From: Bryoerythrophyllum caledonicum
Taxonomy: Eukaryota; Streptophyta; Bryopsida; Pottiales; Pottiaceae
Reading direction: 5' to 3'
DNA length: 64,000 nucleotides
NCBI GenBank assembly: GCA_963971425.1
Contig: OZ020517.1
Span: forward strand, 25,748,668 to 25,812,667
Shown: positions 1 to 64,000 of the stretch, piece after piece
Numbering within the stretch: position 1 is the stretch's first letter
Layout of the letters: each line of letters begins with the position of its first letter
Notes under the pieces: model-generated
Told to the model about the DNA's origin: nothing
Databases searched by the model: none
The model's input: only the letters and a program-made list of their open reading frames with translations
Made by a program: the position numbers and the translations under genes

Positions 1-1698
1 GATTGCACAGAAACAGATGTCGGCGCACCATAAATGCATCTGATTTCGAATCCGACACAGTGCGCAGTGAGTTCACTCTCACAGTATGTACTAAACGAGC
101 TATGTAGCAGCTTATTAAGCTATCATAGCTTAGCCTCAATTATTTGGCCTTAAGCTTTTATATCTCTTTTGACGGGACCCACCCTGCCAGCCCAAAAACA
201 AGCAGTTTCTTTATGTTTTTCTTTAGAATTGCATTTGCTCGTGGTGCACGTGTCGGGAATGAGGATGGACAGTGAATGTGCCGTTGTGAGAGAGAGGGAG
301 AGCAAAAACAGTACTATTACATTAGTGCAAGTTTGTGGAGGTGGCGGCTAGCCTTGTCACCAGCCAGTCTCAAAATCAAGGACTCGTTGTGGCCAATCAT
401 TGCCGTCGATCTCATTTGAGATGATCCTCGCCCTTGAATTCGAACACCAGTGTATATGTGAATTATCCAAAGGAAATGAGTGAACCCATATCAGGGTAGG
501 AGAGCATTAGATAATTGATTCATCAACCCTAAGCGGTCTGTGGGTGTAGGTGGCTATTTGACCCACCGGCCAAGGGACAGGACCTCGACACCAAGATCGA
601 TGGCCCACAATTAGGGCAGGAGATCGACGGTCCCGATTGGTCAGAGCTAGTCATCGATTTCGAGGCTGGCTAGTCAGTTGGGCCGGCAAGACCCAAGCTA
701 GTCAATTTGTAGCAGTGTTGCAGCCGTGCAGAAGTTGCTGCTCCCCGACCCCAACTAATTATTGAATGAATAATGAATGAACAAATGAATGAATTGTGGT
801 GTGCATGGGACTCGAGTCAGCTGAATGCGTTGCAAACGCAGGACCTTGTAATGATCATGTTGCCTTTGGAGAGAGTTTGAAATAAGATACCCGCTCCTGA
901 CTCAGTCTTGCATGTTTGAGAGAGAGAGAGAGAGAGAGATTGGGTTTCGGGAGCTTGTTTGGTGGAATCATCCATACTTCCCCTCTCTCTAGTTCGCCAC
1001 TTCCCCCCAGACCAGATGCTCCGGAAGAGGCTACATTCCTCCCAATTCAAATCAGGCTCCGGGAACTGGCAACTACTGTTGCGCCAACAGCCTTTCCTTG
1101 CCTGATGTTGGCAGCTGGGTCTTGGTTGCAGCGTGTTGAAGATGGATATTACTTTGCTCTGAAGGTGGATGCTATGCTATGCTATGGAGGTAGCCGAGGT
1201 GAGTACGCGTGTCAAGGCGGCACTCTTTTGCTGGAGCTGCTATCGCAAGGATGTGCTTGTTTGCGTTTTCTGGAGGCATATGGGAGATTTGCAGATTTGC
1301 AACAGTTGGTAGCAATTCTGGGAGAACTGCTTGTTTTTATTTTTTTAATTAAATATTTCTCCTCTCGCTTATAATCGGCTCTGTCTGCAGCTGTTCCTCT
1401 TTGAGGATCTCTTTTCCTCTCGATAGTAAGTGACTTGGGTCTTCGTCATTGCACATGTTCCAACTTTGGTTTGTCGATCGCTTTGTGAGTGTCGATTATG
1501 GTGAGATAGTGGGCTGTGGGGGTTTTGTTGCTTTAACACTGCACGGCTATTGCTGCTTCTTTGTTTCCAGGTTGAAGGATCCAGATAAACAATGTAGGCA
1601 GAGGAATCTTCGAGAGCCTCGGGTCCTTTCTCCCTCCATTCAAGAACCAAGCCACAGTTTTCGCAAACTTCGACCCAGGAAGTCAAGTTTCATCAACG
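1..1698. other. Upstream region of the receptor-like gene
   Basis: No convincing coding sequence is seen. The region holds a TGAA-type tandem stretch around 762-795 and a (GA)n microsatellite at about 917-939. A candidate 5' UTR intron runs from 1426 (GTAAGT donor) to 1570 (TTTCCAG acceptor), so transcription of the downstream gene probably starts before 1426. The open frame at 916-1374 begins inside the GA repeat and resembles nothing I recognise, so I treat it as chance or leader sequence. Confidence 0.5.
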
Positions 1699-4600
1699 AT
1701 GGCGAGAAATCGGAGCTCTGTGGCTCTGCTACTGCTGGTCGCAGTTCTATGCGTGTGTGTGGAAGCACAACCTTCGAATTACAGCCTAGGCTTTCTAGCA
1801 CCTTCACCGGATTCTGTCATTCCCGCGAGCCTGTCCAATGAATGGTGAGTGGATCGATCAAAACTACCTATGATTGTTGAGCTATCAAAGTTCTTGGAAA
1901 GATGAACCCTTTTGTTGATTGGAAACTTACAGACTTATTTGTAAAGTTTCAATTAGATAACTTCTTTTTATTACTCTTTCGTCACTCTTGATTATTGTTT
2001 CTTCCTTTTGTCTACCATCTCTGCACTCCGCACAGTTGTTAGAACAATAGAAGAGCTTGGTCGTCTTTTTATTACAATCCTTCAATATGGAAGAGCTGGC
2101 TGCTGAAGTAGTTTTAGCCACCTCTCTCTCCTTTGAGCTGATTTCACACATTGAAAACGACTTGGACCTTGAGCTAATTATTATTCAATTCAAACAACGA
2201 AAAAAGTCCAGGGGTATCTTATTTAAATTTTGGGTGACTTCACAAATAACAATTATTAAGTAAGTTACAAATGTCGCTTAGTAACCGAGTTGTGCTGCTT
2301 TCATTTCATTTCATTTCATTTCACTCTCATTATATCTCATGTCAAGCTCACCGTAATTCTCTCAATGTCAAGCTAACCCGACCCTAATTCTGTTGTTTTT
2401 CCCAGGAATTCTGCATTCAAGGTTGCTTTGGAGGTGATGAACTCGGAGCGTACGAAGTCGTACCAGCTCATCGAAAGTCGGCATAACACGGAATGCGACT
2501 GGCAGATCGGCCAGCAAGCTGCGGAGACGCTGCTTCGGCCATCGCCCATCCCGGCTGTGATCGGCGCCATCGGCCCTGCTTGCTCCGATGCCGCCATGTC
2601 CGCTGGCCGAGTCTTCTATGAGTATCAATATCCCCTTCTCTCCTTCTCTGCCACTTCAGAAGTCCTCAGTAATCGAGCCAACTTCCCAACCTTTTTCCGC
2701 ACTGTGTACGTGTCCAGTCCAGTCCTCTTGAAGTCTTCCATTCTTCAGGTTTAGAAAGTATCTAGTATGTGATTCTTGCAACAACCATTTCTAGGTTGGA
2801 GCTAGTTTTTGTTAAGTGAAGCAATTTCAGATGTGATTTGAAGAATGATGCATATTCTGGACATATTTATGCTTTATATCACAGAATATTTGAAGAAAGA
2901 AGCATAAGTATGTCCAGTAATGAACATATATTCGACGTGTGTTTCCAACTTTGGATAGTCTACACAATGTGGATGCTTCTTCTTTGTGGTTTGTGTTACT
3001 GATGGTCCTATGCCTGCCTTCTTTTTGCAGTTTCAGTGATCGGTATCAAGCAGCGGCTATTGCAGCCACGGTAAGAGTCTTGCAGTACTTTGTTTAAATG
3101 GTGTATTGGTTTAGTATGAATGTTTTTGTCAAATGCTGAAACAATTGCATAAGTCGAATAAGAACATATTCACCATAATATTATGTTAAGGTAAAATAAG
3201 GTTTCATGATTAGAATAATACGGGATTCTATTAAGTCAGTGAGAATGCATAACATTCAAAGCTATGCCACACCGTTTTAGGCGTCACGTTTGAATATTGT
3301 GATAGCACCCCTTGTTCTTATTTTTGACTTTGGTTTCAGGTGAAACAATTCAATATCAAGCGACTCACCCTGTTGACAACGCAGCAGTACTACAGCATGA
3401 ATTTGGGCTCAAACATAGTTGAGGTTAGTCTCATTTTATTTTGAGTGTTGTATGCATCCATGCACTAGTCCCATTTTCAGTCTACGAGATAAGAGAATGA
3501 TAGCTCGACAACAGTGGTTTTTCTTTAAGTGTAAAAGAGGTTTTTCTGTTACCATTTTTCATCACAGTTTCATGATTTTAAATTCAGAAAAGCGTTTAGT
3601 AAGACTGAGTTTTTGCAGGCTGTGGGTACCTTGGCAACTGTAACAACGCATCTTCTGCACCATTCCCCAGGGAATTCAACCGTAGACGCCACTGAGCTCG
3701 GCGCAGCCCTCGATACAGTTGGAAAGGATGAGTTTGTGATCATGGCTGTGCAACCAATTCAGGCCTATGACATCTGGAAAGCGGCTCATAAATTGGTATG
3801 ACCTCAGTAAAAACCATGATTGATATTCCAAAGGTGGATTATATACTGTAATTGAAGGTGTTCAGGTTTGGATTTTTTCCTTGTGTCTGGTGCCTGTTTC
3901 AGATAGGTTTATATTGATCAACATCTTTTTCTGATGGTAGTTTTTCTCTCTTTTTACAGGACAGGATAAGGTGGCCGTTTTGGTATTTAGGAACGGACGG
4001 AGTAACTGCTTTTGATCCTGTGGATACCAACTCAACAGGTCTGCTTTCCTTGTCCTCTAATACATGTTAACTATTCTATTTATTGCTAATAGTGCGTGTG
4101 ATACTCATCCGTAAACCACGCTCTATTTTGCAAACTCTCAAATTAATTAGGGCCAAAATTTTGACAGTCTCATATTTTTATGCAAGAGATAAATCTAGAA
4201 TCATAAGCCTTCTCACCAAAAGCCTACCCTTCTCTCTGTAAACCCACCCTCTCTATCAGCCAAAATAAGTGCCAAAATATATGCAGCAAGGTTTAGATAT
4301 TATATAGCACTCGACCTGCGCATTTAAAGATGTGTTTTAATCTGAAATGGTTGCTTTGTTGCAGATTCCAGTTTGGTGTACGCCTTGCAAGGAGAAATTG
4401 GAGTGTCTCCACATGGTATGTATTCCACAAAAATATTCTAGAACTATTATTATTTGAAGAGAAAAAATATCTTGACACAGTTCCTTGGAAAATGTACAGA
4501 TCCTGGGAAGTTGGGAAAACTGGGAGTATAGTTAGACTTAATGGTGCCTTATTTTCTAAACAACCTGCTTCACAAGTAGATAATGTGTCTCTTCATGCTG

Positions 4601-6405
4601 AACTCCAGAACTGGAACTTCAGATTTAACATTAAGCTTTGACCATTACCTCAGGTAGTGACAGCTTCACCAACCCTGCGTGTGAGAAGTTTTACACGTAC
4701 TGGAGAGCTCAGAAGTACCCGGGATTCCCTTCCGAAGGGAAGAACAGGACGCGGTCGTACGTGCCGCATCTGATCGACGCCGTGCAGACGTATTTCTTCA
4801 TCGTGGACAACCTCATCAAGGCCAAGATGAACGTCACCAAGGAGAACGTGTTTCAGGCTCTCAACGGCTCTGGACCTGCAATTGTTAGTTTTAAAGGCTG
4901 CACCGGTGTTGTCTCTTTTGACCCTGCTACTGGAAGTCGAAGTGTAGCTGCAGATGCGCCTCATTATGATCTTGTCTCACTTACACCGGCATATTGGGAG
5001 GTAACAAATTTTATCCTATGTTGTACTTTTTTTGGCATAAGGCCCTACCAGTTGTTTTTATAATTTTATTTTTTCAGATCTTGGAAATGTCAGAGTGGCA
5101 ATGCAATTTATTATGATCGAGTCAAATGATACTACATCCATCTACATTTTTATATAAAGTTCACTCTGATCCATGGATTAACAATTGTTTTCATCTAAGT
5201 TTTGACATTTCTGTCATTTTTAATAAGGGATTTTTGTTACGATTTGGCTGCTTCCATTTTTCTCTCTTTATTTTCTCTTGAGACTTGGTGCAAGCCAACT
5301 TTTTCACTTGTTTTTTTGTAAATTTACTCGCTTTTGAAGGACGCTTTGTGTGCCAGGTTAAGGGTGAGATTAAGAACGGGACTTTGCTCAATTTGCAATT
5401 GCTGAAGCCACCTGGAAGCTACTCTGATTCTGTAAGGCACTCACTTTTAGTCTTAAAAGTTCCAGAGAATAAATAGTACTCTTATGTTGATTGGGAGCTA
5501 GTAGAGTTCTTCGTAAAGTCACCCGCTTTTTATTTTTTGTACTACTACTTGGTCACTTCAAATAGTTATTATAACATCAATACAAGAGCTTGGTGGTCTC
5601 TGAAGTCAAGTCAAAGTGGTTTTCAACCACCTTTGACTTGAGTTTAGAGTGAGGAAAGAGTTCGCATTTGATCAACCCTAAGAATTTTTCTAGCCACTTT
5701 TCTCTCCTTGGAGCTGATTTCGGATTAGTTTGAGGACTATATAGACCTGATTTTAACTATTTGAATGGAAAAAGAAGTGATAACACACACCTTGGGTGAC
5801 TTTACATGTAACTCTTAGGTCAATAGAAGAGCTTGGTGGTCTTTCGGTTAGAATCGTCAGTGTTGGCCTCTGAACTAAAGTCAAAGTAGTTTAGCCGTCG
5901 TTGGAAGTGAAGAAATAGTTTGCATAAGGTAGCTGCCTTTCTCTCCTTGGGTTAAATTTTAGATGCATTGAGAAACATTTAGAGCTACTTTGACTAAAAA
6001 TAATGAGATTATCGTGTTCAAACTTCAGGTGGCAACTCTATTATGGAAAATTTTATCAAAGAAGTTGCAGGTGTTGTTGTTTAGCAATGAAGTTGTACGC
6101 TTTCCATCTGCAAATGAGTGACTTTCACTTGTGATCTTGATGTGCAGGCGTATACAGGGCCCAATCCAAATGCGAGAACCAAGGCGTGGATCATTGCTGG
6201 CACGCTCATAGGTGCGTTTGTGTTGTTGGTATTGGTGGGAGGCCTCGTCTACTGGCGCCGACGCAAGAGGAGTCACCCGCCTGTGCGGTCGGAGTCTATG
6301 CGCAGAATCATGGACTTCGTGGGAGGCAGCAGCTTCCGCGGATCTGACAGCTTCCGAGGAACAGACAGCTTCCGAGGCGCCGACAATTTCAGGCCTGCTA
6401 CGTAA
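1699..6405 (+). CDS. Single-pass receptor-like protein with ANF-receptor-type ectodomain
   Basis: Ten exons join without frame conflict: 1699-1844, 2406-2705, 3031-3070, 3340-3423, 3619-3795, 3960-4038, 4365-4415, 4654-5000, 5357-5431, 6148-6405, all GT-AG, giving 518 aa. Residues 1-23 form a signal peptide (Leu/Val core, cleavage likely before QPSN). The ectodomain looks like the type I periplasmic-binding fold of the ANF-receptor family: AFKVALEVMN near the start, then IGAIGPACSDAA, FPTFFRTV and a late YFFIVDNLIKA helix. Several NxS/T sites fit secretion. A hydrophobic segment at about 446-469 is followed by WRRRKR, a stop-transfer signal, and a roughly 49-residue cytosolic tail with SFRGSD, SFRGTD and FRGAD repeats. 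There is no glutamate-receptor pore, seven-helix domain, kinase or cyclase. Ligand binding at the plasma membrane is inferred; the ligand is unknown. The last exon ends next to a GTAAGA that could also serve as a donor, so the C-terminus is slightly uncertain. Confidence 0.85.
1931..2250 (+). mobile_element. MITE copy 1, in intron 1 of the receptor gene
   Basis: About 320 bp bounded by inverted ends: TTATTTGTAAAG on the left and GACTTCACAAATAAC on the right. The middle shares AATAGAAGAGCTTGGT and CTCTCCTTTGAGCTGATTT with the other copies at 5498, 58150 and 61500. It has no coding capacity. A short TTTCA microsatellite follows at about 2301-2325. Confidence 0.6.
5498..5819 (+). mobile_element. 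MITE copy 2, in intron 9 of the receptor gene
   Basis: This is the clearest copy. The left end GAGTTCTTCGTAAAGTCACC matches the reverse complement of the right end GGGTGACTTTACATGTAACTC nearly base for base. The inside carries AAGAGCTTGGTGGTCTCTGA and CTCTCCTTGGAGCTGATTTC. A partial internal copy follows directly at about 5822-5990 (again AATAGAAGAGCTTGGTGGTC), so the intron holds a full copy plus a fragment. Confidence 0.65.
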
Positions 6406-7119
6406 GATCATTTTCCCCAGGTATGCGACCGTGTCTGGCTTGCAGGTTGACAATCTTGACCGATTCTCGTCTCATAATTGTACAAAGAATGACAAGTACT
6501 ACTTCAATTTAAGCGTTCCTGGTTATAGCTCTGCCAGACTTCAGAAGTCAATTTTAAGGTGAACAGTTTTCATCTGCCGATCGAAGATGGTATGTGTTAC
6601 ATTTTTCATAATTATACAACGTCGACTATTTCGATTCTAGAAAGTTCCTAGAGCTTTTCATCAGAGGAGTCCTTTTTTCGTGTGCTGTGAGATGTGATAA
6701 CTGCCGTGCTATCGTTCACGTTAGCAAAGCTTGGTACATCATGAGAATAATCGTGCTGCTATTCCAATTTTATATCCATTCTTTTCCTGATTTGTACAAA
6801 ATTCCCATGTAGCGGATGAAACTGTTCGAGTGAGAATTACACTCATCAACGACAGTGTTCACATATGTCAATTAATAATTCAAATATATTATTACTAAAA
6901 TTGTCATAGTATAGAGAGAATTCCACTTCAGTGTCATAAATCTGTCTGCGACTGTGTGACATAACCTATCACACATGACAAGAGCTGCTTCACGGTGCTG
7001 GGATTGGGAGGAGACGAATGCAAGCGACAAGTTTCTGGAGAAATTTTTGGGCGCGGCCGACGGTCGATGACGATCGAGAGAACAGGAAGCTGATTAGGGC
7101 CTCGAATTTCGAACTTGCA
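6406..7119. other. 3' flank of the receptor gene
   Basis: This is the presumed 3' UTR and intergenic sequence. It is AT-rich, and I see no ORF with family resemblance and no RNA gene. Possible 3' UTR splice sites occur near 6402-6450 (GTAAGATC then CCCCAGGTATG), but nothing proves they are used. Confidence 0.4.
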
Positions 7120-7420
7120 CTACACTAAACATCGCATTAAGTGTAGTCACACAAATAGTGTAATTACCCTACTACACTGTTTGCGAATAAGCTCACAATT
7201 AGTGTTAGCTGCAGCAAGCTTTTTCTTACACTAATACTGATTTTATTCACTGCAGCAAGTTTTTTCATACACTAGTTGTGCACAAGTAAAAAAAAAACAC
7301 CCATTTTCACTGCCATTCACATTTAGTGTAATGTTGTGTCATTACACTAATTGTAATTCTTACATTTAGTGTAAGGGTTCGTATTTAGTGTAGACAACAT
7401 AAATGCAATGTTTAGTGTAG
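7120..7420. mobile_element. 301-bp MITE with CACTAAACATTGCATT-type inverted ends
   Basis: The left end CTACACTAAACATCGCATT (7120-7138) and the right end at 7402-7420 are inverted copies with one mismatch. The inside repeats TAGTGTA/TACACTA many times and is otherwise AT-rich and non-coding. If the ends are trimmed to CACTAAAC...GTTTAGTG, both sides carry TA, which suits a Tc1/mariner-type target. The CACTA start instead recalls CACTA elements, but no matching 3-bp duplication is visible, so the superfamily stays open. Confidence 0.6.
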
Positions 7421-8045
7421 CTTTAAAACGGAACCAATGTTGGGGTTCGGAAATTTGCGGCTATTTTTAGACGAATTGTCTTAGTCGAACTTCTAAATAG
7501 TGTATGCTATTAGAAAACTGAATCCGTGGGGCCCACCAATTAGAGGGTGCTCACCAAACAATATTATTCCGGGGCGGTTTGCACTACATACCAAGAACTC
7601 GTCCCATGCACCTCTAAAATCTGTGATTGGCTCCATCAATTCATCCTGGGATGATTTGGATTTACACTACGAGGAAAAAAGAAAAGTGTCCAAAGGAGTT
7701 GAAGTCTTAAAAAGGCCTAGAAACATGCCTAGTGGATAATGTTGAAGGGCCCCCCCAATCTTGTGTCGAGAGGCAAAAAGGGTTCTCTCATTGCTGAACG
7801 AGGAGACCATGGGCCTGAAATGCCATTTTATTATTTATTTTTTTAATTTATTTTTGAGGGGGCCCAATGTTACTGTAGATATAATGGGGCCACCCTTTAT
7901 TACCTTATACGGTTACACTTTGAACTCGAAGTAGAAAAGGTCATCGCTTTCCTTATATTTTTCCATCATTTGTCTTGTGTGCCTTGATTCTTGCTGTATT
8001 TTGTCGTTTTCGCTTGTTTTTTTTTTCTTCGTTTCTTTTTTAAGC

Positions 8046-9431
8046 ATGGAGGAGTATAGTCCGGATGAAGACTCCTTTAAGGAGTTGCAAGGACAAGAAT
8101 GGTCCTAGAATTCAAAATCGATGCAAGAAATTGTAGCTCCAATATTCAGGACCAATCCTACATTCCTTTCTCAGATTCTACATCCTCAATTGCAACATGG
8201 TCCAAATCTTTTTAGCTCTTCTTCTAGTGCATTATGACCTCCTTCTCTTGTGCCTTGTACTATTGGAGCTGAAATCTTACAAGTGAAGGAAGACGTCGCT
8301 ACATCTGCAAAGGACGTAGGGATGAAGAGGGGGCGTCCATTGAAAGAGACGGCCCCACTTAGAGGGAAGTGAAGAAAACACCCACCAAAACTGACGTAAT
8401 TGAGCTTAGAGAGTCGGATGAGGACGGAGATGTTTCAGTGAAGTGGAAGGATTTTGAAGTACACCAATTGATTGCTATCCAAGGAGAGATGGACAATGAA
8501 TTCGTGTGGACAGCAAATAGGCAAGGTATTTTTTTCCAATTTTTTTTCATTTCAATTCAATTAGCGGGGCGAATGCTTGCGAATGCAGGCGTATGTGGGC
8601 CATATGATGAGGGTGTACAAGGCCTTGGCCTTCTACACATGCCCATGCCCATGCCCATACCCCCCCTCTCCCCAAAACGTGTCCGGCCGTTGCCGCGGGG
8701 GCATTCCGATTTTTGGCTATTTCAAGACAATCTCGCAAGCGAGGGGGTTTGAACTCTGGTCCCCACCAAGCAAAGAGATTCCATCGAATACCTCTACCAT
8801 CCTCCCAACCTCTTTTGATGTGCACATCTCTTCGCGTTGCCTATTTGAGCTTGAAACTGTCAATTCCTGTGAGCCAAAATTATTTTACAATCACCATTTT
8901 TGAGCCCTTATTGCATCTTTTTCAATGTTTTGATCATCTTTTTGGATGCTTCTTGTAGAGGTCAATACGTGAATCAAACTACAGATCCGTATGGTGGCAG
9001 CAATGAAAGGTTTTAGCCGTACATGGTTATGATGCAAGAAGAAATACAAGATGATTCCGAAGGAGTATAGAACGGACAAGAGGGCTAATGAGGTTTCCGG
9101 GACATATAGGAAATAAGAGTGCAGATGGTTTAACGAAATGGACAAATGGAATAGCAGCAGAGCAAGTGTATACAATCAAATTCCACCAAGTGCAACCGAA
9201 ATAATTGAAGAACCTCTCACTCCGTCTTCACTTACTTCTGCTCAAACAATTTCAACATTAATTCTAGTACCAACAACACAAGAGAAGAAAGAGAAGACTC
9301 AAGACAAGCTAGAAGGGCTTTTGAAACAAGTGGTTGGTAATTCTAGTGCCCTTCTTACTGCATTTCACATATCCACCAATTTCTTGAAAAACATGGATAG
9401 GAATTTTGTAGTATTGCTAGAAAAGTTCTAG
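8046..9431 (+). pseudogene. Harbinger ORF1: SANT/AT-hook-like DNA-binding protein, degenerate
   Basis: Open pieces in sequence encode MEEYSPDEDSFKEL (8046), an AT-hook-like KRGRPLK at about 8318, then a trihelix/SANT-like stretch KWKDFEVHQLIAIQGEMDN (about 8440-8500). After an interruption come VSGTYRK, WFNEMDKWNSSRA (about 9130-9165) and a hydrophilic end at 9429. PIF/Harbinger elements normally encode such a DNA-binding partner that works with the transposase, and convergent placement with the transposase gene fits. Internal stops, a probable intron (8525-8950) and a SINE-like insert within it make this copy non-functional. The family assignment rests on context and motifs, not on a full domain match. 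Confidence 0.6.
8560..8860 (-). mobile_element. Possible tRNA-derived SINE inside Harbinger ORF1 intron
   Basis: Read on the minus strand, the segment has an A-box-like ATGGTAGAGG (about 8808) followed some 45 nt later by a B-box-like AGAGTTCAAACCCCC (about 8750), the spacing of a tRNA promoter. A GC-richer non-coding tail runs down to about 8560. Base composition differs clearly from the AT-rich surroundings. No poly-A tail or target duplication could be confirmed. Confidence 0.35.
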
Positions 9432-10781
9432 CTACTCTTCTAGATGATCTAATCCATTATCACTATCCGTATCTATGATGGTGGACCTAGTGCATAGTTT
9501 ATACTGCGACAAGCTTTCAGCTATTAGTTCATGCATCATTGTAGCTTCACGAAGCAAATCATTTGCCTTCTCATTTTCTGTGAGTAAAAAATTTCAGTTT
9601 CACCATCATTTACCTCGTCAGGAATAGGCACATCTTCCCCTAGCCGCGATTTGTCTTCTTATTTCAGCAATTCCTGCCCTTTCACCACGTAATTCGTTGC
9701 CGTCCCTAACCTCTCCTTCGGCTACTCTCGACCTCAGTTTTCCCTCGGCTTCAGCAATCCAATCATCTTCGATGCCATCACCATTATTAATGCATATGTT
9801 GTATAGAACTATACAACTTGCTACAATATCAGGCATACTCCTCAAGGGCACTTCAGATCTTTTCATAATTATCCTCAATCGTCCCTTCAATATCCCAAAT
9901 GTTCGTTCCACACACATGGGAGTAGATGATTGAATAAAATTCCAATTTGCCTCCCTACGAGTATATGTTGCCTTCCGGCCTTTGAATGGACAATACATCC
10001 AAGGTCTCACCGGATATGCCGCATCTCCAATCAATTTATAAGGTTGAAACTTACCTTCAATGCATGCTTGTCCTATTCTTGTAACCTGAAATACAGCCCA
10101 ATCATGAAGACTACTAGCCCAACCAAACTTATAATCCCAAAACATGCAATTTGGTCCAACAATCCCTTGTAAAATTCCTGAATGAAAGGACTTTTTACAA
10201 TAGCAATCTACCCCACCAACAACATGAGCTTATACAAGAATGTGCGACCAGTCAATTGCTCCAATAATGTAAGGTATTCCATGTAATTGTTCAAACCATG
10301 AAGCTAATGCCCTAAACTGCGATTCATTAGGAGTTTGAACAAAAAGTGGTTGAAGATGCTCCCGAACACATTTACAAAACTCTGGTACAACTATTGAAAG
10401 TGTACTCTTGTGAACTTCATACAAATCTTCTATGCTCCGCAATCCATGACAAGTACCCAACCTATGCAAAGACATTGCAACCCTATCTTGTACAGGCACA
10501 ATTGGCCTAAAACGAGTATCTTCTTTCTTCAAATATGGCCCTAATCTCTCACACAAAAATATGAAAGTACTGAAATTGACTCAAGTCCGACTCCTAAAAT
10601 CCTTCTCCGTCCATGAACCCAACAACAAATGGTCCACAAATCCAAACATCCGGGCTTGACTCCATATGCTCCTCTCTCTACAACCCAAACTTTCATGAAG
10701 CAAGGTGAAAAAAGCAAACTTCTCCCATTCTCATTGCAAGATTAAGGCTTGCATATCTGCAACATGCTTTGCAAGCATGTA

Positions 10782-11169
10782 CAGTCGGGTACCACCCGAT
10801 AACGAATTTTCTCAGGAGGACTGTTCGCTGTGCATGAAACCTGTGATTCGAATCGCTTAAACTGTCGATCTGTTTGAGCTTTTGGCTTTCTTTCAATTGG
10901 AGGAAGTTTGTGCTTTGCATGGCCTCTCATCACCACAACTCCCTCATCCTACCGAGACAATTTTTCACTCCCATGATTTGTGAAAGTGAACTGTTTCAAA
11001 ACAAATGCACACAAACATGTCGTTTGTGCACATGGAAATTGCACCACCATGGGGCACATTAAAATTAGCCACTTTGCTACAAATCCTCTTTACACATGGC
11101 ACCATCATAATCATGCATCAAATGCAACATTCATTGCACACTTGATCCACCAACCGAGATTGTATGAAC
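10782..11169 (+). repeat. Left terminal inverted repeat of the Tc1 element (388 bp)
   Basis: It matches the reverse complement of 12899-13286 over its whole length with only a few differences near the outer end, and identity stops abruptly after TTGTATGAAC. Such long repeats are unusual for Tc1 elements, whose ends are often under 250 bp. Confidence 0.9.
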
Positions 11170-11244
11170 TAGATCACATTAAGAAAATCCAAACTATGCA
11201 ACACATCAACACAAACCGTGTTCATGATGCATATACTTACATAA

Positions 11245-12282
11245 TCACCATCTAGTGTTGCCACCTTTCGCTTCTATAACAGCTTTCAAGCGGTCAGGCA
11301 TACTTGAAATAAGGCGAAAGAGCTCATCTTCAGACACTTCATTCCATAGTGTTGTAACTGTCTGAACCATCTCCTGACTACTTCTTGGTCTAGTGTAGTG
11401 ACGTAACTTATCCTTCACAATTCTCCACACATTCTCAATAGGATTCAAGTCCGGCAAATTGGGAGGCCAAGCAAATTTTTTTATCCCGTGTGCCTCTCTC
11501 CAACTAGTGGCAACTTTTCCTCGATGAACAGGAGCTCCGTCTTCCATAAGCGTTATCCGTTCTCGTATATCATGCATGAAATACAAGCCACTCAACGTTC
11601 CTTCATACACGGTCCTTACAAAATGCTCCGATGAGCGCTCCCCTTGTAGCAAGATGACCAAAGGACTCTTGAAAAACCCAGAGAAGGCACCCCAAACCAT
11701 AACCGAGGTGCGACCAGATTTGAAAGTTGGTGCCAAACATGTAGAAATAAATTTCTCGTTGACTTTCCTCCAAACTCTAATTTGGCGATAATATTCACCA
11801 ACTTCAAAGCTAGACTCATCTGTCCAGATCACATGTTTCCACTCATCAACAGACCAATGTTTATATTGGTGCGCAAAAGCAAGGCGTTTCTCTCTATGTC
11901 TAGCATTGAGAAATGCTTTTTTACGAGCTATACGGTTGGCATAACCAATACTACGGATATACCTTCGGATTGTGTTCCGGTGAACACCAAATATTGACCC
12001 AAGTTGTCCTAAAGTTTGACGACGATCGCTAGAGATGTAACGAGCTAACAATCGAACGTCCCGGTTTGTCAACTTACGTGTGATTATCATCGATTTCTTC
12101 CTCTCACATGTGCCCGTATCTTTCCATTTCTTCAAAACTGTAGAGACAGTTGAAGGAGAAACCTCGAAACAGTTTGCTACATCCTTGTTTCGCATCCCTC
12201 CTTCACGCATCCGGACCATGAGAATCCTATCTTTTGTGCTCAACACCCTCCTCTTCATTCTCACAAAACAGTAACTAGACAC
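11245..12282 (-). CDS. Tc1-type DD34E transposase, apparently intact
   Basis: 345 aa. The N-terminal half carries two helix-turn-helix regions, about residues 12-60 (RNKDVANCFEVSPSTVSTV) and 70-120 (LGQLGSIFGVHRNTIRRYIR), which bind the inverted repeats. The catalytic core has IWTDESSFE (Asp155), LMEDGAPVHRG (Asp248) and WPPNLPDLNPIENVW (Glu283). There are 34 residues between the second Asp and the Glu, the DD34E spacing of true Tc1 elements. It ends MPDRLKAVIEAKGGNTRW, a usual Tc1 C-terminus. No stop or frameshift is present. A second Met (MKRRV) lies eight residues in and could be the true start. The protein would cut out and reinsert this 2.5-kb element at TA sites. Land plants mostly carry DD39D mariner-like elements, so this type is notable here. 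Confidence 0.93.
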   Translation of the reverse strand: MSSYCFVRMKRRVLSTKDRILMVRMREGGMRNKDVANCFEVSPSTVSTVLKKWKDTGTCERKKSMIITRKLTNRDVRLLARYISSDRRQTLGQLGSIFGVHRNTIRRYIRSIGYANRIARKKAFLNARHREKRLAFAHQYKHWSVDEWKHVIWTDESSFEVGEYYRQIRVWRKVNEKFISTCLAPTFKSGRTSVMVWGAFSGFFKSPLVILLQGERSSEHFVRTVYEGTLSGLYFMHDIRERITLMEDGAPVHRGKVATSWREAHGIKKFAWPPNLPDLNPIENVWRIVKDKLRHYTRPRSSQEMVQTVTTLWNEVSEDELFRLISSMPDRLKAVIEAKGGNTRW

Positions 12283-12898
12283 TCACCGAAACTCACGTCT
12301 GGATCTGACGTCTGAAACTAAGAATACATTGAAACTAAGAATACAGTCATAGACTCTTGGATTTTATGAAAACTAAGGAAACACTCATGGAAACTGTGAT
12401 CTCACTTCTAGATCTCATAGAGAATTATCGATCAACACAATTATGAGTCATCGGCAAAAGCTCAGCACCTCACTTCTCCACCTCATAGATAGACTCTTAT
12501 CACTCATCGAAACTCTGTCGATCATGCTTCGGCATAGACAGTCATCAAAACTAAACAGAGCAATCATCGAATACTTCAAATCCGACTTCTGGATTGCATG
12601 GTGTGACTCCCCTATAAGTACTGAGATGGAAAGCTACATTGCCGAACTCAAGAGCTTGTAGATGTAAAAATGCCAATGCGTATGTTCCGTAGTCTCATAA
12701 ATGAGACGCCATTCCCTTTGAGTGTGTCAGTTTATATTGTGATTTTTTTTGGAATTCAAAATGTTGGATTAGTATAGAGGTGAATCTAGAAGAATAAAGC
12801 CTCCACTTCAAATGATTGAATATCGATGCATGAGTTAATAGTTGACGGTTGACGGTTGTGTAAGCATTGAGTTTTGTGGCAATGTAATTTTTTTATGT

Positions 12899-13286
12899 GT
12901 TCATACAATCTCGGTTGGTGGATCAAGTGTGCAATGAATGTTGCATTTGATGCATGATTATGATGGTGCCATGTGTAAAGAGGATTTGTAGCAAAGTGGC
13001 TAATTTTAATGTGCCCCATGGTGGTGCAATTTCCATGTGCACAAACGACATGTTTGTGTGCATTTGTTTTGAAACAGTTCACTTTCACAAATCATGGGAG
13101 TGAAAAATTGTCTCGGTAGGATGAGGGAGTTGTGGTGATGAGAGGCCATGCAAAGCACAAACTTCCTCCAATTGAAAGAAAGCCAAAAGCTCAAACAGAT
13201 CGACAGTTCAAGCGATTCGAATCACAGGTTTCCTACACATCGGACAGTCCTCCTGAGAAAATTCGTTATCGGGTGGTACCCGACTG
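12899..13286 (-). repeat. Right terminal inverted repeat of the Tc1 element (388 bp)
   Basis: Mirror copy of 10782-11169. The open frames seen here on either strand repeat those of the left arm and are shadows. Small differences (for example TTCCTACACATCGGACAG against the left arm near 13230) show limited divergence. Confidence 0.9.
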
Positions 13287-13675
13287 TACAAACACATGTA
13301 TAAAGACAAGACTCCTTCTCCTCTCCTCCATTGAAACCATGGTTGGTGCAATTTTAGGGGAAGAGAAGAGAAGAAGAAACTCAAGGCTCGAGAAGAGAAG
13401 AGAAGGGAAGAAAGAGGAGGAGGAGAAGAAAGAGAGATGGTAAAACATGACAAAATTCTCCAAAACTGCCCTTTTTAGGCATTCATTAAAAAAATCAGCA
13501 CGCCCACTTTTTTGTACAATGTCATTCCTCCTCGTCCAAGTTTGGTATACACTTAGTGAGAGGTCCAAGGGCTTTAAAAATTACATTTTTCTAAAGTGTG
13601 ACCATGGAAGTGTGACCATGGAATTAATCCATTTTCCTTGGTAATGGTTCTTGGTTTGTAGTGTAAACCGCCCCT

Positions 13676-14305
13676 GCGGTTTACACTACGGACCAAGAAC
13701 TTGTCCCATGACCCTCTCAAATCTGTGATTGGCTCCATCAACTTGTCCCGGGATGACTTGGGTTTACACTATGAGGAAAAAAGAAAAGTGACCAAAGGAG
13801 TTGAGGTCTTCAATAGGCCTAGAAATAGGCCTAATGGATAATGTTGAAGGGTCCCCGGAATTTGCGGTGAGAGAGGCTAAAAGGGTTCTCTCATTGCTGA
13901 AACGAGGAGACCATGGGCCTGAAATGCCGTTTTATTATATTTTTATTTTATTTATTTTATTTTAAAAAAAATTGTTTTTTGTTTTGTTGGTTTTGGTATT
14001 GGTTTTTTGGAGGGGGCCTAACGTTACTGTAGATACAATGGCGGCCACCCTTTTTTCTTTTGGCTTGTTTTATTTTCTTTGTTATTTTAGGCAATACTGC
14101 CTTTTTTAGGCATTCATTAAAAAAATCAGCACGCCCACTTTTTAGTACATGGTCATTCCTCCCGGTCCAAGTTCGGTTTACACTTAGTGAAAGGCCCAAG
14201 GGCCTTAAAAATTACATTTTTATGAAGTATGACCATGGAAGTGTGACCATGGAATTAATCCATTTTCCTTGGTCACGGCTCTTGGTCTGTAGTGTAAACC
14301 GCCCC
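13676..14305. mobile_element. Internally deleted Harbinger derivative (MITE), 630 bp
   Basis: The left half (13676-14055) repeats the left end of the big element (7575-7915): CTGTGATTGGCTCCATCAA, GAGGAAAAAAGAAAAGTG, GAGACCATGGGCCTGAAATG. The right half (about 14085-14305) repeats the right end of the big element (about 13452-13674): GGCATTCATTAAAAAAATCA, GTGACCATGGAATTAATCC, TGTAGTGTAAACCGCCCC. It therefore looks like the parent with its coding middle removed. It lies one base beyond the parent's right end, and its own left end lacks the leading GGGG. Confidence 0.8.
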
Positions 14306-15030
14306 TCACTATTCAGTCAATTCCTAATGTTTATCTCTGGCATAAAGTGGTCCAGAAGAGTGGTTATCAACTGACAAGGCCTTAGGAGCGGAATTCGTTT
14401 GTAGGTGTGACTGAACATTTGGTTGTGTAAATGATTGTGGAGAACGTTGATTGCGCAATCAACATTCTCGTGCAGGTGAGGATTTTCGAGGTCCGAATCG
14501 TGGAAGATTGAATGGCTATTCGGAGCGAGTGCACAACTTACAGGAACGGAGCAGAAGTTATCACGGATGTGATAAAGCTGTGATATCGCCAGAAGACTAA
14601 GGATAGAGCTCGACAGATTGACATCCTGTAGAGAGTTCAGAGACCTATGTACAAGGACACTGTCTGTCTACCTCCTAGCTTCTGGTGTTCTCGCTTCAGA
14701 GACTGTCAAAAGGTCAAGTGAATCGTATTCTTTGACGTGAAAAGCTTGTCACAAATGTGAAATACAACAGGGAAACACGACAGGGATAGCTGACGCAAGG
14801 GAAAATTAAATTGAAAAATGCTTCTTGCAAGTATTGCCGACGAACTCAAGTCATTTACAAGCTACCGGTGGACTTGGTATCTAGCGCAAATACAGGTAGA
14901 CCTCATTCTAACACTCGAGGAGACTTTCATACATGTGAAAACAGGAGAGGGAGAGATAATGCAAGAAGGGGAAGTGATTTTAAATCAATGCTTCTTTACA
15001 AGTATTGCCGACGAATTCAGACAGAGTCAT
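14306..15030. other. Intergenic region downstream of psaK
   Basis: No gene recognised between the MITE and psaK. The last 210 bases contain a duplicated copy of the psaK 3' end (separate entry). The open frames at 14811-15053 and 14818-15288 (+) are shadows of psaK on the other strand. Confidence 0.4.
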
Positions 15031-15046
15031 TTACAAACTACCGATG
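14816..15046. repeat. Tandem duplication of the psaK 3' end
   Basis: The segment at about 14818-14870 (AAGTATTGCCGACGAACTCA, then CATTTACAAGCTACCGGTGG) repeats 14990-15046 (AAGTATTGCCGACGAATTCA, then CATTTACAAACTACCGATGG), which includes the psaK stop codon and early 3' UTR. The offset is about 172-176 bp and the copies have diverged. Confidence 0.6.
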
Positions 15047-15812
15047 GCCTTGAGCCCCAACACGATCCCTACACCAAAGACGTGTCCCATGGCGCCGCAC
15101 GCCAAGGTATCGGTGGCGGTGAATCCGGCGGGGTCGCCAGTCTGGAGGCCCGAGTCCCTGTCCACGAGCTTCAGACCCGCGGTAGACATCCTGTTGGCCG
15201 ATGGCGCAAGGCCGAACCGCCCAGCAAACAACATCGCCGAGGTGCTCGCAACCATAATCTGCGAAAGACACCCAAAAGAATGGGATAAAAACATGCACCA
15301 GATGCGACACGATCTTTATCAAAGTGACAACTACGAAGATATGTTCAATCGTCTAACATCTCCAGAACTTGCATGCTACCGATGTACTAAGTCCAAGTGA
15401 GGCATGATCTAGATGGATTCAATGAAGAGATGGTGCTTACCAGGTTGGTAGAGGAACCGATGTAGTCACAGCGGGCTCCCAATGCGCCCTTCCCTGCGAC
15501 CTTGGGCATGGCCTGCAAGAACGAAATCACACACCAAACATCAAGATCCTGAACCTAAACCTGGCAATGCAGAGGAAGAACCATAGACTACCGATTCCAA
15601 AGCATACTGTGGCAACACTCAATAACAACTATGACAAGCCTGCCAACAACAACAGAAGCGAACCCTGAGCCCACATGACACGATCAAAATGCCTGCTCCC
15701 ACAAACGTACCAGACTTGGCACAGGCTTGGTGAAGCTGGTGGTGGCCTTAAGGCCTTCGAACTGGCGCACGGAAGCGGCGGTAACGGACATAGTGGTGGT
15801 CATGGCGGCCAT
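15031..15812 (-). CDS. psaK: Photosystem I reaction centre subunit PsaK, chloroplast precursor
   Basis: Three exons on the minus strand, 15812-15711, 15512-15441 and 15258-15031, all GT-AG and in phase 0, give 133 aa. Residues 1 to about 48 are a chloroplast transit peptide rich in Ala, Thr and Ser ([20 protein letters not shown]). The mature part begins around [10 protein letters not shown] and has the PsaK signature: [26 protein letters not shown] and [20 protein letters not shown]. Two membrane helices (about 59-77 and 110-129) are joined by a basic stromal loop. PsaK sits at the edge of the photosystem I core and helps dock light-harvesting antenna. All conserved blocks are present, so this is a working gene by sequence. 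The next in-frame Met is four codons in, so the start is uncertain only by three residues. Confidence 0.96.
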
Positions 15813-15960
15813 CGTTGTTGAAGGTGCGGATCGAAGCTCTCGGCGCTGAGGACGATGATACCGAATTGCAATGTGTGACTTGGAAAGTAGATCAGCAAGG
15901 TCTCTTGTTGGAGAGAGGTGACGAATCTGCAGATAGCGATGAGGATATGGCGCGCCCCAT

Positions 15961-16040
15961 CCAATCGCCAGGCTCGTGGGCGTCGTGCGTCATTCACGCT
16001 TGCTGGATAAGGTGCTCCTCCTATTTGCCCTCCTATTGGC
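15961..16040 (-). promoter_or_regulatory. psaK upstream elements: CCAAT-like boxes and I-box (GATAAG)
   Basis: Upstream of the psaK ATG are CCAAT at 15961-15965, GATAAG at 16006-16011 (I-box core, common in light-regulated plant promoters) and a CCAATAGG on the minus strand near 16033. No good TATA box is seen, which agrees with the TATA-less promoters reported for several nuclear photosystem genes. Function is inferred from motifs only. Confidence 0.35.
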
Positions 16041-16049
16041 CTCATTAAC

Positions 16050-17720
16050 CTCTCTTTTACGTCTGCTAAGTTGGCAGGTCCTTTCTGTCAGGAAATGAAA
16101 ACCAGAAAATAAAAGTTCTGCACCAAATTCAAATCAGCTTGTTGGGTCGAGGAAGCCTCCTATGGTACAATACACCGTTCACCATATATAGTGCGGACCA
16201 AACTATTTCGAAATACCGACACTACTTCCTGTAAACTCAAAGTGTAGTGCTCCACCTCAATTTTCAATCCACATCATTTCATGTAGAAATGTGTGGGTTG
16301 TTTCTATACTAACGATTATTTTTTTATTTTTTTTAATGTGTAAAGCAAACCTGCGCGGACAATGAGCGGGCGATGGCAAGGCAGAATGTAAACAATTTTT
16401 TGTGAATGAAAGTGAGTACAAAGTAAATCAATTCATTGCAACTTGTTGCACTACAATTAGTTTAGTGTAACAAAGTCTATCTTTTCATTTCCTTGAAGTT
16501 CTATATGAAGATGTAAAAAGATAAGACTATGTGGAAATATAATTCACATTCTCATTGAACCTTTAGAAAGAAGTTATGTCATCTTAAAAACTAATTGTTG
16601 AGAGCAGGCACTTTTGGTCAACTTCAAATCTTTTGTTATCACCCCCTATCAATAATAAGATATAAAACAAGTCAAGTAACATTATTTCATTTGAAATTCT
16701 CCAATATAAAATCCTCCCATATTGTGAAAATTTCACTCTAAACTTGTACATCAAGTGAAGTCAAAGTTTGTTGATCTTTTAAACACATGGAAGAATAATT
16801 GATTTTGTTACTACAATTGCTATGATGTATCAATCTATAACCGATATTTAACGAAATGTGGACAAAACAATTAATTGTGGACCAAAAAAAAACTTAGACT
16901 AAAAATTCATCTCTCATATGGTTAAAAAAGGTACACAAGGGTGAATTTGAATAGGATATACTATTAAAATGCCTTGAGCTTGAGGGCTGTCCTCACACAA
17001 ACAAAGACAAAAGCAAAATGAATATCACATAGCCATGTATATTCGCTTCAAAACCTATACAATCCATAGATCCCGTTGGTGGATTTGATTGAAAACCCTA
17101 AATATCACCCCGGAACCCTAAAGACTCTTTAAGACCCTAAAGATTCTAGTAGATCCTAAACATTCTTTTGACATTCAAGGATTCCTTGACACCCTAAAGA
17201 GTCATGTAGACCCTAATTACTCATAGAAATCCTAGATACTTTTATTGTATAGATACTAATTATCCAAATTCACCAAGGAATCAAAATGACTATAACTCAT
17301 TAGCTTCAGCTTGAATGTTCATGTATGGTACCACAAAGAAGAGGTATAAGGGGGTAAAATCCAAGAGTTGATAGACAATCAACTCAAAGAGCTAGAAAAT
17401 GAAGCCAAAACAAACGATGCAAGATTTGAGATTGAAATCAAACAACAGTGTGCATGCGACGCTCATCAAAGACAGCCCTGACAAAGATTATGGCAAATTG
17501 ATGTACACAGAAGCTCAATTCAACAGTGAGTATGTTTGCGAACAACTGACGTAACTATTTTATTTTGTGGCTGGAAACAATCACAACATACTTTAGTGGT
17601 CGCTGGCGAGCAGGCGAAACGTATTTTAATCCACATGTCTAGATTTGTAGGTGCAGATTGGATAAGAAATTGTTGGCGGACAACCGACTAAAGGCAATAA
17701 TTCATGCATTAAGGTCTTCC
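16050..17720. other. AT-rich intergenic region
   Basis: There is no coding sequence or recognisable element apart from a degenerate ACCCTAAA-containing repeat at about 17090-17245. The open frames here are short and lack family features. Confidence 0.4.
17090..17245 (+). repeat. Degenerate tandem repeat with ACCCTAAA cores
   Basis: AACCCTAAA, GAACCCTAAA, AGACCCTAAA, AGATCCTAAA, ACACCCTAAA, AGACCCTAA and AATCCTAG recur with spacers of about 12-25 bases. The core equals the plant telomere unit and telo-box (AAACCCTAA), but the units are spaced, so this is not a plain interstitial telomere. Confidence 0.5.
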
Positions 17721-18049
17721 TCAGAGCTCATGGACACATGGCCGATTCCAAATATGCAATTTCAGCAGTTGCTTCCTCGACAGCCTGTAGGAATGAGTTG
17801 AGTATTGCAGTGAACGACTGCTTGTCAATGACCCCACTAGCTCTAGCAAATTCCTTCTCAAGATTCTTCTTGCTTGAATTAACTTGAATGTCTCCTCAAA
17901 GGGATTTGAACGCGGCAGGCTTAGGATTCTCAACAGGAACGTGTTGGTTTCCAAAAGCATCCGATGTCTACATCTTGATGGGTTTATTTGGACAAAACAA
18001 AGGAGTGTCATGCAAAAATTATTCAAATACAATAGAGACATCGTCGGTT

Positions 18050-19195
18050 AGCAGCCAACAGAAAATATAGTGGGTGCCATCAGTGGTCCGTCAACGGAGT
18101 GGGGCAACAGACATGGAGACAATAAACAAAGGGCTAACCCAGAGGGAGCCACTAGGAGTCCATGGTGGACTTCTTGTATCTCATTATAGACCAACCAATG
18201 TCTTTGCCTTCTTCCTTGGCATAGAACTAAAAGAATGCATTTCTCCAAGTCCTAGAATCTTGCTATTGCCGTCGTGATGGTAGTTAGCAATAAAGGATTT
18301 AAAGCCAACGACCTCTTGCACAAACTCCAGGATGAGAGCCACTGTCTTCTGGAGTCCATAAATGCCTTCATGAGGTCAGCCAAACAATAAATGTTTTTTT
18401 TAATGAGTTTAGATAGGTAATTGAAATGAGCATCAATGTCTTTGTGAGTGTGTCCGACAATCAAAAAGCCAACAATGACTTCTTTGAAAATTTGGCATGC
18501 CCTGAGAAGATAACAAAATGCCATCATGAACTTGTTCTTATTATCCTTGGCGGAGTTATCAAGTTTGAGAAATAATTTCGTCGGCAGTGGAAGCTGAGGG
18601 CACCCTAGGTTAGCATTTGGGAGAAGATAGTCTTTGGATTCTAGGATAGAAGAACTACATCTTGACTTTTTGTCCAGAATAGCTTAAAAAAATTTATGTA
18701 GTGGAGTGGTGACAACTCTTCGGAATCCCGAACCGGGACGCGTTCCAAAGCCTTGAATACCCGATAGCGCGAGGATATAGTGAAGTTCAAGTCACCGGGC
18801 CAAAGCGATGTCGAGTAGACAGCATAGGCACCATCGCTATGACCATAAGCAAACATCCATGTGAATGATATGGGGATTTTACCTAGACTAGCCATTGCCT
18901 TTACTATCCGTTGTATTTGTTGAATAACAATTTTGGAGGCATTCATTTTTTCATGAATGATACATAGAAACTTCGTTGGATATGTAATGGATTGCGCAGT
19001 CCATTTAGAATAAACATTTTGGCAAAAGCTTTGGTTGAGATGTCGATTCCAATCCTTTGTGGGAGTCTGAAATTCATGTGAGCCACGTGGGTACTTTGCA
19101 ATGAACCCAACAAGATAGTCGTACTCCGTGCACGTGGAGAAATTACTTCCAACGAACTTGACGTCAACATTTTTGAAGTACTTATTTTTCATCAA
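18050..19195 (-). pseudogene. DUF7869-like element protein, degenerate
   Basis: The piece 19195-18641 is open for 184 codons (MMKNKYFKNVDVKF to FWTKSQDVVLLS). After stops and a frame change, 18590-18252 encodes LPTKLFLKLDNSAKDNKNKF then VGFLIVGHTHKDIDAHFNYL. A third piece near 18230-18130 encodes FYAKEEGKDIGWSIMRYKK. LDN..KDNKN, GHTHxDID and the later RYK block in this order match proteins labelled DUF7869 (name recalled from memory), which occur in many copies in repeat-rich genomes and may belong to mobile elements. Several stops and at least two frame changes show it is dead. Upstream lie a TATA-like motif near 19720 and the G-rich array at 19785. Confidence 0.55.
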
Positions 19196-19784
19196 GCTAA
19201 CAACAGATTGGAATATTGGCTTTGCATGACATTGGTTGTTTACCTGATAAAAACAGAAGAAATAATGAGGTTAGGATGATGATGCACCTTTATTGGCGGC
19301 CCGTCGACGTAAAAGGACCAAGAGGAATAAGTGAAAAAGATTGAATTAAAACAATCACAATCACTTCAAGGAAGGAGCTTACAAGGTTTGTCATATCGTG
19401 CAAATGATTCTAGTTCATTGCAGAATGAAGAGCCTATAGCAGGCCCACCCTCTTCTTTCCAATAACTTGGAACTAATTTAGCATCTCGTTTGCATTCAGG
19501 GTTGTCTATCGCGACATTGTGACAGTGACGCGTCATCATGACGCGTCGTGTCGTGACGGACCCTCTCGTCACGACACAATAGGGTCAACGTAGGGTCAAA
19601 GACAAGCTTTACCCACACAAGAGGTAACTTAGTTACCTCAGGGTCGACGTGGCTGTCCTAGGTGGCAATGACATCCTACGTGTATATCATCTCGTTTACC
19701 CCTTGTGTAAACAAGCACTACGTATATATCATCTCGTTTAACCCTTGAGTGAAAATTTTGTGAGCTTGCATTTTTTGGCGGACA

Positions 19785-20345
19785 GGCGCGGATGGGGCGC
19801 GGATAGGGACTGTTGATGGAACTGCGGTTTACGGTGCGCGAATGGGACGCGGATGGCACGTAGATTGGGGGCGGGTGGGGGCTACGGATGGGGGCGGATG
19901 GGGCCCAAGAGGGTGCGGATAGGATGCGGACGGGGAGCGGACAAGTACTGCGGGTGCAAGTGTTGCGGATGGTGTGCGGGTTGGGAGCGGATGGGGAGCG
20001 GGTATCGACTGCGGATGAGGAGCGGGTGGGGACTGCGGATGAGGAGCAGGTGGGGAGCGGATGGGGGCGGGTGAAGACTGCGGATGGGGGCGGATGGGGC
20101 CCAGAAGGGTGCGGATAGGATGCGGGCGGGGAGCGGACAAGAACTGCGGACGCAAGTGTTGCGGATGGTGTGTGGGTTGGGAGCGGATGGGGAGCGGGTA
20201 TTGACTGCGGATGAGGAGCGGGTGGGGAGCGGATGAGGGCGGGTGGGGACTGTTGATGGGGGCAGGTTGGAATTGCGGATGGGTGTGGATAGGATGCGGA
20301 TGGGGAGCGGATGGAGGCGCGGACTGCCGTCGATGGGCTGCAAAC
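19785..20345 (+). repeat. GCGGATGG minisatellite array 1
   Basis: Imperfect tandem copies of GCGGATGGGGAGCGGGTGGG-like units, G-rich on the + strand and full of CpG. Larger blocks repeat inside the array: the stretch at about 19870-20010 recurs at about 20075-20200. Long open frames of Pro, His and Ser or of Gly and Arg on both strands are translations of the repeat, not genes. It lies upstream of the DUF7869-like pseudogene, in the C-rich orientation relative to that gene. Confidence 0.85.
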
Positions 20346-20595
20346 TGGTTGCGGTTTAGGCGGTTGTGTGATTGTGGATTGAGTTATTCTGTCTTTATTT
20401 GAGAGGTTTTGAAGGGCAGGATGGGAAGACGAAAACATCGTTTCATAAACACTTTGCCTTTATTCAAAACATCAGGGAAGTCCACGTAGGATTTCTCTTG
20501 TTACAAAAAGGGATTACAAAAGAAGTATACACTTCACACCATTAACAACATCCGACATATCGAGCAAAATATAAGGTCTATGAAATCACAATATA

Positions 20596-22396
20596 CTACT
20601 CATTGCGGAAGAAGTCCCATGAGGTTTCCAGGTTGTAAGGCGATCTTTTCAACATGTCTACCACATGCGTGACGGTGGATCGCTCTAGTGGATCAGGTTT
20701 CAACAACTCATCCATACTTTGCTCAAACCGACGCGACAATGAACTTGGATTTTTGTTCTTCTGGAACAAGCTTGAAGAGCAATCGCGGTTGTAAATCCTC
20801 CTTGCCAAGTACCCCATTGCATACGCCTCAGATCTATGGTTGTGTTTATCCTTTATTCCCATTCTTCTCGGTGATGTTGGCGTTCCGGGCTTGCCATACA
20901 CATGGAATAGCTCAGGGGCCGCATGTTGGTATTTACCTCAGCCGTTGAGAATGTATCACGTCCATGATGCACATGAGTGCCCATGCTAAATATGCCCGAT
21001 TTTTGCGATAAATGCACAATTCTAGACGGGCATCGAGGTCGATTCCAGCACTTCTTAGAATGTCATCCTCATGTTCCTCTTCGTATTTTGAATCAATTCT
21101 CCAAACGGACGCGAGTGAGCCTCCGTTCCACCATAGAGTATATGACTCGTACGTTCTTCTATCGAGAAATTGAATCTTGATTACCCCCGCATGGTCCACC
21201 GGACTTGCTAGCGCCTCGATTGATCGTTTCTCCCGGTTCTTCATCTTCAAATCCTCCTTCATTGTCTTCCCTACGAACTCTATACTTGGTGGAATGCAGC
21301 TCACACCTTCGATGCTCACACGTCGCACAATTCCAAAGCCACCTTCATAGTTCCTCCCATCGAGTCCCTTTATCTCTGCCTCTAATGGGAGCCACACCAT
21401 CCCTTCGCGACCTCTCGTTGCAATTTGTGCGGACAAATCACGTTCAATCGAAGGGACATTTTGACTCACTCTCCCTCGAGGCTTGACTTTCATTACCCCC
21501 TCCTTGAATTTATCTAACTTCACCTTCAATTCTTCCCACCCAGATATCACACGACCTTCTTTTGTTAATACCTTGGCTTGTATCTCCCAAAGCGTTACCA
21601 CGGGGTTAAAAATGGCATTCTGAGTGTATTCCTTTACCCACTCTTTGTAAGAAAAATGGCGTTTGTCTTCGGCAAATGTTTCTTTGTTAGCAACGCCCTC
21701 GACAATTGTTTTCAATCTCTCCCCCAACGATTCCAATCCAGCAGCACCTCGATTCAAGTAGCATCTCTCCAGCTGACCCAAGTCATGGTCTTTATACCAT
21801 GATAATAACTCGGCGACAACCTTGGTCCTGAAAGGCTTGCTCATTTGATCTAGATGAGAGATCCTTTGCCTTTTCTTCCCACGTCCCGAGTCCTCCGAAT
21901 CTGCTGGTCGTTTGCCCCGTCTACGTCCTGTTGCGTCTGAAGGTTCGCTGGGAACTAAGGACTCTGATGGCGTTGGTACCACATTATGTGAAAGTGGTCG
22001 TACCGATGAGGCTCCACGCTCAGGATCAACACTGGAGCCACCTGAACTACGACCTCCAAGGTTTCGATCCCCAACCAAGCTTTCTGATCCTCGAGACCGC
22101 CTAGCTCCACGTCCTCCCCCCATAGATCCTCGTGACCCCCCGAGAGATCCTCGTGTACCTCGTGAATGTGATTGTGATCCACGAGAATTACTTTGTCCGA
22201 GAGCAAAAAATTCTTGGTTCATTCCGACGCCTCGTCTGCTACCTCTCTCGCTTGGTCCACCTCTGCTACCTTGGCCTCTTGCTAAGTTACCACCGCTAAC
22301 ATTGTCAGTAGTTGCAATAGCAGATGCAATTTCCACATGATAAGCTTCATGGAGTTGCATATCTGCATCTTGGTAATGCACCCTGTTGTCAGCCAT
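20596..22396 (-). pseudogene. RG-rich kinase-like protein lacking the catalytic core
   Basis: The main frame (22396-20933, 487 aa) starts MADNRVHYQDADMQLHEAYH. Residues about 35-130 are rich in RG/SRG repeats (GSRGGPSERGSRRG, GGSRGSMGGGRGARRS). A basic stretch, RRRGKRPADSEDSGRGKKRQ, may be a nuclear signal. The C-terminal part resembles a protein kinase N-lobe: YEGGFGIVRRVS as glycine-rich loop and EFVGKTMKED with the lysine. It then reaches MDVIHSQRLR, where a catalytic loop should follow, and meets a stop. In another frame, GKYQHAAPELFHVYGKPGTP (APE-like motif) and MDELLKPDPLERST continue to 20596. The HxD loop and DFG are absent, apparently deleted (about 25 codons) at 20933-20925, so no phosphotransfer is expected. 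It faces the RING gene at 23915 across array 2. Confidence 0.6.
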
Positions 22397-22604
22397 TGTG
22401 TGAAAAAATGTTAACCGGTTATCCAGTGTGCAACGTTTATGTGAGTGAGTCTAGCAAAAAACTGCAAGGGTTTCCCCGCAATTCGTCACTCCAAACTCCT
22501 GTACCGTCGAAACCCGTGCAACGCTGCTCACGCAACAAGGTCTCGGGTTCCCATTGGGCAAGGAGTGGAGGGCAAAAAGTGAAATTGTCAATGGCCTCGT
22601 TGCC

Positions 22605-22612
22605 TTTATATA
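22605..22612 (-). promoter_or_regulatory. TATA box (TATATAAA) of the kinase-like gene
   Basis: GGCCTATATAAAGGC on the minus strand, about 210 bp before the ATG at 22396 and about 35 bp from the edge of the G-rich array. Confidence 0.6.
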
Positions 22613-22646
22613 GGCCCCGACGGGTCGCGAACATTGGAAACCACAC

Positions 22647-23465
22647 GGACGGGTCGCGGACGGGTCGCGGACGGGCCGCGGATGGGCGCGGATTGGGAGC
22701 GGATGGGGATCGATGAGAGCGGATAGGGCACGGATGAGGAGCGTACAGGGACTGCGGATGAGGGCTGCGGATGGTAATTGCTGATGGGGAGCGCGTATGG
22801 AGCGGATGGGTGCGGATATGAAGTGCAAACATGGGGTGCGGGTGGGAGCTGCGGGTGGGGAGCGGATGGGGGCGGGTGGGGAGCGGATGGGGGCGGGTGG
22901 GGAGCGGATGGAGGCGGGTGGTAAGCGGATGGAGGCGGGTGGGGAGCGGATGGAGGCGGGTGGGGAGCGGATGGAGGCAGGTGGTAAGCGGATGGGTGCG
23001 GATAGGCGCGGATGGGCATTGGACAGAGACTGCGGATGGGAGTTGCCGATGGGGAGCGGGTTGGGAGCGGATGGAGGCGGGTGGGGAGCGGATGGGGGCG
23101 GGTGGTAAGCGGATGGAGGCGGGTGGGGAGCGGATGGGGACGGGTGGTAAGCGGATGGGTGCGGATAGACGCGGATAGGCATTGGACATGGACTGCGGAT
23201 GGGAGTTGCCGACGAAGAGCGGGTTGGGAGCGGAAGGAGGCGGATGGGGGTGAGTGGTGAGCGGATGGGGGCAGACAGGGACTGTGGATGGGAGCTGCGG
23301 ATGGGGAGCGGGTGGGGAGCGGATTTAAGCGGGAGAGGAGCGGATGGATGCGGATAGGCGTGGATGGGTGCACATAGGCGCGGATGGGGAGCGAACAGGG
23401 ACTGCGGATGGGAGCTGCGGATGGGGAGCGGGTGGAAAGCAAATGGGGCGGATGGGGGCGGACAT
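22647..23465 (+). repeat. GCGGATGG minisatellite array 2, shared by two divergent genes
   Basis: About 0.8 kb of GCGGATGGAGGCGGGTGGGGA-type units. Blocks of about 150-170 bp recur: GGACAGAGACTGCGGATGGG near 23020 and GGACATGGACTGCGGATGGG near 23184. Runs of three to five G separated by short loops meet the usual quadruplex rule. The array lies between divergent TATA-like motifs at 22605 (-) and 23476 (+). Confidence 0.85.
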
Positions 23466-23475
23466 GGCCGACGTG

Positions 23476-23483
23476 TTTAAAAA
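23476..23483 (+). promoter_or_regulatory. TATA-like motif (TTTAAAAA) of RING gene copy A
   Basis: It sits about 10 bp after array 2 ends. The following sequence (CTGACGCACTTGCCTC, GTTGACGGCG, GTGGTCCTTTTGAGG) is shared with the equivalent region of RING copy B, so the promoter/leader is homologous between copies. Confidence 0.5.
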
Positions 23484-23914
23484 GGAAGAGGAGTTCAATG
23501 TGGCCTCACTCTTTCTTACTCATCAGGACGCCCTGACGCACTTGCCTCTACGTTGACGGCGAGTGTGCGGGGTTTCAGATGGGGAAGTGGTCCTTTTGAG
23601 GTCCAAGATTCTTCCAAGGGGGGGAATTTTTGTCCTCAAACGCAACTGATCAGGTACAAAAGACATCAGATATTCCAAGAAGGGTTTAGGGTCTTAATAC
23701 TCCTAGGTAGCACTATTATGAAGTGCATGATTGGGACTTTATTTCAGCACTACTTTGAAGTGCAAGTAGTTGTGGTAGTTGTTATAGTTGTTTTAGTTGA
23801 GCAATCATTTGGAACTCTCATATCACAATAGATAATATCGCCAAGATAATAGGTTCAAACATAATATTGTTTTGTATTGCGGGAGCCCATAGAGGTTTCC
23901 AATAATTTTCCACC

Positions 23915-26298
23915 ATGCATAGTGGAGGTCGAGTTGTTAGTTCAGCGAAGAAGCTGAAGAGGAACCCTGCGGATTTGGAGCTTGAAGTATATCAAAATCG
24001 TGATATTCTAGGGGAACCTGGATGGGAAAGTGTTTGCGAGCCATGGACTGCCACAAATGCTATGGACTATATTAAGTTTGCGCATCTTGATAGATGGTCG
24101 CCGGAAGAGCTCCACAAGAAACATTGTTCAGCAAAGGCCGTTACATACCGCGACATCAAAGACGTGGATGTGAAGTGGAGGTTCCTCGAGATTCTACGTG
24201 CAATTTCCAACTTGGAGCGATGGCCCAAAAATAATATCCCTAGAAGTATCGCGGCATTAATGTATGCGGAACATCAATTGGGGAAGAGGGTGGATTGGTC
24301 AACGCTACACAAACGTTATTGTGGTGGGAAGATTCTTGGACGCCCCCTTTCTGCAAAGAAACCGGTAGAGATTCCAAGAAAATCCGTTCCTCAATGGTTC
24401 TGCAATAATCCAAGCTTGTTTGACGACCCTGATGAATCATTGCCAGTGGACCGAGAAGCACCTCCTAAACAAAAGAGGAAAGTAGTTAAGAGGACAAAAG
24501 TAGTGGATGCCCTTGAACAATCAATGCACGAGCTTGAAGTCACAGATGTGAGGCAGTCTGGCATCTATGTGAGTAATGAGATTAACGTGGAGTCAATGCC
24601 ATCTCCATTATCTATGGAGGTGACCAATGCGGATCAAAACGAAGCCATTCAGATATCAACAACATGCATGCCGCATGGTACTGTAAGTGACTATGGGGGG
24701 GTTGGCAAAACAGGAAGTGATGATGAATACGAACGACTGGGCGATGCAATCGAAGGAACAAAGGCAATGGTCAGTATTGGTGATTTGCAAGCTCATGCAA
24801 ACCCCAATATTCAGGATACGTGTGTTCAGTTGAAGGCGCAATTACAAGTGCTCCGCGTGGAAATTACAAGATTGGAATGCGATAGGGACGCTGCCGTAGA
24901 AGTTGCATTCAAAGCGTGTGTGCTAGAGTCAGAGAAGGACACCATGCTTGCCGAAATGGCCCTGTTACGCGATGAGCTCGACCATTCCAAGAATGATAAT
25001 GGAAATTATCAAGTTGAAATCGCAAGCTTGAAAAATGAACTAGAAGAAGTCAAAGCACAACATATTACAAACGAGGCGACATGTGCAAATTTCCAACGTG
25101 AGGTGGATGAATTAAAGGCAATTAGTGCAAACGACAAATCAAAGATAAATAAATTGACAACCTTAGTTTTAGAAACCATTGCCGAACGGGAAGAGATGAT
25201 GCTTCTAACGGTGTTTGCAGTGGCACGAGCACGGCAGTATGAGGCGGAATTCAAGAGCATTGTTGCCGAATGGACGTTGGAAAATAAATTGAGGACCCTC
25301 TTGCTCACATCGTGGCCTCTAGAGGAAACTATGTATTTGAAAAGTTGGGACAATAAGGAACCATCGATACAGACGAACAACAATAGCATTGATTGGAAGC
25401 ACATCACAGAAGACGATCATCATTGGAACATCAAGGATGTGCATGACTGTCCGCTAGATATGATGGGGAAGCCGTTGTGGCTAAAACCACATCCAATGAC
25501 ATCCGACGGATTGTCATGTCCTATTTGCGGAAATGCTTGGGGCCCAGAAGGGTGTTTTACGATTGGATCATGTGGCCATTCGTTCTATCCGCAATGTCTA
25601 ATCAAGAGTATGATTCGCTTACGTATGTGCAGTATCTGTAGAGCGCCATTACATCCACGTTTGTATCTGCAATTTGGCATCCAGGATTTCATGCCTAACC
25701 ATTGGGTGTATCACCAAGATGATTATGATTTTGAACTTGGCAACTTCAATGGGCACCCTGTTGAGTGGAGCTGGAAGCACAATATGTCAAAGGCAGAGGT
25801 GTGGCATAAGTTTGGGGGGGGGAACTTGGAAGATGATGCAGAGAAACTGATTCAAGCTGCGAATGAGATGTATCCTGACAACCCGTTTGGGTACGGCATG
25901 AAGATGTTTTTTATCAAACTATGGGATGGCATTGGAATCCTCAGAGGAAGGAGTTGGTGCACGGTTTAGGACCAAAACCATATTACAACTCATCTGGTGA
26001 GCGAGCGGTAGACAACTTGGAACTACGCAGAGCCTATCGTGGAACTCCTCTAGCTGAGAACACCGGTACAGAGGACTTGTTTTGGGAAGAACGCTACCAT
26101 CATAAACGACTACTGGTGGCGGCACTCGATGCCATACTGGATGAAGTTGCCCCGGAGGTAAAGGAATGGCTAAATGGTGGGGACATACCTCGATATTCGG
26201 AAATGGTGATTCGCCATGAACGCCATGGATATGGGACACGGAGTAATGTTCGTGCACAAGGCGGTGACTCCTCCAACCCTTCAAGACCGCAACAGTAA
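23915..26298 (+). pseudogene. Coiled-coil RING-H2-like protein, copy A (one frameshift)
   Basis: The first 684 codons (23915-25969) are open. A conserved N-terminal region (FAHLDRWSPEELHKKHC, DVKWRFLEILRAISN, RVDWSTLHKRY, VPQWF) is followed by a basic linker (PPKQKRKVVKRTK) and a long heptad-rich coiled coil (about residues 302-458). A RING-like domain follows (about 535-580: CPICGNAWGPEG, GSCGHSFYPQC, CSIC). The fifth zinc ligand, His in copy B, is Tyr here. After MKMFF the frame shifts in a T-run near 25908; one more T would restore the frame to 26298 (MGWHWNPQRKELVHG to NPSRPQQ), as in copy B, for about 794 aa. A single-base assembly error cannot be excluded, so the gene could be intact. 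RING proteins usually act as ubiquitin ligases; that is inference here. Confidence 0.75.
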
Positions 26299-29200
26299 TT
26301 TGCCAAGGTTTAGGCAAGGAAACCGGGTAATATGATCGGCAACAGATTCCCCCTTCAATTAGTATATTGGAAAATCCTTGTCCATATTGTTGCCATTATG
26401 GACATAGCCATATAGGTACAATAATTTATGAAGGGATATTTTTGCCTATTTTGAATTTATTAACCCCTTGAGGACCAAGTGTCAACAATGGGCTTTTTGA
26501 AAGTTCGGTCAGGTTCCTCGGGTGTACATTTCCAACATTCCACTTTCAAATTTTTATTGTAGAAGGACATTACTAAGACCTTGATAGGAGAACAATTTTT
26601 CCCTAAATCCGCCACTTAATGAAAAATTTAATAGGGTTTCCAATTTCAAATGGCAGAGCGGGTACTTCGGGCAACGAAAAAAAGTTCTAATAGGACACTC
26701 TATTGAATGTGAGTTTTTCACACATTGTCAGGCAAGGTACCAAAAAAACTTCTACTTTTCTAGAAGAAGAAGAAGAACGCCGATCTCCGAAGGAGGCCGG
26801 CGTGAATAAAGTGTATGTTCGATCCACTACTAAGACCATGCCCACTACTAAGACTATGACCATTAATTTCTTTAATAGAATCGTATATGCCATAGCCAGC
26901 TTTTTCTTTGCGCTAGTTTCCCCGACTAACTTGTTTAGGTGGTTTGAGAGAGCCATCGATATTATAACTGTATGCCGGGTCAAAATTTGGTGAGGTTAAG
27001 GTTTGGTAGTTTGGAAGGGGTGGGGGTGTTACAAGGTAATCTAATGTATTGTTGATGTAGTTTAGTTATGCCCATTTTTTGCCTCGGTTTACCGAAGTTT
27101 GTATACTTGATTATAGGGCTATTTTTGTGTATAGGTGGCGTATGTTTAGGGTTGTTGCTATGGCGTTGAGTTTGTGAAGTTGTTCTGGGGTGCCAAGGGT
27201 TTTATTTTGGTGGTGGGCACATATTATTTGTAATGTAGATGGTTCAATTTGTGGCTTTTTTAGCTCGGGTGGGATAGTGGGTTCTTCGTATAAAGTAAGT
27301 CTGCTTCAAATAATGCAATGACATGGGAGCCTAGAAATGGGCTTGATTTTTGGTTAAAGTTTTGGTACCAATTTATGTCCGGTGTGATAATGAGTGTAAT
27401 GTGTGGTGAGATTCGTTTTTGACCGCAATGCGGACCCAATGTAGTGCTTGTTGAGTTTCCTCCTCATTGTGAGGGTGAGCTATACCTTTACCGGGCCATT
27501 TGTGGTCAAAGGCCTTACCCAAGGACCCAAATATTAATCTATTTCAAATGGTGAATAAAACTTTTTTAATTTGGTGGAACATGTGACGGGGGAAGAGAAG
27601 TATGATTGTTCGATGTTGAAGGATGATATTAAGGAGTCTAGAATGAGTGTGGGTATTGTGTATTGTGCATTTTTGCGGGGATTATTTTTTTGAATACGAT
27701 ATTTATATCTTTGATATAGCCAAATTAGTTCGATTTCAAATGGTTGAGTTGTTGGTTCGATGTCTGTAGGAGTCTGTAGTTTCAAGTTATATTGGTTCCA
27801 TAGCCATTGGACAAAGGTATCTTGTATAGGTATTTTGTATATTGTTGGTATCTATAAGTTTTAAATGTTCATGGTGTATGATGTTATTAATAGGATATAT
27901 GTTGGGATTTTTGGGGATGTTTGTTGAAAGGGGGTGGTATGGGTGTGATGGGTTGGGGGGATGGATTGGTGGTAGGTTGGTAGTTCTTGGAAGGATGTTA
28001 TTGTTGGTGGTGACAAATGGGTCTTGGAGTATGTAGGAGTGTGGGTGTATGTTGATCGTAGTAGTGCATGTGGTGGGGCATGTTGGATGACAAAAAAGTT
28101 TTTTGGCAATATGTAAGGCATTTTTTATTAGTTTGGATGGGGTGAAGTGGAAGGTTTTGAAGTCCTCATTATTCATGATGTGTGTGCCATTTGGTAAAGT
28201 AATTTGTTTTAGTTTGAAAATAAGAAATGAGAGGATTTTTTGTAAGAGTTTTTGGGAGAGTTGGGCGTTGAGTGTGTTATGGTTTAGTGTTTCTTGATGC
28301 CATAATATTTCTAATGATGTTTGATCAAGGATCTACTTTTCTACATAAATCTTAGAGATCTTTTCATATTCAAATTTTCTTTTTTTCCACAACAATATGT
28401 GGTGTAAGCCTTCCTATTTAACATTCGGATTATCAATTTACAACATATTTACTTCACAAAAAAATTAAAGCATGAATTGGCAAATTTTGAACCTCAATCC
28501 TTGCACAACTGTTTTGAATATGCTACACTCATTTGCCTCTAAAAATTGGTGAATAAGGAACTAATATCATGCTGAATATGATGGTAATGGATTTGGACCT
28601 TTAATAGTGAAAAAAGTTGACACCAAATGAAGTCATCCGCGCTGATCCACTAAACGTAGGGAAGAAAATGAACCATTTGCTTGACTTCAAACACTATAAT
28701 CTTTCAATCCGTGCGGTCAAAGTTTATGAAATTTTGAGAGTATGTTGCTTAATAAGTCTTAATTGAGATCCTAAGGTCAAAACTAGTAATATTATTTCTT
28801 TTCACATCGTTACAAACTATTTGTCTTTAGTAGAAAATTGCATTTCATTCCTAGTCAAAAAATTTGCACATTGCCACACATTGTCTGGCAAGGAATCCCA
28901 AAAAACTCTTCTTTCCACCCATCCTTGTAACTTGTTCCAATGACAAGGACATGGAATCCCGGTGACATGGACAATGAATTCCAATGACGAGGGAGAGGGA
29001 GAGGGAGTGTGAGGGAAATTAAATATTATGCTCTTTTAAACAAAAAACACAAATAAAGAAGAAGAGAAGGACGAATTTATTCTGAATATACAAAAGTACT
29101 TTTGCTATGTTGAATCTAATGAAGGTAGTTCTAGTTATGCACATGACATACATTTCTTTGCAATACAAATTAGTGCACCTATGATATTAATGCACCAAAA

Positions 29201-29428
29201 GAAGCCTTTGAATCAATACCTTCAACACACCAAAGGACACATGATTTTACACAGAATATGACAGGTAGATATATTCATTGCAACACTGTACACCAAAAAA
29301 AAATCAGAAAATATCATCTAACGTTTTTCCTAAATATTTAATCGATGTTGAGACTATAGGCGCTCTATTGTTCGCTATCCGCATTGAGATTCACTTCCGC
29401 AGCATCTCAAGGCATGCCGCATTATTTA
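26299..29428. other. Region between RING copies; strongly G/T-skewed segment 27000-28320
   Basis: No recognisable gene. The + strand of about 27000-28320 is rich in G and T and poor in C. The longest open frames there are on the minus strand (28176-27787 and 27785-27534, in different frames) and encode Pro/Thr/Asn/Ile/His-rich low-complexity peptides without known motifs. A similar segment occurs on both sides: CACACATTGTCAGGCAAGG near 26720 and CACACATTGTCTGGCAAGG near 28877. Confidence 0.4.
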
Positions 29429-31555
29429 TCATGGTTGCGACGAGGATGCATCAGTACCGCGCGTTTGGTTTCCATGAGAAGCATTAGGCACTTCCATTCC
29501 CCGTCTCTGTAGGTTTCTCTCACGTTCTAGCCAAGCCTTGACTTCTGGGGAAATATCGTTTAATATAACGTCTAGTGCCGCGGCCCTCAGTAGTGCATGA
29601 TGGTATGTTCTTTCTTCAAGTAGATCCTCTTCTGCACTTCGAGCTTCTTGGATACGATCCAAACGCCGATATAATCGGTTGAATCCTACAGTGGTGAGCG
29701 CCTCCTCTCCCGCTGAGTTGTAATGCGGTCCGTTTCCCATTCCCGGCAATAACGTCATTCTCTTTCGATCGTAATGCCACCCCATTACGTTGTAGAAAAA
29801 CATCTTCAAGCCAAAATCCGGTGGTTGATTTGGATACATGCCCTCTACCGCCTTCATTAAATTCTCTGGATCATTTAATGTGCCAGCTTCCTCATTTGCA
29901 GCAATAAGTTGTGCGGATGAGACGTTGTATCTCCAATTCCACGTGACAGGTTGTCCGACATCAACGCCAATGTCAAAATCTGGGAAGTCTTCTGGGCGAT
30001 ACACCCAATGTCTTGGCATGAAATCCCGAAGGCCAAATTGAAGATACAAGCGGGCATAATAAGGCGATTTGCAAACCGTGCACGTACGCTTTTGTATCAT
30101 ATCCTCGATTAGACATTGAGGGTGGTACAAATGACCACATGATCCAAGCGTGAAGTACCCTTCTGGGCCCCACGGATTTTGGCAAATGACACACCGCGAT
30201 CCATCATTGGTCTTCTCATCCACGTGGCTCCATATTTTATGGACATCTCCGATGCCACCAACCGTCTCGTGAATATTCCATCAGTGGTCCTCTTCGACAA
30301 TACGCCCCCAGTCAATGCTACCGTTGGCCTTAAACACTGGTGGATCTATGTCTTCCCAATTGCTTGGATACATATCATCTAACGTTGGCCAAGACGTGAG
30401 TAACAATGTTCTCAGCCTACCATTGGTTGTCCATTCAGCAGAAATCTTTGCCAACTTTGCCTCGTACTGCTTCGCCTTTCTCGAAGCTAATACCGTTCCT
30501 AGCATCATGGTATCCCGCTCATTGTGGAGTTTGCTAACATCTCGTTGCAATTTAGTAACATCCGCCTCGTATTTCGATTTTCGAATGTTTGCTTCTTGTA
30601 ACTCGATGCACAACTGGGCCATGTTGGCAACCAAATCGTTCTTCTCTGCTTCCAACGTCAATGTTTTCATCGCCACTTCTCTTGCACGCTCCTCCATGAA
30701 TGCCTTGTACGCAGAAAATTCGGCATTTAATTCTTGGTATCGTTGCGCCGTGCCATCTATGATATTGATGCGCTCGATACCATGACCCACTACCTCGGTT
30801 TGTCCAAGCCCGGGAAGTTCACTTCCACCGCTAATTGGCGTGTTCGACTCCACATCCATTGCATCGGTGTTGTGGATGCCAAGTTCATCATATAACTCGA
30901 ATGGTAAAACCGCCACCTCTCGAGCTTTTGTTGCAGTAGCTCGTCTCTTTGGCAATTCTCGATCCGGTGGCAACGGTTAGTCCGGTGGATCAACCAAGCT
31001 ACTGTTGGTGCGGAACCATTGTGGAACCGGGTTCCTCGGAATGTCAATGATCGGTTGCTTTGCGGAAAGTAGCGGGCCAAGAAACTTCCCAACATTGCCA
31101 CCCGCGGTTATCGGTTGGTGAATTGTTGACCAATCAACCCGCTTGTGCAACACACACTCCGCATACACCATGGCTCCTATCCTCCTCGGAATGCTATTTT
31201 TGGGCCAACGTCCTTGGTGAGAGATGGCTCGTAAAACCTCCAAGAACCTCCACTTCAAATCCACGTCGGTAATGGCATTCCACGAGAGTTGTCTGTTGCG
31301 GCAATGCTCTTCGTGAGATTCCTCCGGGTACCACCGATCGAGATGCGCAAAACCAACCAGGTTGAAGGCCTGCTGACATGTCCATGGCTCTGGCACATCT
31401 TCCCATCCATTGTACGCCAATAGTTCCGTGTTTCTAAAAATATCCATCTTTAAAGGCACCCCTTTCTTCGGTTTCTTTGAGAAACCAACTTCCGTGCTTG
31501 GCGCATTTGGCCTCCTTCGGCCCGCATCATCTCCACCACCGCCTTGCATTGCCAT
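29429..31555 (-). pseudogene. Coiled-coil RING-H2 protein, copy B (two nonsense codons)
   Basis: Diverged homologue of copy A in the opposite orientation, about 708 codons in one frame with two stops: TAA at 30977-30979 (after SSLVDPPD) and TGA near 30284 (after GRIVEEDH). N-terminal blocks match copy A (FAHLDRWYPEESHEEHC, DLKWRFLEVLRAIS, RVDWSTIH, VPQWF). The coiled coil lies at about 30740-30460. The RING-H2 is complete: CVIC, CGHLYHPQC, CTVC, giving the pattern C-x2-C, C-x-H-x2-H-x2-C, C-x2-C. The C-terminal region (GWHYDRKRM, YHHALLRAAALDVILNDISP) also matches. Leader, TATA-like motif and G-rich array are homologous to those of copy A, so the whole transcription unit was duplicated or moved. 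Confidence 0.8.
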
Positions 31556-31980
31556 TTTTTTCCTCTAAAATCTCCACCACCACGAAATGCTTCTAGTCGC
31601 TATCCTATACTGATTGACTAAGCCAGTAAACTAACTATTCTAATATGAAAACCCTAGCTGTAACTAAACTCCCATAAACACCCTAAAACTAACTGCACTT
31701 CAAAATAGTGCTAAAATAACCCCAAGCATGCACTTCAAAATAGTATTGCGTAGGAGTGCATACAAATGTTTCTAAAAAAACCGGCCTTCGATAGATCTCT
31801 GACGTCTTCGGTACCTGTTCTGTTGCCTTTGAGGACAAATTCCCCCTTGAGGGAATCAATGTCCTCAAAAGGACCACTTTCCCACCTGGAAACCCCGCGC
31901 ACCCGCCGTCAACAAGGAGGCAAGTGCGTCAGAGTGCCCGAGAAAGTGGGAAAGAGTAACCTTGTTTTACTTCACCCTCT

Positions 31981-31988
31981 TTTTTATA
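31981..31988 (-). promoter_or_regulatory. TATA box (TATAAAAA) of RING gene copy B
   Basis: Minus-strand CGGTATAAAAAAGAGGG about 430 bp before the ATG and directly beside array 3. The downstream leader shares CTGACGCACTTGCCTC and GTTGACGGCG with copy A. Confidence 0.6.
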
Positions 31989-31994
31989 CCGTAG

Positions 31995-32545
31995 CCGCGG
32001 CCCATCATCCGCGACCTGTCCGCACCGGTCCACTTGGCCCATCCGCGGCCCGTCCCGAACCGTACGCTCCCACCCGCTCCCCATCCGCGCCCGTTTGCTG
32101 CCCATCCGCTCCCCACCCGCTCCCCATCCGCGCCCCATCCGCGCCCGTTCGCTGCCCATCCGCTCCCCACCCGCTCCCCACCCGCTCCTGTCCGCTGCCC
32201 ATCCGCGTCTCGTCCGCATATCCCAGCCTGCTCCCCATCCGCGCCCGTCCGCTGCCCATCCGCGTCTCCTCCGCATCTCCCAGTCCGCTCCCCATCCGCG
32301 CCCGTCCGCTGCCCATCCGCGTCTCGTCCGCATATCCCAGTCCGCTCCCCATCCGCGCCTTGTCCGCTTCCTAGTTCCCCTCATCCGGCCCCCATCCGCC
32401 CCCCGTTCCCGGCCCATCCGCGCCCATCCGCGCGCATCCGTGCCCCGTTCGCTTCCCCGTCCCCCTCCCATCCGTACCCATCCGCTGCCCATCTGCTGCC
32501 CATTCGTGCCGCATCCGCTTTCGAGTGTGCAACCCAGTCCGCTTC
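31995..32545 (-). repeat. GCGGATGG minisatellite array 3
   Basis: Same family as arrays 1, 2 and 4 but C-rich on the + strand (CCGCTCCCCATCCGCGCCCG units), so the G-rich strand is the coding strand of RING copy B, as in copy A. A block of about 65-75 bp recurs three times (GTCTCGTCCGCATATCCCAG near 32205 and 32320, GTCTCCTCCGCATCTCCCAG near 32264). The long open frames here are repeat translations. Confidence 0.85.
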
Positions 32546-34288
32546 CCATCCGCTTCCACTTCTAAGTATTTGTGGGCAAGAATAGTTTTGTTTTGGTATG
32601 TGCTTGCATTGACAATGTGTCGCAATTTTAGAAATTGACAATTTTGAAGATCTCCAAAAACAATTCCAAGCTTGGTGCTTCAAGATTATACGAGGATGGA
32701 AAATAAGAAATGAAGACTGAAAACCCGAATGGTAAAAAGACCGCTTATCCAGTACCTTAGTATAAATAGCATATTTAATGTTTGAATTTTTAACATCTCC
32801 CTAAACATACGCAAATAAAGCTCTTCCATCATACAAAGATGGCAAATTAGGAAGTAACAAAGTCGACACCGAATGGTTGAGAACAAGACTAATTCATTAA
32901 TCAACAAATATTGTATAATCTTCTAGGCAATGCACATAGCATGAGAATTGCCGCCGAATACACGAAGGGGTAAATACCACCGCCAAGAGCTTGCCGACGA
33001 GCACATGAAGTTCCTCACATCCCATCAAGGCACCTTAAACATCGTACTCCTCCTCCCCAAACCACATGTGAAATTGCTAATCACTTCAAGAATCCACATT
33101 TATATATATATATATATATATATTTAACAAGCAACCATTTCTAGGCAGTAATTTTGGCAAACTGATTCCAACTGACTAGGCGTGTGCTCAGTTTGCTCAG
33201 GTTCGTTTTGTGACCACCCCCTCTTGACTATCTCAATTGTTGAATGCACGAAGCATTTTTCATCTTCCAATATATTGCCATGTTTCAAGAGTCGTGCTCA
33301 TGTGTGTAAAGGTCTCTAATGCTCTGACTTCCATAGCTTCTAGCTTTCTAGCTCCATTGTCGGAACATTCGGTTCCTGGTTCAATTATCACCACGTACGA
33401 TGTATACTCTTAGAAAATTGAGGGATGAGGTTGGATTGACAATATGGTGATTTCGGTGTTAATAAAACATGGACATGGAGGTTGCCATGTGGAGCTTGTT
33501 CCCATGCGAGATCCTTGAGCAAGTGCCTGCGTTTGTGACGGTCCCTCCCACGTGCAAGGACCGAGTCGTATGCGAGGCCTGGGACCGCCTCATGAAGAAG
33601 TTGTTCTTGTTTATTCTTGTAATGTTTAACGCATTGAGGATAACATGTCATTACAATAGTTCAAAACAATGGTGCATAAACTCGAGGTCCAAGAATAAAA
33701 ACCCAAATGGCCAATACAAAGAAGAAGTTTCACAATTTAGGAAAAATAAATTAAAAAAACACATGAAGATCTTGGAGTTTTATATGGAAGTGGGGAGAGG
33801 TTTTGTTGGTATTGGCTGGATAGAATATGTCAATTTGACAAATATGTCAATTTGACAAATGTGTCAAATTATAACAATTATACAATTTTGAATACATCCC
33901 CGAAAAAATTGAGCTCAAAGCTCATAGGGAATACGAATTCGTAAAAATAAGAAATTAAGAAGGATAATCCAAATGGTTAAAAAGACTAGTTAACCGACAT
34001 TTTGTATGATTTTCATTTTTAAAAAAAATGGGAATTACAAACGTCTCTAAAAACACACGTAGATAAAGCTTTGTAATCATACAAAGCTGAAAAATAGGAA
34101 GTAACAATGCAAATCCGAATGGTTAAAACATCTTTGAATCATTAAAATATACTACCACATAATCTAGCAACGTACACCTTAAACATCTATACTAATAAAT
34201 TGCTAAGAACCCTTTTGATATAAATTTAAAATATTATAAATAGACCTCGTCTTACGTGTATTGGGAAATTTAGACATCCCACTAGGAC
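32546..34288. other. AT-rich intergenic region
   Basis: No gene supported. It contains an (AT)n microsatellite at about 33099-33124 and a short TGTCAATTTGACAAA tandem repeat at about 33828-33870. A small GC-richer island at 33470-33610 opens a 128-codon frame (33469-33855, +) that resembles no family I know. Confidence 0.4.
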
Positions 34289-37200
34289 TTAAGTTCGCAC
34301 TCGAACTGTGGGGTCGTTTTCTTCTATGCATCGTGGATCCACATCGGACTCGTCTGTGCTCTCTTCGTCATCGGATTGAGGAGTACCACTTCTCAATTGT
34401 AAGTTGTCGTTCCTAGTAATGACCAACCTCCTTGTTGGACGAGATCCCTCGGCGTCAAGTAACCTATCATCATCCAAATTGGGTCTTCCGTCTGATGGGT
34501 CGTAATCTTCACTAGTAAATGGAATTGTACTACCTTGATTCCTTCGACGTCTCTTCGTTCCTCGTGTAGTTCTTCGCCGTCTATTATTATTTAGGATGCT
34601 AGTGGAAGCTGCTCTGCAATGTGGAAGAACTGTAGGTACGTGGACAACCACATTGAGGTCTACATCCGAGGAGGAAGCCATTCCTCTTAATACTATTCCA
34701 GACCCCCTCCCACCACTTTGCACGACATCGCCTTGTTGATTTTGACAAGCAAGAGGTTGCCTTCGCACGCTAGGAAGTTGAACGCTACTAAGCTTGTTGG
34801 CTTGACGACAATTTTGTCCCATTCCATTGCTGGGACGATCGTTATGAAGGGCTACCAATGAAGCACCAATCCCCCGTGTAGTTATTGCACCGGTTCTATC
34901 CGCAATTACATGACTACGGGTCTCCGGCCGATGTGGTATTCCAACTTGGCAAGACGCTTCGATCTCTGTGGTTCCGGCATTCCCCATAACTTCATCAAGG
35001 GGCACGGTTACCCTTCCTATGATTGAAGTCGGATTACATTGTGGACTTGAATTGCAATTGCGAACCGACCTCGAAGGCGTTAAGGAGATACAACCAACCG
35101 TTGTAGGGACCTCCACTTCTTGTTGATTCAAGATATATTGCCCTTCATCACCAAATGATAGCGAATCAGTTTGAGGTTGGGAAGGCAAGTCAACGTTTGC
35201 AGGGATCGCCAAGTTCTGTAGCCCCCCTTCGTGGTCACGCCAAAGTCCTTGACCAGCACAAAGTTGTCCAAACAACGGCCCATCATCATCTCCACTCGGG
35301 TTCAATGGACCTTGAACATGTTGTTGTGCTGCCTCGACTTTGTTGAAATAAAAAATTCCTATGTCTCCACCTCCACCATCACCATCAGAGTTTTGACCAT
35401 CCGAGTCCCACACATCCTCGCCCACACGACGACCACCACCACCGCCATCATTGGAATCTCCACTATTCAAATCCAAATCCAAATTGTCTTCGTGTATGTC
35501 AAGATTACCTTCTTCGTCATTCTCGTTAGGATAACATCCCTCCTCATTTGCATCGTCAGGATCTTCTCCGTTGCTTTCATCATCGGAATGCACACCATTT
35601 AACTCAAGCCATTGACCAACCCTTGTCCCCCTTTGATGCCCTAGGAGCCTAGAATTTGTGTAAATGTACACGAGGTCCTCCGCTCAACTATGTTTAAGGC
35701 GATTGCAGGACTTGTTGTGTACATAGGAGTACATGCTCCAATTGCGTTCGCATGCTGATGAGGAACACACTTGAGCAAGTATACGTCTTGCAATTATCTG
35801 CAATGCCTTTGCGCCACCTCCCATTGCATCCCACCACTCATGGGGCAATATATTAAGCACATTTGGATCCATCGAATCTACAAATGATCCTCTATTTTCA
35901 ATGAAGTCTTGGTATTGGTTGAAGACCCTTCCAAAATCTTCCTCACTTGAAACTAACTTTCGAAGGACTTGATTTAAGATTGGTCTTGAATGCTCATTCT
36001 CATGCAAAAGGGCCCATCCTCGCAAAGAAGGGTTTAACATAGCTTCCGTCCAATGAAGGTCAGTTACCATAAGCCCCCACCTCGTGTTAAAGGCATCTAG
36101 TGCCCGTGTTGCCAATTCTTGCCCCAATTGGAACGGGGCCCTGATAAACCCTTGAACATGGATTTCCAAATCATGCATAACCTTCCATGCAGCGCCCATA
36201 GCAGGAGCATTGCCGTCAAATACACGAAGGGTACGTACCACAGGCAATACCATATACTGAAAATTCACACATGTATCCCAAAACCCGTCGGAGCGTATCA
36301 CCTGCCGTGCAAACAAGCCTTTAATATGTGTAGCTGGGGCTTTTGTCCGCAATTCCGCCATGAAAGCATGCCATGCGTCATCAACCACCATTCTCTCTAG
36401 GGCTTGGCGAACTTGGAGGAGGCGTTCAATCATGATGAAGTTGGTTGCAAATCGTGTCTCATTGGGCATACGAATAGCAAGATCTGGTGAAAGCCTTCGG
36501 AAGATTGCTTGTGGAGCGTGGTGGTTCTTAATGAATAAACAAATAACCCTAGCCTTCCTCACAGTCCTTTTCACCCAATTTTCTTTGCCCCAATCTTCCA
36601 GTAAAAGGTCCAAGCAATGAGCAGCACATCCTTGAACATAGAGATGGGGAATCGCTTGCATGATGTCACGGCAAGCGGACGCCATGACTGGAGCGTTATC
36701 GATGCATACCTGGACAACATTTTGGGGCCCAACTGTTTGTAAAAACGGTTGGATTTGAGAAGCAACGTAGAAGTGGTCCTTATAATTTCCCGATGTATCG
36801 ATGGTGCCCAGGAAAACATCCCCTTTCGTGCCTGACTGAACAACATTTAGCAATGGCCGATTCTGAACGTTGTCCCAACCATCACTACATATTGTTACTC
36901 CATACTTTGATATAGAGCTACTCATTTTCTCTTTGATCCCCCTTTCTAGATTTGCTCTCTTGTTTGTCAACAACTTCGTACGAACGGCATTGTAGGACGG
37001 TGGGTTGTATGCCGGCATTCGTACGCGTGCAGTTTCACGAACCGCTTTTTAAAAAGCAGGGTGCCTAATGATATTAAATGGAATGTTTGCTTCGTAAAAA
37101 GCACTAGACCAAACCCTATCCAAAAGTTGTTTTGCAGAAGAGTTGAACCCCTCGGTCAAAGAAAGCTGTCGTAGCTCTCTAGGTTCAGTCTCTATCCGTG

Positions 37201-37581
37201 TCGGTTCCACGTCACCAGTGCTTTGCAAATTTTGAACTTGCTCCACGTCATTTTTCTGAGACAATGATAATAAAGGTTCCACCCGAACTTCATCCTCGCC
37301 GGCTCTGTGAAAGGATAAATTGTTGGCAACATGAGTACGATCCGAGACACCCCCATCACATTCTTGAACAACACACGCACATGTGGAGGCACCATCCTAC
37401 ACACTTGAACATCACGTCCTGCCTCGTTACGAGGACGGTACCCCATGTGGGACAACATCATGTCCGCTCTATAGGACATGGTGTAAGAACAAAACCGACA
37501 TTTCACTTGTCGTGCAGATCTTGAAGAAGTGAGACCCATGTCTTCGTACCATAGATCCCATACAGAATTCCGACGCGGCAT
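34289..37581 (-). pseudogene. hAT-type transposase with 430-residue acidic/basic C-terminal extension
   Basis: Starts MPRRNSVWDLWYEDMG with a BED-type zinc-finger region (VKCRFCSY). A frameshift near 37370 leads to the body. A TAA lies after FNIIRHPAF (37049). Then comes the open core 37018-35684 with a DUF659-like start (RMPAYNPPSYNAVRTKLL). hAT catalytic motifs follow: CSDGWDNVQ (first Asp), VCIDNAPVMASA (second Asp) and SSSACERNWS (Glu in the dimerisation region). A TGA after NRLKHS (CGA expected) separates AEDLVYIYTNSRLL and a further long frame (35671-34289). That tail has Asp/Glu/Asn-rich and Gly-rich stretches, then RRRRTTRGTKRRRRNQG, a likely nuclear signal, and another acidic end. 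hAT proteins usually end soon after the dimerisation block, so the tail is unusual. With three lesions the copy is inactive. Confidence 0.8.
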
Positions 37582-37725
37582 CGCGTAGCAAGAATGAAAG
37601 TGCCACTAAGGGCTCCTCAAACCTTCCTCAGCAATGGCGTCTCATGCAATGCATTCTTGTACAAAGAATCTAAGGTCTTGAAACGCAATAAGCGAGAATA
37701 AGTAAGGTCACCCTAGGAAGATAGA

Positions 37726-37733
37726 AATTTATA
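37726..37733 (-). promoter_or_regulatory. TATA box (TATAAATT) of the hAT gene
   Basis: Minus-strand CCAGTATAAATTTCTATC, about 145 bp before the ATG at 37581 and about 60 bp inside the edge of array 4. Confidence 0.55.
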
Positions 37734-37789
37734 CTGGTCTTCGTATGGAGCATGCGAACGGTTGGGCGAGGATGAGGCAGGGTCCAGCG

Positions 37790-38505
37790 GACGTAGCAAG
37801 CGGACCGGCAAAGGACCTTGGGCGGATGGGGGCGGACAGGGCCTGATAGGAATTACGGATGAGGGCGGGTAGAGAGCGGATGGCGGCGGATGGGGAGCGG
37901 ATGGAGGCGGATGGGGACTGCGGATGGGTGCGGATGGGGTGCGGAAGGGGGCGGATGGAGACTACGGATGGGGAGCGGAAGGGCGGATGGGTGCAGGTGG
38001 GGAGCGGATGGGGGCGGGTGGGGACTGCGGATGGCACGCGGATGAGGAGCGGAAGGGCGGATGGGGACTGCGGATGGTGTGCGGATGGGGTGCGGAAGGG
38101 GGCGGATGAAGACTGCGGATGGGGAGCGGATGGGGGCGAGTGGGGACTGCGGATGGCACGCGGATGGGGAGCGGAAGGGCGGATGGGTGCGGGTGAGGAG
38201 CGGATGGGGAGCGGATGGAGGCGGATGGGGACTGCGGATGGGTGCGGATGGGGTGCGGAAGGGGGCGGATGGAGATTGCGGATGGGGAGCGGAAGGGCGG
38301 ATGGGTGCGGGTGGGGAGCGGATGGGGCCGGGTGGGGAGTGCGGATGGCACGCGGATGGGGAGCTGAAGGGCGGATGGGGACTGCGGATGGTGTGCGGAT
38401 GGGGAGCGGAAGGGCGGATGGATGCGGGTGGGGAGCGGATGGGGCGGGTGGAAACTGCGGATGGCACGCGGATGGCACGGATGTAGGCGCGGATGGGGAT
38501 CGGAT
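37790..38505 (+). repeat. GCGGATGG minisatellite array 4
   Basis: About 0.7 kb, G-rich on +. Units such as GGGGACTGCGGATGGCACGC and AGCGGAAGGGCGGATGGGTG recur in blocks of about 120-190 bp. It lies upstream of the hAT gene with the C-rich strand as coding strand. Open frames on both strands here are repeat translations. Confidence 0.85.
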
Positions 38506-40529
38506 TTGGATATCGTCATGACACAATAGACAACCTTGTTTGCATTGTATTTAATAATATTGGAAATCATGCCATAGGCCTGAACCGTGTGAGGCCTAGG
38601 TCGAAGTATTTCCATATTTCTATGGCATCCATTCACATGTCCAATCTTTGCATCCTTCTTGTAATTGAGGTAGCAAGACTTTGAAATCCCTTGAATGCGT
38701 TATCAAACAACTTCGGAGACGTCGACACCAAAAGGGTGATATACAACTTGCGGCACCTACTAGGTACAAAATGAAGTTGACCCTAAATTGCATAGACCAT
38801 CTTCCTTTGATCCTTGAAGCTTGAAGAGTAAAACTTATGCTAGATCTGAAGTATATCATCCCAAGGAAACGATTGGCAATACCATTGAGGACAACATTGC
38901 TTTGAATTAACAAAACAACAAGACTTGTCAAGTTCACGAGACTCAACAACTTCCAGGTAGAGCCTTGTCCTTCAAATGGAGTTTACAATGCAAATCTCTA
39001 TACAAGTACTCCCTCAGATCCGTCTTGATCGTCTGCCAGCGGTTAGTTGTTAGAGCATTTGCAATAGTAGGTTGTTGCAGTTCGTAGAGTGAGTATTCCT
39101 CCGGATAGCACCTAGTTGTAGCTAAATGTACCCAAAGTATCCGCTCCAGATTCGTTCCCACAGAGACCTATGGTTTCTTCCCTAAATGATAAGTACAACC
39201 TAACTAACTATGACACTCTCATCTACAGGTTAGCTTTCCTATTCATCCCTTGATCTACCATCCGGATCCTTCCAAATTCCGGAGTTCCTACTTTCAGCTT
39301 CCGGATCCTTCCAGATGCCGGACAACTTCAGACGGAGTTTCTTCCGGAGTTTTTAAACAAGTGGCTGGGTGCCATTGATCCTATTTTGTGTAAGTGGCCG
39401 GATTTCCCACTGTCTTGTGACTTAAAGTGGCTAGACATCCTCTGCCCCGAAACTTAAAGTGGTTGGACACCCACTCTTCCTACTCCGCTAATTGGTAGTT
39501 GATTTGTTGCGCTGGACTTACGCTCTCACATCATCCGGATGGCCTTCCAGATGGGGTCACATAGAGGTTGATCCGGACTACAACGACATTCCGGTTGATA
39601 CTAAAGTGGTTCTACTAAATGAGTGTTGTTGGTTTGTAAATAGACTTCCTTCTAGACATACACATCAGGCTTTTTCCTCTATCGTAAGGGGAAATTCCGG
39701 CTGCATCCGGAATCCGGGTTCACACGGATATTCCGTGCCCTAGGAGCTACGAGACTCACCTTGCAGTACACTCCTTCCCCCTCCTGGCTACTTGCGGTCC
39801 CTGTGGATTGTCAGGTCTCTACCAAACCTCTCCTACAGCTCTTCCGAGCGATCTCCCAATGCAAGCCCCAATCGGTTGTTCTAGTTGCAACCCTTGCGAC
39901 ACTCACACAGAAGAACTTAAATCACAATACATCAGCCACAATGGATCTGTTCCCTCACAGCAAAGAAAACTCAATCACCACAAGTTCAAGAAGAGAAAAT
40001 ATGATAGATGGAAAATACTCTTCATGAGAGAAAACAAGATGATGAGCTGACTAAAACTCATCTATTAAGTACTAACTAAATTCCTAAATCTAAAAGCCTA
40101 CCTATCTGCTTGAAATCCGGGAAATCTTATCCTAAAAGGTAAAAAGGATCTTATCTCTAAAAATCCGGATTTCAAATCTCATATCCGAAATTTATGGATC
40201 TGAGATCCGGTTTTTCCGCTTCTATTTAGTAAACCAATTTAGGGTTTTCTTTAGCCTAGGATTTGGTGGCCGGGTGCAACCCTAAGCCCCATCGTTAATT
40301 GCTACTAAACTTAATTGACTAAAGACCCTAACTACGGAGTAACCTGGTTCTTCTTCCTAAGACTTCGATGCTTAGGGATTCCGTCTGCTACGGCCGTACT
40401 AGCCTCTGGCTGTTCCGGAGTAGAAGCCGGTGGTTCCGATATAGACTCGGGCGCTTTATCCTTTGGTCCGGAAGGCGTTTCCGGATCTTCCGCTACTGGT
40501 AGCACGGTCTGCGGGGCAGTTGACCGGAC
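38506..40529. other. Intergenic or element flank rich in CCGGA
   Basis: No coding sequence recognised. From about 39240 onward TCCGGA/TCCGGAT recurs at high density, a feature shared with the ORF and flank at 40530-42830, so this probably belongs to the same element. The open frames at 39492-40050 (+) have no known motifs. Confidence 0.35.
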
Positions 40530-42470
40530 TTAAAGATCAGGTAGGTCTTGGAAACTCCCGCTGGGGCTGACATCCATGGCAGTTGCTACGAGGCTGCGAG
40601 GTGGAGGAGTCGCCCGCTGTTGAACTGGAGAAAGAGACTGTGACGGAATTCGGACAGGTAGAGGGGATTCCTGTGAGAAACCTCCCGGCATGGTACTCTG
40701 CCACTTATATAGGGTCTCCGTGCTTGGGAAGGGCACCCCACTCCAGCTCATCGGAGAGGCTAAGTCTGGAGTCCCAATGAGGTCATTGAAGTCTCCGGCC
40801 GGCATCTGTGGACTATGATGTTCCAGCTATAGGTCCGGATGGAGTTCCGGATGGAGTTCCGGATGTCCCTGCTCTGGCCAGTGTCGCAAGTGTTGCCTCC
40901 GGAACTGGAACCTCAGGTGCCTTTGGGGTTGCGGGGGTCAGGTTCTTCACTAGCTCCTACATCTTGCTCCAGGTCTCCTCCATCTTCTGGCTGTGATCTA
41001 AGAGAAACCGGATGATCTGCCCCTTGTTAAATTTCTCATTGTTCTCTAGGCTCTTTGTGTAGAGGAGAGCCCGGTCAACACCGTCCATCGGAAAGTCAAG
41101 GGCGGCGCAAATCTCCGTCAAGGCCTGGATGGTGGTCCGGACCTTTGCTTCCCCCTTGGCTTTTGCTTGCAGGGCCACTTCTTGCGCAGCCTCCGCTTGC
41201 TCCACTCGCTTCCAGAGTCGGACGTTGGTCTAGGTGAGGGTGGTTTATTGATGCTCCAGTTCTGGACCGAGTCCTCTTTGGCCTTCAGCTACTCGAGTTG
41301 CGGAAGGAGGTCCACAGAATCGTTTGTCTCCACTTCCTCCATGATAGCCATGATTATGGCTGTCCGTTCCCCGATCTCTCCTTCCTAGATCCTTGTCCGC
41401 CGGATTATATGCCGACAAAGCTCCGCAACGTCCGCCGGAATGTTGCCAGTCATGGTTGGAGCAAAATCCGGTCATGGCTCTACTCCGGAACTGTAAGGTT
41501 CGGCCGCTGGTGCTTCGGGGGGTGGTACCTCGGTCGGGCTCTGAGTCTCCATCTCTGCTAGAAGCTGGTTGGACATGCGATATCCGAAGTCTTTTGGATG
41601 GACCGGCTTCGCTTCCGGGGTCTCCTGGTGAGGGGTGGGGATGACGATGTCTGCAACTCCAAGTCCTCCAAAACCTCCTTCTCATCGTCCGTCTCCAACC
41701 TCCCGTAAGACTAGATACCTAGCAGCTTGTCATACTCGTCCTGCTCCTTCGGACTCAGCATCTTCCTCTTGGCATACATATGTGCCACAAAGGTTGAGAG
41801 GGGTGTTGTTGTTTTCCGGGCCTTGGGAAGGTTCTTGACCATGTGGTTGACCTGGTCTCTGCTCAGTCTACTGTGTGCTTCCCTCTCATTGCTCTCAGTA
41901 TCAGACTTGTTAACTTCGCCACTATCCTCTTTGGTTTCTCTAGATGGAAGATAGGGTTTAGGAAAGCGACGACTAACCTGGCATCCGGATCCATTAGGTC
42001 GTTGAGGACGTATCCGTCCTTAGGGTTAGCCTTCTGCAGAAACTCTCCTTTCAGCAGGTTGTCGTCGCGCTCCGCCACCTTGACTAATCCGGGTCGAAGA
42101 CTGTAGGCATCTCTCCAGATTGGTGTGGTCCAGCCTTCCGGATGCGCCCGGATGCGTCCTTCGTACTGGTTAGGCGGCTTCTCCACGAGCTCCGCCACCA
42201 TCGCTTCACTCTGAAATGCCCACAGTGCTTCAAGTAGTCCGTTACAGCCCATCACCTCGAAGTAGCTCTCTAAAACCCTAAACTCTTCTTATGAGGTTTG
42301 CCACTCCGGCGCCACCTTCTGGAGTAGTAGGTTTCCTGCGGCTGGAGCCTTTCCTTTCTTCCCCGCCATCCGGGCCCACTTCTTGGTGTGCTTGCGCCTC
42401 GCAATTGTGTCCGAAACCCTACGCGCACTGACCTCACCAAGTCTCTCGTTTCTAGACTACATCTACAGTA
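40530..42470 (-). pseudogene. Unrecognised large element ORF, degenerate
   Basis: Consistent minus-strand coding runs in pieces. From about 42460: RNERLGEVSARRVSDTIARR (TAG as second codon) and MAGKKGKAPAAGN. After a TAA: GLLEALWAFQSEAMVAELV and EGWTTPIWRDAYSLRPGLVK. After a frame change: QVNHMVKNLPKARKTTTPLS and KMLSPKEQDEYDKLLG. Then an Ala/Gln-rich helix (MEQAEAAQEVALQAKAKGEA, 41205) and a Pro/Ser-rich end at 40530. Basic N-terminus, helical middle and low-complexity end could suit a structural (gag-like) protein, but I see no zinc knuckle, protease or polymerase nearby, so the function is unknown. At least three stops or frame changes are present. Confidence 0.45.
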
Positions 42471-42825
42471 GAGAATATGAAGACAGAAGGCGCAAGGAAG
42501 CAAAAGAGAGTGGAGGGCGCAGAAAACGACAAAAGAGAATGACGGCGCCCTACTTTGGCAGACGCATTATATATCTGGCACGATATACAAATACCGTTGG
42601 GGGTCATGATGACGGTTCCGGATCCGGATATCGTCCAGTCCGGAAAAGTCGGTTCCGGACTCCACCATGCTCCGGTTTCCAGACCTCCGGAAAAAGTGTC
42701 GGAACTGTTCGTTTGAAGGATGCCGGATCAGCATTGAAACCTTATTTCTACTTAGGACCTATTTGTGTTAATAAAGCAAAGCTAACTACCTAATTTTTTA
42801 AATTTTCTCCCATTTCTTTCCGGAT

Positions 42826-43984
42826 TTAGTGCGAGGGTCCAGAAGCGAGTGGGAACGCCTTCCCACATAGGGGACCTCTTTTGAGATGCATATGGGTAAG
42901 ACGCCAATGCATTGTAGTCATCCAATGATCGGCGTCCTCAAAGGCGAAGAGGACCCCCACGTCGGTGTCTCCGAGAACCAACTCATTGTAGGCTTCATCT
43001 GGAAGATAGACTTGAATCATAGCCCTGCCGAAGACTCCGAAATTGTTGTTCAATAAAAGACAATACTTATTCTTCTATAAGGATCTATTTGGATAAGATT
43101 CTGGGTTGCAACGTAATTGTGGAGATGCCGAACCATTATGAGTACGATTAACATTGTTCTTAGGAGCTCCCATTCGAACGTCGGACTTGGAATCATTGGA
43201 ACAATGCTCGGAGAAGATATTGTCCGCAGGCAGCTCACGGTCATCATCATATACCTAGTCCTTACGGTTGTCATGGTCCGATTCATCAGAGTCATTGCAT
43301 AGGACAAAGTTTCTAGAAATTGAACCAGCTGAATAAGAAGTCATTGCTAGAGGACTAACATGGTATCCACTTCAATGAATAAAACGACCACTTGTATCAC
43401 AAAGTTTTTCGACCTCCGGAAATTCACAATATGTCACATGCCTAGGAAATCCTGAATTTACAGATTTGACTGTGACAAGCAAAAAGAATCTGTGGGGAAT
43501 GACAAACCTTTTCCATGTTCCTTTCGGTGAGTATTCCCAAAGACACCAATTCCATCACATTGCCTTTGATCCTCACAATCAACAAAAAGCACCACCTCCA
43601 TATCCTCGCGTAAGTTGAGGAAATCATATGTAGGCTTCACATCCTCGCCAGACGTAATCTCTACAACAAGAAAGTCGTCGATAATGTCATTGACATCAGA
43701 ATAGGGTCTAAAGAATGCTCCCTAGAACGCAATTGATATTCCTTTGCAGTCACTCAAACTTGAGACTCTATTGTAAGGAATAGATATATCGGGCTCCACC
43801 GTACCCGAAACTTCAATCACTATAACCCGCATATTTACATGATCTCTTCCGATGATGCTTTCGACGATTGTAGAACCCGCAAAATAAAGCCCTTCAAAGA
43901 TAGAGGCGACTACAACACCTCTCTAACTCTTCCATCCACCAGACTTTCCGTTCCGGGGAAATATTGAATTTGCTCAAGATCCAT
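42826..43984 (-). pseudogene. Unrecognised protein-coding remnant
   Basis: Starts MDLEQIQYFPGTESLVDGRV at 43984. After a frame change it continues VVASIFEGLYFAGSTIVESI, RDHVNMRVIVIEVSGTVEPD, DDFLVVEITSGEDVKPTYDF and EDMEVVLFVDCEDQRQCDGI. After a stop and a gap come an acidic stretch (NDSDESDHDNRKD) and RAMIQVYLPDEAYNELVLGD, VGVLFAFEDADHWMTT, ending at 42826. The pieces keep order and read like one globular protein with a disordered middle. I do not recognise the family. At least three stops show decay. Confidence 0.4.
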
Positions 43985-45009
43985 GGTGGACTTTGTGGAG
44001 GCTAGAACAGTTATGAAATTTTGTCGGTGGACTGCTGACGACAGAGCAAGAGAAAAATCCTATGGGCGGACGGCCAGCGCAACAGGTCCGATAAGTGATA
44101 ATTCACCACCCCTTCATTGCGTTTAGTAGTGGGGGGTTCAATATCACTTACATTGTATTATTTAACAATCAAACAATAACCCAAGCCCAAGTAGTGACCT
44201 CTTTACTAGTGCTTATCAATTAAAGAAGATTGTTGGTTAAAGTCTAGTCCCTTTAGATAGTTGATTAAGATGAGGCCGTAAGTCCCACAAGCGGATAGAC
44301 GTAGGCTATTGACCTACACCTAGGTGTTTTTTCTTATCCTACAGTTTTGTCCTGACCATCACTTTTCCAACCAGGTCACTAGGTTATTACCTGTTGACGA
44401 GAAGATGTGGGTCTTCCCCTACATTCACAGGGTGTTTTTTTCCACCCCCTGACGTCAACAACCTTGGTCTCCAACATGAACTTCAACTCTACCTAATTAA
44501 CCTTGCCCTAACTCCGCAACCCTAATTTAGCTAACCTTAAAGTAAAATTATTTTAATCTAAGTGAATTAAAATTAACTTAAGAACATTAGAGCGTAACCT
44601 AAATAACTTAGATTTAATTTGACGTACATGAAGTTTTAACTCTAAGGTAAAAAGATTCCTCAAGGGATCATCCACTTCATATTTTTACTGAGATCCTTGG
44701 TTACTTATACCTTAACTTCTCACTTACTTCTTACCGCAATTTATGTTTATTTTATTTATCCTAATCACAATTTACTCTGACTTTTGATTTTGTATGAATT
44801 TTTACTTTTACCTTCTTTCTTCCACCCGCCACGTAATTTTAGTAGTTACTTCCATAATATCTCAACAATATTCGACTTGTGACCTTAACACTGAAGCACG
44901 GCAAAGAATATATGATGGTTGTATTAGAACAAACATACCATCAGGGACCACAAAGTTAAAACATCACAAAATTTGTAACAGGGTGAAAGTCGACTAAGCT
45001 AGTATGTAA
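43985..45009. other. AT-rich region without recognised genes
   Basis: No coding sequence, RNA gene or clear repeat identified. The sequence is AT-rich with TTAA-containing stretches at about 44500-44620. Confidence 0.35.
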
Positions 45010-45560
45010 AACTTGTTATGAAGGGTGTAGGAACGAGTCACAAACCTTCTCTTGCTCACTACTGCCAATTTGGGTTTGATTTCGGAATTCTTCTTATTGG
45101 TAACTTCAATAACAATACAAGAATCCTAAGAATTTAGAATTCCGGTTTTATTAAAGTTAAAAGAAATAGAGAGATAGTTGCAGAAGCAAAGAAACGCACA
45201 AAGGAATACAAACAATGCTTCGAGTGAGATGTTGCTTTCTTTCGAAGGCTTTTACTTATAGCAGAACTTGGTGGCAACTTTTTTCCAACACATAGGACAC
45301 ATGGCGGTCCGACATCATGTGCCCATCTATGTGTCCCTTGCCAACTAATGCATGGGATACATGGCTCATAGACTTCATGCAACCACCCAAGTGTCCTTGC
45401 TTAATCCATGCACGACACATGGGTTGGTCCTACCTCTTTGACGATGCCACATGTCAATTGAACTCTCTCTGTTTTCTCTCCTTTTACTTTCCCTTCTATA
45501 TATATGTCAATGCATAACTATTTACACCATTGTAATAACTACGAGCAATTCTAAACTCCA
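45010..45560 (-). repeat. Copia LTR (3' LTR of the element read on the minus strand)
   Basis: It lies directly after the RNase H end of the copia fragment. Minus-strand CTATAAGTAAAAGCC may be the TATA region, followed by CATCTCACTCGAAGCATTG. The segment AGTAAAAGCCTTCGAAAGAA recurs at 55260-55375 (+) beside another copia fragment, which supports an LTR. Exact TG...CA ends were not settled. Confidence 0.55.
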
Positions 45561-45609
45561 ACCCCTCCACTTTGCGAGTAGTTACCTCTTGCAATCCCAT
45601 TTCCTTTGC

Positions 45610-46815
45610 TCACTTTTGATTCCGCTCTTTTGCAAGTGCCTTTGTCAACACATCGGCCACCATGTCTTCTATTGGGTAATTCTTCAAGCTTATCTCGCCA
45701 CTTTCTAAATTCTCGCCAATAAAGTGATGTTGCACATCAATGTGTTTCGTGCGTGAGTGGTGTGCGGGGTTCTTTGCAAGAGCTATCCACCCTTGGTTGT
45801 CACACACAATGGTCGTTGCTTCTTCTTGAACGAACCCCACAACCGCCGAAAACTTGCAAAGCCAAATGGCTTCCTTTATACATTGGCTAATTGCCATGTA
45901 CTCGGCCTCCATCGTGGACAAGACTATGGTAGGTTGCGTCTTGCAATTCTATAAGATGGCACCAACTCCAACAAAGAATACATACCTCGTTGTCGAACGA
46001 CACTCGTTCGCATCTCCGGCCCAATCCGCATCACAATACCCCCTCAAAGCAATGTCTTTACCGCCAAGACACAATTTGTGGTCCTTGCTACCTTGCAAGT
46101 ACCACATGATGAACTTCACAACACTCCAATGTGACGGGTCGGCCTTAGACATATATTGGCTTACCAAGCTCACCGCAAATGCAAGGTCAGAACGTGTCGC
46201 TATCATGGCATACATTAAGGAGCCAATCCTTGTATGACATGCCTTCCATCTCACCTACAATGGCCTCAAAGTCTTCCTCGGAGAGCTTCAATAGTTTGAC
46301 ATTCACATCAAGCGGGGTTCCAATGGACTTTCATTCCTCCATGTTGAAGCGCTTGAGCACCTCCTCAATGTATTTCCTTTGGTTCATGGCGGTGGTGCAT
46401 GCCTTGTGGTCCCTCACGAATTCCTCATCAAGACAATACTTCAACTCCTAGAGATTGCTCATCTCAAATTCCGCGTTGAGCTTCCCGTTGAGCCACGCCA
46501 ACTTGGCCAAGAGGCTAGCCAAGATGATCAAGTCATCCATGTAGATGAGCACAATCAACAAGTACTCACCCGTTTGCTTGATGTACAAAGAGTGGTCCAC
46601 TTGGCTTCTCGTAAAGCCCTCCTTTGGGAAGAAAGCGCTGATCCATTGGTACCATTCTCTAGGTGATTTCTTCAATCTGTACAACAACTTCTTGAGATTG
46701 CATACAAGATGTTTGAAGTCCTTTTGTTCAAACCCTTGCAGTTGATCCATGAAGATGTCTTCCTCCAACTCTCCATTTAAGAATGCCGTCTTCACATCCA
46801 TTTGATGGATCTCCA
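45610..46815 (-). pseudogene. Ty1/copia reverse transcriptase and RNase H remnant
   Basis: The minus strand begins in the reverse transcriptase at HQMDVKTAFLNGELEEDIFM, then HLVCNLKKLLYRLKKSPREW, YLLIVLIYMDDLIILAS (catalytic YMDD), then AFAVSLVSQYMSKADPSHW and LRGYCDADWAGD, and the RNase H part STMEAEYMAISQCIKEAIWL, IVCDNQGWIALAKNPAHH and IEDMVADVLTKAL, ending at 45610. Internal stops and frame changes occur near 46451, 46320 and 45940. Integrase and the first part of the reverse transcriptase are missing; upstream of about 46815 the sequence is unrelated. A gag/protease fragment of the same superfamily and strand lies 6.6 kb away at 53420-54205. Confidence 0.85.
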
Positions 46816-47522
46816 ACATTAGAAAACTTTTGGGCTCAACGAGATGCCCTTTTCGGGGACTTTTGGGCATGGTACTTTTGGAAGTATTTGACCTTGGGCA
46901 ATTGGAATTTAGGTTGGACATGCTTGTAGCTGTCTCCTCGTCCCAACAAAGGACCGGCCATGTGAGTAAAAATAAATCATGAATTGAAAAAAATCTGTGA
47001 TGTGGCATGGTGCATGTCGATGTGGTATGTTTAAGTAATGGTAGACAATCAAGTACATGATGATGGCATGGTCCTGTTGGCAATTTTTTATAAATGAGTT
47101 GTCCTTTCATTCTAAGGAGAAATTGTTTAGTAGAACATGTGCCATGTAACCAAATTAGAAAAATATGGGGACAAGGCGTTAGCGTACCAACTAACTAATA
47201 CTATAAAATGCGAAGAAGGCACGAGTATACTAAGTAAGTATTAGTATGACATGCCAACGAGGCGTTAGTGTACTAAGTAATTAACACTTAAATATGCCAA
47301 CAAGGCATTCTTAGGGCGGGAAAGAGCAAAATAAAATGGCGGGAAGGAGCGAAATAAGGTGGCGGGAAGGCTTGTGAGATATGGCATGTGGCATGTTCTG
47401 GCATGCTCCAAGTCTTTTTCAATTGTCTCCCTGAATTTTGTTGCACCAGAGTCTCTTTGCAAAGACATGTGATTTAATGTGGTATTGTGCGTCCTCAGTT
47501 CACTCTCTAATGAAACTTTTTT
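46816..47522. other. Non-coding stretch between copia fragment and next ORFs
   Basis: No gene seen. It contains short diverged repeats (GTACTAAGTAA with GGCGTTAGTGTAC-like units at about 47170-47290) and GGCGGGAAGG repeats near 47320-47370. Confidence 0.35.
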
Positions 47523-48226
47523 GTGAGCATTAGGAGTGCACTTTTTTCACATCCTTTCAATATGGCACTGAGGGACGTTGCAAATACTTACGTTCCCGTT
47601 GTGAGGTTGAGTTCTAAGTATGCTCCAGTTATAAAGAGAGGCATCCTCTTAGATGATCAAAATAATCGTGTAAGCTTTGTGGCAAGGAGGGCAGCTGGTG
47701 AAACTCACATTGACCTTTGGGTTGACGGTGGCTTATATCCAGTGGATCCAGCTACAAATTCTCCTCCATGCTTTCGTACAACAAAAGAATATCTGGAGTT
47801 CTTGTGCCACGGCGAGCGGGGTATGTTGGGATACATAAAACGCTTGAGCGGTGTTGAAGCGGTGACGAACTTGCAGTCCACGGTTTGAGGTTTGAAAGAG
47901 GATATTCGACATTTTCAGCACGAATATGAGGTCCAACGAGGTGTAGTTGAAGATTTGTCAAACACCACAACTACACTTGTCCAGGAGCAAACCAAAGTTG
48001 CCAATCTAGAAGCTACATGTGAAGCATTAAGGATGTCTGCTCTTGCAGCAGGTAAAACAAGCCAATAGACAATCAATTCTTTGGAGGCAAATTTGTCAGG
48101 ATTTAGAAGATCATACGAGAAGTTACAAGCAGAGGTCAAGTCTATGGTGGAAACTTCAAGAGGACTTTGTAAGCGTGTGCGCATCTCAAGCATCAAGAAC
48201 GTAGATGAACTTGCACGAGGTTCTTA
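47523..48226 (+). pseudogene. Unrecognised protein with coiled-coil C-terminal half, two nonsense codons
   Basis: One frame runs from 47523 to the TAA near 48226 with only two stops: TGA at 47886 (after NLQSTV) and TAG near 48066 (after GKTSQ). The N-terminal half reads as a compact domain (RDVANTYVPVVRLSSKYAPV, VSFVARRAAGETHIDLWVDG, RTTKEYLEFLCHGERGMLGY). The C-terminal half is heptad-rich (VVEDLSNTTTTLVQEQTKVA, SYEKLQAEVKSMVETSRG). A better start may be the later Met at 47562. I know no family for it. The next frame (48403-49115) has the same strand and style of decay and may be a further exon or partner gene. Confidence 0.45.
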
Positions 48227-48402
48227 AGCGGCTCATCTTTTGTGCCGCTGTTGAAGCCAAACTGTGCTGAATTATTTTTTGAATGATTGGGTGGTCTATG
48301 CTAGTGTTAACTTGAATGGAATTCACATTCATGTTAAATGACACTATTGCAGCTGGGTATTAGTCCTGATAGTAATGTAAAACTAGTCATGTATGCTTTT
48401 GC

Positions 48403-49115
48403 TTGTCTTTGCTGAATTTATTGCCTAATGAAATCTTGAATCTAATGGTGAAGTCCAATGTTGTATTACGAGCCCATATTCAACCACAACTAGTCAGTCA
48501 ATTGGAGCGATTGAATAATGCACGCGGGGAGAGGAAACGATTGGTTGGAGGAAGAGATTCTCAGACTGTTACAGCATGTGCTATTGCAAGCGTTCTATCC
48601 CCTAGAGAGGCTTTGAGGTTAAGGGAGCAGCCTAGGATGAGTGAAGCTAGTGCGGCAACGACACAGATTGCTTTTAAGAAGATAAAAAAGGACTTGAGTG
48701 AGGAAGTAATGTTGGGAGTGTGTGATGGCAACAATGTAACACACAGATGATATCATGCATTGTGCAAAGATATCAAGCATTGAGTCACATCTGTAGCACT
48801 TGAGATGAAACGTGGTCTCTTGCCGTCTAGTAAAAGACTGGCAGAATTGCAAAGTAAAATGAACAGTAAGCTTTCGCAGGTCATTGAAGAGTACTACCAC
48901 ATTGATGGGCGGCGAATCATTCCAGAAGTGAGGGTTGGTAGGAAGATGGTTAGGAATTCAAAGGAGGTTATTCTCAACGACAAAAATAACCTCTTTGCTT
49001 GTATTGAAGTTGTTCAGCAATCAATGGTGTTGTTCTATAACATCACAATTGAAGGTGAGTCTCAGAGACTGTTTGAACCTCGGAGACAGTATGAGGCAGA
49101 TGCAACCAAACAGTT
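48403..49115 (+). pseudogene. Unrecognised helical ORF with two TGA codons
   Basis: A continuous frame from 48403 through VKSNVVLRAHIQPQLVSQLE, ACAIASVLSPREALRLREQP and QIAFKKIKKDLSEEV, then TGA near 48748 (VTHR*YHALCKDIKH) and a second TGA near 48782, then KRGLLPSSKRLAELQSKMNS, VIEEYYHIDGRRIIPEVRVG and NLFACIEVVQQSMVLFYN. Both TGA codons stand where Arg (CGA) would fit. At 49090 the frame enters a 24-base segment identical but for one base to the copia fragment at 53442-53465 (inverted), so the true end is before that. Function unknown. Confidence 0.45.
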
Positions 49116-49242
49116 CCATTCCGATGTTGGAATGCATCCTTGGCCGTGGATGTCCCGACCATGTTCATCAAAATCACGTTCATTTGAATTTCTTTGAGCT
49201 CACTTCTTCAATTCACTTAAGTGAGTTTCTTTAATTCACTTT

Positions 49243-49337
49243 AGCTCCGACGTGGACGCCAACGACGTTGGTTTAACTAACTTCAGCTCCGACGTGGACG
49301 CCAACGACGTTGGTTTAACTAACTTCAGCTCCGACGA
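49243..49337 (+). repeat. 42-bp tandem repeat, two and a quarter copies
   Basis: Unit AGCTCCGACGTGGACGCCAA then CGACGTTGGTTTAACTAACTTC, at 49243-49284 and 49285-49326, then a partial unit up to 49337, ending eight bases before the 5S gene. It may be a 5S upstream spacer repeat. Confidence 0.8.
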
Positions 49338-49344
49338 ATGAACG

Positions 49345-49462
49345 TGATGCGGTCATACCAAGGCTACTATACGAGATCCCATCAGAACTTTGAAGATAAG
49401 CGCCTTTAGGCCGGAATAGTACTGGGATGGGTGACCTCCCGGGAAGTCCCGGTGCTGCATCC
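49345..49462 (+). rRNA. 5S rRNA gene (possibly slightly diverged)
   Basis: GATGCGGTCATACCA at the 5' end, GATCCCATCAGAACTTTGAA in the middle, the internal promoter region (GATAAGCGCC, then AGTACTGGGATGGGTGACCT) and CTGCATCC at the 3' end match plant 5S rRNA over about 118 nt. TTTT at 49464-49467 directly after the end is a plausible Pol III terminator. Differences from the usual sequence in the A-box (AGATAAGCGCCTTTAGG) leave open whether it is expressed. It is on the same strand as the 28S remnant at 51915. Confidence 0.85.
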
Positions 49463-49679
49463 ATTTTGATCTTTCAAAAAAAATCATTTTTCCAAATGTA
49501 TGTTCATCCAAGTCCCAAAAAAATACATGTTCAAAAAAGTACATGTTCAGAAAAATCCAAGTCCCATGATTCAGATTCAGCTCGATTTGGAGTTGGATCG
49601 ACAACTGTAATTATAAATCTGGAGAAGGAATCCTAGGAGGTATCCAAGAAGTTTTATTTTTATCTTTGTTATTATATAA

Positions 49680-51860
49680 ATAAAAATGAAAGGGGGGAGG
49701 GACAATCCAAAAACAAAACAAAAAATCATCAATTAGAGGGAGAAGGAGGAAGAGAGGGACAATCAAGAAATAAAAAATCTAGATTTAAATCTACAATGGG
49801 GTAAGGGACAATCTCAACTAAAAAAGAAGGTTTGGAGGGGGGAGAGGGACAATGAAGAATATTTTTTTCAACTATGATAAAAGGGGAGGGAGGGAGGGAA
49901 GGAGCAAGGGACAACTCATAAAAGCAAAGAAGGAATCCAACAAAAAGAGTCCTTTTCATATTTTTAAATATTACACTATTATTGAAATCAGGGATAATCC
50001 AAAAAAACAAATAAAAAGTGAGAGGAAGAGGGAGAGGGAGAGGGAGAGTAAAATAAAAATAAAAATAAAAAATAAAGTGAGAGGGAGAATAAGGAAGAGA
50101 GGGAGGGTAAGGGATTTATTTTTAGAGTAGTTAATTGATTTTAGAATGTGTAATTATTGAAATCAGGGGCAATCTAAAATTTAAATTTTTTTTTAAAAAA
50201 GTGATGGAGAGGGAGAGTAAGGAATGGAGGGAGAGTAAGGGAGGGAGAGTAAGGGAGAGGTAGAGTAAGGGAGAGGGAGAGTGAGGGATTTATTTTTAGA
50301 GTAGTAAATTGATTTTAGAATGTGTAATTATTGAAATCAGAGGCAATCTAATTTATTTTTTTTAAATTAGAAAGAGATGGAGAGGGAGAGTAAGGAATAG
50401 AGGGAGAGTAAGGGAGGGAGAGTAAGGAATAGAGGAAGAGTAAGGGAGGGAGAGTAAGGGAGAGAGGGAGAGTAAGAGAGGGAGAGTGAGGGATTTGTTT
50501 TTAGAGTAGTAATTATTGAAATCAGGGGAAATCTATAAAAAAAATTAGAAATTAAAAAGAGATGGAGAGGGAGAGTAAGGAATAGAGGGAGAGTAAGGGA
50601 GGGAGAGTAAGGGAGAGGGAGAGTAAGGGAGAGGGAGAGTAAGGGAGAGGGAGAGTAAGGGAGAGGGAGAGTAAGGGAGAGGGAGAGTAAGGGAGAGGGA
50701 GAGTAAGGGAGAGGGAGAGTAAGGGAGAGGGAGAGTAAGGAAGGGAGAGTGAGGGATTTTTTTTAGAGTAGTTAAGTAATTTTAGTGTATGAAATTATTG
50801 AAATCAGGGGCAATCTAAAAATAAATACAATTAAAATTAAAAAAGAGATGGGGAGGGAGAGTAAGGAAGAGAGGGAGAGTAAAGGGGAGAGTAAGAGAGG
50901 GAGAGTGAGAGATTTGTTTTTGGAGTAGTTAATAATTTTTAGAATATGTAATTATTGAAATCATGGGCAATCTATTTTTAAAAAAATCAAAATTAGAAAA
51001 GAGATGGAGATGGAGAAGGAGGGGAGAGTAAAATCAAAATAAAATAAAAACAAGAGAGGGAGAGTAAGGGAGGGAGAGTAAGTAAGGAAGAGAGGGAGAG
51101 TAAGAGAGGGAGAGTGAGGGATTAATTTTTTGAGTAGTTAGTTTTTTTAGAATGTGTAACTATTGAAATCAGGGGCAATCTAAAAGAAAATTAAATCAAA
51201 ATTAAAAAAGAGATGGAGAGGGAGAGTAAGGAAGAGAGGGAGAGTAAGGGAGAGGGAGAGTAAGGGAGAGGGAGAGTAAGGGAGGGAGAGTAAGGGAGAG
51301 GGAGAGTAAGGGAGAGGGAGAGTAAGGGAGGGAGAGTAAGGGAGAGGGAGAGTAAGGGAGGGAGAGTAAGGAAGAGAGAGTAAGGGAGAGGGAGAGTAAG
51401 GGAGGGAGGGAGAGTAAGAGAGGGAGAGTGAGGGATTTGATTTTAGAGTAGTTAATTATTTTTAGAATGTGTAATTATTGAAATCAAGGGCAATCTAAAA
51501 AAATTAAATCATAATTAATAAAGAGATGGAGAGGGAGAGTAAGGAAGAGAGGGAGAGTAAGGGAGGGAGAGTAAGGAAGAGGGAGAGTTAGGGAGAGGGA
51601 GAGTAAGGGAGAGGGAGAGTAAGGGAGAGAGGGAGAGTAAGAGAGGGAGAGTGAGGGATTTGTTTTTAGAGTAGTAATTATTTTTTGAATGTGTAATTAT
51701 TGAAATAAGGGGCAATCTAAAAAAATTAAAAATTAAAAATTAAGAAAAGATGGAGAGGGAGAGTAAGGAATAGAGGGAGAGTAAGGAAGGGAGAGCAAGG
51801 GAGAGAAGGAGAGTAAAAGTTTTCTTTTAGACTAGTTGATTATTTTTAGAATATGTAATT
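49680..51860 (+). repeat. Purine-rich rDNA-type spacer with nested repeats
   Basis: Short units GGGAGAGTAAGGGAGAG repeat many times. A longer unit ends each block: GAGGGATTTATTTTTAGAGTAG, then AGAATGTGTAATTATTGAAATCA, then GGGGCAATCTAAAA, at about 50105, 50285, 50490, 50755, 50910, 51117, 51430, 51655 and 51820. Blocks are about 160-310 bp. Position between 5S and 28S and the higher-order structure fit subrepeats of an rDNA intergenic spacer. Confidence 0.7.
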
Positions 51861-51914
51861 GTTGAAATCAGGGGCAATCTAAAAAAATTTAAACGGCTTC
51901 TAGTGAAATGGCCC

Positions 51915-52614
51915 CTAGTGCAGATCTTGGTTGTAGTAGCAAATATTCAAGTGAGAACTTTGAAGACTGAAGTGGAGAAAGGTTCCATGTGAACAACAAT
52001 TGGGCATGGGTTAGTCGATCCTAAGAGATGGGACAATCCTGTGTCAATGGCACAACGCGCGCCGTGTATTGAAAGGGGATCGAGTCAATATTCTCGAATC
52101 GGGACATGGCAGCGGGCGGTGACGCGGCTGAATCCCGAGACGCCGGCTAGGGCCCCTGGAAGAATTTTCTTTTCTTTTTAACAGTCTGCAAAGTACCGCA
52201 CGTCTTGCGGTGTTAGGTGCGCCCTCGGCGGCCCTTGAAAATCGGGAGGAACAATTACTGATCATGCCCGGTCGTACTCATAACCGCATCAGGTCTCCAA
52301 GGTGAACAACCTCTAGTCGATAGAACAATGTAGGTAAGGGAAGTCAGCAAAACAGATCTGTAACTTCGGGAAAATGATTGGCTCTAAGGGTTGGGCCTAG
52401 GGGTCGCCGCCCAGACCCTGTAGGCTGTTGGAGATCTGCCCGCGCGAGGAGGGCACACCCCCGCGTGCCGACTAGACGACGGGCATAGAACGTTGTGCCT
52501 CGCGGCGTGGCTCTCCCTAGGCAATGAACAACCAACTCATAATTGGTACGGACAAGGGGAATCTGACTGTTTAATTAAAACAAAGCATTGCGATGGTCCC
52601 TACGGATGTTGACG

Positions 52615-52648
<34 letters not shown>

Positions 52649-52664
52649 AGTGAAGAAATTAAAC

Positions 52665-52715
<51 letters not shown>

Positions 52716-53166
52716 CGCCTCGTCATCTAAATAGTGACGCGCATGAATGGATTAACAAGATTCCCACTATCCCTATCTACTATCTAGCAAAACCACAGCC
52801 TAGGGAACAGGCTTGGAAAAATCAGCGGGGAAAGAAGGCCGTGTTGAGCTTGACTCTAGTCCCACTTTGTGAAATGACTTAAGAGGTGTAGAATAAGTGG
52901 GAGCCCTCAAAGCGCCGGTGAAATTCCACTACTTTTAACGTTATTTTACTTATTCCATGAGGTGGAGGCGGGGCTCTGTCCTTGCTCCTAGTCTTAAGGG
53001 GCGCTTCCGGGTAAAAGCTCATTTGATTTTGATTTTCAGTACGAATACAAACTGTGAAAGCATGGCCTATCGATCCTTTAGTCTTTTGGAATTTGAAGCT
53101 AGAGGTGTCAGAAAAGTTATCACAAGGATAACTGGCTTGTGGCAGCTAAGCGTTCATAGCAACGTT

Positions 53167-53198
<32 letters not shown>

Positions 53199-53250
53199 TA
53201 TTGTGAAGCAGAATTCACCAAGTGTTGGATTGTTCACCCACCAATAGGGG

Positions 53251-53281
<31 letters not shown>

Positions 53282-53418
53282 TGTTAGTTTTACCCTATTG
53301 ATGCTCGGTGCCGCAATAGTAATTCAACTTAATACGAGAGGAACCGTTGATTCACATAATTGGTCATTGCGTTTGGTTGAAAAGCCAGTGACGCAAAGCT
53401 ACCATGTATAGGATTATG
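51915..53418 (+). rRNA. 28S (25S/26S) rRNA 3' part, degenerate and truncated
   Basis: Matches the 3' half of plant large-subunit rRNA from GTGCAGATCTTGG and GTAGTAGCAAATATTCA through ATGACTCTCTTAAGGTAGCC, GACGCGCATGAATGGATTAA, GAAATTCCACTACTTTTAAC and AACTTAATACGAGAGGAACC to GCTACCATGTATAGGATTATGA. The 5' half of the gene is absent and the last 3' bases are replaced by copia sequence. Many substitutions at normally fixed positions and internal deletions (for example after TTTTTAACAGTCTGC near 52190) show that it is a pseudogene. Open frames inside it are meaningless. Confidence 0.9.
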
Positions 53419-53419
53419 A

Positions 53420-54205
53420 GGAGGGGAGAGCAAAATAGTCACTGTTTGGTTGCATCCGCCTCATACACCTTGGTGAAGGCCGCTTGGTACAAATTGTCTT
53501 CACGAGGTGCAACCGCAAATACATCTCCATTGGATGCCCTCATTGTGCACCCGTCCACATTGAAGTGCACCTTCATATCGCTTGTCACAAGCTTGCTCAC
53601 CGAGAGCAAGTTTGCTTGCAACTTAGGTACATGGAGGACGTCATTGATTGTCATCCTCTTTGAACACCCCCTCACGAGCACTTCGATCACCATGGCACCG
53701 ACTCCAATGGCATCCACAACACTATCATCACCAAAATGCACGTTGCGTGATGGAATTACCTCATACGTATGAAATGTTGTCCGATGTGGTGTCATGTGTT
53801 TTGTGGTGCCCCGAATCCAAAATCCACTTACAAATTGACTTGGAATGAGGTCCATCTTGCGTTGTAAATGCGTAGTCATCGTCCTCCTTGGCATGGTTGG
53901 CATTCTCCCTCTCCTTTGCTTGGTTTGCGTTGTCGCGCTCCCCTTTTTTCGGCTTGAAGCAATTTGGTGCAAAATGGCTCCGTTTGCCACAATTGTAACA
54001 TACCTTGGGCTTGCCACGTGAGGATGAGACGGCCATTGGCTTTGCCTTGAGACCAAGGCCGCATCATTGCCATGCGCCTTCTTCTCCTTGCGCTTAGACA
54101 CTTCGTGCATCATCCGTGCAACCACAAACTCTATGGTAAGGTCCTTCATGCGCAACGTCACCAAGGCGGTGATCAAGTGCTCAAATGAGGGCGGCATGGG
54201 CAACG
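53420..54205 (-). pseudogene. Ty1/copia gag and protease remnant
   Basis: From about 54200 downward: PSFEHLITALVTLRMKDLTI and EVSKRKEKKAHG (gag end), then in another frame the zinc knuckle VCYNCGKRSHFAPNCFKPKK, ESICKWILDSG-like protease start (KWILDSGHHKTHDTTSD), then back to the first frame: PSRNVHFGDDSVVDAIGVGA, INDVLHVPKLQANLLSVSKL and EDNLYQAAFTKVYEADATKQ, where coding stops against rDNA. Two frameshifts are present. The active-site Asp of the protease (LDSG) is retained. The integrase expected next is missing. The Tc1 fragment at 54206 interrupts the 5' side. Confidence 0.85.
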
Positions 54206-54815
54206 TTATAGAGATTGGACCATACACAATTGGCGCAAAGTTGTTTGGTTTAATGAAACAAAAATCAATAGGAATAGCTCGGACAATAGGGTGTGGTGTT
54301 AGAAGCAATGGGGCGAGGCAATTCCAACCCAGTTTGCAATGCCACAATGAAGCATGGCTAAGGATCGATCGTGGTATGGGGGTGCACCATAGCAAAGGAT
54401 GTTTGGTATTCAAAACAATCTCAACGCCAAACTCTACTGCTAGATTCTCAAGGACGAGTTGATGCATAGTTAGATATATTACAAGTTGGATGTAGGTGAC
54501 GTTATCTTCCAGTAGAATAACTATCCCAAGCACAAATCCAAGCTGGCAAAAGCTTATCTAGAGGACTTAGAGCTAAAGGTGCTACAATGGCCATCACAAT
54601 TGCCTGATTTGAATCCCATCAAGCATATATGGGATCATCTCAATTGTTGGTTCAACGCAAAATCAACGCAAGCTAGCGGGATGATCAGATTGTCAGAGGG
54701 GGTTGAGAAGGAATGGGAAGACACAAGCCAAAAAGCGATTCTGAATCTAGTGGACAACATGCCTTGCCGCATGGAGGGGGTTCTGAAGGCAAAGGGCGGC
54801 CCATCAAAGTATTGA
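54206..54815 (+). pseudogene. Second Tc1-type transposase fragment, all catalytic residues lost
   Basis: + strand reading gives YRDWTIHNWRKVVWFNETKI (first catalytic Asp now Asn), LDVGDVIFQ, stop, NNYPKHKSKLAKAYLEDLEL (second Asp now Asn) and LQWPSQLPDLNPIKHIWDHL (Glu now Lys), then WEDTSQKAILNLVDNMPCRM to 54815. Spacing between the second and third positions is again 34. Five or more stops are present. It is a different Tc1 lineage from the element at 10782 and lacks the N-terminal DNA-binding part. It lies in the copia gag region. Confidence 0.85.
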
Positions 54816-55015
54816 CTTACCAGTCACATTGTCTCATTGTATCGTGCGTACATTTTTTTGGCAAGAAATTTTTGTATTGGCGTGATTGCTATGATTTTTA
54901 AAATATGTAAGTAAAAGATACTACCGGCTTTTGCTTCCAAAGGACGGGTCGATTGAGGCATGAGTGTGGAGATATAAAAAAAAATCTCATGAATAAGTAA
55001 GCATTGAGACATTTG

Positions 55016-55380
55016 TGAGTTAGTGTATTGGAGTGTTGTGAAGCACATCAAATGGTACTTGCAAGGTACCATGGACTACAAAGTTGTGCCTTGGTAGTAA
55101 GGATATTACTCTGAGGAGGTATTGCGATGGAGATAGGCCGCAGATACAAGCAAGCATTGATCTACATTGGGGGTATGTGTTTTTAGCTGAAGTTGGTGCA
55201 ATCTTGTGGAATTGCAAGATGCAACCATTGATGACTCGTCCACAACAAAGTCCACTGGTATTCTAAGTAAAGGCCTTCGAAAGAAAGAAACATCTCACTC
55301 CAAGCATTGTTTGTAATACCTTGTGTGTTTCATTTGCTTGTGCAACCATTCCTTTATTTCTGTTGAACTTCAATAGTGAT
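55016..55380 (+). pseudogene. Copia RNase H and LTR fragment, plus strand
   Basis: The + strand reads HIKWYLQGTMDYKLCLGSKD, ITLRRYCDGD, AEVGAILWNCKMQP, the same RNase H region as at 46100-45950 on the minus strand. LTR sequence (AGTAAAGGCCTTCGAAAGAA, then CATCTCACTCCAAGCATTG) follows at 55262-55375. Between them most of the RNase H end is missing, so this is an internally deleted scrap of the same copia family in opposite orientation. Confidence 0.75.
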
Positions 55381-57699
55381 GAGCATTGAATGTTTGACAT
55401 TATTATCTTAAACTTGCTATTGTTGTTCTATAGTTTGCATATGCTTTAATCATTATCAATATAGATAGTACTACAGAGTCTAATATTCAAGTAATACATT
55501 GAATCCCAACATATAGCCACATTTAATAAAACCATGATGATTTTATTCCACTGGGTATTCTAATAACTAAATATTCAACTAATAGTCTAGTTCCAAGAAG
55601 TAGGGTATACAATCTTGACAATTGACATTTTGACAATTTCACATTAATCCCATATTTAAGTTTAAGAATTGTTCTACTTTAATTTGGAAAAAATTATCTA
55701 GAATGACTTCAATTCTTATAACTTTCTATCATTCACTAGATGTTTTCTTCTTAGATGTGAAGCTACCTTCACTTCCATCCCTATGCATGGTCTTTACTCC
55801 CCTCGCACAAAAGATGCTCATAATTTCGAGTAATTCCAGGATTAATAACGCTGAATATTAAATAGTGTAGTCCCTCATCTTTTTGTAGAATGGAATCAAA
55901 GACCATGGAGAGTCTTGATGAAGGTCTTTACATCCAATCATGCGAGTTATAGTTTCAATGTTGCTTTCCTCCTTGATCCATGCTAGCTTCTACTTTAAAT
56001 TCAAGCACCTTTGTCTTCTTCTAATTCTCTTATGTCAAATTGTTCTCCAAATCACACTCCTCTCTAAATGTACTATTCATTCTTCAGTAGACTTAGCCAT
56101 TCCTAAATCTTAGTTCTATACCATAATTATATCTCCATCTTGGAACTTTTTAAATTTATTTAAATTAGGAAGGGCAGAAATTACTTCAATCAATCCTAGA
56201 AGACCGTTGAATTTTGAAACCTAACCTAAATTCACGGTTGTAGGTACCAAAAGTTTCTTAAATAAAAATTGCTATTTTTTCAAAAAGTTATTTAATTTTG
56301 GTTTTTAGTTCGTATTTTGGGTGGTTAATTCTAAAAATTTGTTCACTTTCATAAAATGTATACTTGTCTCTAATGGCTCACACCATAGTGTTCCTCATGA
56401 CCTACCTTAATGTTATATTCTGAGGGTATACTTTGGATATAGAGATGTTTTAGTATAAAAGAAGTCAAAATGTTTGGTACTACTTTCCGCACATAGCAAA
56501 GAAAAAAAATGCACTTTGTAGTTAAAAGTTGCAATATTGTTTTGCAATTCCAACTAGAATGAATAAGCACTTGTAAAATGAGGTGCTTCAATGAGTATGG
56601 CACTTTCATCTGAGATCATAGATTCCCTAATCAAACATTTGTACAAATCTAAGAGTCATGCATTTACAAAAAGAATGGATTGGGTAACAATGTATACCAA
56701 AGGCTTCACTCAAATTCATGGTCATGAATTTGAGCCTTTGAACAATAACAACCAAATTCCCCTAGCACATGGGTTCTCAATCTAATGCCTTTGGCAATTG
56801 CACCTTTAATCCTTTAATGACAATGGCCAAATGTGGTCTTCATCTATCATAGATTATGCTGACCAAATCTACGACAAGTGAGGACCACATTTGGCCATCG
56901 TCTTTACAAGGTTAATGAAGGACATGTACTTGCAAAAGCTATCATCCTACAAATTTGGGCGAAGTCAAGTGTGAGGGAATACAAAACGGTAGATTATATA
57001 AAAGACAAATAATTTTCTTTTCTAAAGGATCTCCAAAATCAAGACAGAGGCAAGGGTTTGGACCAATCTAGATCCATGAATGTTTGACAAAAGCTTAGGA
57101 TAATAGGTGATGGTGGGTGCTGGCTACTCTCTTCCCTTCTTTGCTCACTGTACATTCTTTGAAGAGTCATTACCATTAGTTTCACTGAAGATTTTCATCT
57201 ACATCATAAGGTTAGATTTGATAAGGTTTGATAAGTGGCAAATGCATTGTGGGTTTTCTTTGTTCTATTTTCTTGCAATTTTCAATTTTCATTTTTATTC
57301 CATTGTTGTCACAAGCAACAACTGTTGTGACCGAAACCTACATCCCAAATTTGCTTAGCTTAAACTGTGTCACTTCAGCAAAGACATATATCATTAGAGA
57401 GGAAAATCCAAAATCCAAAATGATTTACTAATTATTGCTTTTACAGAAGATGATTTACAAGCACTATAGTCCTAGGTCAAACCATGTAAAAATGATAAAT
57501 ATAATGTCAACACAACTTTAACCATTTAATAAGTGAATGAATTTTTCAATCAGATTTATTCTACATAGAATTGAATATTAGGATAAAAATAAAAGGTTAC
57601 CCAATAATATGAGGTAATCGGAATACACTTACAAGGAGATTTCTACTTTTATCTAGTAGTATTTCTATTTAAGCACGGAAACTCAATGGTTAACACCAA
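55381..57699. other. AT-rich intergenic region
   Basis: No gene or element recognised. It holds an inverted repeat at 56823-56898 (separate entry). The open frames here are short and have no motifs. Confidence 0.4.
56823..56898. repeat. Perfect 16-bp inverted repeat
   Basis: ATGGCCAAATGTGGTC at 56823-56838 and its exact reverse complement at 56883-56898, separated by 44 bases. It could be a hairpin or a small element's core; nothing else supports a function. Confidence 0.6.
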
Positions 57700-60600
57700 C
57701 TACTTTTCAAGGATGTCAATATCCCATTTAAATAGGTTGAATAGGCCTCCACTTGCACGCTTTGCCTTCCCCTTGGCACCTCCACTCATCCTTTCTGTGC
57801 CTGGTAAGGTACGAAGTCCCCTCAAATCTGTTCGCAGTATCTATAGCGAACACACGGTGCAAAAAAACATCAAAACCTAGAATTACACAGATTAGCATAC
57901 AAAGATGTCATTACAAAGATCAGCATACTTACATGTTGAGTATTAGTTTTGACCCGTGTAGCTGAGCACGTGCAGTTAAGCACAACTATACGATGCAATT
58001 TTACTGAGAAATTAGATTGTAACTCACGTCAAAAGTATGTCACTGAAATCACTTGTACTAAATTACAAATTATTGAGATTTGAAGTGACTTATTCCACAC
58101 TTAAACATTTGTGTGACAACAAAATCATTGTCTTTCATATGATAGGATCAAGTTATTTGTAAAGTTGCCTAAAGTTTGAACAAGACATTCTTGATTCAAT
58201 TTATAATACTACTATTTATTCACTTAATAGCTAATTGAGTATGGAAGAGCTTCATGGTAAATCCTTATCAAGTATGGAACAGCTGGACAGTCTGTAAACT
58301 CAAATTAGAACCAGTTTTAGCTGCCTTTAAGAATAAAGGAGAGGCCAGGTTGTACCATGAATCCCCTCTGGACTGACATAGATATGTAAGAGCTATTTAG
58401 GGCTGTTTTAATTTCTAAAATCGGTAAAATGGGTAAAATATCATGCCTCACTTTACAAATAACTTCAATGTGCGTGGCAAATTAGCGTGCTTACATACTG
58501 TAGCCTGAATAACATACGCTGCTCATTTTTACAAAGAGCCACCGCCAGCTGCTGCAACATCCGAGTTCTGCTCAGACGTGCGCTGGTGTCCACATTCGTG
58601 GCCGCATCATCGGACTCCTCGTTTGCCTGCAAACATCAAAGCAGGTTCAGAAACTGAGGCAACGGAGTCGCGAACCAGTAGTACGAGGTGAAAGTAAAAA
58701 CAGAATTTGGCACTGTGTACCTCCAAAAAGCTGGTGTACTCTGCAATGGAATTCTCACAAACTGCCAGGACTCGTTCGTGCGCATCGGTTTCTTCCTCAG
58801 CGGACAGTATGGCTTCCACTTCCGCAATATCATTCGCCGTTGCTTTGGCTTCTGTGGCTGCTCTAGCCATCTATCTGGGCATTCCCAGTTTCAGCAGTTA
58901 ATAAGAGCCCATGTAACGTATGTCCGTATGTTTCATTGGCAAATTTCAATGGTTGAAATTCTACAACGAGACAGGTTGCTTCCATAATCAAGGGCTGCTT
59001 GCACATTACGGGATAAAACGTCAAAGTAGTCCATAGTTAAAGAGATGGCAAGTAACCATTGGCGAGTAAGGACGAGATTATTCCCATAATGAAGGGCCGG
59101 TTTGAGGTTATGATGCCATATTTTCTAGACTCTCGATTATCACTCAATTGAAGAAGTTTGACAGGTAATGAGCTAGGTATTGTGTAAGCAATCCCCCATT
59201 ATGAGAACAGTAGCCATACCTTGACCAGGTTTAGGGCAAGGCAAGGTTACTGTTCTTGTAACCATGGCTAAGTGCTCATAGCAGGCATAACATCAGTGCT
59301 TGAATCTTGTTAAACTTCTTCAATTAGATGATCAATCAATGTCCGCAAAGAAGGCATCGTAACTTCTAAGCTACCCTTCAATAATGAAGGCTAGCTTTCA
59401 ATACGGGAGATAACCTGGTCCTTTCTAACCAATGCTTGTGAACAGGTTGAAAGAACAAACCATACCAGAGACAGTTGAGCAGGTTCTGAAACGTGGCTGG
59501 AAATCAGTCGAGCGTAAGCAAGTAACTGCGCTGAGAAACCGTCCTTCCTCACTGGAAATCTCTGAGGCCTGCTTTCGTCAAAGCCAATCCAACCCCGAAA
59601 ATTTATTGCAATGACCACGAAGAAGCAAATTTAAGACATGGATTTATGATGAGGATACGAAGAAAGGCCTTGTTCTTTCAGAGCCGTCAGCTTGGCCTCG
59701 TACAAAGGATCCTCAGTGCCGAGACCCATTTCCAGCTCCACGTGGTCATGCGCGTTATACTCAGACGGGATGAAGCCATACGCGAGGAGGAGCTCGCCGC
59801 TTGGCCGTTTGCCATAGGAAATGAAGACCTGGTGCAGTCATGTATCTTGCTGAGACACATGAATCAAAAAACGATGCGAACTGTGCAAATCTAGGACTAA
59901 CCGTACCTGCTCTCCGGGTTGGTAGGCGCGGTCAGTAACAAACACAACCGACTTTCCGTTGCTCTGATCGAAGTCAAGAAAAGCATCCACCTGCAAATCC
60001 GCTGGCGATGATTCAGAAAGTGATCGGTATTTCCTTTGTCATAGAAACTGTACACTATTCAGACGTTAAAAAAGCATCAGGTGGTAGTACCTCTGGACTG
60101 TGGTTCAACATATCAGCCCACGGCACAAGGACGAGCTTTCCAAGCGATGGTAGCCTCACCTGTGAAATCCAGGGAAGGTTTCAGCCAACAAGGTGAACAT
60201 TTTCACAAAAACCTTAAATATGCAATAAATTAAAATTAGGACGAAGAATCGCACTCAATTTCAGCTGCATTTTCTTTGATCACCCTATAATTTTGGTCAA
60301 CACTATTTTTCCCGCTCATATTTGCTGCGATTTTAAAATGATGGGGTGTGTAATGTACTGTTGGAAGCGTATTTTCAAGGCCTTTCCAACACTAATTACA
60401 CGCTCATAGTTCCAAAAACTGCAGCCACCAGCACTAGCCAGAATTTCACAACGATATTCCAGGATGGTAAAAACTACCGCAGCTGATATTGAGGGCGGCT
60501 TTTTTGGTTCCATATCAGTGATGTGTACAGGTAACTTTTATTTCTGATGTTCAAAAGGGGTCAGAAAGGTGAGAACTTACAAGACGGGAGAAGAGTATGC

Positions 60601-62474
60601 CAAATGCCCATTTGAAAGCCTCCAGAGTATAAACCTGCGGAAAATTGCAAGACGTCAAAAGCTAATATTATTTACAAAGAGATGCCCAAAAATGCGAACA
60701 TTAGGTCGTTGACACAATATGGAGGTGCTCTAGGAAAAAAAGTATTTGACATACCTGAGACGGAAACACTTCTGGATGCTTGGAGAAGATGGTTGCCCGG
60801 AGATCCCGAAATCTGTTCAAAAAACTCAGCTCTCTTAGACTTGTTCCATATGGACTTGGTTCCATGCCAAAAGATGGGAATATTCTTACGTCTCTGTCAC
60901 ATCTCTGATACATTCTAGAGCTTTCTCTCTAACAGGAGATGCTGTCAACCATATATTCACTTCGTCCTCGGTCCTGTTCCCAAAACCCCCAGCAGTAAGA
61001 TACATGATTTTTCAGGAGTGAAAATGAAATACATGAGGAATATGTGAGGGCTAGAATGAAATGCATGCGAGTGATGGTTCGGTTACAATCGCTAACCACT
61101 GCAAGATGGATGATGGAGTCTTTGGCAAGGTCAAAAAGTAAGGAAACCAGCGAGATTCCGTTCCTCGACTGGCCTCACTGATGAGGAAAATTGCCAGAGT
61201 TGGCCATTCTGGGAGCCCGGCCTCCTTGATTATCTTGCCTGTTTCCGCACACCCCCATTCCTACCCCAGCACATATCAGACCTGGAATCATTTATATGAC
61301 AAGTCCACATTCAAGACTTAAGGTTACGTCACCAGAACAAATTGGAAGAAAATGTGACTTTTCAAATGTAAGTAGCACACATCTACTCCTATCTAGAAGT
61401 TACCGAAACTTTTTGTGAAGCAACTAAGACATAATAGAAGATGGAGTATTCACATGTTTCGCTTGATGAAGGAATGGCCAGACTTTGATTTTTATTCACG
61501 AGTTATTTTGTGAAGCCACTCAAAATTACAGCAAGATACCCCCACTTTTTTGAGTGTTTGAATTAGATTAAAATCACCTCTGATGATAGTTAAAATCTAA
61601 AATCAGCACTAAAATCAGCTCAAAGGAGAGGAATGCGGCTAATATTCATCTAGGTGTCTCATGCACACTCCATCTTCACTCTCAAAGACAGCTAAAAATT
61701 ATTTACTTGAGTTTAGAGACCACCAAGAAATTCCATACTCTTCAACATCTAATAACTACCGTATTCAGAGTGAGAAATGAGTAGTAGAATAAATAAAAGA
61801 GATATCTCATTGAAACTTTGATTGACTTCACAAAGAACTCTGTATTGAGGGTTAAAACATGGGCGTTTGCATTCTTAAAGTGCAGAACTTTCAGAATGAG
61901 CAGTTATGGGGTTGCCCCTTCAAAAAAAAACAATTCCCGTCCTAAACTAAATAACTCCCCTAAAAAATGATGCAACAACAGAAATTCGATTCATTCCCTC
62001 ACCGAATCCGAGGAGATGAGCAGCCTGGACGGCACGAACAGCAGGCGCTCGCCCCGGCGGAGGCTCTGCGTAGCCACAAGACCCCTACCGCCGGACTCCA
62101 CTCGCTCAAGCACCAACTTCTGCTTCGCAAGGCCCTCGCCAGTAAGCCAGTCCTGCAGCAGCGACCCATTCTCAATCGACCGCGGGTCGCACCCCCAGCT
62201 CACACCACCACCTGCCTGTTTCTTCCTAGAATTAACACACACCCCGGCCCACTTATCAAAAATCTAACGCAGCAGAATTAGGGCAGCCAGCCGGGACTGG
62301 ACAAGGAAGGAGTGAGAACCTGTCTCTGTCTCTCTGCTTGGATGTGAGCGCGGCAGAAATGCTGTGGCAGAGGGACACGGACGCCGGTGCGAGGTGTGGA
62401 GACGAGAGGGTGGGCGGTGGAGGGAGGAAGGAGGAGCGCAGGGCAGCGGGTCCCTGAAACGCCAGGGTCGCCAT
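57700..62474 (-). CDS. Chloroplast SET-domain lysine methyltransferase (Rubisco methyltransferase family)
   Basis: Thirteen minus-strand exons join in phase: 62474-62320, 62225-62003, 61233-61097, 60973-60890, 60812-60755, 60634-60581, 60159-60091, 59990-59907, 59828-59659, 59568-59466, 58870-58721, 58626-58495, 57840-57700; 519 aa. The N-terminus (MATLAFQGPAALRSSFL) looks like a transit peptide. The split SET domain starts with GGRGLVATQSLRRGERLLFV and LPEWPTLAIFLISEASRGTE, continues with FKWAFGILFSRL, and carries the cofactor/active-site motif VPWADMLNHSPE (about 249-260) and YGKRPSGELLLAYGFI (about 293-308). The C-terminal Rubisco-LSMT substrate-binding helical domain follows (QRFPVRKDGFSAQLLAYARL; NEQRMLFRLQY). 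The family methylates lysines of Rubisco large subunit or aldolase, with other members of unknown target. LLISSDS recalls the less-studied plant members, so I do not assign the exact substrate. The gene appears intact. Confidence 0.93.
58150..58464 (+). mobile_element. MITE copy 4, in intron 12 of the methyltransferase gene
   Basis: The left end GTTATTTGTAAAGT and right end ACTTTACAAATAAC are perfect inverted copies. The inside is more diverged but keeps GTATGGAAGAGCTTCATGGT and GTTTTAGCTGCCTTTAAG in the family order. Confidence 0.55.
61500..61840 (-). mobile_element. MITE copy 3, in intron 2 of the methyltransferase gene
   Basis: Left end GAGTTATTTTGTGAAGCCAC, right end GACTTCACAAAGAACTC. 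Read on the minus strand the inside has TTTCTTGGTGGTCTCTAAAC and CTCTCCTTTGAGCTGATTTT, matching copies 1 and 2 closely. Confidence 0.65.
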
Positions 62475-63481
62475 GGCGGAGGCGTGGTGATCAGAGGAGA
62501 CTGCTGTCAGTGTTTGATGGCGAGAACATTTGCGAGTCCAGGAGCTGCAGCAGGAGCAGTCTTTGATGTGTAGTATCTTCAGAGCGTGGGAGAGAAGTGG
62601 AGATAACTTAAGGTCTTCGATGTTGGCGCAGTTTCGATTTAGCGCCAGCCCTTGGCCCGAAGGGCTCGAAGGATTTGGGATTGCGCCCCCCTCGGGCCCA
62701 AGGGCTCCTCGGAGTCGCGCCTCGCTGCCCGCCTTGGCTCTCTGCCCGACGCCCAACGCCAGCCTCGCCCGGGTATCTCCCTCGCCCGGGTATCTTCCTC
62801 GGCAGCATCAGCTCCGGATGGGGTCCGAGACTCCAGAGAGTCAGTCACGCGAGCCCAACTCCAGGATGTTGATGCGCGCCTTGGCGTGCCATTGCACCTC
62901 CGTCAACCCGGCGTAGTGCATGAGTGAGTGAGAGTGAGAGTGAGGGTGAGGAGAAGGGTTTAGGGTACATTAGTGTAGTGTATTGTAGTGTGTGTAGCGT
63001 AATGTGCTTTACTTCGTTACTAAGTAGTGTAGGGAGAGTTTGGGAGTAGGGTTTACAAGTGAAGGTACTTTAAATTCTACAAGAAGTTTGTAAACTTCTT
63101 TTAACATTAAAGCTTTGATATTCTAAACCATATTACTCTCATTTAGAGATGTGCAATCCCATTATTATCTACTTTGATGTGATTTATCATTTGTGATGAT
63201 TAGGGTTTTGAGGGGTGGAAGATTGGAAGGTGTTGCCATCATTTACATCAATTTCAAATTGTGTTTTCCAACATTGGAGGTATGATATTCTAAACTATAT
63301 TAATTGTATCAAATCAATGGATGTGCACATGAATGTGTTTTGTGTATAAAATAGTATGTTGTATTGAAATTTTATATTAATATTGGTTTTTTGCACTTGT
63401 GCAATTTAGGTTTGAAGAGAAGGGCATATTTGTGTTTATAAGCACATCTTCATATCATTCACATGTTTTTGGTCTTATACC
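62475..63481. other. Divergent upstream region between methyltransferase gene and next ORF
   Basis: The first part (62640-62830) is GC-rich with CpG and short repeats (CTCGCCCGGGTATCTCC and CTCGCCCGGGTATCTTCC in tandem), probably promoter or 5' UTR of the methyltransferase. A GTGAGA microsatellite occurs at about 62922-62960. The rest is AT-rich. TGCAATTTAG ending at 63409 could be a splice acceptor of a 5' UTR intron for the ORF at 63482. The open frames between 62530 and 62930 on both strands look like products of GC-rich sequence. Confidence 0.4.
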
Positions 63482-64000
63482 ATGGAGGAGGATAATAATA
63501 TTCGGGATTATGATTGTATCTATCCTACCGATTTTGAGGAAGAGTTGGATGGTTTTGTTGGAGTAGAAGAAATTCTACTAAATCACCAAAGTGATGGTGG
63601 TTTCGCAAGACATTTTACACTCCCCAGTTGTGAAATTGATTTGGAAGGTGAAGAAAATTATGGAGAAGTATATGGATGTGATAACAACGTAAATCTTTCA
63701 AGTGGCAACATTGGTATTTCTACAAATGAGTCCTCTTCTCCCTCTTTTGAGCATGTTACAATTGAAACTTTTCCAAAGTATGTGCACTTTACTCTTGCAA
63801 GCATGAAGCTTATGGTTCAATGCTTGCAAAACAAAGAGTATCCCTCTTTTGAGGAAATTCGCAAAGCAAATTCAAATTTTTGTCCCCTTGCTAAAATTCA
63901 TGGTCGTGTTGTGGATGTCGATGATGTTGTTCATATCATAGAGCGACGGAAAGTCCTCCTAGATAATGTTAAATTGATTTTTGTGAATGATGAGGTAGCT
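63482..64000 (+). CDS. Unrecognised acidic protein, 3' end beyond the window
   Basis: Open from ATG at 63482 for 173 codons to the window edge without a stop. It begins MEEDNNIRDYDCIYPTDFEE, is acidic and Asn-rich over the first 90 residues, then becomes more globular: HFTLASMKLMVQCLQNKEYP, SFEEIRKANSNFCPLAKIHG and VVDVDDVVHIIERRKVLLDN. I know no family for it. A preceding splice acceptor at 63409 suggests a spliced leader. It could be a host gene or the first gene of an element. Confidence 0.6.
   Translation, partial: MEEDNNIRDYDCIYPTDFEEELDGFVGVEEILLNHQSDGGFARHFTLPSCEIDLEGEENYGEVYGCDNNVNLSSGNIGISTNESSSPSFEHVTIETFPKYVHFTLASMKLMVQCLQNKEYPSFEEIRKANSNFCPLAKIHGRVVDVDDVVHIIERRKVLLDNVKLIFVNDEVA

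What the first reader, a model, noticed from the sequence alone, without database searches (positions are those of the whole stretch)
19785..38505. Same G-rich, quadruplex-prone array sits beside TATA motifs of unrelated element genes
Four GCGGATGG-type arrays of 0.55-0.82 kb (19785, 22647, 31995, 37790) each lie directly upstream of a gene start. The genes are the DUF7869-like, kinase-like, RING A, RING B and hAT genes. TATA motifs lie at the array edge (22605, 23476, 31981, 37726, and a weaker one near 19720). The genes share no homology apart from the RING pair, and array orientation differs between them. A shared promoter module, acquired or traded between elements, would explain this. The dense CpG and G-runs could keep chromatin open or be targets for silencing.
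Basis: partly seen in the sequence, partly recalled or inferred. Interest (0 to 1): 0.8.

Follow-up and report, generated by a model that had tools for sequence, protein, structure and literature searches.

The report
Repeat arrays of a 19-kb transposon
The four G-rich repeat arrays are parts of one large plant-type jumping gene of about 19 kb: some sit just inside its ends, where such elements usually keep the landing sites for their own moving enzyme, and others sit beside the promoters of its genes.

Summary
The four arrays are real but are not a promoter module of unrelated elements. They belong to one 19,042-bp hAT-type DNA transposon at window 19497-38538, with terminal inverted repeats (CARGGTTGTCTAT...) and a perfect 8-bp target-site duplication, TTTGCATT. 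On contig C1 the array order and orientation recur, with similar spacing apart from apparent insertions. Two further copies have both ends and perfect 8-bp duplications; a third (e) lacks its left terminus. The element carries a protein kinase, two paralogous RING-like genes and a hAT transposase; dN/dS against two copies is 0.40-0.60. Array A1 is subterminal and faces no element gene start; DUF7869 lies outside the element. A4 is both subterminal and the hAT promoter flank. A2 and A3 abut TATA motifs of kinase/RING A and RING B. TATA and leader stretches are 85-98% identical between copies, no more than the element's average; arrays are 67-92% identical with many indels. Two TIR hits of a related subfamily carry a GCGGACTG-type array starting at the same distance from the end. 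Best reading: transposase-binding subterminal repeats, re-used beside internal promoters for self-regulation. The binding is inferred.

The parts
19489..19496 (.). 8-bp target-site duplication, left copy TTTGCATT
   Evidence: identical to 38539-38546
19497..19523 (+). left terminal inverted repeat CAGGGTTGTCTATCGCGACATTGTGAC (inner limit not sharply defined)
   Evidence: exact pattern hit C4:25768164
19780..20330 (+). array A1: left subterminal GCGGATGG-type array; no element gene starts beside it
   Evidence: A1-type arrays also at the left ends of copies b, c, d
20596..22396 (-). protein kinase gene; this copy lacks 164 nt that hold the catalytic loop and is frame-broken there
   Evidence: copy a fragment matches Pkinase E 1.9e-9
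22603..22613 (-). TATA motif of the kinase gene (CTATATAAAGG)
   Evidence: identical in copies a and e
22646..23470 (+). array A2 between the divergent kinase and RING A genes
23473..23486 (+). TATA-like motif of RING A (GTGTTTAAAAAGGA)
23531..23914 (+). RING A 5' leader (inferred); its stretch 23563-23762 is the part of the locus most like RING B
23915..26241 (+). RING A gene (zf-RING below Pfam cut-off), frame broken near 25910-25970
29429..31555 (-). RING B gene, paralogue of RING A, two in-frame stops
31556..31945 (-). RING B 5' leader (inferred) with a long inverted repeat in 31775-31895
   Evidence: (measured there on 31553-31945)
31978..31991 (-). TATA motif of RING B (CGGTATAAAAAAGA)
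31995..32560 (-). array A3 upstream of RING B
35684..37605 (-). hAT transposase gene (DUF659 E 1.2e-34, Dimer_Tnp_hAT E 1.5e-8), in broken frames; 34289-35683 is a further ORF downstream
37724..37735 (-). TATA motif of the hAT gene (AGTATAAATTTC; copy e keeps TATAAATT)
37820..38510 (+). array A4: right subterminal array and upstream flank of the hAT gene
38512..38538 (-). right terminal inverted repeat, read inward CAAGGTTGTCTATTGTGTCATGACGAT
   Evidence: exact pattern hit C4:25787186-25787205
38539..38546 (.). 8-bp target-site duplication, right copy TTTGCATT

Best explanation
Window 19497-38538 is one 19-kb hAT-type DNA transposon with four recognised genes: kinase, RING A, RING B and transposase. 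The GCGGATGG arrays are its subterminal repeats, most likely arrays of binding sites for the element's own transposase. They lie just inside both ends (A1, A4), where bound protein would help bring the ends together. The same arrays abut the TATA boxes of the internal genes (A2, A3, and A4 for the transposase gene), so the same protein could switch or dampen the element's own genes. SHOWN: one element with ends, target-site duplication and recurring copies; arrays at both ends and beside TATA motifs; coding constraint between copies. INFERRED: which protein binds, that binding serves transposition, and that it regulates transcription. The window copy itself is decayed (broken frames), so it probably makes no working transposase.
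For: TIRs and 8-bp TSD at 19497/38538. Copies b (C1:9077722-9096901) and c (C1:37967299-38004884) have TIRs at both ends and perfect 8-bp TSDs TTTTGGAT and CATCGAAT. Array order and orientation recur in 5 C1 groups, 3 of them with all four clusters listed; A1-A2 is 2.86-3.00 kb in 4 of the 5 and 3.00 in the window, A3-A4 5.62-5.85 kb in those 3 groups and 5.89 in the window; exceptions are larger spacings, apparently insertions. The 19-mer array pattern has 288+259 hits against 0+0 for the reversed control. Both TIR hits picked because no GCGGATGG cluster lay near them carry a subterminal array of GCGGACTG-type units whose first unit is 278 bp from the end, against 270-281 bp in five GCGGATGG left ends. 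The hAT gene carries DUF659 and Dimer_Tnp_hAT. dN/dS against copies a and e: kinase 0.44 and 0.51, RING A 0.60 and 0.45, RING B 0.42 (e), hAT 0.40 (e); at most 1.4% of bootstraps reach 1, except RING A against copy a (8%). Precedent: AAACGG subterminal repeats bind Ac transposase (PMC3260210, passages read); TNPA binds Spm/En subterminal repeats and can regulate its own activity (PMC2613891, passages read).
Against: No binding, transcription or methylation data. No DNA-binding domain was recognised in the transposase N-terminal piece. Arrays point the same way at both ends (inward at the left, outward at the right), so they are not mirror images like the TIRs. Between copies, TATA and leader stretches (85-98%) are no better conserved than coding DNA (95-96%) or the non-coding DNA beyond A3 (97%), and arrays are worse (67-92%, large indels), which also fits neutral drift. 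The two GCGGACTG ends are 95% identical to each other, so they are one subfamily, not independent cases. Copy e lacks its left terminus, and no A4 cluster of copy a is in the list. Five of 28 C1 array clusters are unassigned. All four genes of the window copy are broken, and four of the 12 compared gene pieces of copies a and e hold a stop.
Confidence: 0.62

Rival explanations
1. The arrays are upstream activating arrays for a host transcription factor, kept because they drive the element's genes; the terminal array A1 is a relic or a promoter for read-through into flanking DNA.
For: Close placement next to TATA motifs at A2, A3 and A4 that are kept in the copies read; unit spacing of 10-11 bp puts sites on one helical face.
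Against: A1-type arrays recur at left ends with no element gene start facing them, and a related TIR subfamily has its own variant array at the same distance from the end, which fits end recognition better.
Confidence: 0.2
2. The arrays are neutral minisatellites: CpG-rich units that expand by slippage and are carried passively within a repeated element.
For: Rapid turnover with 55-261 gap columns per array between copies; higher-order repeats of 54-196 bp within arrays.
Against: The same unit type occupies four separate places in the element, each just inside an end or next to a TATA motif, and recurs at these places in other copies; the first unit keeps its distance of 270-281 bp from the left end even in a subfamily with another motif.
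Confidence: 0.15
3. One reading: a promoter module acquired or traded between unrelated elements.
For: Over their best 200 bp RING A and RING B leaders are 76-82% identical, more than their coding regions (45-73% per 100 bp), with synonymous sites near saturation (pS 0.72); this could reflect exchange within the element. The rest of the leader is only 54-67%.
Against: All four arrays lie between one TIR pair with one TSD, and the order recurs in other copies. DUF7869 is outside the element.
Confidence: 0.03

Closest known systems
Ac/Ds (hAT) subterminal AAACGG repeats
   Same: short TIRs and a repeated motif just inside both ends that the transposase binds; element families that share TIRs but differ inside (PMC3260210, passages read); that Ac is a hAT element is recalled
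   Different: 19 kb rather than 4.6 kb; three extra genes; dense 0.55-0.8-kb arrays of 10-11-bp units instead of hexamers in about 200 bp; the same arrays beside internal promoters
En/Spm and soybean Tgmt* (CACTA) subterminal repeats with TNPA
   Same: subterminal repeats bound by an element protein that can regulate the element; a 20.5-kb member is known; subfamilies differ in repeat motif (PMC2613891, passages read)
   Different: TIRs start CAGGG/CAAGG, the TSD is 8 bp rather than 3, and the transposase is hAT-type
Large cargo-carrying DNA transposons in general (recalled, no call)
   Same: a multi-gene mobile element with accessory genes under coding constraint
   Different: no recombinase or capsid match in the eight ORF pieces of the element scanned with Pfam (not every ORF was scanned); cut-and-paste hAT ends

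Membership tests
hAT superfamily | transposase with hAT dimerisation domain | tested here: met
   Dimer_Tnp_hAT E 1.5e-8 and DUF659 E 1.2e-34, both above curated cut-offs
hAT superfamily | 8-bp target-site duplication | tested here: met
   perfect in 3 of 4 copies in which both end regions were read: TTTGCATT (window), TTTTGGAT (b), CATCGAAT (c); copy e lacks its left terminus (about 105 bp) and its right-flank 8-mer was not found at the other side
hAT superfamily | short TIRs beginning CA(R)GG | tested here: met
   CAGGGTTGTCTAT / CAAGGTTGTCTAT; 253+272 pattern hits at up to 2 mismatches against 3+3 in the control; that CARGG is usual for hAT is recalled
hAT superfamily | BED-type DNA-binding domain in the transposase | tested here: inconclusive
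   no Pfam domain above cut-off in the N-terminal piece 37192-37605, which is frame-broken
hAT superfamily | DDE catalytic residues in the RNase H fold | not tested
   no alignment to characterised transposases was made
CACTA (En/Spm) | CACTA TIR start and 3-bp TSD | tested here: not met
   TIR starts CAGGG/CAAGG and the TSD is 8 bp
protein kinase | Pkinase domain with catalytic loop | tested here: met
   copy a fragment Pkinase E 1.9e-9, HNDLSPNN and DWG motifs; lost in the window copy, whose pieces match no Pfam family at the thresholds used
RING finger E3 ligase | zf-RING domain above curated cut-off | tested here: inconclusive
   RING B 27.7 bits and RING A 20.9 against zf-RING_5 cut-off 27.9
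promoter-module function | transcription starts at the listed TATA motifs | not testable with these tools
   no RNA data

The most novel reading that the evidence does not exclude
The element is a self-contained regulon: one element-encoded DNA-binding protein reads the same array at both ends and at every internal promoter, linking transposition and gene expression, while the kinase and two RING-type proteins tune transposase activity or host silencing. Subfamilies would escape each other by co-evolving a new array motif and a new binding domain (GCGGATGG against GCGGACTG).
Probability: 0.3. Interest if true: 0.75.

Novelty: new variant of a known kind. Interest (0 to 1): 0.52.

Why it matters
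A hAT element of 19 kb with a kinase and two RING-type genes that look constrained between copies seems unusual. My three searches aimed at such an element (open-licence PMC papers only) listed 1, 0 and 2 papers, of which I saw titles and abstract openings; none is about such an element. That is weak evidence of absence. Arrays shared by the ends and the internal promoters give a clear, testable case of a transposon that may control its own genes through its transposition sites.

Tried and rejected
Rejected: (1) A promoter module shared by unrelated elements: all four arrays lie inside one TSD-bounded element. (2) A1 as the DUF7869 promoter: DUF7869 is outside the element, and the TATATA is not in copy a. 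(3) Quadruplex as a selected feature: strict G4 counts are close to dinucleotide shuffles. (4) The element's right end beyond 39 kb: 39073-42867 is a separate 3.8-kb repeat family. (5) L056 as a short non-autonomous copy: it is a palindrome, flanks included, with a run of N in the middle, so assembly error or masking is likely; not used.

Led nowhere: structure prediction of the kinase-like ORF from a single sequence (mean pLDDT 35.5), not searched further; a phmmer search of the same ORF against PDB (one chance-level hit); literature searches; whole-genome protein searches for RING A, part of RING B and hAT, and later DNA or pattern searches (not completed). So the total copy number, and whether RING or kinase genes exist away from arrays, are unknown. 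The 28 C1 clusters come from the listed first places only (C1 up to 43.26 Mb); hits beyond were counted but not seen. A sixth partial group (C1 27.54-27.57 Mb, A1-A2 about 3.0 kb by hand) was left out of the spacing table, whose copy positions are mid-points of listed hits. The dN/dS comparison uses two copies only and drops matches under 70% identity (paralogues) and codons with a stop.

Full report
What was checked. The four arrays are there as described: 10-11-bp units around GCGGATGGGGA, GC 0.67-0.72, CpG-dense. The 200 kb of flanks read hold no other cluster of three or more units (5,200 bases read N). Genome-wide, a 19-base array pattern has 288 forward and 259 reverse hits, against none for the reversed control. 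The quadruplex statement is not supported beyond base composition for strict motifs; looser two-G motifs exceed shuffles in A2 and A4.

What it is. The listed hits on contig C1 form groups with the window's own order: A1(+), A2(+), A3(-), A4(+), or its reverse. Five groups were tabulated; three show all four clusters, two show three (for copy d the list ends there; for copy a no A4 hit is listed). A1-A2 is 2.86-3.00 kb in four groups, 19.19 in one, 3.00 in the window; A2-A3 is 9.19-9.64 kb in three groups, 10.87 in one, 27.93 in one, 9.22 in the window; A3-A4 is 5.62-5.85 kb in three groups, 5.89 in the window. The larger spacings look like insertions. Comparing copies placed the ends. Window 19497 begins CAGGGTTGTCTATCGCGACA; the complement strand at 38538 begins CAAGGTTGTCTATTGTGTCA; TTTGCATT flanks both. 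Copy b (C1:9077722-9096901, 19,180 bp) and copy c (C1:37967299-38004884, 37,586 bp) have the same kind of ends with perfect 8-bp duplications TTTTGGAT and CATCGAAT. Copy e has the right terminus but lacks about 105 bp of the left one. The transposase carries DUF659 and the hAT dimerisation domain. This is a hAT-type element of 19 kb.

Its genes. From the left: a protein kinase gene (the catalytic loop is present in copies a and e; the window copy lost 164 nt there; Pkinase E 1.9e-9 in copy a), RING A, RING B and the transposase. RING A and B are paralogues, 38.6% identical over 669 aligned residues. All four are broken in the window copy, and copies a and e also hold stops in some pieces. Between copies dN/dS is 0.40-0.60; bootstraps at or above 1 are 0.2-1.4%, except 8% for RING A against copy a. 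So the accessory genes seem to have been under constraint while the element spread.

Promoters. TATA motifs lie 12-42 bp from the array edge at the kinase, RING A, RING B and hAT genes (edges set by eye). Between copies the TATA regions are 85-98% and the leaders 95-98% identical; coding pieces are 95-96% and the non-coding stretch beyond A3 97%, so the promoters are not specially conserved at this short distance; the arrays are 67-92% with 55-261 gap columns. At the much longer distance between RING A and RING B, 200 bp of leader are 76-82% identical, although synonymous sites are near saturation (pS 0.72) and coding DNA is 45-73% per 100 bp; the rest of the leader is 54-67%. That part of the leader is therefore constrained or has been exchanged within the element. 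It holds an inverted repeat whose fold is better than shuffles in RING B (z -2.34) but not in RING A (z -0.54).

Why subterminal repeats. A1-type arrays recur at left ends with no element gene start facing them. The two TIR hits picked because they had no GCGGATGG cluster nearby (L059, L060) carry 14 and 13 GCGGA units, 7 of them GCGGACTG in each, and no GCGGATGG or GCGGGTGG unit; the first unit is 278 bp from the end, against 270, 270, 270, 280 and 281 bp in five GCGGATGG left ends. The two are 95% identical, so they stand for one related subfamily. An array at a fixed place inside the end thus seems general in this TIR family, with a motif that differs by subfamily. This parallels Ac, whose transposase binds subterminal AAACGG repeats (PMC3260210, passages), and Spm/Tgm, whose TNPA binds subterminal repeats that differ between subfamilies and can regulate the element (PMC2613891, passages). 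Membership in hAT rests on the transposase domain, the 8-bp TSD and the TIR; binding is inferred.

Limits. Of 28 C1 array clusters listed, 15 were tied to the family by sequence, 8 by spacing only, and 5 were not examined (hand count).

Noticed in passing
39073-42867: A separate 3.8-kb repeat family next to the element; 22 other copies covering at least 3.4 kb at 79-86% identity are listed (a capped list).
   Followed up: partly
49345-53763: A 5S rRNA gene, then a G-rich GAGAGG-type array and a shortened LSU rRNA match on the same strand; looks like a partial rDNA unit with linked 5S.
   Followed up: no
20939-20940: The window kinase gene lacks 164 nt that copies a and e have and that encode its catalytic loop.
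   Followed up: yes
23563-23762 and 31775-31895: Part of the RING leaders is better conserved between paralogues than the coding regions and holds a long inverted repeat.
   Followed up: partly
32561-34124: Between A3 and the hAT gene lie a stretch resembling hAT coding sequence (32905-32986 against 36167-36247) and a 270-bp direct repeat (32609-32878, 33852-34124).
   Followed up: no
9618-10229 and 11245-12282: Other DNA transposons: a DDE_Tnp_4 transposase ORF and a Tc1/mariner-like one (DDE_3, HTH_Tnp_Tc3_2).
   Followed up: no
10778-11169 and 12899-13290: A 392-bp inverted repeat, 98.7% identical, flanking the Tc1/mariner-like ORF; probably its long terminal inverted repeats.
   Followed up: no
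L056 (C2:9236480-9237420): A palindrome of right TIR plus array units with a run of N in the centre, flanks mirrored too; likely assembly error or masking.
   Followed up: partly
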